Below, piece by piece: positions 1 through 45,418 of a stretch of DNA of 45,418 nt; position 1 is the first letter of the stretch, and every line of letters starts with the position of its first letter. The DNA lies in the IMG/VR virus record IMGVR_UViG_3300031972_002612, positions 1 to 45,418 of that record. One strand, given 5' to 3'. The position numbers and the translations under genes are program-made. The notes under the pieces are model-generated. The model did no database searches, had not been told where the DNA came from, and saw only the letters and a list, made by a program, of their open reading frames with translations. The stretch comes from a virus.

Positions 1-420
1 AGCCTCCGTGCGCGTCATGCGCGCGGCGTTGCCGATCCGCGTGGACAGCAGAAGCCACGTTAGCGCGGGCGTAGCCTCGATCGTCTGCATCAGCTCGGAG
101 CGCCAGAGATCGTCCACCTCGACGTCCCACACATCGCCCAGGCTGAGGCAGAACACGGTGGCCCAGTTGCACGTCTCCGCCGCAACGCGGTTCCAGCTAT
201 GCGGCTGGCGGAGGTATGCGGCCGAGGTGCGGGCGCGATCTTCCCCCGCGCCCCAGATGGCGCGCTTGTGACGCACCTCCATTAGCGCGCGGGCGTAGCA
301 GTGATCACAAGCAGGAGACACCTCGGTGCAACCGATCCAAGGGTTGAAGGTGAAGCCGGGCTGAAGGGTGCCGTCGTGCAGCTGGCAGGCTGCCCACTCG
401 ATCTTGGTGTCGGCGGCCAT
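1..420 (-). CDS. Phage Gp37/Gp68 family (DUF5131-like) protein, partial
   Basis: The N-terminal 140 residues are in the window and the gene continues past the left edge. The start MAADTKIEWAAC is followed by NPWIGCTEVSPACDHCYA, which has the CX6CX2C cysteine cluster and the WxGC...CYA signature of the phage Gp37/Gp68 family. The segment LTWLLLSTR also fits that family. The family is considered related to radical-SAM/photolyase-like iron-sulfur proteins, but its reaction is not established. The start ATG shares one base with the stop of the upstream gene (TGATG), so translation is probably coupled. It is the most distal gene of the leftward early operon seen here. The family call is firm; the function is unknown. 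Confidence 0.85.
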   Translation of the reverse strand, partial: MAADTKIEWAACQLHDGTLQPGFTFNPWIGCTEVSPACDHCYARALMEVRHKRAIWGAGEDRARTSAAYLRQPHSWNRVAAETCNWATVFCLSLGDVWDVEVDDLWRSELMQTIEATPALTWLLLSTRIGNAARMTRTEA

Positions 421-839
421 CAGAAGGGGATGTCGCCATGGATGGGGCAGTCTGTATCGAGGACAGGTCCGATGCAGCTGCATTCGTCCACGATAGCATC
501 GATATCGTCCGCCAAATCGTCGAGGCTGGGCGCCGGCAAGGCGCTAGGCGGGAGTGCAGCGCGGATGCTCACCGGCAGATAGTATTCCTCCGTCGGCGCG
601 CGCTCGGCTGCCCTTTCCTTCGAGCACGGCGTGAACTGGTAGATGGAACCGCCGCCGATCAAGACCGGGGGCAACAGCTTACCTGCCAGGATGGGTTCGA
701 TCGCCATCAGCTTGGATCCGAACCGCTCGACCTCCGTGACGCGGCCGATAAGAGTGCGATGTCCCAAGATCTCCGCGATGGCATATTCGCCGTCAGGGAG
801 TGTCGAAGCGGGCTGTTCGCTGGCGTTTACCTCGGTCAT
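420..839 (-). CDS. Hypothetical early protein, 139 aa
   Basis: I do not recognise a family. The middle of the protein carries a stretch rich in beta-forming residues (YAIAEILGHRTLIGRVTEVE), and the C-terminus ends CSCIGPVLDTDCPIHGDIPF. That ending resembles the C-terminus of the upstream gene, which also finishes with a Cys/His motif (NDCPVHG...ERPF). The two may therefore share a short Cys-His module, a point drawn directly from comparing the two proteins. The gene overlaps its downstream neighbour by one base and its own start shares one base with the stop of the upstream gene, so it is part of the coupled leftward operon. Confidence 0.75.
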   Translation of the reverse strand: MTEVNASEQPASTLPDGEYAIAEILGHRTLIGRVTEVERFGSKLMAIEPILAGKLLPPVLIGGGSIYQFTPCSKERAAERAPTEEYYLPVSIRAALPPSALPAPSLDDLADDIDAIVDECSCIGPVLDTDCPIHGDIPF

Positions 840-1189
840 CAGAACGGCCTTTCATCATCAAGCCCGTGCACCGGGCAGTCGTTGGACATGTGCGTGGGCG
901 GAGCCTGGCAGTTGCAGACATCGGGCTTGATCCAGCCGTTCTCACGCAAATGATGCTCGGCGCCGAACATGCAGGCGTGCATGAAACCGAATGTCTCGCC
1001 AGCCTCGCCAAGCGCCTGTGACAGCAGCTCCCCAGCCTTCATCATGCTGGACAGCAATTCCTCGGCGCGAAGGGCGCGCTGCTCCAGGGCGACGATCTCG
1101 GCCGCGATCTTCGGCGTCGCGGCGTCGGCATAGTGCTGGCCGCCGCGCAGGATCTGCTTGCCGACATGGGCGAGCGCGTTGTCAATCAT
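839..1189 (-). CDS. Hypothetical early protein with C-terminal Cys/His motif, 116 aa
   Basis: I chose the start at 1189 (MIDNALAHVGKQ) because an AGGGGAA Shine-Dalgarno-like sequence lies just upstream and it overlaps the upstream stop by only 8 bases. An earlier ATG at 1213 lacks such support. The N-terminal half is predicted helical (IAAEIVALEQRALRAEELL). The C-terminal part has four to five Cys and several His (VCNCQAPPTHMSNDCPVHG), suggesting a small metal-binding element. The last residues resemble those of the next gene downstream. No family is recognised; the role is unknown. Confidence 0.75.
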   Translation of the reverse strand: MIDNALAHVGKQILRGGQHYADAATPKIAAEIVALEQRALRAEELLSSMMKAGELLSQALGEAGETFGFMHACMFGAEHHLRENGWIKPDVCNCQAPPTHMSNDCPVHGLDDERPF

Positions 1190-1844
1190 CGATGTTCCCC
1201 TTCCGCACGTCAAACGAGACGGCGACCACCCAAGGGTTTGCCTCCCATGCGCCCGCCCCGTTGATGTCGTTCCAGAGACGATGATAGGCTGCTACCGCTG
1301 TTAGCTCGGCATCGTCCCAATCGGTGTCGGGCAGACCAAAGAACCTGCCATACTGCTGGATGCCCTCCGCGATCGCGTCGGCTTCGCTACAATCTTGCAG
1401 CCGCTGAACACGCACGTCGGTCACCGTCAGCGTGAGACGTGAAGCCCAGCGCGGCAAGTGCATGCCCGGCCGCCGGCGCCCCGCCCAATCGGGGATCTCA
1501 GCGGGGAAATTCTCGTATCCCCACTCACCCGGCGCGATGTTGGAGGAAGAGCCACCGGCTGCGTAAAGAACAGTCATCCCCCTCTCGGGCAACATGGATG
1601 GCTTCGTGTCGTCCCACTTCCTGCCCAGCCGCCACTCCTCGCGGACATAGAGGCGATCGCCGACTTCGAAGCGAGGCTCAAACCGATAGACAGTTGCGCC
1701 AAAGCGAGGGCCTTCGAAAATCATCAATTGCCCCGGCGCCATGCCCCTTGAGGTGGGATTGATGACGCGCCGCGTCTGCGTCTTGCGCCCAGCGAGCAGG
1801 GCGCGCACCATCGGCGCGCTGAAGAGGATAGGACGATTAGCCAT
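1182..1844 (-). CDS. ASCH-like domain phage protein, 220 aa
   Basis: The N-terminus, MANRPILFSAPMVRALLAGR followed by KTQTRRVI, is the hallmark opening of a widespread phage protein with an ASCH/PUA-like fold. The later segments FEVGDRLYVREEW, LTVTDVRVQRLQDCSEADA and YHRLWNDINGAGAWEANPWV fit the same family, whose members have 'EGW...F...W..iyG..aWdaNPWV' endings. ASCH domains bind RNA or modified nucleic acid, but the phage role is not known. The start at 1844 is preferred over the upstream in-frame ATG at 1964 because the family N-terminus begins there. The start overlaps the upstream stop by 8 bases (ATGGCTAA). Confidence 0.85.
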   Translation of the reverse strand: MANRPILFSAPMVRALLAGRKTQTRRVINPTSRGMAPGQLMIFEGPRFGATVYRFEPRFEVGDRLYVREEWRLGRKWDDTKPSMLPERGMTVLYAAGGSSSNIAPGEWGYENFPAEIPDWAGRRRPGMHLPRWASRLTLTVTDVRVQRLQDCSEADAIAEGIQQYGRFFGLPDTDWDDAELTAVAAYHRLWNDINGAGAWEANPWVVAVSFDVRKGNIDD

Positions 1845-2133
1845 GGGCCAAATTCCTGAAGTCGAGTTCGACATGCCACTGCAGATGGAGGGGCACCTTG
1901 CCGGAGACCCCCAATTCGAAGGAATGCGGCGAAAGTTTCGCATAAGTCGCGCCGCCATGGACAAAGCCGTCGGACAATCGCTGGCGGGCGTCTCGGATCA
2001 AGACCTCTATGACGAGTTCTTCTTCGACATCTGGATGAGCATCAAACAGGAGTCGTGGAGAAAGCGACCTCGAGACGGGGTGGTCCAACTGGACGAAACT
2101 GACATCGATGGATGAGCGATGGGTTCTAGCCAT
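1837..2133 (-). CDS. Hypothetical early protein, 98 aa
   Basis: The start at 2133 (MARTHRSSIDVSF) has GGAG about 8 bases upstream and overlaps the upstream stop as ATGGCTAG. Its own stop overlaps the next start as ATGGCTAA, so both junctions have the same unusual 8-base overlap. The protein looks soluble (PDVEEELVIEVLIRDARQRL, PLHLQWHVELDFRNL). The opposite strand is also open here and equally GC-rich at third positions, so strand choice rests on operon direction and on the overlap signatures. No family is recognised. Confidence 0.6.
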   Translation of the reverse strand: MARTHRSSIDVSFVQLDHPVSRSLSPRLLFDAHPDVEEELVIEVLIRDARQRLSDGFVHGGATYAKLSPHSFELGVSGKVPLHLQWHVELDFRNLAHG

Positions 2134-2251
2134 TGAAGGCTCCGCATGCGCCCAGCAGCGCAATCATGACGGCCGCAAAGCCGAGGAAGGCCAGGAACTG
2201 CATGTCCTCGGACGGCTCGCTGGTGGGCCGCGGCTGCTTGGAACGGTTCAT
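2126..2251 (-). CDS. Small single-pass membrane protein, 41 aa
   Basis: This short gene reads MNRSKQPRPTSEPSEDMQ, then a hydrophobic segment FLAFLGFAAVMIALLGACG, and ends AFNG. It starts at 2251 after AAGAGGATC. The start overlaps the upstream stop by four bases (ATGA) and the stop overlaps the next start as ATGGCTAG. The charged N-terminus and single C-terminal transmembrane helix suggest a tail-anchored inner-membrane peptide. Small peptides like this are common in phage early operons as host-takeover or exclusion proteins, but nothing identifies this one. Confidence 0.7.
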   Translation of the reverse strand: MNRSKQPRPTSEPSEDMQFLAFLGFAAVMIALLGACGAFNG

Positions 2252-2403
2252 CGATCGATCCTCTTGAAACCCTCAGGGGTAAGGCGTTCAAAGCCGGTGG
2301 CGGTCATTTCGACATCGCCCAGCTTCTTGGTGGTGCGCGTCTCGCCCACCGGCACGCGCCAGGCCGGGCGGAAGCGAGCAGTGGGGCGGACGCGCTCGGT
2401 CAT
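2248..2403 (-). CDS. Small basic hypothetical protein, 51 aa
   Basis: The protein starts MTERVRPTARFRPAWRVPVG and ends ERLTPEGFKRIDR; it is arginine-rich. The start at 2403 shares one base with the upstream stop (TGATG), and the stop overlaps the next start as ATGA. Coupling on both sides and fit to the operon direction support it as a gene. No family is recognised. Confidence 0.65.
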   Translation of the reverse strand: MTERVRPTARFRPAWRVPVGETRTTKKLGDVEMTATGFERLTPEGFKRIDR

Positions 2404-2912
2404 CACAGCGTGCCGCCGCTCAGAGCGTGAATGGTGGCCTTGTCGAGGCCGAGAAACGGATTATGCGCCAGGCGGCGCCGCGGTGCGGGGCGTCCGTCAG
2501 CGGGCAGCTCCTGCGCCAGCCAGTGGCGGCGGTAGCTCTCCCGCTCCTGCTCGAGCAGGACGGGCTGCATGCGCTGGCGTTCGCGTTTGGCGCGCGCCGC
2601 TTCCGCCCGATCGGCATCGAACTCGGCCAGCAGCGCATTGGCGTCCCCGGCGCGCGGGAAGGCGCGCACGAAACGCCGAATGGAGCGCAGCGAATCCTCG
2701 TTCATGGTCTGGGTCGCCGAACGGCAGAATTTCTCCAGCCGTTCGCCGCCGGGCACGGCGGAAAGCCCCCAAGCCCGCATGGCGGTCGCAAGCATGCCCC
2801 AGTCCCACCGGTTGGTCTTCTGCCACTCGCGCAGTTGGGCGCGAACCTCGGCGTTGGTCGGAGCAGCCAGCGAGCCATAGTCGAAGCGCGCCTCTTCAAG
2901 AGTAATGGCCAT
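2403..2912 (-). CDS. Hypothetical early protein, 169 aa
   Basis: The start at 2912 has GAGGAA about 8 bases upstream, in the 10-base gap after the coiled-coil gene. The N-terminal half contains WQKTNRWDWGMLATAMRAWG and looks helical. The C-terminal half is very rich in Arg, Ala and Glu (RAEAARAKRERQRMQPVLLE) and probably forms a helix. The C-terminus has a basic patch APRRRLAHNPF. A DNA-associated role would fit its place next to the recombination genes, but that is inference. The opposite strand has long open frames here that mirror codon bias only. Confidence 0.75.
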   Translation of the reverse strand: MAITLEEARFDYGSLAAPTNAEVRAQLREWQKTNRWDWGMLATAMRAWGLSAVPGGERLEKFCRSATQTMNEDSLRSIRRFVRAFPRAGDANALLAEFDADRAEAARAKRERQRMQPVLLEQERESYRRHWLAQELPADGRPAPRRRLAHNPFLGLDKATIHALSGGTL

Positions 2913-2922
2913 TGATCGTTCC

Positions 2923-4056
2923 TCAGAAGGAGATGGTGGTGTGGGGAACTTCGCCGGCCAGGATCGCCAGCACGATCTTGCGTGCCGTGTCTTCGTCGGC
3001 GCCGCACGACATCATGGCCTGCTTCACCTTGCCCTTGACCGCCGTGCGGTGGGCCTGGTCGGCCTCCCGGCGCGCCCGCTCCTCGCGCTGCTCGCGCTCT
3101 TGCCGTTCGCGCTCGGCCTGTTCAGCGGCAATCCGCTCGCGCTCGGCCTGGGCAGCGCGCTCCGCTTCCTCAGCGCGGCGACGCTCGGCTGCCAGCTGCT
3201 CTTCATGCTCGCGCTGCACGCGGTCACGCTCTGCCTGAGCCCGCTCTTCCGCCTCGCGCGCGGCGCGGGCGGCCGCCTCCTGACGTTCGCGCTCCAGGCG
3301 CGCGGCCTCCTCCGATTGGCGCCGCGCTTCCGCTTCGGCATCCATACGCTGGCGTTCGGCTGCTGCGGCCTCCTCTGCCTCACGCTCACGGCGGGCTGCC
3401 TCTTCGCGCTCACGCTGCTCGCGCTCTGCCCGCAGTCGCGCCAGTTCGGCGCGGTCCGCTTCCTCCTGCTCGACGCGTTCGATAGCTGCCTGGAGGGAAG
3501 CGACCGTTTCGTCGCGAAGATCCGTGACCTCTTCGATCCGGGGACCGAACATCTCGTCGGAAAGGTTCCGACTGCGGATGCGATCGAGGCGCTCGCGCAA
3601 GATCTCCGCGGTATCGCCGACCTGCACGACGGCAGATGCCTTCATATCGGCAAGGATAGCCTCCGCTTCGGCCTTCCGGCTGGCTTCGCGCTCTTCCCAG
3701 GCGGTGAGCGGCGCGCGGGTTTCATCCTGCAGGGCCTGCAGACGCTCCTTCACCAGCTTGCCGGCGGCGTTGACCGTGTTGATGTTGTTCCGCCACTCCT
3801 CGGTCGACCTCAGGCGCTCGCGATCGATGGCGGACTTCTTCTTGCCGATCTCGGCCGCGTTCGCGCGGATGACGTCCCTTCCCCGCGCGGTATCCACGTC
3901 ACCGGGGCATTCGGCGACCTCGGCGCGCAGCGCGGCGACGTAGGCGTCCAGCTTTGCCGGGTCCATCAGGACGATGATCGGCTTGTCAGCGACCTCTCGC
4001 TTGATCGCATCATGATCGGCGATGGGAGCGTCCACCTTCTGTGCTGCTCTGGCCAT
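2923..4056 (-). CDS. Coiled-coil protein next to the annealing protein, 377 aa
   Basis: The start at 4056 (MARAAQKVDAPIAD) follows GGAGG by 8 bases and sits one base after the upstream stop. Residues 1-190 form a folded N-terminal part that resembles phage DUF1351-like proteins found beside RecT genes (DTARGRDVIRANAAEIGKKK, then an ERLRSTEEWR stretch). Residues of about 195-335 are an almost unbroken Glu/Arg/Ala-rich coiled coil. The C-terminus returns to a globular stretch, ADEDTARKIVLAILAGEVPH. Automatic annotation may call this TolA-like because of the coiled coil, which I think is misleading. Its conserved place next to the annealing protein suggests a structural partner in recombination. 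Confidence 0.8.
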   Translation of the reverse strand: MARAAQKVDAPIADHDAIKREVADKPIIVLMDPAKLDAYVAALRAEVAECPGDVDTARGRDVIRANAAEIGKKKSAIDRERLRSTEEWRNNINTVNAAGKLVKERLQALQDETRAPLTAWEEREASRKAEAEAILADMKASAVVQVGDTAEILRERLDRIRSRNLSDEMFGPRIEEVTDLRDETVASLQAAIERVEQEEADRAELARLRAEREQREREEAARREREAEEAAAAERQRMDAEAEARRQSEEAARLERERQEAAARAAREAEERAQAERDRVQREHEEQLAAERRRAEEAERAAQAERERIAAEQAERERQEREQREERARREADQAHRTAVKGKVKQAMMSCGADEDTARKIVLAILAGEVPHTTISF

Positions 4057-4057
4057 G

Positions 4058-5173
4058 TCACTTGCCTCCATTGGCGTTGCGGGCAATTCGGTTTTGCGCT
4101 TCGTCCAGCGCTGCGTTCACTTCGTCGATCAGCGCCGGCGGCAGATCCTGGAGGATCGGCGCGGCCTCCATTTCGAGATCGTCGAATTCGTCGCGGTTGG
4201 TGAGCACCGAGGCCCGGCGGATGATGTCGATCGCCGCGCGGCGCAGCCCTGCATCGCCTTCTGCCTCGGCGTTGGCTTCGCCCCGCTGGCTCTGAGCGGG
4301 GCCTTCCTCGCCCTGCTCTCGCTCAGGAGAAACCGTCGCCCTGCCCGCGCGGGCCTTGTCGGCAATGGCGCGAGCCTGATCGACGGTCTCGTCGACGCCG
4401 GCGCGCGGGAATTCCTCGTCGGCGCTGACCTCGTTGCGCTTGATCGACATGAACGAGACCTCGAGGTTCGCGATGTCGGCTGCAGTCCAGTTGCGTGCCG
4501 GCCCTGCCTTGGCTTCGACACGGTCGCGAGCAATGCCGATCGACTTGAACGCTTCAACCGCCTCAGCCGCGCGGACCTCCAGGGGCTTGTCGCCCTTGCC
4601 CTTCTCCAGCGTACCGTAGCAGGTCGCTTTCGCCACCTCTTTCAGATAGGGCGGGAGAACGCGGAAGATGCACTCGCGCAGGCGGCGGGCGCCGTTGTTG
4701 GCGTTGTTCTCGTAAATGTCCCGCATGTCGGTCAGCAGCACGGGACCACCGCGCTTGTCCCGCTTGTGCGGCACGATGAACGTCATGCGTGCCTTGGTGT
4801 TGGTTTCGAGATCCCAGGCAAACGCCAGCATCTCAGATTCGTGCGCATTGTCGTCGCGCGCCAGTTCCATGATGCCGTAGTCGATGTTGCCCCAGCAGCG
4901 CGCCAGCTCAACGGCAAGGTGAATGGTCTCGCCGGTCACACTCTCGCCACCGCGGGGCAGCTTGAAGAAGGCGGTCGATGCGACCTCCCACTGGCGGCAG
5001 CTGGTCTTCGCCTTCTCAATGGCCCGCGCCTCGTCACGCGGACAGCGCTGAGCCACCGTGACGGCGGCCTGCACCTCGGCAACGGCGCGGCTGTGCTCGA
5101 CGCCGGCAGCCTGGCTCGCCACCTCGCCGCGCGACTGGCGCCGGATATCCTCTGCTGACACCTGCTGGTTCAC
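4058..5173 (-). CDS. Probable single-strand annealing protein (RecT/Redbeta-like), 371 aa
   Basis: The core GESVTGETIHLAVELARCWG followed by NIDYGI, then AFAWDLETN and a C-terminal PPYLKEVA region, match the pattern of phage annealing proteins of the RecT/Redbeta superfamily ('G....G.si.lAe..ar.wGNi..G', 'A.D..tn'). The C-terminal third is charged and low in complexity (SPEREQGEEGPAQSQRGEAN). The gene lies in one operon with a RecE-like exonuclease and a DnaQ-like exonuclease, which is the expected partner set for phage homologous recombination. The start overlaps the DnaQ gene stop (ATGA). The family assignment comes from motifs and context; a profile search would settle which annealing subfamily it belongs to. 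Confidence 0.7.
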   Translation of the reverse strand: MNQQVSAEDIRRQSRGEVASQAAGVEHSRAVAEVQAAVTVAQRCPRDEARAIEKAKTSCRQWEVASTAFFKLPRGGESVTGETIHLAVELARCWGNIDYGIMELARDDNAHESEMLAFAWDLETNTKARMTFIVPHKRDKRGGPVLLTDMRDIYENNANNGARRLRECIFRVLPPYLKEVAKATCYGTLEKGKGDKPLEVRAAEAVEAFKSIGIARDRVEAKAGPARNWTAADIANLEVSFMSIKRNEVSADEEFPRAGVDETVDQARAIADKARAGRATVSPEREQGEEGPAQSQRGEANAEAEGDAGLRRAAIDIIRRASVLTNRDEFDDLEMEAAPILQDLPPALIDEVNAALDEAQNRIARNANGGK

Positions 5174-5880
5174 TTCGCGCTCCCGAGCAGCGCGGCAGCG
5201 GCAGCGAACGGATCGCCTCCCGCCTGCCGCCCGCCGCGCGCGGTGCGACCGGTGGCCCGGGTCGCATTAGACCGGGCGGCCTTGAACATCGGGACACCGA
5301 CCTCATTGATGAGGTGCCACATCACCCGCAGCGATGCCTCGATGTCGACGGCGGCATCGTGCGCGCCCTCCAGCGTCTCGCCGAAGAAGTGCTGGATGCA
5401 CTCGCCCAGGTTGGGCGCCTTGGGCCCGGGCATTCCGGCGGCGATCATCTTCGGCGTCGGCGGCAGGTTGATCACGAACTTGGACCGATACAGGGTGCAG
5501 AAGTTCGGGCAGCTCGGCTCCCATTTGAAGCCCTTGTGCCGCGCAGCCATGATCCGCATCAGCCGCCGGTCGAAGGATTCATTGTGGCCTACCATCAACT
5601 GCGCCGATCCCGCCCAGTCCAGGAAGCGCTCGACTACCTCGACAGGATCGGCTCCTTCGTCCATGGCGCGCTCGAGCGTGATGCCATGCGCTTCGAAGGC
5701 CTTGGCCTCCATCACCGCACCAGGACCAGGCCTGACGATGCTGACGAAGCGGTCGACTTCGCTGCCGTCCATGCTCTGGCGGATCATAGCGATCTGGATG
5801 ACGTGGGGCTGATGGGATGCGTCCGAAGGATCGTTCCAGGCGGGCAACCCGGTCGTTTCTACGTCATAGCCGAGGATCAT
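5170..5880 (-). CDS. DnaQ-like 3'-5' exonuclease (DEDDh), 236 aa
   Basis: The exonuclease motifs are all present: Exo I in GYDVETTG (Asp6, Glu8), Exo II in VGHNESFD (Asp104) and Exo III in GAHDAAVD (His174, Asp179). This gives a complete DEDDh active site, so the enzyme should be active as a two-metal 3'-5' exonuclease. The last 40 residues are a Gly/Arg-rich tail (RATGRTARGGRQAGG) that may bind nucleic acid. The gene is coupled on both sides by ATGA overlaps and lies between an HNH-like gene and the annealing protein, pointing to a role in recombination or end processing. Confidence 0.92.
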   Translation of the reverse strand: MILGYDVETTGLPAWNDPSDASHQPHVIQIAMIRQSMDGSEVDRFVSIVRPGPGAVMEAKAFEAHGITLERAMDEGADPVEVVERFLDWAGSAQLMVGHNESFDRRLMRIMAARHKGFKWEPSCPNFCTLYRSKFVINLPPTPKMIAAGMPGPKAPNLGECIQHFFGETLEGAHDAAVDIEASLRVMWHLINEVGVPMFKAARSNATRATGRTARGGRQAGGDPFAAAAALLGSAK

Positions 5881-6545
5881 TTGCGTTTCCTTTGGTAAGG
5901 CCGCACAGGGCGCGCCGGGGTGGATGCGGCACGCTCAATGTCCCATCCGTCGCGGCGCACGCGCTGACGGATCAAATCATGTGAGAGGCCAGAAATTTCT
6001 GCGATTTCCGACAGCATCAGGTGTCGGCCGCGCCATGCGTAGCGCTGGTTGTTCTCGCGGTTTCTGTTTTGATCGACGCGGCTGATCCAACGGCAGTTAG
6101 CCGGGTTGTAGCCGCGGTCGTTATTTTCCCGATCAATGGTCAGATCGGCTGAATAGCCATTGGCTTCAGCCCAGGCGCGAAAGACCGCGAAATCGCTCCA
6201 TTCAGAGCAAACTTCGATCCCTCGGCCACCATAGCGCGAGAAATCCTCGTGGTCTGGGTTATCGCACCGGCGACGCATTTGACACCAGATCCGGTACAGC
6301 CTGGTGCTGGTGTCGCCATGTGTCAGCCGCGCCTTCTTGGCAGCTTGCGCGCGGTTCGAACACACTCGGCAGCGGGTGGATTGCCCCAGCCTCAGCGCCG
6401 ACGGCAAGACGATACCTTCAGCACCGCAATCACACACGCAGTGACACCGATGCCGCTGACGCCCTGATACCTCGCCGAGGCTGTGACGCTCGACAGTCCA
6501 GTTGCCGAAACGGCTTCCAACCGGAATTGGGATGTGTTGGGCCAT
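5877..6545 (-). CDS. HNH/AP2-like putative DNA-binding endonuclease, 222 aa
   Basis: I start it at 6545 (MAQHIPIPVGSRFGNW), where the ATG shares one base with the upstream stop; an in-frame extension to 6653 lies inside the RecE-like gene. Residues 30-65 hold two Cys pairs (CHCVCDCG, CRVC), a likely zinc site. Residues of about 75-155 (RLYRIWCQMRRRCDNP, YGGRGIEVC, LTIDRENNDRGYNPANCRW) match the phage HNH/AP2 family of homing-like proteins. The C-terminus has a helix-turn-helix-like stretch, LSEIAEISGLSHDLIRQRVR. It sits between recombination genes and may be a mobile insertion. Confidence 0.85.
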   Translation of the reverse strand: MAQHIPIPVGSRFGNWTVERHSLGEVSGRQRHRCHCVCDCGAEGIVLPSALRLGQSTRCRVCSNRAQAAKKARLTHGDTSTRLYRIWCQMRRRCDNPDHEDFSRYGGRGIEVCSEWSDFAVFRAWAEANGYSADLTIDRENNDRGYNPANCRWISRVDQNRNRENNQRYAWRGRHLMLSEIAEISGLSHDLIRQRVRRDGWDIERAASTPARPVRPYQRKRK

Positions 6546-7480
6546 CAGTATGACAGCTCCCCTCTCTCGATCGCCTGATTGATGAGCGCCCGTTCGTAAG
6601 GCGCCATCATCAGCTGGCGGATCGGCTTTTGGCGTGAGGTGTAGGCAGGCCACTCGCCCGACTTGAGGCAGTCGGCGAAGCGGTTCAGCGCAGCCCTGTT
6701 GCGCAGGCGCGCGAAATCGATGTCGACGTCGTCCAGCTGGTCGATGGTGACGACGTACGGATATTCCTTTTCGACCGTCACCAGCACGAACTTGCGCTTG
6801 GCGGCGCCGTACAGCTGCTCGATCACGTCGAGATAATGGGCGGCCGACTGGAAGTAGCCGAAGCGGGTGGCGGCCCGCTCATAGACATCAAGCGATGCGT
6901 CCGCCGCGGTCTTGATGTCGGGGATGATCTCCATCGTGGTCGGCAGAACGTCGGGCCGGGCCCGCATGTAGACCTGCGTCTCGGGATCAATAGCCACCAA
7001 GGTCATTTCCGGTGTGCCAGCTGTCAGCAGCGCCTGCGCCAGCTCGTCATTCTTCAGCTGGTCCGCCATCGCCAGGCACATTTCGTGCTGCGTCTTCGTC
7101 AGCACCGTCCGCCCCTTGCGCGCGGCATATTCAGCCGCAATCCGATAGTCTTCGAAGTCGCGTGCCCGCGGATTATAGCCCTCGGGCAGCACGTAATAAT
7201 GGGTCGCGAACCGGTCGTTCAGCAGCAGCACGTCGTGCAGCGCCTTGCCGATGGCGAAGTGCGCCTTCTCCTTCCGGACAGGGCGCTCCGGGTTCATGCT
7301 GGAGTTCGCCCAGTAGTGGCGCGGAGATTTGGCCGAAATGAGCTTCAGGCCGCTGCTGCTGACCGATGGCCGGACGCAGATCTCGTGCCCGTGATAGTCT
7401 TCGGCCGACACGTCAGGATAGGCGCCAGGATGGACGATCAGCCCGTCCTCGTTAAACGGCGGGGCAAATAGCTCGTTCAT
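6545..7480 (-). CDS. RecE-like exonuclease, PD-(D/E)XK fold, 311 aa
   Basis: Key motifs of the RecE C-terminal nuclease (DUF3799/PDDEXK family) are visible: GKALHDVLL (His82), Glu158, PDVLP (Asp177), IIPDIKTA (Asp188, Lys190) and FQSAAHY (Gln211, Tyr216). The early segment SSSGLKLI...SPRHYW also fits the family. The enzyme should degrade one strand of double-stranded DNA from ends and hand the single strand to the annealing protein encoded two genes downstream. The start overlaps the upstream stop by four bases. The nuclease call is strong; the exact subfamily is less sure. Confidence 0.9.
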   Translation of the reverse strand: MNELFAPPFNEDGLIVHPGAYPDVSAEDYHGHEICVRPSVSSSGLKLISAKSPRHYWANSSMNPERPVRKEKAHFAIGKALHDVLLLNDRFATHYYVLPEGYNPRARDFEDYRIAAEYAARKGRTVLTKTQHEMCLAMADQLKNDELAQALLTAGTPEMTLVAIDPETQVYMRARPDVLPTTMEIIPDIKTAADASLDVYERAATRFGYFQSAAHYLDVIEQLYGAAKRKFVLVTVEKEYPYVVTIDQLDDVDIDFARLRNRAALNRFADCLKSGEWPAYTSRQKPIRQLMMAPYERALINQAIERGELSY

Positions 7481-7638
7481 GCCGCCCTCATCGCTTCCAT
7501 CACGCGCCGATCGCGTTCGGCCTGGGGCAACGTGTGGAAGTCGGGAGCTTCCCGCACACGCTGCGCCGCGCGCTCACCGGGGGTGAATGGCAGCTCTCGC
7601 GGAGCACGCAGATTGTTGATGTGGGCGATGATGCTCAT
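7477..7638 (-). CDS. Small hypothetical protein, 53 aa
   Basis: It starts MSIIAHINNLRAPRELPFTP and ends PQAERDRRVMEAMRAA. The start at 7638 is chosen because it overlaps the upstream stop as ATGA; an in-frame ATG at 7680 would extend into that gene. The stop overlaps the RecE-like start as ATGA. The protein is short, charged and probably helical. No family is recognised. Confidence 0.6.
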   Translation of the reverse strand: MSIIAHINNLRAPRELPFTPGERAAQRVREAPDFHTLPQAERDRRVMEAMRAA

Positions 7639-8036
7639 CCAGCCGCTCCCAGAGCAACGGCCACCATGAGCACAGCGCAAAAAGCCGTGAGAATGACAAG
7701 AACGGCGGAAATCGAGCGCGGATCATAGACGCGCGCAAGCATGTCGCGGCGGTATGCATCCTGATCGAAAGCCCAGTGGCCCCGCTCCGGCGAAGGGTCG
7801 GCGCGACCGGCAAAGGGAGACTTGGGGGTATTGCCGGCCGCGCCTATCGTCGATGTTCCACCAACGACGAAAGTGCGATTCCTATGAGCGAGACGATTAC
7901 GGTCCCCAGAACAGAGTGGGAGTATGTGAAGGCTCTGGCTGAGTTCGGCGCCCTGGCTGCGGCTTTCGCAATCAGCCGCACCCCCGGGCTGAGCGCCGAC
8001 GATCCGCCAGCCAGCTTCGATGACCTCATCGGTCAT
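7635..8036 (-). CDS. Putative C-terminally anchored membrane protein, 133 aa
   Basis: A start at 8036 (MTDEVIEAGWRIVG) has a perfect GGAGG nine bases upstream and overlaps the upstream stop. The C-terminal third is the most convincing part: SPERGHWAFDQDAYRRDM, then a transmembrane segment (ISAVLVILTAFCAVLMVAVA). The middle is less protein-like, and a competing plus-strand frame (7884-8147) overlaps it. Third-position GC and operon direction favour the minus strand. The start is therefore uncertain; only about the last 60 residues are well supported. The function is unknown. Confidence 0.5.
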   Translation of the reverse strand: MTDEVIEAGWRIVGAQPGGAADCESRSQGAELSQSLHILPLCSGDRNRLAHRNRTFVVGGTSTIGAAGNTPKSPFAGRADPSPERGHWAFDQDAYRRDMLARVYDPRSISAVLVILTAFCAVLMVAVALGAAG

Positions 8037-8274
8037 GCTGTCCTCCAAGCTGCTGATCATGCGCAGGGCGAGCGACAGGCCGATGTTGTGGCTGCGTCTC
8101 AGTGGATGGCTCGCGAACTTCGCGGCGTTTATGCAGGAACTCGCTGAGGGCTTGGCGGTCGGCAAGCATGCGCTGGCGGTCGGCCTCACGGTCGGCCGCC
8201 ATTTCCTCGCGCACGATTTCCCGTACGCGGTCCTCAGTCAGTGGGGATGCTGAATTACTCAAGGTCGGCTCCAT
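8026..8274 (-). CDS. Small early leftward protein, first gene after the left operators, 82 aa
   Basis: The N-terminal two thirds look like a real charged helical protein (SPLTEDRVREIVREEMAA, DRQRMLADRQALSEFLHK). The C-terminal tail (TQPQHRPVARPAHDQQ) is low in complexity. It is the first gene downstream of the leftward operator pair at 8329-8369, so it should be among the earliest expressed on induction, the position lambda gives to N. No RNA-binding arginine-rich N-terminus typical of N is seen, so I do not call it an antiterminator. Confidence 0.55.
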   Translation of the reverse strand: MEPTLSNSASPLTEDRVREIVREEMAADREADRQRMLADRQALSEFLHKRREVREPSTETQPQHRPVARPAHDQQLGGQHDR

Positions 8275-8328
8275 CCGCGCTGGATGGAAGCCGGTCAGTC
8301 AGCGCCCATCAGCAGGTGATGAAGCCAT

Positions 8329-8345
8329 CTACAAAGCTTTTGTAG
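8329..8345. promoter_or_regulatory. Left operator 1 (CTACAAAGCTTTTGTAG)
   Basis: A 17-bp dyad with 7-bp arms (CTACAAA / TTTGTAG). It begins four bases downstream of a TTGACT -35-like hexamer read on the minus strand (8355-8350), as does the operator at the right promoter. A near match lies 24 bp away. Expected to be bound by the CI repressor and the Cro-like protein. Confidence 0.75.
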
Positions 8346-8352
8346 GCGCAGT

Positions 8353-8369
8353 CAACAACTCTTTTGTAG
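8353..8369. promoter_or_regulatory. Left operator 2 (CAACAACTCTTTTGTAG)
   Basis: One arm (TTTTGTAG) is identical to the neighbouring operator and the whole site matches it at 14 of 17 positions. It overlaps the TTGACT -35-like hexamer of the leftward promoter, so binding would block RNA polymerase. No clear -10 hexamer is visible on the minus strand. Confidence 0.65.
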
Positions 8370-8416
8370 ACCGCCAATCAGCCATTGCGGCAAAGGGTTG
8401 CTGCCGACGAACTCCG

Positions 8417-8683
8417 CTACGATGAAGCTCCCAAGCAGGACGAGTCGCGAATCATTTTCCAAAAGCGGTATTTTTCCTCATTCCCCTCGGCCAACCACGC
8501 CTGCGCCACTTTGCCAGACGCCAGACATCGATCATGCGAGGTCGCATTGGGAGCGTTATTTACCATCGCGTATTGCTGTTCCGCCGTTTGAGCAGGACTG
8601 GGTTCGGACTGTTTGACGACGAAAATGACCACTAACAGTATGATGCAAGCGGCTATTGCATAGTTTCGCCAATCAAGATTCAT
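8417..8683 (-). CDS. Single-pass membrane protein coupled to the repressor gene, 88 aa
   Basis: The start at 8683 overlaps the cI stop as ATGA, so this gene is translated from the repressor transcript and should be made in the lysogen. Residues 8-25 are a strong transmembrane helix (IAACIILLVVIFVV) after a short N-terminus. The remaining 60 residues (HDRCLASGKVAQAWLAEG) would lie in the periplasm if the positive-inside rule holds and contain two cysteines. Position and topology match superinfection-exclusion or lysogenic-conversion proteins such as those downstream of cI in other phages. The function is inferred from position only. Confidence 0.7.
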   Translation of the reverse strand: MNLDWRNYAIAACIILLVVIFVVKQSEPSPAQTAEQQYAMVNNAPNATSHDRCLASGKVAQAWLAEGNEEKYRFWKMIRDSSCLGASS

Positions 8684-9351
8684 ACTCGACGTCCGAACCA
8701 TTCCACCCGTCCCATGATCTGAACCTCTTCAGCTGTCCGAACGTCTGGCTGATACCTAGAGTTTCCGCTTATAACTCGAATGGAAGGCGGCTCGGATCCA
8801 TGAACTTTCTGAAGATATTTGACGACATAGCCATCGCCATCCCAGATACAGAAGGCACCTGGCTGGGCAAGGGATCGCTTGCGTTTGTTCACGAGTAGTT
8901 GGTCACCGCTTTTGTACTCCGGCTCCATTGAGTCGCCTTCGACATCGACCAGAATCATATCATCTGGGAGGAAGCCAAGTGCTTCAATCAAGCGACGGGA
9001 GAACGCCACCATGCGCATCTCTCCCTCGCCCGTTCCTCCGCCCCCCATCCCGGCGTAGGTCGGTAGCTGCGCAATCATCACTGCATCTGAAGCGGGATCG
9101 AAATGACGATCATCATCCTCCAGGTGATCAGCACCCTCGGCATTAGCTAAAGCCCGTTCGACATATCGTAGCCAAGCCGGGACCTTTTTGCCGTTCTTGA
9201 TGAAGTTGAAAATGTGCTGCTGCTGCAGCTTCACCTCGAATCCGTCGGCGTCAGCAAGAGGCTGAGCACGTTTAGCTAACGCGCCAGGAGACAGATCCAA
9301 GCGCTCCATTTCCGCCTTCAGCCATGCAGCTCGTTGTCGCGCGATGTCCAT
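8680..9351 (-). CDS. cI: CI-type phage repressor with S24/LexA-like autoprotease domain, 223 aa
   Basis: Residues 1-75 form the DNA-binding part (MERLDLSPGALAKRAQ, then QQQHIFNFIKNGKKVP). The C-terminal domain is a LexA/S24 autoprotease: probable cleavage site Ala100-Gly101 in LPTYAGMGGGG, catalytic Ser141 in VEGDSMEPEY and catalytic Lys178 in DGYVVKYLQKV. It should hold the lysogenic state and be inactivated by self-cleavage under RecA* during DNA damage. The start at 9351 is chosen because the repressor fold begins there; the in-frame extension to 9507 would run through the operators and into cro. It is transcribed away from cro. Confidence 0.95.
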   Translation of the reverse strand: MDIARQRAAWLKAEMERLDLSPGALAKRAQPLADADGFEVKLQQQHIFNFIKNGKKVPAWLRYVERALANAEGADHLEDDDRHFDPASDAVMIAQLPTYAGMGGGGTGEGEMRMVAFSRRLIEALGFLPDDMILVDVEGDSMEPEYKSGDQLLVNKRKRSLAQPGAFCIWDGDGYVVKYLQKVHGSEPPSIRVISGNSRYQPDVRTAEEVQIMGRVEWFGRRV

Positions 9352-9362
9352 GCATCGGGCTT

Positions 9363-9379
9363 CTACAAAAAGTTTAGTC
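9363..9379. promoter_or_regulatory. Right operator 3, weak (CTACAAAAAGTTTAGTC)
   Basis: The left arm CTACAAA matches the other operators exactly; the right arm is degenerate. It lies just upstream of the cI start, the position from which a repressor would control its own promoter. Weakest of the five sites. Confidence 0.45.
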
Positions 9380-9389
9380 GCGTGAGGCT

Positions 9390-9406
9390 GTACAATATTC
9401 TTGTTG
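9390..9406. promoter_or_regulatory. Right operator 2 (GTACAATATTCTTGTTG)
   Basis: Matches the 9413-9429 operator at 12 of 17 positions and lies 23 bp from it, the same spacing as in the left pair. It overlaps the TTGATT -35-like hexamer (9404-9409) of the rightward promoter. Confidence 0.55.
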
Positions 9407-9412
9407 ATTAAA

Positions 9413-9429
9413 CTACAATTGTTTTGTAG
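9413..9429. promoter_or_regulatory. Right operator 1 (CTACAATTGTTTTGTAG)
   Basis: A 17-bp dyad with arms CTACAA / TTGTAG, of the same pattern as the left operator at 8329. It begins three bases after a TTGATT -35-like hexamer, inside the spacer of the candidate rightward promoter, and 11 bases before the cro start. Confidence 0.75.
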
Positions 9430-9439
9430 TGCTGGGATC

Positions 9440-9697
9440 ATGGCACAGTCAGCACTCCACCGCGCCGTTGAGGCAATGTCATCGCAGTCCGCTTTAGCGC
9501 GAGCCATTGGAACCTCTCAGCAACGACTCTGGAATTGGCTCGATAAGGGGAAGCCTATCCCTGCCGAATTCGTCCTTAAAACGGAAAAAGCTACTGGCAT
9601 TCCCCGGCATGAACTACGGCCGGACATATATCCGGCTCCCACAGCGAGCAGTGAGATGCCACCCGCCGAAGCCCCTTCTGAAGAGAGGGTGGCGTGA
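9440..9697 (+). CDS. cro: Cro/YdaS-like transcriptional regulator, 85 aa
   Basis: The helix-turn-helix SSQSALARAIGTSQQRLWNW, followed by LDKGKPIPAEFVLKTEKATG, is the signature of the Cro/YdaS family of small phage regulators. The start at 9440 is right after the operator array; an upstream in-frame ATG at 9401 would run through the operators. The Pro/Glu-rich C-terminal tail is dispensable-looking. As the first rightward gene it should repress cI and, in time, early transcription. It faces cI across the three-operator region, the classic immunity layout. Confidence 0.92.
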   Translation: MAQSALHRAVEAMSSQSALARAIGTSQQRLWNWLDKGKPIPAEFVLKTEKATGIPRHELRPDIYPAPTASSEMPPAEAPSEERVA

Positions 9698-9843
9698 CCT
9701 ATCGCCCCCAACCTACCGTGTTCGTGTCGCTCGCCCGCATTCGGAAGAACAACCGGCCGCGGCCGACAGCCGCCCAGCGGCGAGCTGCGCTGCCCATCGA
9801 GATCGGCCCGGATATTTTCAGGGGTGATCGCCATGAGGCATGA
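9694..9843 (+). CDS. Small basic protein with GTG start, 49 aa
   Basis: GTG at 9694 overlaps the cro stop (GTGA) and follows GAGAGG. The product starts VTYRPQPTVFVSLARIRKNN and ends IGPDIFRGDRHEA; it is rich in Arg and Pro. It overlaps the next start by 11 bases (ATGAGGCATGA). Tight packing supports it, but no family is recognised. Confidence 0.5.
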   Translation: MTYRPQPTVFVSLARIRKNNRPRPTAAQRRAALPIEIGPDIFRGDRHEA

Positions 9844-10156
9844 TGGCTTCAATCTGGCCGCGTATGGTATCCGACGCTTCCCGGATTTCGAAGCCCAAGT
9901 CATGATGGACCTCAATGGCGCGTTGTCGAGCAAGGTCGACAAGCTGCCTGGCATCTCCGCCATCGAGCCGGCCATACGCGATCTGATTGAGCAGGAATTG
10001 CGTAACGATCTCCAGAGCCAAAACACCTTCGGCGACCTGATCCTTCGTGGCAACGTCCATGCGAATCCCCTTACAGTCAGCGGCGTAGGAACCATGACTG
10101 TAGCGGCGGCGGGGGCGACGTCCAGTCGCTCCCTCAAAGCGGGTATCCGCCCATGA
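9833..10156 (+). CDS. Hypothetical early rightward protein, 107 aa
   Basis: The start at 9833 (MRHDGFNLAAYGIRRF) follows AGGGG by 8 bases. The central part looks helical (GISAIEPAIRDLIEQELRND) and is followed by a small-residue-rich C-terminus (TVSGVGTMTVAAAGATSSR). A minus-strand frame (9818-10060) is also protein-like; I prefer the plus strand because third-position GC is higher than first-position GC only in this reading, and the stop overlaps the next start as ATGA. No family is recognised. Confidence 0.5.
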   Translation: MRHDGFNLAAYGIRRFPDFEAQVMMDLNGALSSKVDKLPGISAIEPAIRDLIEQELRNDLQSQNTFGDLILRGNVHANPLTVSGVGTMTVAAAGATSSRSLKAGIRP

Positions 10157-10374
10157 TCGTCTGGCTGCCTGGTCCTTCGATCGAAGGCTTTCAGAGCCTC
10201 ATCCCCATGCAATTCATTTCCGTCGATGCCCTTCGGGTTGCACCAGGCATTGACACCCCGGCCTGCACGCCGGGTTCCAGCGCGGCCGATGTCGACCTCT
10301 CCACTGACTGCATCGGTCGCGCTCATTCTTCCTTCCCTGTTCATGGTCCTGCTCTGGCAGGCGCGGAGCAATAG
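10153..10374 (+). CDS. Doubtful small ORF, 73 aa
   Basis: Starts MIVWLPGPSIEGFQSLIPMQ and overlaps the upstream stop by four bases (ATGA). Codon bias does not separate it from the open minus-strand frame. It fills the gap between two better supported genes, which is the main argument for it. Nothing in the protein is recognisable. Confidence 0.35.
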   Translation: MIVWLPGPSIEGFQSLIPMQFISVDALRVAPGIDTPACTPGSSAADVDLSTDCIGRAHSSFPVHGPALAGAEQ

Positions 10375-10378
10375 CGCA

Positions 10379-10840
10379 GTGTCGACGTCTACCCAGCCTT
10401 CGCAAGTTGTTGCCGATGATGCCGTTTATCGAGCGCTCTCGCTCTTCATCGGGGACGGCAGACGCTACTCCGTTCATGACATCGAGATCGGTATCCCCGG
10501 TTTGAAGGCTCGTACGGTATCGAGCTGGATAGCAAATGCCCCTGAGAACAGGCGCGCGCCGAAGATGCGCGACCTGATCCGCATCGCCAGCTTCCTGGGC
10601 GAAGAAGGCGTTGTCTTCCTGTCGAAGGCTCTTGGCGTGATCGGTCTGGGTGCGCACAGCCTCACGCCGCGGCCCGGCGATCCCGGCATGGTCATCGCCA
10701 CTCTTGCCCAAGGTGTCAGCCAGTTCGCCATCCGCGGAGCAGACAATGTCTACTGCCATGTCGACCAAGGTGCACTGGAGCCAGTCGCGGATGAACTAAT
10801 CGCGACGCTCGTGCCCTTCTCTTCCCGAGGGTCGAGATGA
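10379..10840 (+). CDS. Putative helix-turn-helix regulator, 153 aa
   Basis: I favour a GTG start at 10379, which has GGAG nine bases upstream and lies just after the preceding stop; an in-frame ATG at 10343 is an alternative. Residues 15-70 (DDAVYRALSLFIGDGRRYSV, then IPGLKARTVSSWIANAP and KMRDLIRIASFLG) look like a helix-turn-helix unit. The C-terminal half has a long predicted helix (PGMVIATLAQGVSQFAIRGA). Its position after cro is that of lambda cII, so a role in the lysis-lysogeny decision or early control is possible. This is inferred from fold and position. Confidence 0.65.
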   Translation: MSTSTQPSQVVADDAVYRALSLFIGDGRRYSVHDIEIGIPGLKARTVSSWIANAPENRRAPKMRDLIRIASFLGEEGVVFLSKALGVIGLGAHSLTPRPGDPGMVIATLAQGVSQFAIRGADNVYCHVDQGALEPVADELIATLVPFSSRGSR

Positions 10841-11550
10841 CTGAGCCTTGGCCTTTCGGCGATCTGCCGATGTTCCATTACAGCCTGATCCTCGCCGATC
10901 CGCCTTGGTATTTCCGAAACTACTCATCGAAGGGTGAGGAGAAGAACCCCGTCGCCCATTATGACTGCATGGACGCGGCGTCGCTCGCCGCGCTTCCCGT
11001 CAATCAGCTCGCCGCGCCGGATTGCGCCATGCTCATGTGGGCGACCGCTCCGATGCTCCCTGAGGCCATCACCCTTCTGAAGGCGTGGGGCTTTACCTTC
11101 AAGTCGGCCGGCGCTTGGGCGAAGCAGTCTAGCACAGGCGAGAAATGGGCGTTCGGCACGGGCTATTGTTTCCGGTCCGCCGCCGAATTCTTCCTTCTGG
11201 GTACCATTGGCAAGCCCAGGATCATGTCGCGCGCAGTCAGGAACCTGATTGTCGCGCCAGTGCGCGAGCATAGTCGCAAGCCCGATGTTCAGTACGAAAT
11301 GGCCGAGCAGCTGTTTGCCGGACCGTATCTCGACCTGTTTTCGCGGCAGTCCCGCCCGGGCTGGGATGCATTCGGCAACGAGTCAGCGAAATTCGACGAA
11401 TTCCCCGGTCCGCGACGGGACCGAAAACAGAGCGATGGGGCCGGCAACACCCTGACAGGCGGAGGGAAGGCGGGGGGCAAGTCTCTACCCCTTAACCGCA
11501 CCGTTGAATCGCTCTCCGTCGCGCCCCTTTTTGACGGAGCAGCCCTATGA
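10837..11550 (+). CDS. MT-A70 family adenine methyltransferase, 237 aa
   Basis: The catalytic motif DPPW is at residues 21-24 in SLILADPPWYFRNYSSKGE. MLMWATAPMLPEA, KAWGFTFKSAGAWAK and NLIVAPVREHSRKPD complete the MT-A70 pattern for N6-adenine transfer using S-adenosylmethionine. The last 45 residues (GAGNTLTGGGKAGGK) look disordered. The start overlaps the upstream stop by four bases. Such phage enzymes probably protect phage DNA from host restriction or mark it for regulation; the target sequence cannot be read from the protein. Confidence 0.93.
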   Translation: MTEPWPFGDLPMFHYSLILADPPWYFRNYSSKGEEKNPVAHYDCMDAASLAALPVNQLAAPDCAMLMWATAPMLPEAITLLKAWGFTFKSAGAWAKQSSTGEKWAFGTGYCFRSAAEFFLLGTIGKPRIMSRAVRNLIVAPVREHSRKPDVQYEMAEQLFAGPYLDLFSRQSRPGWDAFGNESAKFDEFPGPRRDRKQSDGAGNTLTGGGKAGGKSLPLNRTVESLSVAPLFDGAAL

Positions 11551-11771
11551 TCCCCGCGATTATCTTTTCCGCCGTGACTGCCACGGTGGGCTTCCTCGGA
11601 GGCTGCCTGTGGGGTGGCCTCAGCATGGTAAACAAGCTAGAGGCGGCCGAACAGACTGGCGCCGAGTATAAGCGTCGGCTGAACCGCATTCTCGAGACCG
11701 AGCGTACCGACGTCGAGCAGCATCCCAAGCTGCAGATGCTTTACTCGGTCGCAAAGGGGGAGCGGGTCTGA
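11547..11771 (+). CDS. Small membrane protein, 74 aa
   Basis: The start overlaps the methyltransferase stop as ATGA. Residues 3-28 (AIIFSAVTATVGFLGGCLWG) form a single transmembrane helix; the rest (RRLNRILETERTDVEQHPK) is charged and helical. No family is recognised. Confidence 0.6.
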   Translation: MIPAIIFSAVTATVGFLGGCLWGGLSMVNKLEAAEQTGAEYKRRLNRILETERTDVEQHPKLQMLYSVAKGERV

Positions 11772-12037
11772 TGCGCCACAATTCCCTTGGGCTATTTTCG
11801 CGGCTGGGTCTCCTGGCCGCCATGGCAATGCCCATGCTGGCGTCTGCGCCTCAGCCTGCGACCATTGAAGAGCGCACGGCGCGGCCGTCGAGCAAAAAGA
11901 AGGTTGCTCGCCGGAGAATGATTGCCGGCGGCTACAAGCCCAAGCGCAGCAAAGGCGCTCAGGCGGCGCGCAAAGGCAAATCGAACCGCAATCTCATCAG
12001 TAAGCGCATTCGGCGGAAACATCGTCGCGCCGCGTGA
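11771..12037 (+). CDS. Small, strongly basic protein with signal-like N-terminus, 88 aa
   Basis: Residues 1-26 resemble a signal peptide (LFSRLGLLAAMAMPMLASA) with a possible cleavage after ASA. The remainder is exceptionally basic (SSKKKVARRRMIAGGYKPKR, ISKRIRRKHRRAA). If exported it would be a cationic periplasmic peptide; if not, it could bind nucleic acid. The start shares one base with the upstream stop (TGATG). No family is recognised. Confidence 0.5.
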   Translation: MRHNSLGLFSRLGLLAAMAMPMLASAPQPATIEERTARPSSKKKVARRRMIAGGYKPKRSKGAQAARKGKSNRNLISKRIRRKHRRAA

Positions 12038-12108
12038 TGCCCCGAAGCGTCCGGTGTCGCCGATCGCCGGACGCCTGTTCCCCCATCGGCACCATGAAAG
12101 GAACGGAA

Positions 12109-12498
12109 ATGCCCAGAGGCAGGAAAGCCGATGACAAGCCGATCAACGGCGAGATCCCGAAGCCGGATTTCGCGCTGGCGGTCAAGTTCTACAAGGAGGA
12201 TATCCGCCCGGCGCAGGCCAAGGTTGGCGAATTCGCGCAGGAACAGTCGACCGCCTACCAGGCGATCAAAAAGCAGGCGCATGTCCATCCCGGCGCGGCG
12301 AAGCTGGCGTTCAAACTGCACGACATGGAAGATACGAAGCGGGACGACTTCCTGCGCTCGCTCTACGGCCTGATGCAGGAACTCGATATCGGCCTTACCC
12401 GCGACCTGGTTGACGCCATGGGTGAAGGCGAAGCGGACCAGATGCCGACCCGCGAGCGCAAGCGCCCGACCCTTGCCACCGTGTCACCGCTGAACTGA
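12109..12498 (+). CDS. Conserved phage hypothetical protein, 129 aa
   Basis: The start at 12109 (MPRGRKADDKPING) follows AAAGGAACGG. The sequence FYKEDIRPAQAKVGEFAQEQ, then STAYQAIKKQAHVHPGAAK and DTKRDDFLRSLYGLM, is of a type I recall from alphaproteobacterial phage genomes, always without assigned function. It is helical and soluble. The stop shares one base with the RuvC-like start, so the two are coupled. A further in-frame ATG at 12034 overlaps the previous gene and lacks a Shine-Dalgarno site. Confidence 0.75.
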   Translation: MPRGRKADDKPINGEIPKPDFALAVKFYKEDIRPAQAKVGEFAQEQSTAYQAIKKQAHVHPGAAKLAFKLHDMEDTKRDDFLRSLYGLMQELDIGLTRDLVDAMGEGEADQMPTRERKRPTLATVSPLN

Positions 12499-13043
12499 TG
12501 CGTATCCTCGGCCTCGATCCTTCCAAGCGCTCCATGGGCTGGGCGCTTTGGTCACCTGGCGATCAGCCTGCCTCCGGCGTCTGGGAACTGGGCTCCGAAC
12601 TCACGTCGCGTGGGACCGTCTTCGCGCGCGTCCATGAAAACATGATGGCGCTGCACCGGCTGGGAGAGATCGAGGCCGTTTTCTACGAGGACCTCGTCAA
12701 CATCGTGCCGGGCTCGCCGGTGCCGACCAACAAGGACTCGATCCTGCTGGCCGCCGGCATTGCTGGTCATATCGAGAGCTTCGGCGAGGCCATGGGCTTC
12801 CGCATCATTCGGCCGGTTCACCAAGCCACTTGGCGCCGACATTTCATCGGCAAGATGAAACGCGGCACGAAGTCGGTCGACCTGAAGGCGTACGCCATGG
12901 AGCGCTGTCGCCAGCTGGGTTTTCGACCGACGAAACACGATCAGGCCGAGGCGATCGGTGTCCTCGATTACGCCTGCGCCTCTCTCAACATCATCCCGCC
13001 GTGGAGCGCCTCTGAAGTGCTGCGCCCGGCGCTCACCATCTGA
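12498..13043 (+). CDS. RuvC-like Holliday-junction resolvase, 181 aa
   Basis: The RNase H-like fold is marked by ILGLDPSKRSMGWA (Asp7), VFYEDLVNI (Glu64) and RPTKHDQAEAIGVLDYA (Asp148 and Glu151, with His147), which together give the acidic metal-binding set of RuvC-type enzymes. It should cut four-way junctions or branched DNA formed during replication or recombination, and help clear DNA for packaging. The 181-residue size fits phage RuvC-like proteins. Confidence 0.9.
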   Translation: MRILGLDPSKRSMGWALWSPGDQPASGVWELGSELTSRGTVFARVHENMMALHRLGEIEAVFYEDLVNIVPGSPVPTNKDSILLAAGIAGHIESFGEAMGFRIIRPVHQATWRRHFIGKMKRGTKSVDLKAYAMERCRQLGFRPTKHDQAEAIGVLDYACASLNIIPPWSASEVLRPALTI

Positions 13044-13053
13044 GGAATTCCCG

Positions 13054-13773
13054 ATGACGAAATCCCATGGGCACCAACAGATTGCGCTCTTCAACGGCTT
13101 GTTGAAGCGGGCCCAGAAGGGCGAGCCGGGGCTGTCGAAAGGCGCCATGGTGCTGGCCTACGACTTCGAAAACGAAGAGCAGCTCAACCACGCACTAGAT
13201 GCCCTTTCGTCCAGCCAGCGCATCGCCATCGACATCGATGGGCGGTTTCCCTCCATCCGGATCTTCAAGAACAAATATCACAGTGCTCTGCCGCTGAAGC
13301 GGCCGCTCTATCTCTCGTCCGGTCAGGCGCGGCAGCGCGCCGAACCGCAGATCGCGGTTGCGCCCGCAGCGGCGCCCGGCCATGCCGCGTTGTCGCCACG
13401 GCCGCTGGCACCCATACCGGCACCGGCACCGGCCCCCGCATCGAGCGGCCGCGTACAAACCGCCCCCCAGCGCGATAGCCACGAAGGGGTGCCCGCGCCG
13501 CGTCAGGTCGCGTTCCGGATAGCCGACAATGATCTGGCCTGGATCCTGAGCGAACTCGATACGACGGATCAGCCCATCTCCTTTTCGGCACTCTGCAAGC
13601 AGATATTCCAGGCTGAGGTGGATCGCCGCCGCACGCCCGCCGGTCCAAAGCACAAGCTCAGCGCCCGCGTCCTGCGCACGGCGCGCGAGGAGGGCCTGGA
13701 CCTCGACACCTTCGTCACCAGCCTGATCGAAGTCGGGCTGGCAGCCCGTGAGATGAACCGGAGGGGCATCTAA
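13054..13773 (+). CDS. Hypothetical two-domain protein with Pro/Ala linker, 239 aa
   Basis: I start it at 13054 (MTKSHGHQQIALFNGLL) after GAGGAA; an upstream in-frame ATG at 12958 lies inside the resolvase gene. Residues 1-95 form a small folded domain. A Pro/Ala-rich linker follows (PRPLAPIPAPAPAPASSG). The C-terminal domain (residues 155-239) is helical (NDLAWILSELDTTDQPISFS, then ARVLRTAREEGLDLDTF). It lies between the resolvase and a GIY-YIG-like gene, within the replication block. No family is recognised. Confidence 0.7.
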   Translation: MTKSHGHQQIALFNGLLKRAQKGEPGLSKGAMVLAYDFENEEQLNHALDALSSSQRIAIDIDGRFPSIRIFKNKYHSALPLKRPLYLSSGQARQRAEPQIAVAPAAAPGHAALSPRPLAPIPAPAPAPASSGRVQTAPQRDSHEGVPAPRQVAFRIADNDLAWILSELDTTDQPISFSALCKQIFQAEVDRRRTPAGPKHKLSARVLRTAREEGLDLDTFVTSLIEVGLAAREMNRRGI

Positions 13774-13775
13774 AA

Positions 13776-14171
13776 ATGGGCTTCGTCTACTTCATCGTAG
13801 CGGATGCGCCGAAGAGGATGGTCAAGATCGGCTATACCGCAGGGCACCCAATCGATCGCCTCCGTGCCCTCCAGACCGGTTCGCCGGTGCAACTGGAGGT
13901 CGTTGCGTTTGTCGAAGGCGCAATAGCTCTGGAGCAAAAGCTTCACAGGACATTCCGGAAGCTGCGTACGCAAGGCGAGTGGTTCGTGTGCGAAGGGAAG
14001 CTTCAAGAACTGGTTTGGTACCTCAGCGACGAGTTCGGCAAGGCCGCCCCTCCGGGCACATTCGATGCCGCAATTCACGACGTCGTGCTCGCGGACCTGC
14101 CCCCGCATCCTGCCATTGATGCCGATTACTTCCGTGCGACCGCTGACCCGAGGGAATGGCTGGCGGCATGA
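13776..14171 (+). CDS. T5orf172/GIY-YIG-like nuclease domain protein, 131 aa
   Basis: The N-terminal 80 residues match the T5orf172 (Mug113) branch of the GIY-YIG superfamily: FVYFIVADAP, VKIGYTAGHPIDRLRALQTG and LEQKLHRTFRKLRTQGEWF. The Tyr and Arg/Glu expected in the active site are present, but activity cannot be judged from sequence alone. The remaining 50 residues are unassigned. The gene lies just before the replication initiator; it may be a mobile-nuclease relative or a repair protein. Confidence 0.85.
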   Translation: MGFVYFIVADAPKRMVKIGYTAGHPIDRLRALQTGSPVQLEVVAFVEGAIALEQKLHRTFRKLRTQGEWFVCEGKLQELVWYLSDEFGKAAPPGTFDAAIHDVVLADLPPHPAIDADYFRATADPREWLAA

Positions 14172-14971
14172 GCACCGATGGCGGCTACGTTCAGATCTAT
14201 CGCAGTCTGCTGGATCATCATGCCTTCCGCAATCAAGCCGAGGCTATGGCGTTTGCGGCGCTGATCCTGCGTGCGAGCTGGCGTCCGTCGCAGCTACGGT
14301 ACAAGGGGCGGTCCATTAGCCTGCAACGTGGGCAGCTTGCGGTTTCCATACGAGACCTCGCGAACGATCTCGATCGCGACAAAGCGTGGATCGAACGATT
14401 GTTCGCCCGCCTCAAACGCGAGACGATGATATCGACAGTGGTTGAGACAGGCATCACTGTCGTAACCATATGCAATTACGACGAATATCAGCGTTTCTCA
14501 GATGTTCGCGAGACAGTCTCCGAGACACGCGCCGAGACAGCTGTGAGACAGGCGCGAGACAGCGGTGAGACACAGAACAATGAAGGGAATGAAGGGAATA
14601 CCTCAGAGGCTAAAGCCTCTTCGGTAGCGAAGCGTGCACGAAGCAGTTCGCATCCATTCCCTTGCCCGGAAGGTGTCGATCCTATCGACTGGGACGCCCT
14701 GAAGGCAAACCGACAGCAGAAGCGTGCCGCGCTCAGCGAAGGTGCCCACAGGCAGATCATGCAGAAGCTTGATCGCTGGGCACGCGACGGCTGGCCGCCC
14801 GGTCCCATCGTCGCGCACGCCGCCGAGCGCGGCTGGACCACCGTTTTCGAAACCGATCAAATGAAGGCAAGGCCCAATGCGACAGGAAATCGCCATTCAA
14901 CATCAGGGCAGCACGGTTCTGGCTTCCGCGACCCCGTTCTCTCTGACCTCGCTTATGGCGTTGGTTCCTGA
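14168..14971 (+). CDS. Putative phage replication initiator (lambda O position), 267 aa
   Basis: The start at 14168 overlaps the upstream stop as ATGA. Residues 1-110 look like a winged-helix domain of the phage replisome-organiser type (QIYRSLLDHHAFRNQAEAMA, AVSIRDLANDLDRDKAWIER, TVVTICNYDEYQ). A low-complexity middle (NNEGNEGNTSEAKAS) leads to a C-terminal part ending in ERGWTTVFE. This resembles the GW-containing ends of many phage replication proteins. The next gene starts inside its last 95 bases. An origin inside the gene, as in lambda O, is possible, but I could not see clear iterons. Confidence 0.75.
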   Translation: MSTDGGYVQIYRSLLDHHAFRNQAEAMAFAALILRASWRPSQLRYKGRSISLQRGQLAVSIRDLANDLDRDKAWIERLFARLKRETMISTVVETGITVVTICNYDEYQRFSDVRETVSETRAETAVRQARDSGETQNNEGNEGNTSEAKASSVAKRARSSSHPFPCPEGVDPIDWDALKANRQQKRAALSEGAHRQIMQKLDRWARDGWPPGPIVAHAAERGWTTVFETDQMKARPNATGNRHSTSGQHGSGFRDPVLSDLAYGVGS

Positions 14972-15629
14972 CTGGCTGAACCGTGGCCTGTTCGAGGACG
15001 ATCACTTCGCCCTGCCGCAGGTCATTCCTGCTGGCGGCCCGAAACAGCTGCGCGATGTCGCCCAGCGGTTCCGTGACAGTCTGAGCGACTTCGCGGTTCG
15101 CCGCTTCGTCCGGGAGGAGACCGTAGAGGAGGGCAAGCCCCCGCGGCGGATCTTCGACGATCCGCTTGATCAAATCCTGGGAGAGTTGCGGCTTCGCACG
15201 GTCATCCGGCAGGAACATCAGGAGGAGGCTCGTGCGCGTTTCCGCCTCCTGCGCGACGATTGCCGCAAGCACCCCACCGAAGCGGTGCGTGAAGGGGCAA
15301 TCGCCTATGCCGCGAAGCACAAGTTCTTCCCGGCCGGCTATGCCGAGATCCGTCCCTTCATCATGTCGGCCGAAAACAAGCGCGCCCGCACCATGCACCG
15401 CCTCCTGCAGACGGCTGACAAGGCCGAGACGCTCATGGAGCGCCAAGCCCGCGTCGACGCCGATCCTGTCGACCCTGCGGAGGTCAAGGCGTTGCTGGAC
15501 GAACTTCATGCCGCCGGCGCGGCTAAATCTGCTGAGGGCCGGAAGAAGGATTATTCCAACGTCCGTATGCCCAGCGCCGACGAGCTGGCGAAGGTCGCGG
15601 CCGAATTCAACGGAGCGCGGTCCTCATGA
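14877..15629 (+). CDS. Putative helicase loader or replication protein (lambda P position), 250 aa
   Basis: This helical protein (DFAVRRFVREETVEEGKPPR, EARARFRLLRDDCRKH, MHRLLQTADKAETLMERQAR) directly follows the initiator, the place of lambda P or DnaC-like loaders. No Walker A motif is present, so it is not an ATPase of the DnaC type. The start is uncertain: 14877 gives a 95-base overlap with the initiator, while an internal ATG at 14955 leaves only 17 bases; neither has a strong ribosome site. Function is inferred from position. Confidence 0.6.
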   Translation: MRQEIAIQHQGSTVLASATPFSLTSLMALVPDWLNRGLFEDDHFALPQVIPAGGPKQLRDVAQRFRDSLSDFAVRRFVREETVEEGKPPRRIFDDPLDQILGELRLRTVIRQEHQEEARARFRLLRDDCRKHPTEAVREGAIAYAAKHKFFPAGYAEIRPFIMSAENKRARTMHRLLQTADKAETLMERQARVDADPVDPAEVKALLDELHAAGAAKSAEGRKKDYSNVRMPSADELAKVAAEFNGARSS

Positions 15630-15784
15630 AGCGCGCGATGGAAATCGAATGCCTCTGCGGTGCGCGCGAACCTGATGCCGGGCAGGCATTGCCATGCCGC
15701 TGCTGGTGCTGCGGCAAACCGACGATGGGTGAATGGAATGGCGCTCGGCGAGCGAGCCGACCAGCGGAAGGAGGCCTGTTTTGA
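15626..15784 (+). CDS. Cys-rich small protein, 52 aa
   Basis: The start overlaps the upstream stop as ATGA. The sequence CLCGAREPDAGQALPCRCWC followed by C gives six cysteines in about 22 residues, a likely zinc-binding knuckle. The C-terminus (ARRASRPAEGGLF) is basic. The stop overlaps the next gene's TTG start. Not in a known family as far as I can tell. Confidence 0.6.
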   Translation: MKRAMEIECLCGAREPDAGQALPCRCWCCGKPTMGEWNGARRASRPAEGGLF

Positions 15785-15978
15785 ATATCCGATCGACGCT
15801 CGCGCCATACGCGCCCAGCATGAGGGAGCCCGATCCCGCTGCAGCCCGACGGCTTGCGCGACAGGCATTCCACGAGACCGGCTTCATCGTGCTGGACCCC
15901 GCGTGGATTCAGTCGTGGGGCGATCGAGAACTGGTGAAGGCGATTGCTGCCAAGGTCCACGGAAAGCGCAAGGCATAA
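15781..15978 (+). CDS. Small hypothetical protein with TTG start, 65 aa
   Basis: TTG at 15781 sits seven bases after a strong GGAGG and overlaps the upstream stop (TTGA). The product contains REPDPAAARRLARQAFHETG, FIVLDPAWIQSWGDRELVKA and a basic end (KVHGKRKA). An in-frame ATG at 15733 would run over the Cys-rich gene and has no such ribosome site. The stop overlaps the next start as TAATG. No family is recognised. Confidence 0.6.
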   Translation: MNIRSTLAPYAPSMREPDPAAARRLARQAFHETGFIVLDPAWIQSWGDRELVKAIAAKVHGKRKA

Positions 15979-16550
15979 TGCTTGAAGAAGTATGGAAATC
16001 GATCCCCGGCTTGGAAGGGTACTATGAGGCTTCGAACCTTGGGCGAATTAGAAGCCTGAGCCGATACGTTGCTGGCGGCGGAGAACATACGGGAGGTCGA
16101 TATCTAAGGCGTTCCTCCTCCAAGATCCTTTCACCGGCACCGGATTCAAAAGGCTACTTGATCTTCAAATCATCCGTGGAGGGCAGAAAATCGCGACAGG
16201 CTGTACATCGGTGTGTGTGCGCTGCTTTTCACGGGGCCATGCCCCAGGGAATGACCGATTGCCGGCACAAGGACGGAAACAAACTGAACAATCGGGAGGA
16301 AAATCTTGCCTGGTCAACCAGATCAGACAACCTCTTGGATCGCAACTCGCATGGTACCGATACGCGCGGTGTAAAGTCACCGTCGGCGAAGTTGAGCGAG
16401 TCTCAGGTCTACGAAATTAGAGAAATGTTTGATCGTGGCTTATCCATTGACAAAATAACTGACCACTTTCCGGTCAGTTATAGCCAGATCTATGCAGTGG
16501 CGAAGCGGATACAATGGAAGCACTTGGCCGAGAAGGATGTGAGTCAATGA
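15978..16550 (+). CDS. HNH homing endonuclease with NUMOD4 motif, 190 aa
   Basis: The order of modules is typical: NUMOD4 at residues 5-30 (WKSIPGLEGYYEASNLGRIR), then an HNH region at 75-125 (HRCVCAAFHGAMPQGM, CRHKDGNKLNNREENLAWST), then a C-terminal helix-turn-helix stretch (LSESQVYEIREMFDRGLSID, VSYSQIYAVAKRI) for target binding. The HNH residues His, Asn and His/Asn are present. The codon use looks more AT-rich than its neighbours, as expected of a recently acquired selfish gene. It sits between small unknowns and the candidate late regulator. Confidence 0.93.
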   Translation: MLEEVWKSIPGLEGYYEASNLGRIRSLSRYVAGGGEHTGGRYLRRSSSKILSPAPDSKGYLIFKSSVEGRKSRQAVHRCVCAAFHGAMPQGMTDCRHKDGNKLNNREENLAWSTRSDNLLDRNSHGTDTRGVKSPSAKLSESQVYEIREMFDRGLSIDKITDHFPVSYSQIYAVAKRIQWKHLAEKDVSQ

Positions 16551-17224
16551 CGAAACAGGGGCCGGATCGCCAGGACGTGCGCGAGGCAGAGGAGCAACGG
16601 GTGGCAGCGCTATTGCAGCGTGATGCTGATGATCGGGAGCGGGAGCGGCGCCGCACGATCGCCGTTACGCAGGTGGAGAGCGGCGAATTCGCCAACCTGG
16701 ACGATACCGTCGTTCCGCCGACACCAGAGCAGCTGGAGAAGGGCCAGTTCGTGCCGTACACCCCGCGAGGCGAGAATGGGACCGTGCGCAGCGTCAGGAC
16801 CGTTCGGCGGCTGCTGATCAGCCAGATCGCCTATCTCTACAGCCACGGCGTGCTGGACGACGACACCTTCGCTGCCTGTCGCTGGTATAAGGACAGGTAT
16901 GAGGCGTCGGAACTGGAGCCATCCGCTCCCGTGGCCAGCTATGGAGAGAGCGTCCGCGGCGACGCAATTTATGGGCATCTGCCCCGATCTCAATGGGCTG
17001 CCGAAGCGCGATCCGATTTCCGCTATGCGCAGAGCTTCATTCCGCCCGACGTTGCGCGTCTGTTTGACCTAATCGTTCTGGAAGATCAAACACTTACGGC
17101 TTCAGCATCTGCCTCTCGCGTCGGCTATCGAAACATCAAGGCGGCTTTCCTCAGAGGCGCTCTCGCACTGCACGGGGGCATCGCCAATCGGCTCCAGATC
17201 GAAAAGAGATTGCAGCGGCCTTGA
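16547..17224 (+). CDS. Candidate late-gene regulator, 225 aa
   Basis: The start overlaps the homing endonuclease stop as ATGA. The N-terminal 70 residues are charged and helical (EAEEQRVAALLQRDADDRER). The middle has RTVRRLLISQIAYLYSHGVL. The C-terminus (TLTASASASRVGYRNIKAAF, then LRGALALHGGIANRL) looks like a helix-turn-helix unit. It is the last gene before a terminator-like hairpin and the terminase genes, which is where lambda keeps the antiterminator Q. Late control is an inference from position and the C-terminal helix-turn-helix pattern; no known late-regulator family is recognised. Confidence 0.6.
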   Translation: MTKQGPDRQDVREAEEQRVAALLQRDADDRERERRRTIAVTQVESGEFANLDDTVVPPTPEQLEKGQFVPYTPRGENGTVRSVRTVRRLLISQIAYLYSHGVLDDDTFAACRWYKDRYEASELEPSAPVASYGESVRGDAIYGHLPRSQWAAEARSDFRYAQSFIPPDVARLFDLIVLEDQTLTASASASRVGYRNIKAAFLRGALALHGGIANRLQIEKRLQRP

Positions 17225-17266
17225 CTTGGCCGACAACTCGACTCATACGGTTGTGCAATCTCTAAT

Positions 17267-17296
17267 AGGCGCGTCCATTCAGTGGCGCGCCTTTTT
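17267..17296 (+). terminator. Rho-independent terminator-like hairpin before the late operon
   Basis: AGGCGCG (17267-17273) pairs with CGCGCCT (17286-17292) around a 12-base loop, and a run of Ts follows (TTTTTCG). It would stop early rightward transcription after the candidate late regulator. The stretch 17297-17455 up to the small terminase holds no gene I can support; a late promoter and a cos site are expected here but I cannot point to either. Confidence 0.7.
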
Positions 17297-17455
17297 CGTT
17301 TAGGTTTAGTGTCTTAGCTGCTGCGACTCGGAACAATGTTCTGAAGGCGGCAGACGCCAGCTTCCGCCGTCGGGCAGCGCTCACCCTTGCAATCAACAGA
17401 CGCGTCAGGCTCGACCGAGTGCAGCTGCTCGCGCCGGCGGCGGGAGAATGGAACC

Positions 17456-18073
17456 ATGGCCAGGCCGAAGGGCGACGCCAGCAACCTGATCAAGCGGCTC
17501 GAGGCAGCGCTGACTGTCGCCAAGCCCCGTGACGTGGTCGACACCACGGTGATGTCGAAGATCGTCGGCATGACCTGGCGCAACCTGCTGGTGACGCACA
17601 TAGAACCTGATCCCGGGTTCCCCATCCAGCGCCGCGGCGCCGAGGGTGTGGCCTGGGAGTTCCAGGTGGTGAAGGTGCTACGCCACATGATCAAGCGGGC
17701 GCGCGAGCGCATGGCGGTCAACGAAGCGGCGGCGCGGCGGGCGCATCAGCTGACCAGCTTCACGGTCCCGGAAGACCCTGAAGGGCCGATGAGTATCGCT
17801 GACCTGAGCAAGCTCGCGGATCTGACGATCAAGGCCCAGGCGGAGAAGACGAAGCAGCGGCTTCACGTGCCGGCGGCCACCGTGCGGGATTTCCTCACGC
17901 GCTACAATTCGACGGTCGTGGGTGCGATTCTGGGGGTTTCGCAAAAGGCGGACCCGACCGGCGACATGGAGCCTGCTGTCCGCGCGCTGCTCGACAACGA
18001 GCTGCGCAACGTGGCGGCTCATGTCGGCGCTCAGGTCGACACGTTTCTGAAGGAGTGGAGTGCGGGTCTATAG
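17456..18073 (+). CDS. Terminase small subunit, 205 aa
   Basis: The start at 17456 (MARPKGDASNLIKRLEAAL) follows GGGAG; the in-frame ATG at 17387 is less well placed. The protein recognises DNA for packaging and recruits the large subunit. TTVMSKIVGMTWRNLLVTHI looks like the winged-helix DNA-binding part, followed by a helical oligomerisation region (MIKRARERMAVNEAAARRAH). It lies directly before the GpA-type large terminase, whose GTG start is inside its last codons, as Nu1 does before A in lambda. Confidence 0.85.
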   Translation: MARPKGDASNLIKRLEAALTVAKPRDVVDTTVMSKIVGMTWRNLLVTHIEPDPGFPIQRRGAEGVAWEFQVVKVLRHMIKRARERMAVNEAAARRAHQLTSFTVPEDPEGPMSIADLSKLADLTIKAQAEKTKQRLHVPAATVRDFLTRYNSTVVGAILGVSQKADPTGDMEPAVRALLDNELRNVAAHVGAQVDTFLKEWSAGL

Positions 18074-20267
18074 CAGGCAGGAGCTTTCGAGCGCGATCGA
18101 GCAGATCGGCGCCGACGGTTTCTGCGCCGACATCGGAGAGATAGCCCGGGAGGTCCGGCCGCATCTCATCCCGCCAGAAGACATCGGCACCATCGAATGC
18201 GCCGAGACGTCGCGCTATTTCCGCTCCCCCAAGGGCGACGAGAAATATCTGTGGAGCCGTTCCCAGACGCCGTATCTGGTCGGGCCGGCACGGTTCGGCC
18301 TGGACGATCCGAATTGCCGGGAAGTGATCATGCCGAAGCCCGGGCGATCGGGCGGCACCGCATTGTTCGAATGCTACGAGCACAAGCTGATGAAGCACGG
18401 GCCGATGCCCGACATGCTCATCTATTTGGGCTCTGACAGCGAAGTCGACAGCTACTGCGACAAGGGATTCCGGTATCTCTTCGAAGATCATCCGGACATC
18501 AAGGCCAAGATCGGCACGGGGCGAAGCGACGACAAGCTGAAGGCCAAGAAGGTCGCTGGTCGGTCCGTCGAGGTGCTGCAGGCCAACAACAAGACCGTCA
18601 CCGGGCGTCAGGCCGCCTGGATGCGTGTCGACGAGTTGGACACCTTCCCGAAGGCGCTCTGCTCCAACTTCCTGGAGCAAACCCGTATTCGCGGGCGTCA
18701 GCTGGGTTCGCACCGGAAGGTGGGCATCACGTCGCACCCTGACATGGGCTGGGGCTCAGGGGTCGCGCAAGCATGGACGACGTCCTCCAAGGGCATCTTC
18801 ATCATGCAGTGCCCGAACTGTGGCGGGCACGCGTCGCCCTACCCTACGAAATTCTGGCCCGACGTGCCGCGCTTCCGGCTGATGTACGAGAAGCAGCCCA
18901 AGAACGCTCGTTGGACACTGAGCGATCGCTTGAAGGTGGCTGAACAGTCCGCCGTCATGCAGTGCCCGCATTGCGACAGCGGGCTGGACGACAAGCAGAG
19001 GTTCGCCATGGTGGACGAGGCTTCGGCCGGCCCGACGAGCGGCTGGATGCACGAGGGCCAATGGCTCGATGTTGAAGCTGGCATCATGGGCGAGCCTGAC
19101 GACAATCCGGCCCGCGGGTTCTGGATTCATGGCCTGATGGTCAAGGCCATCACCAATGCCGAGCTGGCGCGGGATCTGGAGGGCGCCAACGCGCACTACG
19201 AGTCCACCAGGAAGACCGACAAGCTGCGCCAGGTGTTGGCCAAGGTCTTCGCCGAGATATTCGAGGGCGCTGGCGCGGGGCAGGATCTGGACAGCGCGGG
19301 TTTACAGAGGCGGGCAGGCGGTGGACCGGACCCCGCCGACGGCGGGCGACCAGACGATCATCGGTTTACGATCGGCCGATGCCCGCCGTCCGTCCGCTTC
19401 ATCACAGCGGCGGTCGACGTCGGCCATGGCAAGTTCGACATCAGCTTCCGCGGTTGGGATCTGGAGAGCCGGTCTTGGTGGATCGATCGCTCGACCCTAA
19501 CCCAGCGGCGATGGCCGGACGGAGTGTGGCGCGAGTTGCGGCCGACCGATCGCATCGATGACTGGGACGTCCTGTACGAGATGGTCATCGATCGGCGGTT
19601 CCCAATCATCGGCCGGCCTGGCTGGGTCATGCCGGTGGCGGTCGTATGCATCGACAGCGGCGATGGCAATGCCACATGGAAGGCGCGGGAATTCGCGCGG
19701 CGCTCGATCAAGAACGGTCGCTTCTGGGGCACGCGGGCACACCCCTGGCCCCGCGTGAGGCTGATCAAGGGGTCCAAGAAGGCGACGGCGCCCGCGCTGC
19801 CCATCGTGCCGCGCAGGGTCAGCAAGGACGAGCATGGCCATGAAGTGACGCCCATCGTGCTGGAGTTCGACTTAGGCGTGCATGGGCTCAAAGAGCAGGC
19901 GGTGGAGCGGCTTGGCGTGGCCGACGGCGGTCCTGGTCAATGCGAGTTCGCCGAGGGCATCTCTTCGAACCATTTCGACGAATATTTCGGCGAGACGCTC
20001 AAGGATGGGAAGTGGGAACGCAGCGGCCCGAACGAAAGCCTCGACCTGTTCGGCTACGAGGAGGCAGGTCGCCAGATGCTGCAACCCGATCGCAAGGACA
20101 TCAAATGGGATGAGGGGAAGCTGCCGCCGTGGGCAACCCCCGTCCTAGTCAACATGGGAGGAGGTGATCTCGCGGTTGCGGCTGAGGGACTGAATCCCCC
20201 CTCTCCGCCCAGCAAACCCAAGCGGGGCAGTCTTCTCCAACGCTTCGAAGCGCTCAACAGCAAATAG
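18060..20267 (+). CDS. terL: Terminase large subunit, GpA family, 735 aa
   Basis: It has a GTG start at 18060, five bases after AAGGAG, overlapping the small subunit. The ATPase region holds a P-loop-like KPGRSGGTALFE (residues 93-104) and a Walker B-like AWMRVDELDTF (Asp191, Glu192). Two Cys pairs, CPNC (251-254) and CPHC (302-305), form the zinc element of the GpA family. The nuclease part begins around ITAAVDVGHGKFDISF (Asp453) and includes VVCIDSGDGNATW. It cuts concatemers and pumps DNA into the prohead. The GpA type implies cos-like packaging, which fits the lambda-like order of head genes. Confidence 0.95.
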   Translation: MRVYSRQELSSAIEQIGADGFCADIGEIAREVRPHLIPPEDIGTIECAETSRYFRSPKGDEKYLWSRSQTPYLVGPARFGLDDPNCREVIMPKPGRSGGTALFECYEHKLMKHGPMPDMLIYLGSDSEVDSYCDKGFRYLFEDHPDIKAKIGTGRSDDKLKAKKVAGRSVEVLQANNKTVTGRQAAWMRVDELDTFPKALCSNFLEQTRIRGRQLGSHRKVGITSHPDMGWGSGVAQAWTTSSKGIFIMQCPNCGGHASPYPTKFWPDVPRFRLMYEKQPKNARWTLSDRLKVAEQSAVMQCPHCDSGLDDKQRFAMVDEASAGPTSGWMHEGQWLDVEAGIMGEPDDNPARGFWIHGLMVKAITNAELARDLEGANAHYESTRKTDKLRQVLAKVFAEIFEGAGAGQDLDSAGLQRRAGGGPDPADGGRPDDHRFTIGRCPPSVRFITAAVDVGHGKFDISFRGWDLESRSWWIDRSTLTQRRWPDGVWRELRPTDRIDDWDVLYEMVIDRRFPIIGRPGWVMPVAVVCIDSGDGNATWKAREFARRSIKNGRFWGTRAHPWPRVRLIKGSKKATAPALPIVPRRVSKDEHGHEVTPIVLEFDLGVHGLKEQAVERLGVADGGPGQCEFAEGISSNHFDEYFGETLKDGKWERSGPNESLDLFGYEEAGRQMLQPDRKDIKWDEGKLPPWATPVLVNMGGGDLAVAAEGLNPPSPPSKPKRGSLLQRFEALNSK

Positions 20268-20276
20268 GAACCGACA

Positions 20277-20519
20277 TTGGCAACAGCAGAGGAAATCAGG
20301 GGGCACATTGCTGACGTGCGCGCTGCGCGTCTGCAGTTGCTCAAGGGTGAACGCGTCAAGGAAGTATGGCGCGACGGCCGCCGGCTGACCTTCAGCGAGA
20401 TCACCATGGACGGTATCGAGAAAGCGCTGTCGGCTTTGGACCAGGAACTGGCGGACGTTCTTGCCGCCGATGAGAGCCGCCCGCGCCGCCGGGCTATCGG
20501 CATCCGGTACTCGAACTGA
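20277..20519 (+). CDS. gpW-like head-tail joining protein, 80 aa
   Basis: TTG at 20277 follows AGGAA. The sequence ADVRAARLQLLKGERVKEVW, then RDGRRLTFSEITMDGIEKAL and QELADVL, matches the fold of lambda gpW ('R.al..L..G..v..v...gr...yt..d...L...i..le'). gpW closes the packaged head at the portal. It lies between the large terminase and the portal as in lambda. The stop shares one base with the portal start. Confidence 0.85.
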   Translation: MATAEEIRGHIADVRAARLQLLKGERVKEVWRDGRRLTFSEITMDGIEKALSALDQELADVLAADESRPRRRAIGIRYSN

Positions 20520-22165
20520 TGGAGAAGCCGCGCATCAGGATTCGAGCCGATGGCACCTTGCCCGAGGCATCGAGGCAGGCGCTTTTCACAGCCTATGGCA
20601 ATGGGCGACGCGATGCCGGTCGCAGCGACCTCCCTGAAATGAACGGCTGGAACCCGCCTCCCGGCTTCGCAGGCTCGAACAGCTATGGCGAGCGCGACGC
20701 CATTCTGGGCCGCGCCCGGGATCTCGACAAGAACAACGCGTGGATCAATGGCGGTCTTGATCGGCGTGTCGAATCCGTCATCGGCGGATCGATCCGCCTG
20801 GCCGCCCAGCCTGAGCTGACCATCCTCAATCGTGATTACGACTGGCGGATGAAGTGGACCGCAAAGACGGAGGCCCGCTTCAAGGTCTGGGGCAAGGATA
20901 TCGAACGGCGCTGCGACGCGCGCCAGACCCTCACATTCGGCCAGATCGCCAAGCTCGCCTATCTCACCTACCTGCGCGATGGCGAAGCGGCAGCGGAGAT
21001 CCGCGATGACCAGCGTGGCATCTCCAACACCACCAACGTCCTGCTGTTCGAAGCCGAGCGCATCAGCACCCCAAGCGATCGTATGCTCGAAGAGGGGCCG
21101 CTGCTGCGCAATGGCATCGCGTTCGCCTCGAGCGGCGCACCGATCGGCTATTATGTGGCGTCTCGGCACCCCGCCGACAGCGCTGGCCGGCAGGGCGCGG
21201 ATCGCTGGGATTATGTTCCGCGCTTCGGGAAGACCGGACGAGCCAAACTGGTCCACGTCTTCAGCCCGCGCTTCGCCGAGCAGAATCGTGGCATATCGCG
21301 CTTGGCTGAAGCGATGGTTCCGGCCAAGATGCTGGACCGGGTGGACCGGGCCGAAGTGCAAGCGGCGCTCAAGGCCGCAATCCTGTCTTTCTTCATCAAG
21401 TCGCCCGGTTCGACCGACGATCTCCAGCAGGCGCTGGCGCCGACGGGCAACGATAATGAGGTCGACGCCTGGGTCGAACAGTATCTCGACTATCGCACCA
21501 AATCGCCGGTCCGCATGGACGCCGCGCAGATCATCCATCTGCTGCCTGACGAAGATGTGGTCACCCCGGATGCGAACCATCCCAATACCAACTATCCCGC
21601 CTTCGCCCGCTTCGTGCTCCAGAAGGTCGCCGCGTCGCTGGGCATCAGCTACCCGCAGCTGTCGCAGGACTGGTCAGGGATCAACTATTCGTCGGCGCGC
21701 GCGCTGCTGAACGAGCTCTGGCGCTCCTTCCTGGAAGACCGTGAGTTCTTCACCCAGCAGTTCTGCACACCGATCTATGCCGCCTGGCTGGAGGTCGAGG
21801 TTGCGAATGGCGACATCACGATCCCGGGCGGCCCCGCCAACTTCTACCGCAACAAGACGGCCATTTGCATGGCCGAATGGATCGGGCCCGGGCGCGGATC
21901 GGTCGATCCGCTCAAGGAGGCGAACGCCGACAATCTCGACACGGCGGCAGGGCGCAAGTCGACGGTCGAAGCCATCCTGGAGCGCGGCCGCGATCCTTCC
22001 GACGTGCTGGCCGAGGAAGACTGGTACCTCAAGGAACGGGCGAAACGGAGCATGGATGCTCCCAACCACAACGTGAAGGCCGCACCAACCGGCGCGGAAG
22101 ATGATCCAAGCGAGACAGAGCCGGCCGGCGTTCCGCCGGCGCAACCGGAGCGCAGGGCCGCATGA
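20519..22165 (+). CDS. Portal protein, lambda gpB family, 548 aa
   Basis: The pattern ARDLDKNNAWINGGLDRRVE, then SVIGGSIRLAA and LAYLTYLRDGEAAAEI, and the later RVDRAEVQAALKAAILSFFI and DWSGINYSSARALLNELWRS are diagnostic for the lambda-type portal family. Twelve copies form the DNA entry channel. The C-terminal tail (GAEDDPSETEPAGVPPAQPE) is disordered. The stop overlaps the protease start as ATGA. Confidence 0.95.
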   Translation: MEKPRIRIRADGTLPEASRQALFTAYGNGRRDAGRSDLPEMNGWNPPPGFAGSNSYGERDAILGRARDLDKNNAWINGGLDRRVESVIGGSIRLAAQPELTILNRDYDWRMKWTAKTEARFKVWGKDIERRCDARQTLTFGQIAKLAYLTYLRDGEAAAEIRDDQRGISNTTNVLLFEAERISTPSDRMLEEGPLLRNGIAFASSGAPIGYYVASRHPADSAGRQGADRWDYVPRFGKTGRAKLVHVFSPRFAEQNRGISRLAEAMVPAKMLDRVDRAEVQAALKAAILSFFIKSPGSTDDLQQALAPTGNDNEVDAWVEQYLDYRTKSPVRMDAAQIIHLLPDEDVVTPDANHPNTNYPAFARFVLQKVAASLGISYPQLSQDWSGINYSSARALLNELWRSFLEDREFFTQQFCTPIYAAWLEVEVANGDITIPGGPANFYRNKTAICMAEWIGPGRGSVDPLKEANADNLDTAAGRKSTVEAILERGRDPSDVLAEEDWYLKERAKRSMDAPNHNVKAAPTGAEDDPSETEPAGVPPAQPERRAA

Positions 22166-23088
22166 CCGACTTTCCTCTCTGGGCCGAGCGCCTTTACAAT
22201 CGTCCGCTGGCGCTTGACCGGTTCAAGAATGAGGTCCTGTGCGAGTTCGCCCAGACTCGCATTACCGGCGAACGCCCCAAGAAACTGACGGCCGCCACGC
22301 TCGATCGGGCCGATCTCGATCCCGAGCGCATTGAGGCAAACGAGGGCTTCGCCACCTTTCAGGGTCCCAACGGCGTCCGCCGCTGCTTTGCGGCTTATGG
22401 CGACATTGCCGTCATTCCGGTTCGCGGTTCGCTCGTGCATCGCGGCGGCTGGCTCGATGCGGAATCGGGCCTGGTGGGCTATGACTTCCTGCTGCGCCAG
22501 GCGCGCGCCGCCTCTACGGACGACAGCATCACCGGCATGATGCTACCGTTCGATTCCGGCGGGGGCGAGTGCGCCGGCATGTTCGCCGCGGCCGAGGAGC
22601 TTGCCAGCATGGCCAAGGCCGAGGGCGGCAAGCCGATCTATGCCTATCTCGATGAGCGGGCCTGCAGCGCGGCTTATGTGCTGGCCAGCGCCTGCGACAA
22701 GATCATGGGGCGCCGCGAAGTGATGGGCGGCTCCATAGCGGCCATCATCAACATGGTCGACAAGTCGAAGATGTACGAGAAGGCCGGGCTGGAGCCTATC
22801 GTGATCCGGGCCGGCTGGGCCGACCGGAAGGCTCGCTGGAGCGGTGTGGAGCCTGTCGACAAAGAGACAATCAGCCGGCTGGAAGAGATTGTCGATGAGG
22901 CCAGCGAGCAGGTGGTGGAGTTCGTCGCGGCGATGCGCGGCGATCGCGGCGTGACCGCCAAGTCCCTCAAGGACCTGCGCGGCGAGGTCTTCACCGGCAA
23001 CGACCTGCTCAAGTTCGGCCTCATCGACCGCATCGCCTCCGAGCGTGAAGCCTGGGACGCGCTGATCGCCGAAGCCCGGTCTGCCTGA
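22162..23088 (+). CDS. Head maturation protease, S49/gpC family, 308 aa
   Basis: The S49 (SppA-like) domain is clear: IAVIPVRGSLVHRGGW, LPFDSGGGECAGM, the nucleophile Ser169 in ERACSAAYVLASACDK and the Lys region NMVDKSKMYEKAGLEP (candidates Lys203 and Lys207). GGSIAAII replaces the more usual GSIGV. The C-terminal part (VFTGNDLLKFGLIDRI) also fits. The protein cleaves scaffold and other head proteins inside the prohead. It lies between portal and scaffold. Confidence 0.93.
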   Translation: MTDFPLWAERLYNRPLALDRFKNEVLCEFAQTRITGERPKKLTAATLDRADLDPERIEANEGFATFQGPNGVRRCFAAYGDIAVIPVRGSLVHRGGWLDAESGLVGYDFLLRQARAASTDDSITGMMLPFDSGGGECAGMFAAAEELASMAKAEGGKPIYAYLDERACSAAYVLASACDKIMGRREVMGGSIAAIINMVDKSKMYEKAGLEPIVIRAGWADRKARWSGVEPVDKETISRLEEIVDEASEQVVEFVAAMRGDRGVTAKSLKDLRGEVFTGNDLLKFGLIDRIASEREAWDALIAEARSA

Positions 23089-23110
23089 CCGGCCAGCACA
23101 GGAAAGCATC

Positions 23111-23650
23111 ATGACCATCAGCAAGCGCCTCGCCGCGCATCGGGCCTCTGCGCCCGACGAAGACCCCGAAGTTCCGAGCTCGCCGGCCGCCCCGGACGAG
23201 AACGAAACCCCTGAGAATCCGAAGAAGAAGGATGATCCAATGCCCGATGAAACCGAAAACAAGGCGGCCGTCGATGCGGCCCGCACCGAAGGGCACGGTG
23301 CGGGCTTCAAGGCGGCCAATGATCGCATGGCCAAGGTCCTCGCCTCCGAACATTATGTCGGTCGAGAAGCCCTGGCCCAGTCGCTGCTCGCCAGCGAAGC
23401 CCTGACCGCCGATGACGTCATCGGCCATCTGGAAAAGGCGCCCAAGGCCGCCGCATCCACCACGACGGCGCTGTCCGAGGAGCAGCAGCGCGCCGCCGCG
23501 GAGGAGGCCGGTCGTACCGAGATGAAGGCCGCGCTCGAACAGACCACCAACAGCAACATTGACGCCGATGGCGGCAAGAAGCCGGACAAGAAGGCGGAAG
23601 CCGACAGCGTCTGGGCCAAAGCCTACGGCCTGAACAAGGAGGGCAAGTGA
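23111..23650 (+). CDS. Probable capsid scaffold protein, 179 aa
   Basis: The protein is charged, helical and low in complexity (KKKDDPMPDETENKAAVDAA, TEEGRTE-like stretches, AEADSVWAKAYG at the C-terminus). Its place between the S49 protease and the decoration protein is where lambda keeps Nu3, but here it is a separate gene rather than an in-frame internal start in the protease gene. Scaffold function is inferred from position and composition; the protease would remove it during maturation. Confidence 0.7.
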   Translation: MTISKRLAAHRASAPDEDPEVPSSPAAPDENETPENPKKKDDPMPDETENKAAVDAARTEGHGAGFKAANDRMAKVLASEHYVGREALAQSLLASEALTADDVIGHLEKAPKAAASTTTALSEEQQRAAAEEAGRTEMKAALEQTTNSNIDADGGKKPDKKAEADSVWAKAYGLNKEGK

Positions 23651-23651
23651 C

Positions 23652-24050
23652 ATGGCCGCTGTGGCATTCAACAATAAGCGCTCGTTCTGCTACCTGGGCG
23701 AGAGCGCCGCGCTCAACATCATCAACGAAGAGATCGTCATCGCCTCGGGCGCCGGCGTGCTCGATCCCGGCACCGTGATTGCCAAGATCACGGCGGGCGA
23801 GAAATATGTGCCGCACGACACCGCCCTGTCGAACGGTGCAGAGCTGCCCGAGAACGCCGCGATCCTCGGTCATGCCGTCGACGCCACTGACGCCGATGTG
23901 AAGACCGTCGCTACGGTGCGGGGCCCCGCCACCATCAACGGCAACATGCTGACGTACAAGGCCGGCATGTCGAACGCCGCCAAGATCGCCGTCCGCAACG
24001 CCCTGCGCGCCAAAGGCATGGCGGTCCTTCCCCAGCACGCCGGCGAATAA
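23652..24050 (+). CDS. Head decoration protein, gpD-like, 132 aa
   Basis: The N-terminus AFNNKRSFCYLGESAALN followed by YLGESAALNIINEEIVIASG and AGVLDPGTVIAKIT fits the lambda gpD fold, in which the gene precedes the major capsid protein. PATINGNMLTYKAGMSNAAK also matches the family. Trimers bind the mature capsid lattice and stabilise it against the pressure of packaged DNA. Confidence 0.9.
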   Translation: MAAVAFNNKRSFCYLGESAALNIINEEIVIASGAGVLDPGTVIAKITAGEKYVPHDTALSNGAELPENAAILGHAVDATDADVKTVATVRGPATINGNMLTYKAGMSNAAKIAVRNALRAKGMAVLPQHAGE

Positions 24051-24083
24051 CCGCCCGCTTTTTCTCGAAAAGGACCATCTATC

Positions 24084-25115
24084 ATGGCCATTTCCATGGC
24101 AGTTTTCGGCGGTGACGCTTTCACCCAGGCGTCGATGATCCGGGGGCTTGACCGCCGCCCCTATGTCCCCAACCAACTGGACAGCGTGATCGGTTTCGAG
24201 CCGGTGCGCGCGACCACCGACACGGTCTATATCATCGGCCGCAAGCGCTACATGAGCCTGATCCGCACCACGCTGCGCGGCGCGCCGATCGAAATGGCGC
24301 AGCCGGACGACAAGGATGCCCGTCCGCTGCGCATCCCCCGCCTGGCCAAGGGCGACAAGCTCTACGCACACGAACTGGCGAACATCAATCCGCTCGAGGA
24401 TGAGACGGAAACCGACCGCGCCGCGGCCGAAGTCGCCAAAAAGCAGGACAAGCTGATCGGTGATACGGAAGCGACCTTCGAATTCCAGCGGCTCGGCGCG
24501 CTCAACGGGCTGATCCTGGACACCGACGGCTCGACGCTGGTCAACTTCTGGACGGAGTTCGGCATCACGCCGCCGGCGGACATTGATCTGACGCTGGACG
24601 ATCCGAACATGACCATCGGCCAGCTGCGAGAGAAGATCGCAACGCTGATCGTCATGCCGATTGCCAAAGCATCGGGGGCCGGTAATGACCCGCGCTTCCG
24701 GGTGAAGGCCCTTTGCGGCGACGGGTTCTGGTTCGCCCTCACCGGCCATCCCGCGATCGAGAAGACCTATCTCAACCAGGTCGCCGCGGCTGAGCTGCGC
24801 GAGGAGCGGCTGTGGGAGGAATTCAGCTTCGCCGGCGTGACTTTCGTCCACTACCGCGGCACCGATGACAGCTCGACCATCGCGATACCGACCAGCAAGG
24901 CGCGCTTCTTCCCGGTCGGCGTGCCGGGCATGTGGCAGCATGTGATGGGCCCCATGAACGAGTCCATGCCGCTGCTGAACCAGCCGGGCCGCCGCTACTA
25001 TCCTTTCCTCGAGAAGGACAAGAGCGAGAAGCAGCAGTGGGTGCAGCCGGAGATCTACTCCTACCCGCTCTTCGTCAATGCGCGTCCGGACTTGGTCCTG
25101 ACGGGCACCATCTGA
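24084..25115 (+). CDS. Major capsid protein, lambda gpE family, 343 aa
   Basis: An HK97-fold capsid protein of the gpE branch: IGFEPVRATTDTVYIIGRKR, DDKDARPLRIPRLAKGDKLY, then EFQRLGALNGLILDTDGSTL and FFPVGVPGMWQHVMGPMNES. The length (343) is almost the same as lambda gpE (341). The start follows AAAGGACC. Position and length agree with the family. Confidence 0.95.
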   Translation: MAISMAVFGGDAFTQASMIRGLDRRPYVPNQLDSVIGFEPVRATTDTVYIIGRKRYMSLIRTTLRGAPIEMAQPDDKDARPLRIPRLAKGDKLYAHELANINPLEDETETDRAAAEVAKKQDKLIGDTEATFEFQRLGALNGLILDTDGSTLVNFWTEFGITPPADIDLTLDDPNMTIGQLREKIATLIVMPIAKASGAGNDPRFRVKALCGDGFWFALTGHPAIEKTYLNQVAAAELREERLWEEFSFAGVTFVHYRGTDDSSTIAIPTSKARFFPVGVPGMWQHVMGPMNESMPLLNQPGRRYYPFLEKDKSEKQQWVQPEIYSYPLFVNARPDLVLTGTI

Positions 25116-25125
25116 GGAGGCGCAG

Positions 25126-25527
25126 ATGGCGAAGGACAAGATCCTGAAGCAGAAGGTCCACCATGACGGCGTCAGCATGGTGGTCCTGAAAAGTGGGGAC
25201 AGATATGCGGTCCCCGACACGCTGCGCCAGTCGTGGATCGACGAAGGCGTGATCGCCGGCAAAACCTCCAAGGAGATCGCGAAGGAGGAGGAGGCTGCTC
25301 GGGCCGCCGCCGCCGAGCAGGAGGATGAGGAAGAGGATGGCGACGTCACCCCCCTCTTCACCGCGAAGCACATCGCCGGCGGCCTGTTCGAGATCACTGG
25401 CCCCGGCCTCGAGCAGCCCGAGCGCGTCAAAGGCAAGGCGGAAACCGAAGCGCGCGTCGTGGCGCTGACGGAGGCCTATGAGGCGCAGCAGGCCGCCAAC
25501 AATGGCGGTGGTGGCGCCCCGATCTGA
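25126..25527 (+). CDS. Hypothetical head protein at the FI position, 133 aa
   Basis: It lies where lambda has FI, between major capsid and FII-like connector. The first 50 residues are folded (VLKSGDRYAVPDTLRQSWID), followed by an acidic Ala/Glu-rich stretch (EQEDEEEDGD) and a C-terminal segment (AKHIAGGLFEITGPGLE). The start follows GGAGG. FI helps packaging by acting on terminase; acidity and position are consistent but the sequence alone does not prove homology. Confidence 0.6.
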   Translation: MAKDKILKQKVHHDGVSMVVLKSGDRYAVPDTLRQSWIDEGVIAGKTSKEIAKEEEAARAAAAEQEDEEEDGDVTPLFTAKHIAGGLFEITGPGLEQPERVKGKAETEARVVALTEAYEAQQAANNGGGGAPI

Positions 25528-25868
25528 TGCCATTGCCCGATCTGGAGAGCCGCACCGACATGCTGTTCTCCAAGTCCGACCAGCTGCTTGGCGACACCAT
25601 CACGGTGAAACCGCCCAGCAGCGCGCCGATCGCCCTCAAGACGCACGTCAGCCACCGCGACAAGACACGGATGCTCGATTTTTCGACGGCCACCGCGCAG
25701 GATATCCTGATCGAGCTGGACAAGGTCCTGTTTCCGACCAAGCCCAACTCCACCTGGCGCATCACTCTGCCGCGCCTGCCAGGCCGGGTCTTTGCTCCGC
25801 GCGAGGTCAATACCGACGACAGCGGCTTCCGGTGGGAGTTCGGCGTCACGGAGGTGCCGGGTGCCTGA
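25527..25868 (+). CDS. Head-tail connector, FII-like, 113 aa
   Basis: A small beta-rich protein (PLPDLESRTDMLF, LLGDTITVKPPSSAPIALKT, WRITLPRLPGRVFAPREVN) in the place of lambda FII. Its start shares one base with the upstream stop. It should join the finished head to the tail terminator ring. The assignment rests on size, position and predicted beta content. Confidence 0.65.
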   Translation: MPLPDLESRTDMLFSKSDQLLGDTITVKPPSSAPIALKTHVSHRDKTRMLDFSTATAQDILIELDKVLFPTKPNSTWRITLPRLPGRVFAPREVNTDDSGFRWEFGVTEVPGA

Positions 25869-26331
25869 GCCGATGGCAGCCGTGCGGAAGGTGCAGGCCG
25901 CCATCATGGGGGCCATTGCCGTGGTCCGTTCCGACCTCACCGGCTATGCTGATCGCTCCACCGCCGAACCACTAAGCGACGGTGAGTGGCCCGGCTACGT
26001 CATCCGCTATGAGGTGAAGTTCCATCTCTCACCCGAACTGGGCCAGTTCTTCAACGATGCGCTCTTCACCTTCGAGGTGCAGAGCGGCAACACCGCCGGC
26101 GCGTCGCTGGATCAGATCAACCAGCAGGCGATCACCGACATCTCCAATGCCCTGCAGGCGGACCCCACGCTGGGCGGCATGCTCGAAGACATTCAGCCGG
26201 TCGGTTCCGACAACAGCCAGCCCGACAGCGCGGACGTCGGGTCAGCCGTGCTTCAAGTCCGCGCCACCTATTACACGCTGGTCCGCAATCACGAGGTGAT
26301 TGTTGGGCACGGCGGCCAGCTCTTTCCTTAA
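25861..26331 (+). CDS. Tail terminator protein, gpU-like position, 156 aa
   Basis: I prefer the GTG start at 25861, six bases after GGAGGT and overlapping the FII-like stop; the ATG at 25873 is the alternative. The sequence (KVQAAIMGAIAVVRSDLTGY, IRYEVKFHLSPELGQF, AVLQVRATYYTLVRN) has the alternating beta pattern of tail terminator or tail completion proteins. It sits between the connector and the tail tube, where gpZ and gpU occur in lambda. The function is inferred from position. Confidence 0.65.
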   Translation: MPEPMAAVRKVQAAIMGAIAVVRSDLTGYADRSTAEPLSDGEWPGYVIRYEVKFHLSPELGQFFNDALFTFEVQSGNTAGASLDQINQQAITDISNALQADPTLGGMLEDIQPVGSDNSQPDSADVGSAVLQVRATYYTLVRNHEVIVGHGGQLFP

Positions 26332-26348
26332 CCACCGGAGAAACGACC

Positions 26349-26591
26349 ATGGCTGACACGCCAAGCGCGCCGCCGTTGCCCGACGGCAGCGTGGACTTCA
26401 ACGCGATCCATGCCGCCGCCCGGCAGAATCACGACCTCGACAAGGCCGTGGCCGAGGCAACATTCGTCCATCCCGACAAGCTGGCCGCAGAAAAGTCGGC
26501 CGCCAAGGCTGCAGCCGAAGAGGCGAAGGCCGAGCGGGAGCCCACCACCGAAACCAGGCCCGCCGCAAAGGCTGGCAGCAAGGAGTCCTGA
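26349..26591 (+). CDS. Small helical hypothetical protein, 80 aa
   Basis: The sequence is Ala/Lys/Glu-rich (AEKSAAKAAAEEAKAEREP), with a short ordered N-terminus (LPDGSVDFNAIHAAARQNHD). The start follows CCGGAGAAACG. It lies three bases before the tail tube gene and may be an accessory or chaperone to it. No family is recognised. Confidence 0.65.
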   Translation: MADTPSAPPLPDGSVDFNAIHAAARQNHDLDKAVAEATFVHPDKLAAEKSAAKAAAEEAKAEREPTTETRPAAKAGSKES

Positions 26592-26594
26592 TCC

Positions 26595-27785
26595 ATGGGC
26601 TTGAAAGCCAACAAGACGGCGCTCGCCCTCGCGCAGCAGCCCATCATCGACACGTTCGTCCAGCCGTCCGCCTCCACCGAGGTCATGCCGGTGTCGAACG
26701 TGAACCTCAACATTCAGGGCGTGACGGTCCAGAATGAGGAATATACCGGCTCGATCCATCGCAACGGTGACGAGGTGATCGGGAAGAACGTCACCCTCTC
26801 GTTCAACGTGTATCTGCGCCCGCCTGCCGGCGGCGCTGTGCCGGGCGCAAACGCGTTTCTGCCTGGACGCATCCTCCAGGCGGCGAAGTTCACCGAGAAC
26901 CGCGTCTCGACCGCCATTCCTGCCGCGCCCGAGGCGATCGGCGCGAATCCCACCACCTCGGCGGTAACGCTGGGAACCGCTGCCGCCGCGACGGCCAACC
27001 TCTACAAGGGGCTGCTGGTGTCTCTCGCCAGCATCGGCGCCACCTACGCGCAGCGCCTGACGGCGATCCGCTCCTATACCGCGGGCAAGCTGGCCACGCT
27101 GATGGAGACGCTGGCGGCTGCGCCGACCGGCAATTATCAGATCGTGCCGCAGCTGGCTTATCAGCGCTCGATCAGCGAAACCGATCCCGATCCGCTGTCG
27201 CAGTCGATCTGGCTCGATGGGCTGCGCTTCGACCTGGTCAACATGCGGGTGTCGGGCCTGCGCATCAACCTGCCGGTGTCGACTCGCCAGCAGGGCGCCC
27301 TGCCGATGCTGGAAGTGACCATGACCGGCACCATCCAGGCGACGGCCGATGAAGCCACGCCCGCCATCCCTGCCCTGGGTGCGGTGCCCAAGTTCCGGGA
27401 CGGCGACCTGTGGATCGCCGGCAAGGCCGTTGGCGGGTCCTCGCTGATCATTGACCTTGGCCTGCGCACGGCCGCGCCCCCGAACCCGAACAAGCCTGAC
27501 GGCTCGGACGCCGAGGAGCTGGTCGAGAGCCGCACGACCATCACAGCCGATCTGCAGAAATACAGGAAGGCGGTCTTCGACACGATGGCGCTGGCCGATG
27601 CGCAGGCGCAGCACGCCGTGTGGGCGCAATATGGGTACGGTCCGGGCGCCGTGGTGAGCGTGAACGTGCCCGACGCGCGCTTCAACTATCGATCGCCCAA
27701 CATCGGGCAGGACCATGTGACCGAAGCCGGCGACCTGTTCGTCGATGCCTTCGATCGCAACGTTTCCATCGTCTTCCCCTTCTGA
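26595..27785 (+). CDS. Major tail tube protein, 396 aa
   Basis: It sits where lambda has V. The N-terminus (VMPVSNVNLNIQGVTVQNEE) and later YTGSIHRNGDEVIGKNVTLS are of the tail-tube type, with a beta-rich core and a long central insertion (residues 75-240). SIWLDGLRFDLVNMRVSGLR, NLPVSTRQQGALPMLEVTMT and FRDGDLWIAGKAVG continue the beta pattern. At 396 residues it is larger than lambda gpV (246), which suggests an added domain. The hexameric tube is expected from position. Confidence 0.8.
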   Translation: MGLKANKTALALAQQPIIDTFVQPSASTEVMPVSNVNLNIQGVTVQNEEYTGSIHRNGDEVIGKNVTLSFNVYLRPPAGGAVPGANAFLPGRILQAAKFTENRVSTAIPAAPEAIGANPTTSAVTLGTAAAATANLYKGLLVSLASIGATYAQRLTAIRSYTAGKLATLMETLAAAPTGNYQIVPQLAYQRSISETDPDPLSQSIWLDGLRFDLVNMRVSGLRINLPVSTRQQGALPMLEVTMTGTIQATADEATPAIPALGAVPKFRDGDLWIAGKAVGGSSLIIDLGLRTAAPPNPNKPDGSDAEELVESRTTITADLQKYRKAVFDTMALADAQAQHAVWAQYGYGPGAVVSVNVPDARFNYRSPNIGQDHVTEAGDLFVDAFDRNVSIVFPF

Positions 27786-27798
27786 TCCGGAGCAATCT

Positions 27799-28563
27799 GT
27801 GGCCTCCATCCCTCTCGAATCCTCCCACATCAAGCGATTCACCCCCGCCCTTTTCGCTGACACCGAAGGCGCACCTGCCTTCCAGCTCAAGGCGGGGTCG
27901 CGCCGCGACCGCCTGCGCCATCAGGAGATCATGGCCGAAGAAAAGGTTCAGCACTTCGACCAGGCCAGCATCCGCGCTGAAACTCTAAAGGGCCTGGAAG
28001 CTCTGTGGTCGCCCGACGATTTCGAGCAGTGGGAGCCTCGACTGCGAGCCTTCTGGGATGCGCGTGATGACTGGGCGAAAGAGAATGAGAACGCGGAAAA
28101 GCCGACGCCGTTCGACTATACGGACTTTCCGGAAAGCGAGATCCGCGCCCTGGCGGCACGGGTGGCAGAGAGTTGGCCGCCGCTGCGCAAGATGGCTGTG
28201 GCTAATCTCAAGTTCCAGCGCGAATTTCCGAAGCTGGTCGCCAGCATCGTGCTGGTCGGGTGGACAGGTGTCGAAACGCCGGTTCAACGCGCGGATGGGC
28301 TGATGTCGCTCGACGCCATCGATGACCTCGAACGGGAGATGGCGAAGCGCGAGGAAGAGCTGACCGGGAAGGCGAACGGCAACGCATTTGCCGAGCTGAT
28401 GATCGAATGCACCGGCCGCCTCTTCCTGAGCCCGAGCGCGGAAAAAAACTCCGCATCGCCGCCGCCGTCATCCACAAGCCTGCCGACTTCGAACAATGGG
28501 CAGGCGTCAGCAGCTGGTATGTCGAAGGTGTCGGCGAGTTCCGAACCAACCCCCGAGATCTGA
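27799..28563 (+). CDS. Tail assembly chaperone (gpG-like), zero-frame product, 254 aa
   Basis: GTG at 27799 follows CGGAG at about seven bases. The helical product (VASIPLESSHIKRFTPALFA, WDARDDWAKENENAEK, PLRKMAVANLKFQREFPKLV, AFAELMIECTGRLFL) is in the place of lambda G. Near the end, the slippery heptamer A AAA AAC at 28443-28449 lies in the right phase to move some ribosomes to the -1 frame and make a longer G-T fusion. The zero-frame end after the slip (SPPPSSTSLPTSNNGQAS) is low in complexity, as in other chaperones. Confidence 0.85.
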   Translation: MASIPLESSHIKRFTPALFADTEGAPAFQLKAGSRRDRLRHQEIMAEEKVQHFDQASIRAETLKGLEALWSPDDFEQWEPRLRAFWDARDDWAKENENAEKPTPFDYTDFPESEIRALAARVAESWPPLRKMAVANLKFQREFPKLVASIVLVGWTGVETPVQRADGLMSLDAIDDLEREMAKREEELTGKANGNAFAELMIECTGRLFLSPSAEKNSASPPPSSTSLPTSNNGQASAAGMSKVSASSEPTPEI

Positions 28564-28736
28564 TCGAAGACGGCGATTTGGAACTGATCCACATCTATCG
28601 ACAGTGTGATCGTGGAATGATGGGGTATGTCTGGCCAGATGGCGGGGCGCTGCTGGACCAGCCGAACGTGCTGATCCAGGCCTTCAATATAGTCGGCAAT
28701 GCCTTTCATGAGTTGAAAAAGGCGGACTCGGTCTAG
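28407..28736 (+). CDS. Frame of the -1 extension of the tail chaperone (gpGT-like)
   Basis: This frame is entered by -1 slippage at 28443-28449 rather than from its own ATG. From the slip, the sequence reads LRIAAAVIHKPADFEQWAGV, then WYVEGVGEFRTNPRDLIEDG and a helical end. The predicted fusion is 217 zero-frame residues plus 95 from this frame, 312 in total. It contains the part that lambda gpGT uses to bind the tail tube and tape measure. An ordinary ORF caller would report it as a separate gene starting at 28407, which I think is wrong. Confidence 0.8.
   Translation: MHRPPLPEPERGKKLRIAAAVIHKPADFEQWAGVSSWYVEGVGEFRTNPRDLIEDGDLELIHIYRQCDRGMMGYVWPDGGALLDQPNVLIQAFNIVGNAFHELKKADSV
28443..28449 (+). 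promoter_or_regulatory. Slippery heptamer for -1 frameshift (A AAA AAC)
   Basis: Zero-frame codons are gaA AAA AAC: the canonical XXXYYYZ pattern with X=A, Y=A, Z=C. The two chaperone frames overlap over 157 bases here, and only the -1 frame continues into a folded tail. A GC-rich stretch (CGCCGCCGCCG) follows within about 15 bases and may form the stimulating structure. Confidence 0.85.
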
Positions 28737-28786
28737 CCGCGCTGCATCCTGATTTCATGAAGTAGCGAAGTGGCGCTGAGGCAGCG

Positions 28787-28812
28787 AAAGGCGGTCAGCA
28801 ATGGCCGCCTTT
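28787..28812 (+). terminator. Hairpin after the tail chaperone (AAAGGCGG...CCGCCTTT)
   Basis: AAAGGCGG (28787-28794) pairs with CCGCCTTT (28805-28812) around TCAGCAATGG, followed by CTTATTTC. It looks like a weak rho-independent terminator on the plus strand. The loop and following SD-ATG layout match those of the second hairpin at 29465. Confidence 0.6.
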
Positions 28813-28835
28813 CTTATTTCTAACGGAGAAAATGA

Positions 28836-29132
28836 ATGGGAAGCGTCTATCGCACCTGCGCGTGCTCAGATGAGATCTGCCGCAGAGACGGCTGTCGCCT
28901 AGTTCGGAATGAACACATTCACCAGCGCGTCTCCGGAACCCAGCTTAAGGTCCACCACATTGTCGACGATGCCAAATTTCTTCGCCTCTTTGGGGGAGAA
29001 ATTGAAGTCGACGGCGCCAAAACGCTGCGCAACATCGTCGTCCGACCAGTTCGCAACGGTTTTGAATGGCTCGGCGATAAGATCCGTATTGGGCGCACGC
29101 TGTCCCGCATGTGGCCCTTCGGAAAAGGTTGA
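28836..29132 (+). CDS. Doubtful Cys-rich ORF under the ClpP-like gene, up to 98 aa
   Basis: The ORF starts GSVYRTCACSDEICRRDGC-like after GGAG, just downstream of the first hairpin, which is the layout of the real tail gene after the second hairpin. From 28899 on it runs antisense to the ClpP-like gene, so most of its length may be chance. The first 22 residues could be what remains of a real small gene cut by the inserted cassette. Confidence 0.25.
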   Translation: MGSVYRTCACSDEICRRDGCRLVRNEHIHQRVSGTQLKVHHIVDDAKFLRLFGGEIEVDGAKTLRNIVVRPVRNGFEWLGDKIRIGRTLSRMWPFGKG

Positions 29133-29417
29133 TTGATGGGTGGTGAACATGCTCAGCGGTGCGGCTGTGCGTTTTCGCCCCGCCAGAAAGATGGTCACGG
29201 CGATGGACCCGCATGGCCCAGCCGCGTGCGTGTAAACGGGTATGGGCAGCATATCGAGATAGTTGAAGAGCCCTATGCCGGACGTGACATCTCCGCCTCC
29301 GCTGACGATGCACAATGTCAACGCCGGCTCACCATCGGCTACAGCGGCCCAAGCCAAAGTCTGTGCATTGCGGACCCCCTCAGGCGTTATGGCGCCCTGG
29401 TAGAATAGATATCTCAT
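28899..29417 (-). CDS. ClpP-like serine protease, opposite strand in tail operon, 172 aa
   Basis: It has the ClpP/crotonase fold: GAITPEGVRNAQTL, LCIVSGGGDVTSGIGLFNYL, then the nucleophile Ser71 in AGPCGSIAVTIFLAG and His94 in FTTHQSTF. The spacing fits ClpP (nucleophile in G-x-x-x-S-x-A, His about 23 residues later), so the protease is probably active. The start at 29417 has GGGGGAAG before it; an upstream in-frame ATG at 29477 overlaps the second hairpin. It is the only minus-strand gene in the late region and so must have its own transcript: a moron-like cassette. Its target is unknown. Confidence 0.85.
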   Translation of the reverse strand: MRYLFYQGAITPEGVRNAQTLAWAAVADGEPALTLCIVSGGGDVTSGIGLFNYLDMLPIPVYTHAAGPCGSIAVTIFLAGRKRTAAPLSMFTTHQSTFSEGPHAGQRAPNTDLIAEPFKTVANWSDDDVAQRFGAVDFNFSPKEAKKFGIVDNVVDLKLGSGDALVNVFIPN

Positions 29418-29464
29418 GCTTCCCCCGAATCGAGACTGGTTCGGGATCATTGTGAACAGCCTCG

Positions 29465-29490
29465 GGGCGCCCAGCAATGGGCGCCCTTTT
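29465..29490 (+). terminator. Hairpin before the minor tail gene (GGGCGCCC...GGGCGCCC)
   Basis: GGGCGCCC (29465-29472) pairs with GGGCGCCC (29479-29486) around AGCAAT, followed by TTTTC. Terminator-like on the plus strand. It lies 14 bases before the next start (29504), so it could also affect translation or processing of the tail mRNA. Confidence 0.6.
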
Positions 29491-29503
29491 CATTGGAGCT
29501 TGC

Positions 29504-30211
29504 ATGGCGCGAGTGATCATCTCAGGGCCGGATCAAAGCCGGTTCCGGGACTTCGAACAGTTTTGCCGGCGGAAGCTGGAGCAGGTAGCGTTGCAGGCCT
29601 CGCACGAAGGCGGACGCCTGGCGCTGAGCAAGATCCGGCAGCAGATGGCGGGTGCGAACCTCGGGCGGCTGGGCAACGCTCTTGGCAGCAACTCTGACCT
29701 GTCGGAGGGCCGAGGTGTGTTTCGCCGCGCCAATGGCTTTTCGGCATCGTCGAACGTGCATATCCGTAGCGGTTCAGAACGAGCGCGCGGAGCCATCAAA
29801 AGCTATACCGAGGGCGCCACCATCCGTGGCGTCAAATCTCCATGGCTTTGGATCCCCGCAACGGAGATGCAGCGCCGCGTCAAGGGCGGCTGGCGGCTAA
29901 CGCCCGGCCGTTGGCAATCCAGCGGCCTTGAGGCCCGGTATGGACCGTTGTTCATGATCCCCGGCCGCCATGCCGGCGAACAGCTGCTCGTCTTCAAGGA
30001 TGTCACGGCTCGCCTCTATGGCAAGCCGAACTTCCGCCCCATCCCCAAGAGCGGCCGGATTAGGGCGGGTCGGGAAGTTCGTGAGACCGTGGTGGCCTTT
30101 GTCGGCATTCGGCAGACGTCCCGCGCCGCTCGGGTCGATGTGCCCGCCATCATGACCGAAGTCGAAAACGCACTGCCCTCCCTCATCATGTCCGCCTTCA
30201 GGAAGGTATAA
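29504..30211 (+). CDS. Minor tail protein, 235 aa
   Basis: I start at 29504 (MARVIISGPDQSRFRD) after TTGGAGC; the ATG at 29477 overlaps the hairpin. The protein begins with a helical part (EQFCRRKLEQVALQAS) and continues with beta-rich segments (GVKSPWLWIPATEMQRRVKG, YGPLFMIPGRHAG). It is similar in type to DUF6441-like phage proteins that sit before the tape measure, but I hold this only loosely. It is in the main tail operon, two bases before the tape measure gene. Confidence 0.65.
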   Translation: MARVIISGPDQSRFRDFEQFCRRKLEQVALQASHEGGRLALSKIRQQMAGANLGRLGNALGSNSDLSEGRGVFRRANGFSASSNVHIRSGSERARGAIKSYTEGATIRGVKSPWLWIPATEMQRRVKGGWRLTPGRWQSSGLEARYGPLFMIPGRHAGEQLLVFKDVTARLYGKPNFRPIPKSGRIRAGREVRETVVAFVGIRQTSRAARVDVPAIMTEVENALPSLIMSAFRKV

Positions 30212-30213
30212 CT

Positions 30214-33200
30214 GTGGCCGAAAGCAACGTTTTTCCTGCCTTCATTCGCCTCCAGGTCGATGATCAAGACGGATTTGCCCAGTTCAACACGAAGCTGGCG
30301 AACGAGCTGAACCGCGCCAAACGTACCACAGAGGTTTCGCTTGGTGAAATCGAGCGTGTGATATCCGGCGCCATCACTGGCGGACAGATCGGCAATTTCA
30401 CGGTCGACACCAAGGGGGCACGCGAAGCCGCTGTTGCCTCGGAGCAGCGCGCAGAGAGCGCGCGCAAGATGGCGGTGGCTCTTCAAGTCGCCGCCGCCAG
30501 CGAGAACAACTATTCGGCCGCCGCTCAGGCAGCCGTCGTTGCAGCGGCGCGAGTGGCGACGGAGGAGACGGAAGCCGCCAGGGCCGCCCGTGTCCATGCC
30601 GATGCGGTCGACTATCTGAAGCAGGCGCTGGATCGTCAGGGCGTCAGTGTCAACGATAGCGTCGATCACAATAGCCGGCTCACGCGGAGCAACAGCCAGT
30701 TGCGCATGGCCTATGTGCAAACGGGCCAACAGCTGCAGGACGTCACCATCAGCATGATGGGCGGCCAACGCGCATCGGTCGTTTTCGCACAGCAGTTGCC
30801 GCAGCTTGCCTTCGCGCTTTCCGGCTTGGGTATCCAGGCAGATGGGACGCAACGTGGCATCGGCCGCCTTGCAACGTTTTTGTCAGGACCTTGGGGCGTG
30901 GCCTTCACTGGCGCGGCATTCGCCGTCGGCATGTTGGTTGAGAAGCTGTGGGACCAAGATGATGCATCGAACAAGGCCGAAAAGTCGAATATCGACTTTA
31001 GCAATAGCATTGTAGCGGCCACTGGGTTGGTCGGAAACTACACGACAGCGATCGAAAAGCTTGATCAAGCGACGCGCGGATTGATCAATACACAGGCATT
31101 GATGATCGACAATTCTCTTCTGTACGCACAGACGGCAGAAAGCCAGCTGTCATCTCAAATCAGCGCTATCGACAAGCAAATGACCGCGTTGAACCAGAAG
31201 CCATCTTGGCTCCAAAATATGCCTGGGTTCTTCGATACGACTGGCTCGGCTTTGATCAAGCTCAGACAGGAACGCGCAGAAGCGGAATCGCAGCTGGCAT
31301 CGGTTCGCCGATCGCTGGCCGCTGCACAAACAGCGTCTGAAGCGCGCTCAGCCGCCGAATTGGCAGATCCAGACCTAGCTGCTCGTGGAAAAATCGAGCG
31401 AGAGCGCGCGCGTCTCATCCAACAACGGCAGGAGACTATCGCGCAAGGACCAGTCCCGCTGGCGAATTTCACCCCGCTCTCGAAGACGGATTTCGACCGG
31501 CAGATGGCCGACTTGGCGCGTCAAGAGAAGGCCCTCAAAGACATCCGATCAGGTTCGTCTGTGTCGCGGTTGAACGCACAAGCGAAATTGGATGCGGCAG
31601 ACTCGCCCATCGAGATCGCGCGCGCCGAGCTAGCATTGGAGAAGGCGAAGAGTGCAGAGCTTCTCAAGCAGGGCAAAATCGACGAACAAGGATATCTCGC
31701 CCGCGTCCGTTCGAAAGAAGTTGAGGTTCAGCGTCAGCAAGGTTTGAAAGAAGCCACTGCGCAAGGCGCAAAGGCCCAACGCGAATACGAGCGGATGGAG
31801 AAATTCATCGATCGCTCCGGGGAGAGTGTCCAGCGGATAAATGAGCGCTGGAACGATCAGCCAAAGCTTTTGGATCAAGCTGCGAAAGATGCTCGCGCAC
31901 TCGACGATGTCATTGCTGGTATTGATGCACGACTTGCTAACTCGAAACTGACTTCTGCCCAACGGGAACAGCTGCAGGCCACGAGGAGGGAAGCTGAGGC
32001 CACGGCCGATGTCATCCAGAACGGCCTCACCAAACCCTATCGCGATCTGATCAAGCAAATGGATCAGGACCTGACCATCGGCCAGTTGATCCTCGACGGT
32101 CGGGAAGCCGAGGCCGATGCACTACGCACTATCCTGGCGCTGAAGGAAAAGACCGGCTCCGTCGACGCCGAGCAGGTGCGGAACATTGCGGAGCTGACCG
32201 AGAAACTTCGCGAACAAGAGCAGATGATGCAAAAGCTGCGCGATCAGCAGCAACCGTATCTCAATGCCCTTGCCGACATGCGGTCTAGCATCACCGAGAC
32301 ATTTGCGGATTTCCGTACCGAAGGAGCCAGCGCGCTCGGCGATTTCGTCAGCCGGTTCCGCAGGACATTCGACAATCTGTCCGCCGAGGTTCTGTTCGAA
32401 ACCACGTTCGGCGACATATTCCGGGAGATCGAGAACGGCATCACCGGGCGCGACAAGGAGTTGCGGACCGACGTAATCAATAAAGCGCTGCTGAGCACCG
32501 CCGCCAAGGCGGAGGTGCTGGGGAACAGCATGGCGGAGGCTGCCAACAAGATCGCCAATGCGCCGGTGGCGGCGGCAAACGACAACAGCGCGCAGGAGGC
32601 ATATGCCGAGATCGTGGTGACCGGTCGTAAGGCCATGGACAAGCCGGTCGAATTCCTAGCCGGCACCCTGGAGAAACTATTCAGGAAATTCCTGCCGGAC
32701 AATCTGGCCAAGGAGGTCGGCAAATATGTCTCCGAAGCCGTGCAGGGTGCAGCCTATGGCCAGATGGCAGGCGGGCTGCTGCTGGGCAGTTCAAACAGCA
32801 AGATCGGCAGTTCGATCGGGGGCGCGGCCGGCAACATTGTCGGAAAGGAGCTGACCAAGAATTTGACCGGCCTGCTGGGCAAGTTCGGCGGTCCGCTCGG
32901 CTCCATCGCCGGCGGCATCCTGGGCGGCGCAATTGGCGGCCTGTTCACCTCCGCCAAATGGGGCACCGCAGCTGTGTCCGGCAACAGTGATGGCGACGTT
33001 TCGGTCGGTGGAAACAAATCCGCCTATCGCAGCAATGCGAGCCTGGCGGCGACCTCGATCCAAAGCGGGCTGGCGTCGATCGCAGAGCAGTTCGGCGTTG
33101 ATGTGGGCGACTATGCCGTGTCAATCGGCCAGTATAAAGGCAAATGGCGCGTCAGCACGACGGGGCGGACCGGCAAGCTGAAGGGTGGATCAAGCCGCAC

Positions 33201-34065
33201 AGACATTCGCGACTTCGGCGAAGAAGGCGCGGAGGACGCCATCAAATATGCCATCGCCGACGCGGTCAAGGATGGCGCTCTGCAAGGCCTGCGCGCCTCG
33301 ACCCAGGCGCTGCTGGCGGCCTCTGACGATGTCGAAGCCCAGCTGCAGAAGGCGCTGGATTTCGAGGACGTCTTCTCCCGCCTCAAATCGTACAAGGACC
33401 CGGTTGGCGCGGCGCTCGACACCCTCGACAAGGAATTCAAGCGACTGCAGGGCATTTTCGAAGAGGCCGGCGCCTCTGCGGAGGAATACGCCCAGTTGGA
33501 AGAGCTGTATGGCATTGAACGCGCCGCTGCGGTCAAGGAGGCGGCGGAGAAGGTGACAGCCTCGCTGCAGTCGCTGTTCGACGATCTGACCGTGGGCAAT
33601 GACGCACGATCCCTGCGGGACCGGCTGGTCGAAGCGCAGGCGGCCTATAATCCCCTCGCCCAGCGCGTGGCGGCCGGCGATACCACGGCCTATGACGATT
33701 ATGCCGACGCGGCCCAGACGTTGCTGGACCTGCAACGTCAGATTTATGGCTCCAGCGAGGAATATTTTCAGCTGCTGGATCAGGTGACGGCGCTTACAAA
33801 GACCCGCATCGATGCAGAGGCCAATATCGCCTCGATTTCCGAAGGACGGGACCCACTTTTTGCAAGCGATACCAGCTTGGCCCCGGTGGTCAGCGCAACG
33901 GAGTCGCAGACGGCTCAACTGGTGTCGGTGCTCAAGACGGAACTTGGCGCACAGCGGTCTGATCTGCAGGCAATCTCCAGCAACATCATTGCCCTGACGC
34001 GGTCGATATCAGTTCAAGGCGGATCGAATGACGGCGGTCTCACCGTAGTCAGGAACAACTTCTAA
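30214..34065 (+). CDS. Tape measure protein, 1283 aa
   Basis: GTG at 30214 follows AGGAAGG. The long helical body (SAARKMAVALQVAAASENNY-type segments, LEKAKSAELLKQGKIDEQGY, ESVQRINERWNDQPKLLDQA) and a Gly-rich hydrophobic region (LGSSNSKIGSSIGGAAGNIV, GPLGSIAGGILGGAIGGLF; about residues 855-915) are typical. Tail length in siphophages scales with this protein; 1283 residues would predict a tail somewhat longer than that of lambda (gpH, 853), taking roughly 0.15 nm per residue as the usual rule. The C-terminal 350 residues look like a separate folded domain. It ends TAA directly against the next ATG. Confidence 0.93.
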   Translation: MAESNVFPAFIRLQVDDQDGFAQFNTKLANELNRAKRTTEVSLGEIERVISGAITGGQIGNFTVDTKGAREAAVASEQRAESARKMAVALQVAAASENNYSAAAQAAVVAAARVATEETEAARAARVHADAVDYLKQALDRQGVSVNDSVDHNSRLTRSNSQLRMAYVQTGQQLQDVTISMMGGQRASVVFAQQLPQLAFALSGLGIQADGTQRGIGRLATFLSGPWGVAFTGAAFAVGMLVEKLWDQDDASNKAEKSNIDFSNSIVAATGLVGNYTTAIEKLDQATRGLINTQALMIDNSLLYAQTAESQLSSQISAIDKQMTALNQKPSWLQNMPGFFDTTGSALIKLRQERAEAESQLASVRRSLAAAQTASEARSAAELADPDLAARGKIERERARLIQQRQETIAQGPVPLANFTPLSKTDFDRQMADLARQEKALKDIRSGSSVSRLNAQAKLDAADSPIEIARAELALEKAKSAELLKQGKIDEQGYLARVRSKEVEVQRQQGLKEATAQGAKAQREYERMEKFIDRSGESVQRINERWNDQPKLLDQAAKDARALDDVIAGIDARLANSKLTSAQREQLQATRREAEATADVIQNGLTKPYRDLIKQMDQDLTIGQLILDGREAEADALRTILALKEKTGSVDAEQVRNIAELTEKLREQEQMMQKLRDQQQPYLNALADMRSSITETFADFRTEGASALGDFVSRFRRTFDNLSAEVLFETTFGDIFREIENGITGRDKELRTDVINKALLSTAAKAEVLGNSMAEAANKIANAPVAAANDNSAQEAYAEIVVTGRKAMDKPVEFLAGTLEKLFRKFLPDNLAKEVGKYVSEAVQGAAYGQMAGGLLLGSSNSKIGSSIGGAAGNIVGKELTKNLTGLLGKFGGPLGSIAGGILGGAIGGLFTSAKWGTAAVSGNSDGDVSVGGNKSAYRSNASLAATSIQSGLASIAEQFGVDVGDYAVSIGQYKGKWRVSTTGRTGKLKGGSSRTDIRDFGEEGAEDAIKYAIADAVKDGALQGLRASTQALLAASDDVEAQLQKALDFEDVFSRLKSYKDPVGAALDTLDKEFKRLQGIFEEAGASAEEYAQLEELYGIERAAAVKEAAEKVTASLQSLFDDLTVGNDARSLRDRLVEAQAAYNPLAQRVAAGDTTAYDDYADAAQTLLDLQRQIYGSSEEYFQLLDQVTALTKTRIDAEANIASISEGRDPLFASDTSLAPVVSATESQTAQLVSVLKTELGAQRSDLQAISSNIIALTRSISVQGGSNDGGLTVVRNNF

Positions 34066-37000
34066 ATGCTGCATATCCTCGCGGAAGTCGCTCCCCTCAA
34101 AATTGCTGACGGGAGCCGGCCGGTGCTGCGCGCGTCATCGGCGCAAGACAGGCGGCTCAACGGTGTTGCCGGTCAGCGCTGGTGGCCTGCCATTACAAAG
34201 CTGCCTTCCCTCGCCATTCCTCTGTTCGACGGAGATTTTACAGAAGAGGTTGCGCCGGGCAGCGCCAGTTTCACTTTGAGGCTCGAGGCGCTGGCCAACC
34301 TGGACGCATCCGTCCGCGCCTATCGCTGGGCGGGTGCAGCTGTCTCGCTCTATGCCGTTGACGACGGACTGAGCCTCAACGCGGCTGGCAGCTACGACGT
34401 CCCCAGTCTCGATGCTACGCGGATATTCAAGGGTCGGGTCGAGAGCTTCGCGATCGATGGCGGCGCACTTAACATCACCGCCGACGTCGACCAAGAGCCT
34501 TTCAACAAGGACGTTCTCAAGCTCACCTATGCCGGCACGGGCGAGGCCGAGGGCGGCGAGGACCTGAAAGGGCGCCTGAAGCCCTGGATCTTTGGCCGTG
34601 CGCTTAATGTCGAGCCGATCCTGATCGACAGTGTCGACAATGTCGTACAGTTCTCGGCCTACTCCATTCAAGGCATCTCGGCATTGTACGAGCGCGGCTC
34701 CTCCTTCGGGCCCAGCATCGGCAATTATTCGACCTATGCGCAGTTGGTGGCCGCCACCATCCCGGCGGGCCGGTGGGCAACCTGCCACGCACTGGGCATG
34801 GCGCGCCTTGGCGCCCCGCCATATGGCGTCATCACCGGCGACGTCGACGGCGACAACGCTACCGGGTTCATACGGCGAACAGGCGCCATCATTCGGCGGG
34901 TCGCGCTAGCGTCCGGCGTGGCACTGGAGCAGATCGACACATCCTCGCTCAATGCGTTGGACGCCGCTGTCCCCTACAACATCAATCTGGTGCTCACCGA
35001 GCAAATCAGCGTGCTCGATCTGGCTCGGCGGCTTGCGCTTCCCTGCAACGCTCAGGCCGGTCTCGACTTCCAGGGGCGCCTGTTTGCCGTCCGGCCCTCG
35101 ATCGGCTCCCCAAGCCTCACGCTGGACGCGCAGGGGAGGCAGCTTCCCCCCGTCCGCCGCTGCCAGGAAGCCGACGTCAGCGCACCGTACAAGCGCATCA
35201 TGTTCGGTGCGAACCGGAGCTGGCGGGTTCACACGTTCGATGAGATCGCCTTCGACGCTGAATTGATCGACCGCGGCGATTATGATCCCGCCAAAACCTA
35301 CCGACGCGGCAACATTGTCAGCCTGCCGAATGGATCGCGCTGGCTGTATGTCTCCGACACACCAAAAAAGGGCTCGCTCCCCTCCGCGACCAACACCGAC
35401 TGGGAGCTGATGACTGGCGCCATCACTGCCGGCAACATCACCTATGAAGACGGCACTCCGGTCGAGGATCTGAAGCCCGCAGAGCCCGGTGCCACTGACG
35501 GCGCTTCCCCAGAAGAAAAGGACCAGCTGTCGCAGTTAGAGGCGGATTCGGCCGCCGCGCAAGTCCGAATGGAACAGGCCGACGCCAAGATCGCTGACCT
35601 GTTCGAAACCTATGGCGATAGTGCCAGCGCCGCTCAATCCGCGTTGGCAGCGGCGAACTCGGCGCAGACGGCGCAGGATGCCGATGACAATGCCCAGCAG
35701 GCCCGCGACCTTGCCCAGGGCGCTCGGGACGCGGCAGAGCAAGCGTCGACCAATGCCAGCAATTTCGCCAACGCCTCCAGCCTGTCGGCAACGGCGTCGG
35801 ATCAGGCGCGCGGGCTGGCAGTCACCGCCAAAACGGCGGCAGAGACGGCGCGCAATCAGGCCCAGAGCGCAAAGGCTGATGCTGAGGCGGCGTTCAACAA
35901 TTCGGCGACGGCGCGCGACGCCTCCGTCGCGGCGAAGACGGCGTCGGAGACGGCACGCAACCAGGCCCAGAGCGCAAAGGCAGACGCCGAAACCGCGTTC
36001 AACAATTCGGCGACGGCGCGCGATGCCTCGGTCGCAGCCAAGACGGCGGCCGAACAGGCCCGCGATAATGCCCAGACCTATGCCAGCAACGCCAACGGCA
36101 GCGCGACGGCGGCGGCCGGATCTGCCAGCACGGCGACGCAGAAAGCAACCGATGCAGGCAACAGCGCTACGGCAGCCGCCGCGTCGCAGGTGTCGGCCGC
36201 GTCGTCCTATGCCGACGCCCAGGCGCTTGCCTATGTCAGCGCGCCGCTGCTGATCTCGACTTTTGCGGAAGGTGCGAAGCACTGGACCGCGTCGCGATTC
36301 GGCAATCCGACCACGGTGGCGAGCGTCGGCTCGGGTGTCGCTGTCAACGATGCGGATCTTGGGGCGGCATTGGAGTGGAATAGCTGGACCGCCGCTGGCA
36401 CCAATGTCCTGTCCAAGGGTGTCATCCAGATCGTGCCGGGCCGCATCTATGAGGTGACGGCAAAGTTCAAGATCACGGCATCCGACGGCAGCGTCGGCAT
36501 GAACGTCATCCTGGGGACGATGGCGGCCAACTATGCCCAGGCATCGGTCAGCTATGTCGGCAGTCCTTCGATCGACTGCAACGGCACCGGCATCTTCACG
36601 CTGACGCGCAAGTTTGCGATCGGCGGAGGCACCAACATCACCTCGATCCCCGTGGACGTCCTGACCGCCCGTCCCGGCCTGCGCATGACCACGACCGAAA
36701 CCGGCGTCGTCCTGCGCGTGAGTGAGATCCGCGTCAACGATGTGACCGAGCGCGAGGCGGCAAGCAACCATGCCTCAGCCGCCGCGACCAGCGCGTCGTC
36801 AGCCTCGACCAGTGCGAGCGATGCCGGCGAGTCCGCGACAGCAGCGCAGGAGAGCGCGACCAACGCCGAGACTAGCGCGGGCAATGCCTCGACCAGCGAG
36901 CAGAACGCATCGACGTCGGAGACGAACGCGGCCGGCAGTGCGAGCGCGGCGCTCATCAGCCAAGGTGCAGCGGCAACCAGCGCGAATAATGCGGGGGATA

Positions 37001-40000
37001 GTGCCGATGCGGCCAGCACCTCCGCGCAGACGGCATCGAGCAAGGCTACCGAGGCAGGACAGAAGGCGAGTGCGGCAGCCCAGAGCGCGACCAATGCAGC
37101 GACGTCAGCCGGCAACGCCAGCACTTATGCGACGCAGGCTTCAGACAGTGCTGATGATGCATCGGGAAGCGCCAATTCGGCGAGCATCAGTGCGGGCGCG
37201 GCGGCGCAGTCGAAGAATGATGCTGCAGGCAGTGCCACGGCAGCCGCGGGATCTGCCTCGACCGCGTCGACCAAGGCGAGTGAGGCGGGGCAAAGCGCGA
37301 CGGCGGCGAACACCAGCGCCGTCTCGGCAAACTCGACCTACAGCGCGATGATCCAGTCGCAGGCGGCATCGCCCGTTCTGCCTCATGACTTTTCCGATGG
37401 TTTGAACCAGTGGACCGGGGATCGTGGCGGCAGGCCGGATCAGGTCGCCGTCGTCAACGGGACCGTCATCGGCGGCGACGGCAACTTCGGTCGCTGCGCC
37501 GATTTTACCTGGTCGGTTGCGGGCATGAACGTCTTGACGCGCGGGACGGTTCGAGCGACGGCAGGGCGCTATTATGAGGTTCGCGCGCGCATCCGCGTGC
37601 GTCAGGGCGACGGCAGCTACAGCTTCAACATTGTTGGCGTCGGGCTGGATGGCAACGGTGCCGAGATCGCCACCGCGCTGTCGGGCACCGCCACCGTTGA
37701 TGGCACCGTCAGCGAGATCGTCGGGCTGTTCTCCAGCGCCGCGCTGAATGGTGCCGCCGCGTGGCCTTCGGGTAGCATCTCCCTGCGCTTCGGTCTGCGC
37801 CTCAACAGCGCCGAAACGGGCATGATCGTCCGCGTCGGTTCGATCCGCGTCGTTGATGTGACGGAGCGTGTCGCCTCGGCGCTCAGCGCCTCAGCCGCCG
37901 CGACCAGCGCATCTTCGGCATCCACCAGTGCGGGCGCGGCCGGTCAGTCGGCAACAGCCGCGCAGGAAAGCGCCACCAACGCCGAGACTAGCGCGGGCAA
38001 TGCCTCGACCAGCGAGCAGAACGCATCGACGTCGGAGACGAACGCGGCCGGCAGTGCGAGCGCGGCGCTCATCAGCCAAGGTGCAGCGGCAACCAGCGCG
38101 AATAATGCGGGGGATAGTGCCGATGCGGCCAGCACCTCCGCGCAGACGGCATCGAGCAAGGCTACCGAGGCAGGACAGAAGGCGAGTGCGGCAGCCCAGA
38201 GCGCGACCAATGCAGCGACGTCAGCCGGCAACGCCAGCACTTATGCGACGCAGGCTTCAGACAGTGCTGATGATGCATCGGGAAGCGCCAATTCGGCGAG
38301 CATCAGTGCGGGCGCGGCGGCGCAGTCGAAGAATGATGCTGCAGGCAGTGCCACGGCAGCCGCGGGATCTGCCTCGACCGCGTCGACCAAGGCGAGTGAG
38401 GCGGGGCAAAGCGCGACGGCGGCGAACACCAGCGCCGTCTCGGCAAACTCGACCTACAGCGCGATGATCCAGTCGCAGGCGGCATCGCCCGTTCTGCCTC
38501 ATGACTTTTCCGATGGTTTGAACCAGTGGACCGGGGATCGTGGCGGCAGGCCGGATCAGGTCGCCGTCGTCAACGGGACCGTCATCGGCGGCGACGGCAA
38601 CTTCGGTCGCTGCGCCGATTTTACCTGGTCGGTTGCGGGCATGAACGTCTTGACGCGCGGGACGGTTCGAGCGACGGCAGGGCGCTATTATGAGGTGCGC
38701 GCGCGCATCCGGGTTCGCCAGGGCGATGGCAGCTACAGCTTCAACATCATCGGCGTCGGGCTGGACGGCAACGGCGCCGAGATCGCCAACGTGCTTTCAG
38801 GGACGGCGACAGTCACCGGCACGGTCAGCGAAATCGTCGGGCTATTTTCCAGCGCCGCGCTGAATGACGCGACCGCATGGCCTTCCGGCAGCGTATTTCT
38901 GCGCTTCGGCCTGCGCCTCAACAGCGCGGAAACAGGCATGATCGTCCGCGTCGGATCGATCCGCGTCATTGATGTGACGGAGCGTGTCGCCTCGGCGCTC
39001 AGTGCATCGGCAGCGGCGACCAGCGCGTCGTCAGCCTCGACCAGTGCGAGCGATGCCGGCGAGTCCGCGACAGCAGCGCAGGAGAGCGCAACCAACGCTG
39101 AGACTGCGGAGGGCAACGCCAGCACCTACGCAAATCAGGCGTCCGAGAGTGCTGATGACGCATCTGGGAGCGCGTCTTCGGCGAGCCTCAGCGCCACGGC
39201 AGCTGCTAAATCAAAAGACGATGCTGCGGGCAGCGCCACGGCAGCCGCCGGATCTGCCTCGACCGCGTCGACCAAGGCGAGTGAGGCGGGGCAAAGCGCG
39301 ACAGCCGCCAATACGAGCGCGGTGGCAGCCAACGCGACGTTCACGAACCTCAAGAATACGGTCGCGAACCAGAGCCAGGCGCTTCCCTTCGACTTCAAGG
39401 ATGGCAACACCTACTGGACCAATGACCGAACCGGCGCTCCCGATGCACGGCCTCCTGCAAGCGGCTCCCTGTTCGCCAATGACCCGATCTTCGGCACGGC
39501 GTCGTGGGCGATTGATGACTGGAACACGGCTGGTCAGAACATTCTGACGCGCGGTGTCGTGCCGATTATCCCCGGCCGCTTCTATGAGGTGCGCGCCCGG
39601 TTCCGTGTGGCCTCCGGCGTGCCGCTCGATTTCAACCTCGTGGGCGCGGGCATGGCGGCCGACTATAGCGGGACGGCGTCCGCCTACCGACCCGGCCCCT
39701 CCGTCACCGTGACGGGCGCCGGCATCTATGAATTGGTCGGGTTGTTCTCGGACACGACGGCCAACGGTGCAACCGCGTTCACGTCGGAGGCGGTCTGGGC
39801 GCGGTTCGGCCTGCGCCTCAACAGCAACAAGGCGACCACGGTTCGGGTCCAGTCGATCCGCGTAACCGATGTGACCGACAAGCTGGCAGCGGCCAACAGC
39901 GCGTCGGCGGCCAGCGGATCGGCGAGCAGTGCGTCGGGATCGGCGACGGCAGCCGGAGCCAGCGCGGATTCTGCCAGTGGCTCCGCTAACACTGCCTCGA

Positions 40001-42786
40001 CCAAGGCTGCCGACGCACTGAGCAGCGCCAATGCCGCGCAGACCAGCGCCGGGGCGGCCAGTTCGTCTTCCACAGCAGCGGCGCAGAGCGCTTCGGCGGC
40101 ATCGTCCAACAAGGTGGCGGCCGAGATCGCGGCGCAAAATTCGCTGTTTCTCGACGCTGGCTATGTCGCCGACTTCACCGGCAGCAATCTGAATGGCTTT
40201 GCGGCGAACGTGGCTACCCTCACCGCGACCGCCAATGGCATGGTAGCGACGCCTACGGCCGGCGATCCCTATGTCTTCCGAAACGGCCTGTCGATTCAGG
40301 GATCGCGCTTTACCCGCGTTCTGATCGACCTGACGCGCAGCGCCCCCTCGCTGGGCGGCTGGGACGGCAAACTCTATTGGGCGACGTCCGACCATGGCTG
40401 GAACGGATCGTTCTTTGCAACCGCTGTGCAGGGCGAACCCAAGGTCGGCGAAGCCATCACCCTGGTCTTCGACATGCCCAACGCGACGGGTGGCGCCGAC
40501 TGGCTGTCGAGCACCATCACCGGTCTCCGGCTTGATCTGGACTCAACGTCCGGCGGCGGCAGGCAGTCGGTTATTCGCTCGATCCGCGTCATGGGGCCGG
40601 ACAGCGCCGCACCTGCCAAGCTGGCCTCCGCAGCGGCGACCAGCGCGTCGAGCGCGGGCGGTTACGCAGACGCTGCGGAGCAACATGCAGGGGCCGCCGA
40701 GGAGAGCGCCACCAGCGCAGAAACGTCGGCCAGTAACGCATCGACCAGCGAGCAGAATGCCTCTGCCAGCAAGACCAACGCCGAGGGCAGCGCCAGCGCG
40801 GCGAGCCTAAGTGCCGAGGCTGCTGCCCAATCCAAGAGCGACGCCGCTGGCAGTGCAACAGCAGCTGCCGGATCGGCGTCAACCGCATCGACCAAGGCGA
40901 GCGAGGCGGGCCAGAGCGCCACGGCCGCAAACGCTAGCGCCGTGTCGGCGAACTCGACCTACAACGCGATGATCCAGTCGCAGGCAGCGTCGCCGGTCTT
41001 GCCATCGGACTTTTCCGACGGCCTCAATCAGTGGACCAATGATCGGTCCGGTCGGCCCGATCAGGTCGCCGTCGTCAACGGCACCGTCATCAACGGCGAC
41101 GGCAACTTCGGTCGCTGCGCCGATTTTACCTGGTCGGTTGCGGGCATGAACGTCCTGACGCGCGGGTGGGTGCCGACCACGGCCGGGCGGTTCTATGAGG
41201 TGAGGGCGCGGTTCCGCGTTCGCCAGGGCGACGGCAGCTACAACTTCACCATAATCGGTGGCTGGATGGACGCGACAGGCGTCGACGCCGGCAACTCTTT
41301 TGTTCAGAACACCACCGTCGATGGAAGCGTGCGGGAAATCGTTGCGGTTTTCAGCGACACGGCATCGTCTGGCGTATTCGCATGGCCGGCCAATTCAGTT
41401 TTTGCCCGGTTCGGACTGCGCTTGAACAGCAGCGAAACTGGCATGATCGTGCGCGTCGGCTCGATCAAGGTCACGGACATCACGGAAAAGCGCGCCGCCG
41501 CCAACAGCGCCAGCGCGGCAAGCGCCAGCGCCACCAACGCGGCGAGCAGCGCAACGAACGCGGGAGCCAGCGCAACGGCAGCAAGCGGTCACGCGGATAC
41601 GGCTCAGACGAAGTCAGAGGACGCGGCGGCGTCCGCATCCGCGGCGTCCAGTAGCGCCGCTGCGGCAGATGACTCTGCTTCGTCTGCGAGCAGCAGCGCC
41701 ACCCAAGCGTCGACCTACAAAGGCGACGCGGAAAGCGCTGCGTCAACCGCTACCAGCCAAGCAACCGTGGCCACCAATGCGGCAGCGGCAGCGTCTAGCA
41801 GCGCGACGATCACGGCCCAGGTTGCGGCGGCGTCCATCAATCCCAACCCGGTCTTTTCCGACTGGCCGAACGGGCAGGCGCTACCCGGCAATTACAGCCT
41901 GTGGGGTGGCACTCCTACCGTCTACAAGATGACGGGCGCGCAGAGTCCCTATGCCCCGATGACGGTGATGGCGTCGAACACCAACGCCAGCGGCGGCGGC
42001 CTCCAGTCTAACCCCTACACAGCAAGCCAAGTCATCCAGAACGGCATGTGGCTTGTGCTCGAGGTGGACGCACGACGGGGCAGTGTGTCGAGCGACATGC
42101 GTGGTGCTTGCGTCCTTTTTCGTGCAATCGACAGCAGCGGTGGCACCGCCCAGAACCATTATCTCGATCTCTACGCCGACGCAGATACGGCAGGCACGTC
42201 CGGCAACGGCAATATGGGCGTTCGCCGCTGGCGCAAGCTGGTGAAGGTCCAGGCGGCATCCGCCTATGGCTGGCGCATTTACATCATGAACCGCTTTAGC
42301 GGAGCGCCTAGCTACGTCTCGACCGCCACGGAAAATCAGATCGAGTGGCACCGGGTTTCGTTCCGCCCGGCAACCGATCAGGAAATCGCCTCGCAGAAGG
42401 CGACCGGGGACATCAGCGCGCTTGCGGGGACAGTATCGTCTCAGGCGCAGGCGCTCTCCGATCTGAGTGGCAGCTATGCTTCGCTCGAAACTACCGTATC
42501 CGCCCAAGATTTGACGATCACGAACCAGTCGCAGGCAATCAGCTCCATTGAAGATGGTGTCGAGACGCTGTTTGGTCGAAACGCCATGACGATTGCCGCT
42601 GGCGGCGTCATCACCGGTTGGGAAAACAGCACCAATGGCACGGTCAGCTCGTTCAAGATCAGGGCGGATGTTTTCGAGCTGGTGCCGTCAAGCGGTAGTG
42701 GTGAGCGCACAAGTTACAGCGGCGGCGCGTGGCGAGGATGGGACGCCAATAATGTGAAACGCTGGCAATTAGGGAAGCAGGACTGA
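34066..42786 (+). CDS. Giant tail hub/fibre protein with repeated modules, 2906 aa
   Basis: It starts at 34066 right after the tape measure stop. Residues 1-460 look like a hub or distal tail domain (FDGDFTEEVAPGSASFTLRL, GRLKPWIFGRALNVEPILID, RRGNIVSLPNGSRWLYVSD). Then Ala/Ser/Thr-rich coiled linkers alternate with beta modules of about 170 residues that share a DFSDGLNQWT...FGLRLNS...VRVGSI pattern: about 725-895, 1102-1268, 1474-1640, 1768-1938 and 2308-2475, with differing modules near 2025-2183 and 2588-2778. The C-terminus (GGVITGWENSTNGTVSSFKI) matches gpJ-type tip proteins. No separate M, L, K or I-like genes are present, so hub and receptor roles may be fused here. Confidence 0.88.
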   Translation: MLHILAEVAPLKIADGSRPVLRASSAQDRRLNGVAGQRWWPAITKLPSLAIPLFDGDFTEEVAPGSASFTLRLEALANLDASVRAYRWAGAAVSLYAVDDGLSLNAAGSYDVPSLDATRIFKGRVESFAIDGGALNITADVDQEPFNKDVLKLTYAGTGEAEGGEDLKGRLKPWIFGRALNVEPILIDSVDNVVQFSAYSIQGISALYERGSSFGPSIGNYSTYAQLVAATIPAGRWATCHALGMARLGAPPYGVITGDVDGDNATGFIRRTGAIIRRVALASGVALEQIDTSSLNALDAAVPYNINLVLTEQISVLDLARRLALPCNAQAGLDFQGRLFAVRPSIGSPSLTLDAQGRQLPPVRRCQEADVSAPYKRIMFGANRSWRVHTFDEIAFDAELIDRGDYDPAKTYRRGNIVSLPNGSRWLYVSDTPKKGSLPSATNTDWELMTGAITAGNITYEDGTPVEDLKPAEPGATDGASPEEKDQLSQLEADSAAAQVRMEQADAKIADLFETYGDSASAAQSALAAANSAQTAQDADDNAQQARDLAQGARDAAEQASTNASNFANASSLSATASDQARGLAVTAKTAAETARNQAQSAKADAEAAFNNSATARDASVAAKTASETARNQAQSAKADAETAFNNSATARDASVAAKTAAEQARDNAQTYASNANGSATAAAGSASTATQKATDAGNSATAAAASQVSAASSYADAQALAYVSAPLLISTFAEGAKHWTASRFGNPTTVASVGSGVAVNDADLGAALEWNSWTAAGTNVLSKGVIQIVPGRIYEVTAKFKITASDGSVGMNVILGTMAANYAQASVSYVGSPSIDCNGTGIFTLTRKFAIGGGTNITSIPVDVLTARPGLRMTTTETGVVLRVSEIRVNDVTEREAASNHASAAATSASSASTSASDAGESATAAQESATNAETSAGNASTSEQNASTSETNAAGSASAALISQGAAATSANNAGDSADAASTSAQTASSKATEAGQKASAAAQSATNAATSAGNASTYATQASDSADDASGSANSASISAGAAAQSKNDAAGSATAAAGSASTASTKASEAGQSATAANTSAVSANSTYSAMIQSQAASPVLPHDFSDGLNQWTGDRGGRPDQVAVVNGTVIGGDGNFGRCADFTWSVAGMNVLTRGTVRATAGRYYEVRARIRVRQGDGSYSFNIVGVGLDGNGAEIATALSGTATVDGTVSEIVGLFSSAALNGAAAWPSGSISLRFGLRLNSAETGMIVRVGSIRVVDVTERVASALSASAAATSASSASTSAGAAGQSATAAQESATNAETSAGNASTSEQNASTSETNAAGSASAALISQGAAATSANNAGDSADAASTSAQTASSKATEAGQKASAAAQSATNAATSAGNASTYATQASDSADDASGSANSASISAGAAAQSKNDAAGSATAAAGSASTASTKASEAGQSATAANTSAVSANSTYSAMIQSQAASPVLPHDFSDGLNQWTGDRGGRPDQVAVVNGTVIGGDGNFGRCADFTWSVAGMNVLTRGTVRATAGRYYEVRARIRVRQGDGSYSFNIIGVGLDGNGAEIANVLSGTATVTGTVSEIVGLFSSAALNDATAWPSGSVFLRFGLRLNSAETGMIVRVGSIRVIDVTERVASALSASAAATSASSASTSASDAGESATAAQESATNAETAEGNASTYANQASESADDASGSASSASLSATAAAKSKDDAAGSATAAAGSASTASTKASEAGQSATAANTSAVAANATFTNLKNTVANQSQALPFDFKDGNTYWTNDRTGAPDARPPASGSLFANDPIFGTASWAIDDWNTAGQNILTRGVVPIIPGRFYEVRARFRVASGVPLDFNLVGAGMAADYSGTASAYRPGPSVTVTGAGIYELVGLFSDTTANGATAFTSEAVWARFGLRLNSNKATTVRVQSIRVTDVTDKLAAANSASAASGSASSASGSATAAGASADSASGSANTASTKAADALSSANAAQTSAGAASSSSTAAAQSASAASSNKVAAEIAAQNSLFLDAGYVADFTGSNLNGFAANVATLTATANGMVATPTAGDPYVFRNGLSIQGSRFTRVLIDLTRSAPSLGGWDGKLYWATSDHGWNGSFFATAVQGEPKVGEAITLVFDMPNATGGADWLSSTITGLRLDLDSTSGGGRQSVIRSIRVMGPDSAAPAKLASAAATSASSAGGYADAAEQHAGAAEESATSAETSASNASTSEQNASASKTNAEGSASAASLSAEAAAQSKSDAAGSATAAAGSASTASTKASEAGQSATAANASAVSANSTYNAMIQSQAASPVLPSDFSDGLNQWTNDRSGRPDQVAVVNGTVINGDGNFGRCADFTWSVAGMNVLTRGWVPTTAGRFYEVRARFRVRQGDGSYNFTIIGGWMDATGVDAGNSFVQNTTVDGSVREIVAVFSDTASSGVFAWPANSVFARFGLRLNSSETGMIVRVGSIKVTDITEKRAAANSASAASASATNAASSATNAGASATAASGHADTAQTKSEDAAASASAASSSAAAADDSASSASSSATQASTYKGDAESAASTATSQATVATNAAAAASSSATITAQVAAASINPNPVFSDWPNGQALPGNYSLWGGTPTVYKMTGAQSPYAPMTVMASNTNASGGGLQSNPYTASQVIQNGMWLVLEVDARRGSVSSDMRGACVLFRAIDSSGGTAQNHYLDLYADADTAGTSGNGNMGVRRWRKLVKVQAASAYGWRIYIMNRFSGAPSYVSTATENQIEWHRVSFRPATDQEIASQKATGDISALAGTVSSQAQALSDLSGSYASLETTVSAQDLTITNQSQAISSIEDGVETLFGRNAMTIAAGGVITGWENSTNGTVSSFKIRADVFELVPSSGSGERTSYSGGAWRGWDANNVKRWQLGKQD
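35827..36036 (+). repeat. Two tandem 105-bp (35-residue) repeats in the fibre linker
   Basis: The unit AKTA(A/S)ETARNQAQSAKADA, then E(A/T)AFNNSATARDASVA, occurs at 35827 and 35932, with a partial third copy from 36037 (AKTAAEQARDN). It codes an Ala-rich coiled linker between hub and first module. Confidence 0.85.
36859..38696 (+). repeat. Direct repeat of 722 bp, period 1116 bp, in the fibre gene
   Basis: Bases 36859-37580 and 37975-38696 appear identical over 722 bp at an offset of 1116 bp (372 codons). Copy 1 encodes residues 932-1172 and copy 2 residues 1304-1544. The remainder of each period is similar but diverged. It is a recent in-frame duplication of one linker plus module. Confidence 0.88.
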
Positions 42787-43094
42787 TGGCCGCGACCGAT
42801 TACGGCATCAGGCTATGGAATGCAGCAGGCCAGCTGGTGTTCGATACGACCGATTATTCCGGGCAGTGGGTCGGCACGATTGAGGTGGTCGGAACGACGG
42901 GCTTCGACCCTATCCGGGTGATAGTTCCCAATGTCCCTGATGCCAGCTGGGTATGGTGCAACCTCTATTACTTCAATGCGGAATTCCAGGATTTCGAAGG
43001 CAGGGCTGTCGCGGATGCGCGAACGTCCTTCCAGTATAATGTTAGCCGCGCACCATCAGGTTGCACGACCCTGATCCATTACGGGTTCACTTGA
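42786..43094 (+). CDS. Small tail-tip accessory protein, 102 aa
   Basis: Start shares one base with the fibre stop (TGATG). The sequence TDYGIRLWNAAGQLVFDTTD, then GTTGFDPIRVIVPNVPDASW and LYYFNAEFQDFEGRA, is beta-rich. The 'yGirlwna.G.lvfDs' opening occurs in many small proteins encoded just after gpJ-type genes in siphophages. It probably caps or decorates the tip. The molecular role is unknown. Confidence 0.75.
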   Translation: MAATDYGIRLWNAAGQLVFDTTDYSGQWVGTIEVVGTTGFDPIRVIVPNVPDASWVWCNLYYFNAEFQDFEGRAVADARTSFQYNVSRAPSGCTTLIHYGFT

Positions 43095-43762
43095 TGACGT
43101 TCGGAGCCATCATCAATCATCCCGACGGCGCACGTCAGTTTGACACCGAACATCCCGCGCTTTGCCTCCGCGCCAAAGGGCAGCTAAATCAAAGCGTCGC
43201 CTATCAGCAGGTGCCGCCCGGCATGGTTGGAGGCTATTGGTTCGCGAAAGTCAGCTACACCGGCATTGCACCGGTGATTGCCATAAGGCCAACCGATTGC
43301 AGCTCGGCGCTGGTCAACACGAGCCGCAACGGCGACAACTTCGAGTTCATATTCCGTCTTTTTCGCAATCCCGCCGGGTGGAAGCTGGATTGGTGGATAT
43401 TCGATCTGCCCGCTGCGCCGACTAATTTGCCGGCGACCGGTCACGCGCTTGTGTTCTGGGATGCCGAAGGAAATGTAACTTTCGACAGCCGCTATCCACC
43501 AATGAAAATGCCCAAATCGATCATCGCGGGCAAGACATACGCGATCGCTCTGTCAACCGGCGCTGCATATCGGGAAACCGTCGAAATGGAGGTCGACACA
43601 TTCGGCAACCCCATCGCGGTTTGGACGACGCAAGTGGGAGGCATTGAGCGGACCGGCGAGAGCTTCGACTTCGTCCTCCGCGACACCTTCGATCATTTCT
43701 ATTCGACCTACGATGTCGAGCACGCACCAAGCTGGTTTATCGTCGATGTCACCAACCTCTAG
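43094..43762 (+). CDS. Tail-tip accessory protein, 222 aa
   Basis: Start at 43094 shares one base with the previous stop. It resembles its smaller neighbour in style: FGAIINHPDGARQFDTEHPA near the N-terminus, and ALVFWDAEGNVTFDSRYPPM in the middle. Beta-rich and soluble. Tandem genes of this sort after the tip protein suggest a jointly assembled receptor-binding end. No enzymatic motif is visible. Confidence 0.7.
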   Translation: MTFGAIINHPDGARQFDTEHPALCLRAKGQLNQSVAYQQVPPGMVGGYWFAKVSYTGIAPVIAIRPTDCSSALVNTSRNGDNFEFIFRLFRNPAGWKLDWWIFDLPAAPTNLPATGHALVFWDAEGNVTFDSRYPPMKMPKSIIAGKTYAIALSTGAAYRETVEMEVDTFGNPIAVWTTQVGGIERTGESFDFVLRDTFDHFYSTYDVEHAPSWFIVDVTNL

Positions 43763-43766
43763 GCCA

Positions 43767-44297
43767 ATGCTGATCGGCAGCTACGCAGCAAAGCTTCGTG
43801 GTATTCTGCCTGCTTGGCGTCAGGGGCATGTTGGCGACATCGACATGGTGGCGTCCGAGGCGGTGGCTCGATCCATCGCTGCAGCACTGGGCACTCAATA
43901 TCGTGAGCATGCGCCAGGCCGCTGCTACCTGTCGGGGCGGATCGACATTGACTTGCGTGGGCACCTAATCGAGCATGTGATCCACATCTGCGATCCGGTG
44001 ACCATCGACATTCACGGATGCGCTATGGCTGCGCTCTTGCCGCACAGCGAACTGATCGTCGCCATGCGACAGGCAAGCTGGAACGCCGTGCCGGGATCGG
44101 AGCGCAAGGCGCTGGCCGATCTGGACGGCTTTGCGCGACTTCGCCTGCAGTCCACGGCCGCGCTCATCGATTTGGCTGCCATCTTTCGCCGCCCTGGCTC
44201 TACCAATATCCGACCTACGAATGGCTGGGCCAGCAACGACGCCTCGCCTTCCGATATTCAGACCCAGCGCGTGAGCGTTACTTCGACGGAATGGTAG
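43767..44297 (+). CDS. Hypothetical protein after the tail genes, 176 aa
   Basis: I start it at 43767 (MLIGSYAAKLRGILPAWRQG), four bases after the upstream stop, with only a weak AGG before it. The first 140 residues are convincing (DIDLRGHLIEHVIHICDPVT, then helices). The last 35 (GSTNIRPTNGWASNDASPSD) are less so, and the -1 frame over the same bases reads PPWLYQYPTYEWLGQQRRLA, which looks more protein-like. A frameshift, natural or an error, near 44190 is possible. No family is recognised. Confidence 0.6.
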   Translation: MLIGSYAAKLRGILPAWRQGHVGDIDMVASEAVARSIAAALGTQYREHAPGRCYLSGRIDIDLRGHLIEHVIHICDPVTIDIHGCAMAALLPHSELIVAMRQASWNAVPGSERKALADLDGFARLRLQSTAALIDLAAIFRRPGSTNIRPTNGWASNDASPSDIQTQRVSVTSTEW

Positions 44298-44440
44298 AGT
44301 GCCGCGATTGTGGATTTTCTGCTGCCCAAGCACAGGCCAGCGCGGCTGCGGTCGCGCTCGCCCGCTGCGGCACGTCGTGTTTTAAAAATTCACCTAGGGC
44401 GGCTGATGTCGCCTCGCTTGCCTCTGTAGCGGGCGCATAG
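44291..44440 (+). CDS. Possible small Cys-containing protein, 49 aa
   Basis: It starts MVECRDCGFSAAQAQASAAA with the ATG overlapping the upstream stop (ATGGTAG). Four cysteines suggest metal binding. It may instead be the C-terminal end of the upstream gene if that gene is frameshifted. A minus-strand frame (44278-44502) is equally open. The rest of 44441-44521 holds nothing I can support. Confidence 0.35.
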   Translation: MVECRDCGFSAAQAQASAAAVALARCGTSCFKNSPRAADVASLASVAGA

Positions 44441-44521
44441 CGCGCCGCGGCTCGCGCGGCCGTGCCCTCATTTATTGCCCAATCGTCGATCATGACGATC
44501 ATTTAACATCTGAAAGGACCA

Positions 44522-44857
44522 ATGAAAATGACGGATACAACCACGCGCCCCACCCTGGCCGAGCTGGAAGCCCAGCAGGCTGCGCTTACCGCCCAGCAGG
44601 CCGAACTGGACCGGCAGATGGCCGCCGCTTCGCTCGCGAGCGTCCAAGCCGCCAAGGCCGTTCTCGATCGCGCCGCCTCCGTCAAGGTCGCCGACGATCT
44701 GGAGCCGCTGCTGGAGCAGCTGCCGGCGAACAGCGTGGCGCGCCAGCAGATCATGAACGTCATCAACGTCAACCGGGGCGTGCGCGACCTGCTCGGCCGG
44801 GAGGTGACGCGGCTGGAGGCACTGGCTGCCGAGCCGGTTGTGGAGGAAGCCAGCTGA
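44522..44857 (+). CDS. Small coiled-coil protein before the holin candidate, 111 aa
   Basis: AAAGGA precedes two in-frame ATGs (44522, 44528). The N-terminal 55 residues are a coiled coil (LAELEAQQAALTAQQAELDR), followed by a helical C-terminus (QQIMNVINVNRGVRDLLGRE). It could act in lysis or as an assembly accessory. No family is recognised. Confidence 0.7.
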   Translation: MKMTDTTTRPTLAELEAQQAALTAQQAELDRQMAAASLASVQAAKAVLDRAASVKVADDLEPLLEQLPANSVARQQIMNVINVNRGVRDLLGREVTRLEALAAEPVVEEAS

Positions 44858-44877
44858 CCGCTGATCAGGAGGTGTCC

Positions 44878-45418
44878 ATGATGACGGCAATCCTCGGGGC
44901 GGCGGGTAGCACCATCGCCGGTTTCATCGAGCAGGGCCCGCAATCCGCTGCCCCGCCCAGCTTCGACAATGGAGCGTCCCTCTACCTGTTCAACCTGTTC
45001 CTGATGACAGCGACGACGTTCCTGGGGGCCATGCTGGTCGGCAAGCAGGGCAGCCGCATCTGGACGCAGCGTTTCTGGGACCATCCCCTTCACCCTGTGA
45101 CGCTCTATCGCGCCGTCACCTTCTGCGCGGGCGTAGGCATCACGCTGCGTTGTGGCGCGGAGGCCATGTTCCTGTGGGGCTGGAACCCCGCGGACGTGGT
45201 CACCTCCGCGCGGGTGTCCATGGCAAAGCGCTGGATTGATCCCATCGCAATCGGCTTTGGCCTCATGTGGATGACGATCGTTATCCTGGGCGAACCGGGG
45301 ATCGAGCATCAGCTGCGCAAGGCGCCTGTGCCCGTCGATATGTGGTCGCGCTGGCCGGTCCTGGTCCGCGCGGGCGCTGTCATCCTCTTGAGCTTCGTGG
45401 CCGCGCTGGCTGCCGTAT
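44878..45418 (+). CDS. Multi-pass membrane protein, probable holin, partial at right edge
   Basis: ATG at 44878 follows AGGAGG by five bases; 180 codons are in the window and the frame is still open at the edge. At least four hydrophobic segments are visible: about 37-57 (LYLFNLFLMTATTFLGAML), 80-106 (VTFCAGVGITLRCG), 126-146 (IAIGFGLMWMTIVILG) and 165-180 (RAGAVILLSFVAALAAV). Its place after the tail genes and before where an endolysin is expected suggests a holin, although it is larger than most holins. This is inference; the rest of the gene is needed. Confidence 0.6.
   Translation, partial: MMTAILGAAGSTIAGFIEQGPQSAAPPSFDNGASLYLFNLFLMTATTFLGAMLVGKQGSRIWTQRFWDHPLHPVTLYRAVTFCAGVGITLRCGAEAMFLWGWNPADVVTSARVSMAKRWIDPIAIGFGLMWMTIVILGEPGIEHQLRKAPVPVDMWSRWPVLVRAGAVILLSFVAALAAV

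Follow-up and report, generated by a model that had tools for sequence, protein, structure and literature searches.

An inverted, stand-alone ClpP-like peptidase gene inserted among the tail genes of a temperate phage, and the recurrence of this layout in distantly related prophage ClpPs

The window (the whole stretch of 45,418 nucleotides analyzed here, IMG/VR record IMGVR_UViG_3300031972_002612) carries, between two of its tail genes and against their direction, a gene for a stand-alone S14 peptidase of 172 amino acids resembling ClpP. The clpP-like gene is an insertion in this phage. With moderate confidence we regard it as a horizontally acquired moron for an N-terminally truncated member of the ClpP family, inverted and expressed from the prophage, whose product would form an open-pored barrel and/or mix into the ClpP of the host. 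The protein probably acts in the phage-carrying bacterium rather than in building the phage; its expression, oligomeric state, host ClpP partner and benefit are what we infer in the following. A summary of the features is shown in Table 1.

Table 1. Position of the features discussed in the window and in three records of E. coli prophages
Feature	Record	Position	Strand	Remark
CI-like repressor	window	8680..9507	-	last recognized minus-strand gene before the late region
S49 head-maturation protease	window	22162..23088	+	the phage's own; between portal and capsid genes
Tail assembly chaperone, G-like frame	window	27745..28563	+	named from its position; conserved in L004-L008
Tail assembly chaperone, T-like frame	window	28407..28736	+	overlaps G; putative frameshift arrangement
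Insertion interval	window	28737..29503	.	from the stop of the T frame (28736) to the ATG of the next tail gene (29504)
Terminator-like hairpin, left cassette edge	window	28786..28813	+	in late-gene direction
Small Cys-rich ORF, start (MGSVYRTCACSDEICRRDGC...)	window	28836..28898	+	enters clpP antisense
clpP-like gene, stand-alone S14 peptidase, 172 aa	window	28899..29417	-	ATG at 29417
Terminator-like hairpin, right cassette edge	window	29464..29487	+	in late-gene direction; just upstream of the next tail gene
Tail gene adjoining the insertion, PHROG 6367	window	29504..30211	+	directly after T in the relatives
Tape measure protein	window	30214..34065	+	
Inverted Arc/ClpP pair, E. coli	L113	6001-6785		
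Inverted Arc/ClpP pair, E. coli	L114	5785-6575		
Inverted Arc/ClpP pair, E. coli	L029	2696-3480		

Five related phages that share this gene order (L004-L008) were found by means of the tape measure protein and the neighboring tail gene. In these the distance from the T frame to the next tail gene is 0 to about 40 bp, as compared with 767 bp here, and CLP_protease (PF00574) yielded no match anywhere in their whole records. A comparison for presence or absence of the cassette in related phages, as proposed in the sequence-only reading, thus finds it in one of six, with the same junction empty in the other five. The insertion interval has a GC content below that of its surroundings. Description of the gene as a moron, likewise proposed in that reading, is well supported by its absence from the five relatives, the lower GC content, its inversion, the CI-like repressor and the phage's own head protease. 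The presence of the CI-like repressor also marks the phage as temperate. Among plasmids as well as named phages, the portal proteins closest to that of this phage are alphaproteobacterial, and a megablast of the late region against named phages gave no match. The largest tail protein (positions 34066-42786; 2,906 amino acids) has several long internal repeats and multiple matches to tail-fibre PHROGs; the repeats are modules of the form DFSDGLNQWT...DRGGRPDQVAVVNG, separated by Ala/Ser-rich stretches.

The clpP-like gene had been described from the letters alone as the only minus-strand gene among the late genes, and it is indeed the sole recognizable gene on that strand from the CI-like repressor to the end of the window. 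All recognizable late genes (terminase, portal, S49 protease, capsid, tail tube, chaperones, tape measure and tail fibre) lie on the plus strand; the further long minus-strand ORFs all overlap plus-strand genes, and the two scored at length (26328-27890 and 44503-45309) look non-coding. A good ribosome site (GGGGGAAGC-ATG) stands before the clpP-like ORF, which matches Pfam CLP_protease with E=6.9e-13 and 49.3 bits, the curated cut-off being 20.2. Among the six frames at this stretch, the clpP frame alone shows phage-like codon usage (+0.07 per codon), the remaining five scoring between -0.18 and -1.0. The GC content of the gene is 0.572, and its GC3 is 0.66 as compared with 0.70-0.86 in the structural genes. 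Coding on the plus strand in place of the clpP frame was rejected: the ORFs at 28836-29132 and 29133-29408 have negative codon scores, and the former yielded no match in Pfam or PHROG. The Cys-rich start of that ORF had no relatives among the loci compared and is possibly a remnant of another small gene.

An AlphaFold2 model of the 172-residue protein, of the kind called for in the sequence-only reading, has the ClpP fold (pLDDT 83.6, pTM 0.81), with low confidence at residues 91-110. In a Foldseek search the top matches of the model were all ClpP structures (best match 4e-14), with 9uxt (PpClpP1) in first place at a TM-score of 0.83; this rank may have been favored by the input alignment of the model, which consisted mostly of PpClpP1-like proteins. 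The PDB search by sequence also placed 9uxt at the top (2e-10). The catalytic residues were placed by alignment: Ser71 and His94 are intact, as had been claimed, and the third residue of the triad, Asp137, which the earlier reading had left out, is present as well. The protein starts at the first core strand and thus has neither the N-terminal axial segment nor helix A, and its handle (counted from His to a conserved Ala) comprises 51 residues as compared with 57 in one canonical ClpP and 59-64 in the relatives. Its score of 25.2 bits against the canonical ClpP equivalog lies far below the cut-off of 308.6 bits, and it falls below all canonical equivalogs. The claim that the peptidase stands alone, without a ClpX/ClpA partner, is right for the phage record, in the whole of which a profile search for unfoldases of the ClpX/ClpA type (AAA_2, PF07724) found none. 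In a tree dominated by long branches, the protein shares the side of an 89/85 branch with the prophage ClpPs, its own branch being long and weakly supported; a grouping with canonical ClpP obtained a p-AU of 0.356, and neither grouping was rejected.

The cassette is flanked by two terminator-like hairpins, which are 79% identical over 29 nt, have a common AGCAATGG core and rank at the top among such sites between 17 and 36 kb. Each is followed by a ribosome site and then an ATG. Since both read in the direction of the late genes, neither terminates the clpP transcript. They might be traces of the recombination by which the cassette arrived, or might limit transcription of the late strand across it. 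Together with their ribosome sites, the hairpins are possibly a duplicated leader used in the insertion. On the minus strand, the right hairpin overlies the region in which the clpP promoter is expected. The promoter of its own that the sequence-only reading had assigned to the gene is a presumed one, since a consensus scan upstream on the minus strand showed no sigma70-like promoter.

Close homologues of the protein were found neither in IMG/VR nor in one scan of GTDB genome contigs, and a degenerate DNA pattern for FLAG..RTA gave no match. Distant matches were the ClpP of a plasmid-borne Enterobacter prophage (42% over 85 residues) and that of P22-like phages of E. coli (39.5% over 76 residues). 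When the Enterobacter and E. coli prophage ClpPs were used as queries, dozens of viral contigs with a short stand-alone ClpP were retrieved. Identity between the 172-residue protein and the prophage ClpPs is about 25% (23-28%). The prophage family is recorded mostly under generic or wrong names; the record of E. coli phage phiv205-1, for example, names its ClpP 'head maturation protease'. A ClpP-like protein encoded on a Rhizobium plasmid (L026:3878-4549) carries at its N-terminus what looks like a signal or Tat-like segment (MLNRRNVCLGLSALAIGTF).

In 28 of the 30 loci examined, the clpP gene of the relatives runs against the majority of its neighbors, the strands of the latter being taken from long ORFs rather than curated genes; two E. 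coli chromosomes with annotation give the same picture. Inversion was found in 23 of 24 clusters at 95% identity, in all 17 clusters at 80% (one-sided sign test, p = 8e-6) and in all seven at 65% (p = 0.008). The surroundings vary: the gene adjoins the tape measure gene in two loci (L100, L101) and the P22 antirepressor gene in a third (L066), and sits between the small terminase and spanin genes in a fourth (L054). In E. coli prophages, the ClpP-like gene often comes after one for an Arc-family repressor, and the two are inverted as a pair at the P22 ant/arc site, with the tailspike and ejection genes on either side. This unit is present, as a whole or in part, in 149 of 5,426 complete E. coli genomes, some of which hold the Arc part only. 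In E. coli ATCC 11775, a gene for a YafO-family toxin (L113:6834-7283) lies directly downstream of the Arc/ClpP pair and converges with it. In the sequence-only reading, a stand-alone ClpP-fold peptidase in this place was not a pattern known as described. This is only partly right, since distant prophage ClpPs lie against their neighbors in 17 of 17 clusters and the inverted layout is thus a recurring one, found in many prophages of the enterobacterial type. A search of open-license papers yielded no description of ClpP morons.

Because the gene runs against the late operon, its independent transcription is most likely, and would take place chiefly from the prophage. The product is predicted to assemble into ClpP-type rings whose Ser-His-Asp site is intact. 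Feeding of the protein alone by an unfoldase is unlikely, since the axial loops and helix A, which meet ClpX/ClpA, are missing. It may act as a wide-pored barrel on peptides and unfolded protein; the option that we favor is that the subunit joins the putative host ClpP partner in mixed barrels, by which Clp proteolysis of the host would be altered in lysogeny, with possible consequences for stress response, prophage stability or phage infection. As the rings make contact through the handle, which falls 6-13 residues short of its length in the relatives, the protein may be unable to form double rings or to mix with host ClpP. Clp proteolysis governs stress responses and the turnover of toxin-antitoxin systems. 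In Staphylococcus aureus, ClpP and ClpX affect the induction and spontaneous release of prophages, loss of ClpP leading to lower titers of induced phage and higher spontaneous release (PMC10584840). As both titers and spontaneous release change with the loss of ClpP in that species, altered Clp activity of the host could benefit the prophage.

Several other explanations were weighed. The protein might process head or tail proteins in the lytic cycle, as most of its PHROG matches belong to 'head maturation protease' families and its gene lies among tail genes near the tape measure gene, like those of several prophage relatives. The phage, however, has its own S49 protease between portal and capsid genes, which makes a head-maturation role of the ClpP-like protein unlikely; moreover, the gene runs against late transcription, is absent from the five relatives, and its product scores 31.7 bits for the NCBIfam model of ClpP-related head maturation proteases (NF045542), the cut-off of which is 120 bits. 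A role as head protease was rejected on the grounds of the S49 enzyme, the inversion and the absence in relatives, and we consider a virion or assembly protease of any kind very improbable.

Inverted morons of late operons often act in superinfection exclusion or counter-defence, and the P22 ant/arc site, at which the ClpP/Arc pair of the E. coli prophages is located, is known for immunity and exclusion genes. A peptidase made by the lysogen might accordingly destroy a protein of the incoming phage or of host defence without the aid of an unfoldase; this appears unlikely, as PADLOC found no match to a defence system, no partner gene is present at the phage locus, and target specificity is not obvious for an axially open ClpP barrel. 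It is also doubtful that the gene is a neutral or decaying passenger without useful expression. Its occurrence in one of six related phages, its strong divergence, the shortened handle and the outcome of the promoter scan are in keeping with such a passenger, but the triad is complete, the frame intact, the codon usage phage-like and the ribosome site good, and so consistent an inversion of related clpP genes across many prophages speaks for selection acting on expression. For the proposed acquired moron acting in lysogeny, a wider and more tentative extension can be put forward: several groups of temperate phages may repeatedly have gained a short, unfoldase-blind ClpP, inverted and expressed in lysogeny, which would enter the ClpP barrel of the host and retune Clp proteolysis to the advantage of the prophage, the present gene being a far-diverged case that kept the full triad.

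If true, a prophage-borne ClpP subunit would be the phage's direct handle on the Clp machine. The published biochemistry of PpClpP1, with its mixing into host ClpP and raised ClpX-dependent activity, makes the mixing idea directly testable; the same protein, which was published as a drug target in bacteria, resembles the E. coli prophage form.

Among known systems, the ClpP-related head maturation proteases (NF045542, PHROG 94/133) show weak profile similarity to the 172-residue protein, whereas the position and strand of its gene are wrong for one of them. Canonical ClpP (TIGR00493, PRK00277) has the fold and the Ser-His-Asp triad in common with it; relative to canonical ClpP, about 25-30 N-terminal residues are missing, the handle is short and there is no linked clpX. 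The best solved match, by sequence as well as by fold, is PpClpP1 of Pseudomonas plecoglossicida (9uxt; 36% identity over the 90 residues compared), which is likewise short and lacks the N-terminal axial module, with its Ser and His at 73/96 as compared with 71/94; its third triad residue is Pro in place of Asp137, and the handle is shorter in the phage protein. PpClpP1 was presented as a chromosomal paralogue, with no mention of phage, and forms a homotetradecamer that lacks the N-terminal module and has a pore of 42.7 A (PMC12900304). Its peptidase activity is low and depends on Ser and His; alone it does not bind ClpX, and with the canonical ClpP2 of its host it forms a heterotetradecamer of higher activity with ClpX (PMC12900304). 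Over 90 residues, PpClpP1 and the E. coli prophage ClpP share 51% identity, and PpClpP1 itself may have come from a prophage. The enterobacterial-type prophage ClpPs (phiv205-1, Enterobacter; L028, L029, L040-L112) are stand-alone, short and inverted in the late operon, as here, and share the short N-terminus, both starting at the first core strand; where annotated, no unfoldase gene adjoins them, and some lie beside the tape measure gene. They differ in the third triad residue, which is Ser, Ala or Thr in 22 prophage relatives and Asp137 here, and those of E. coli are paired with an Arc-like repressor, which the present phage lacks.
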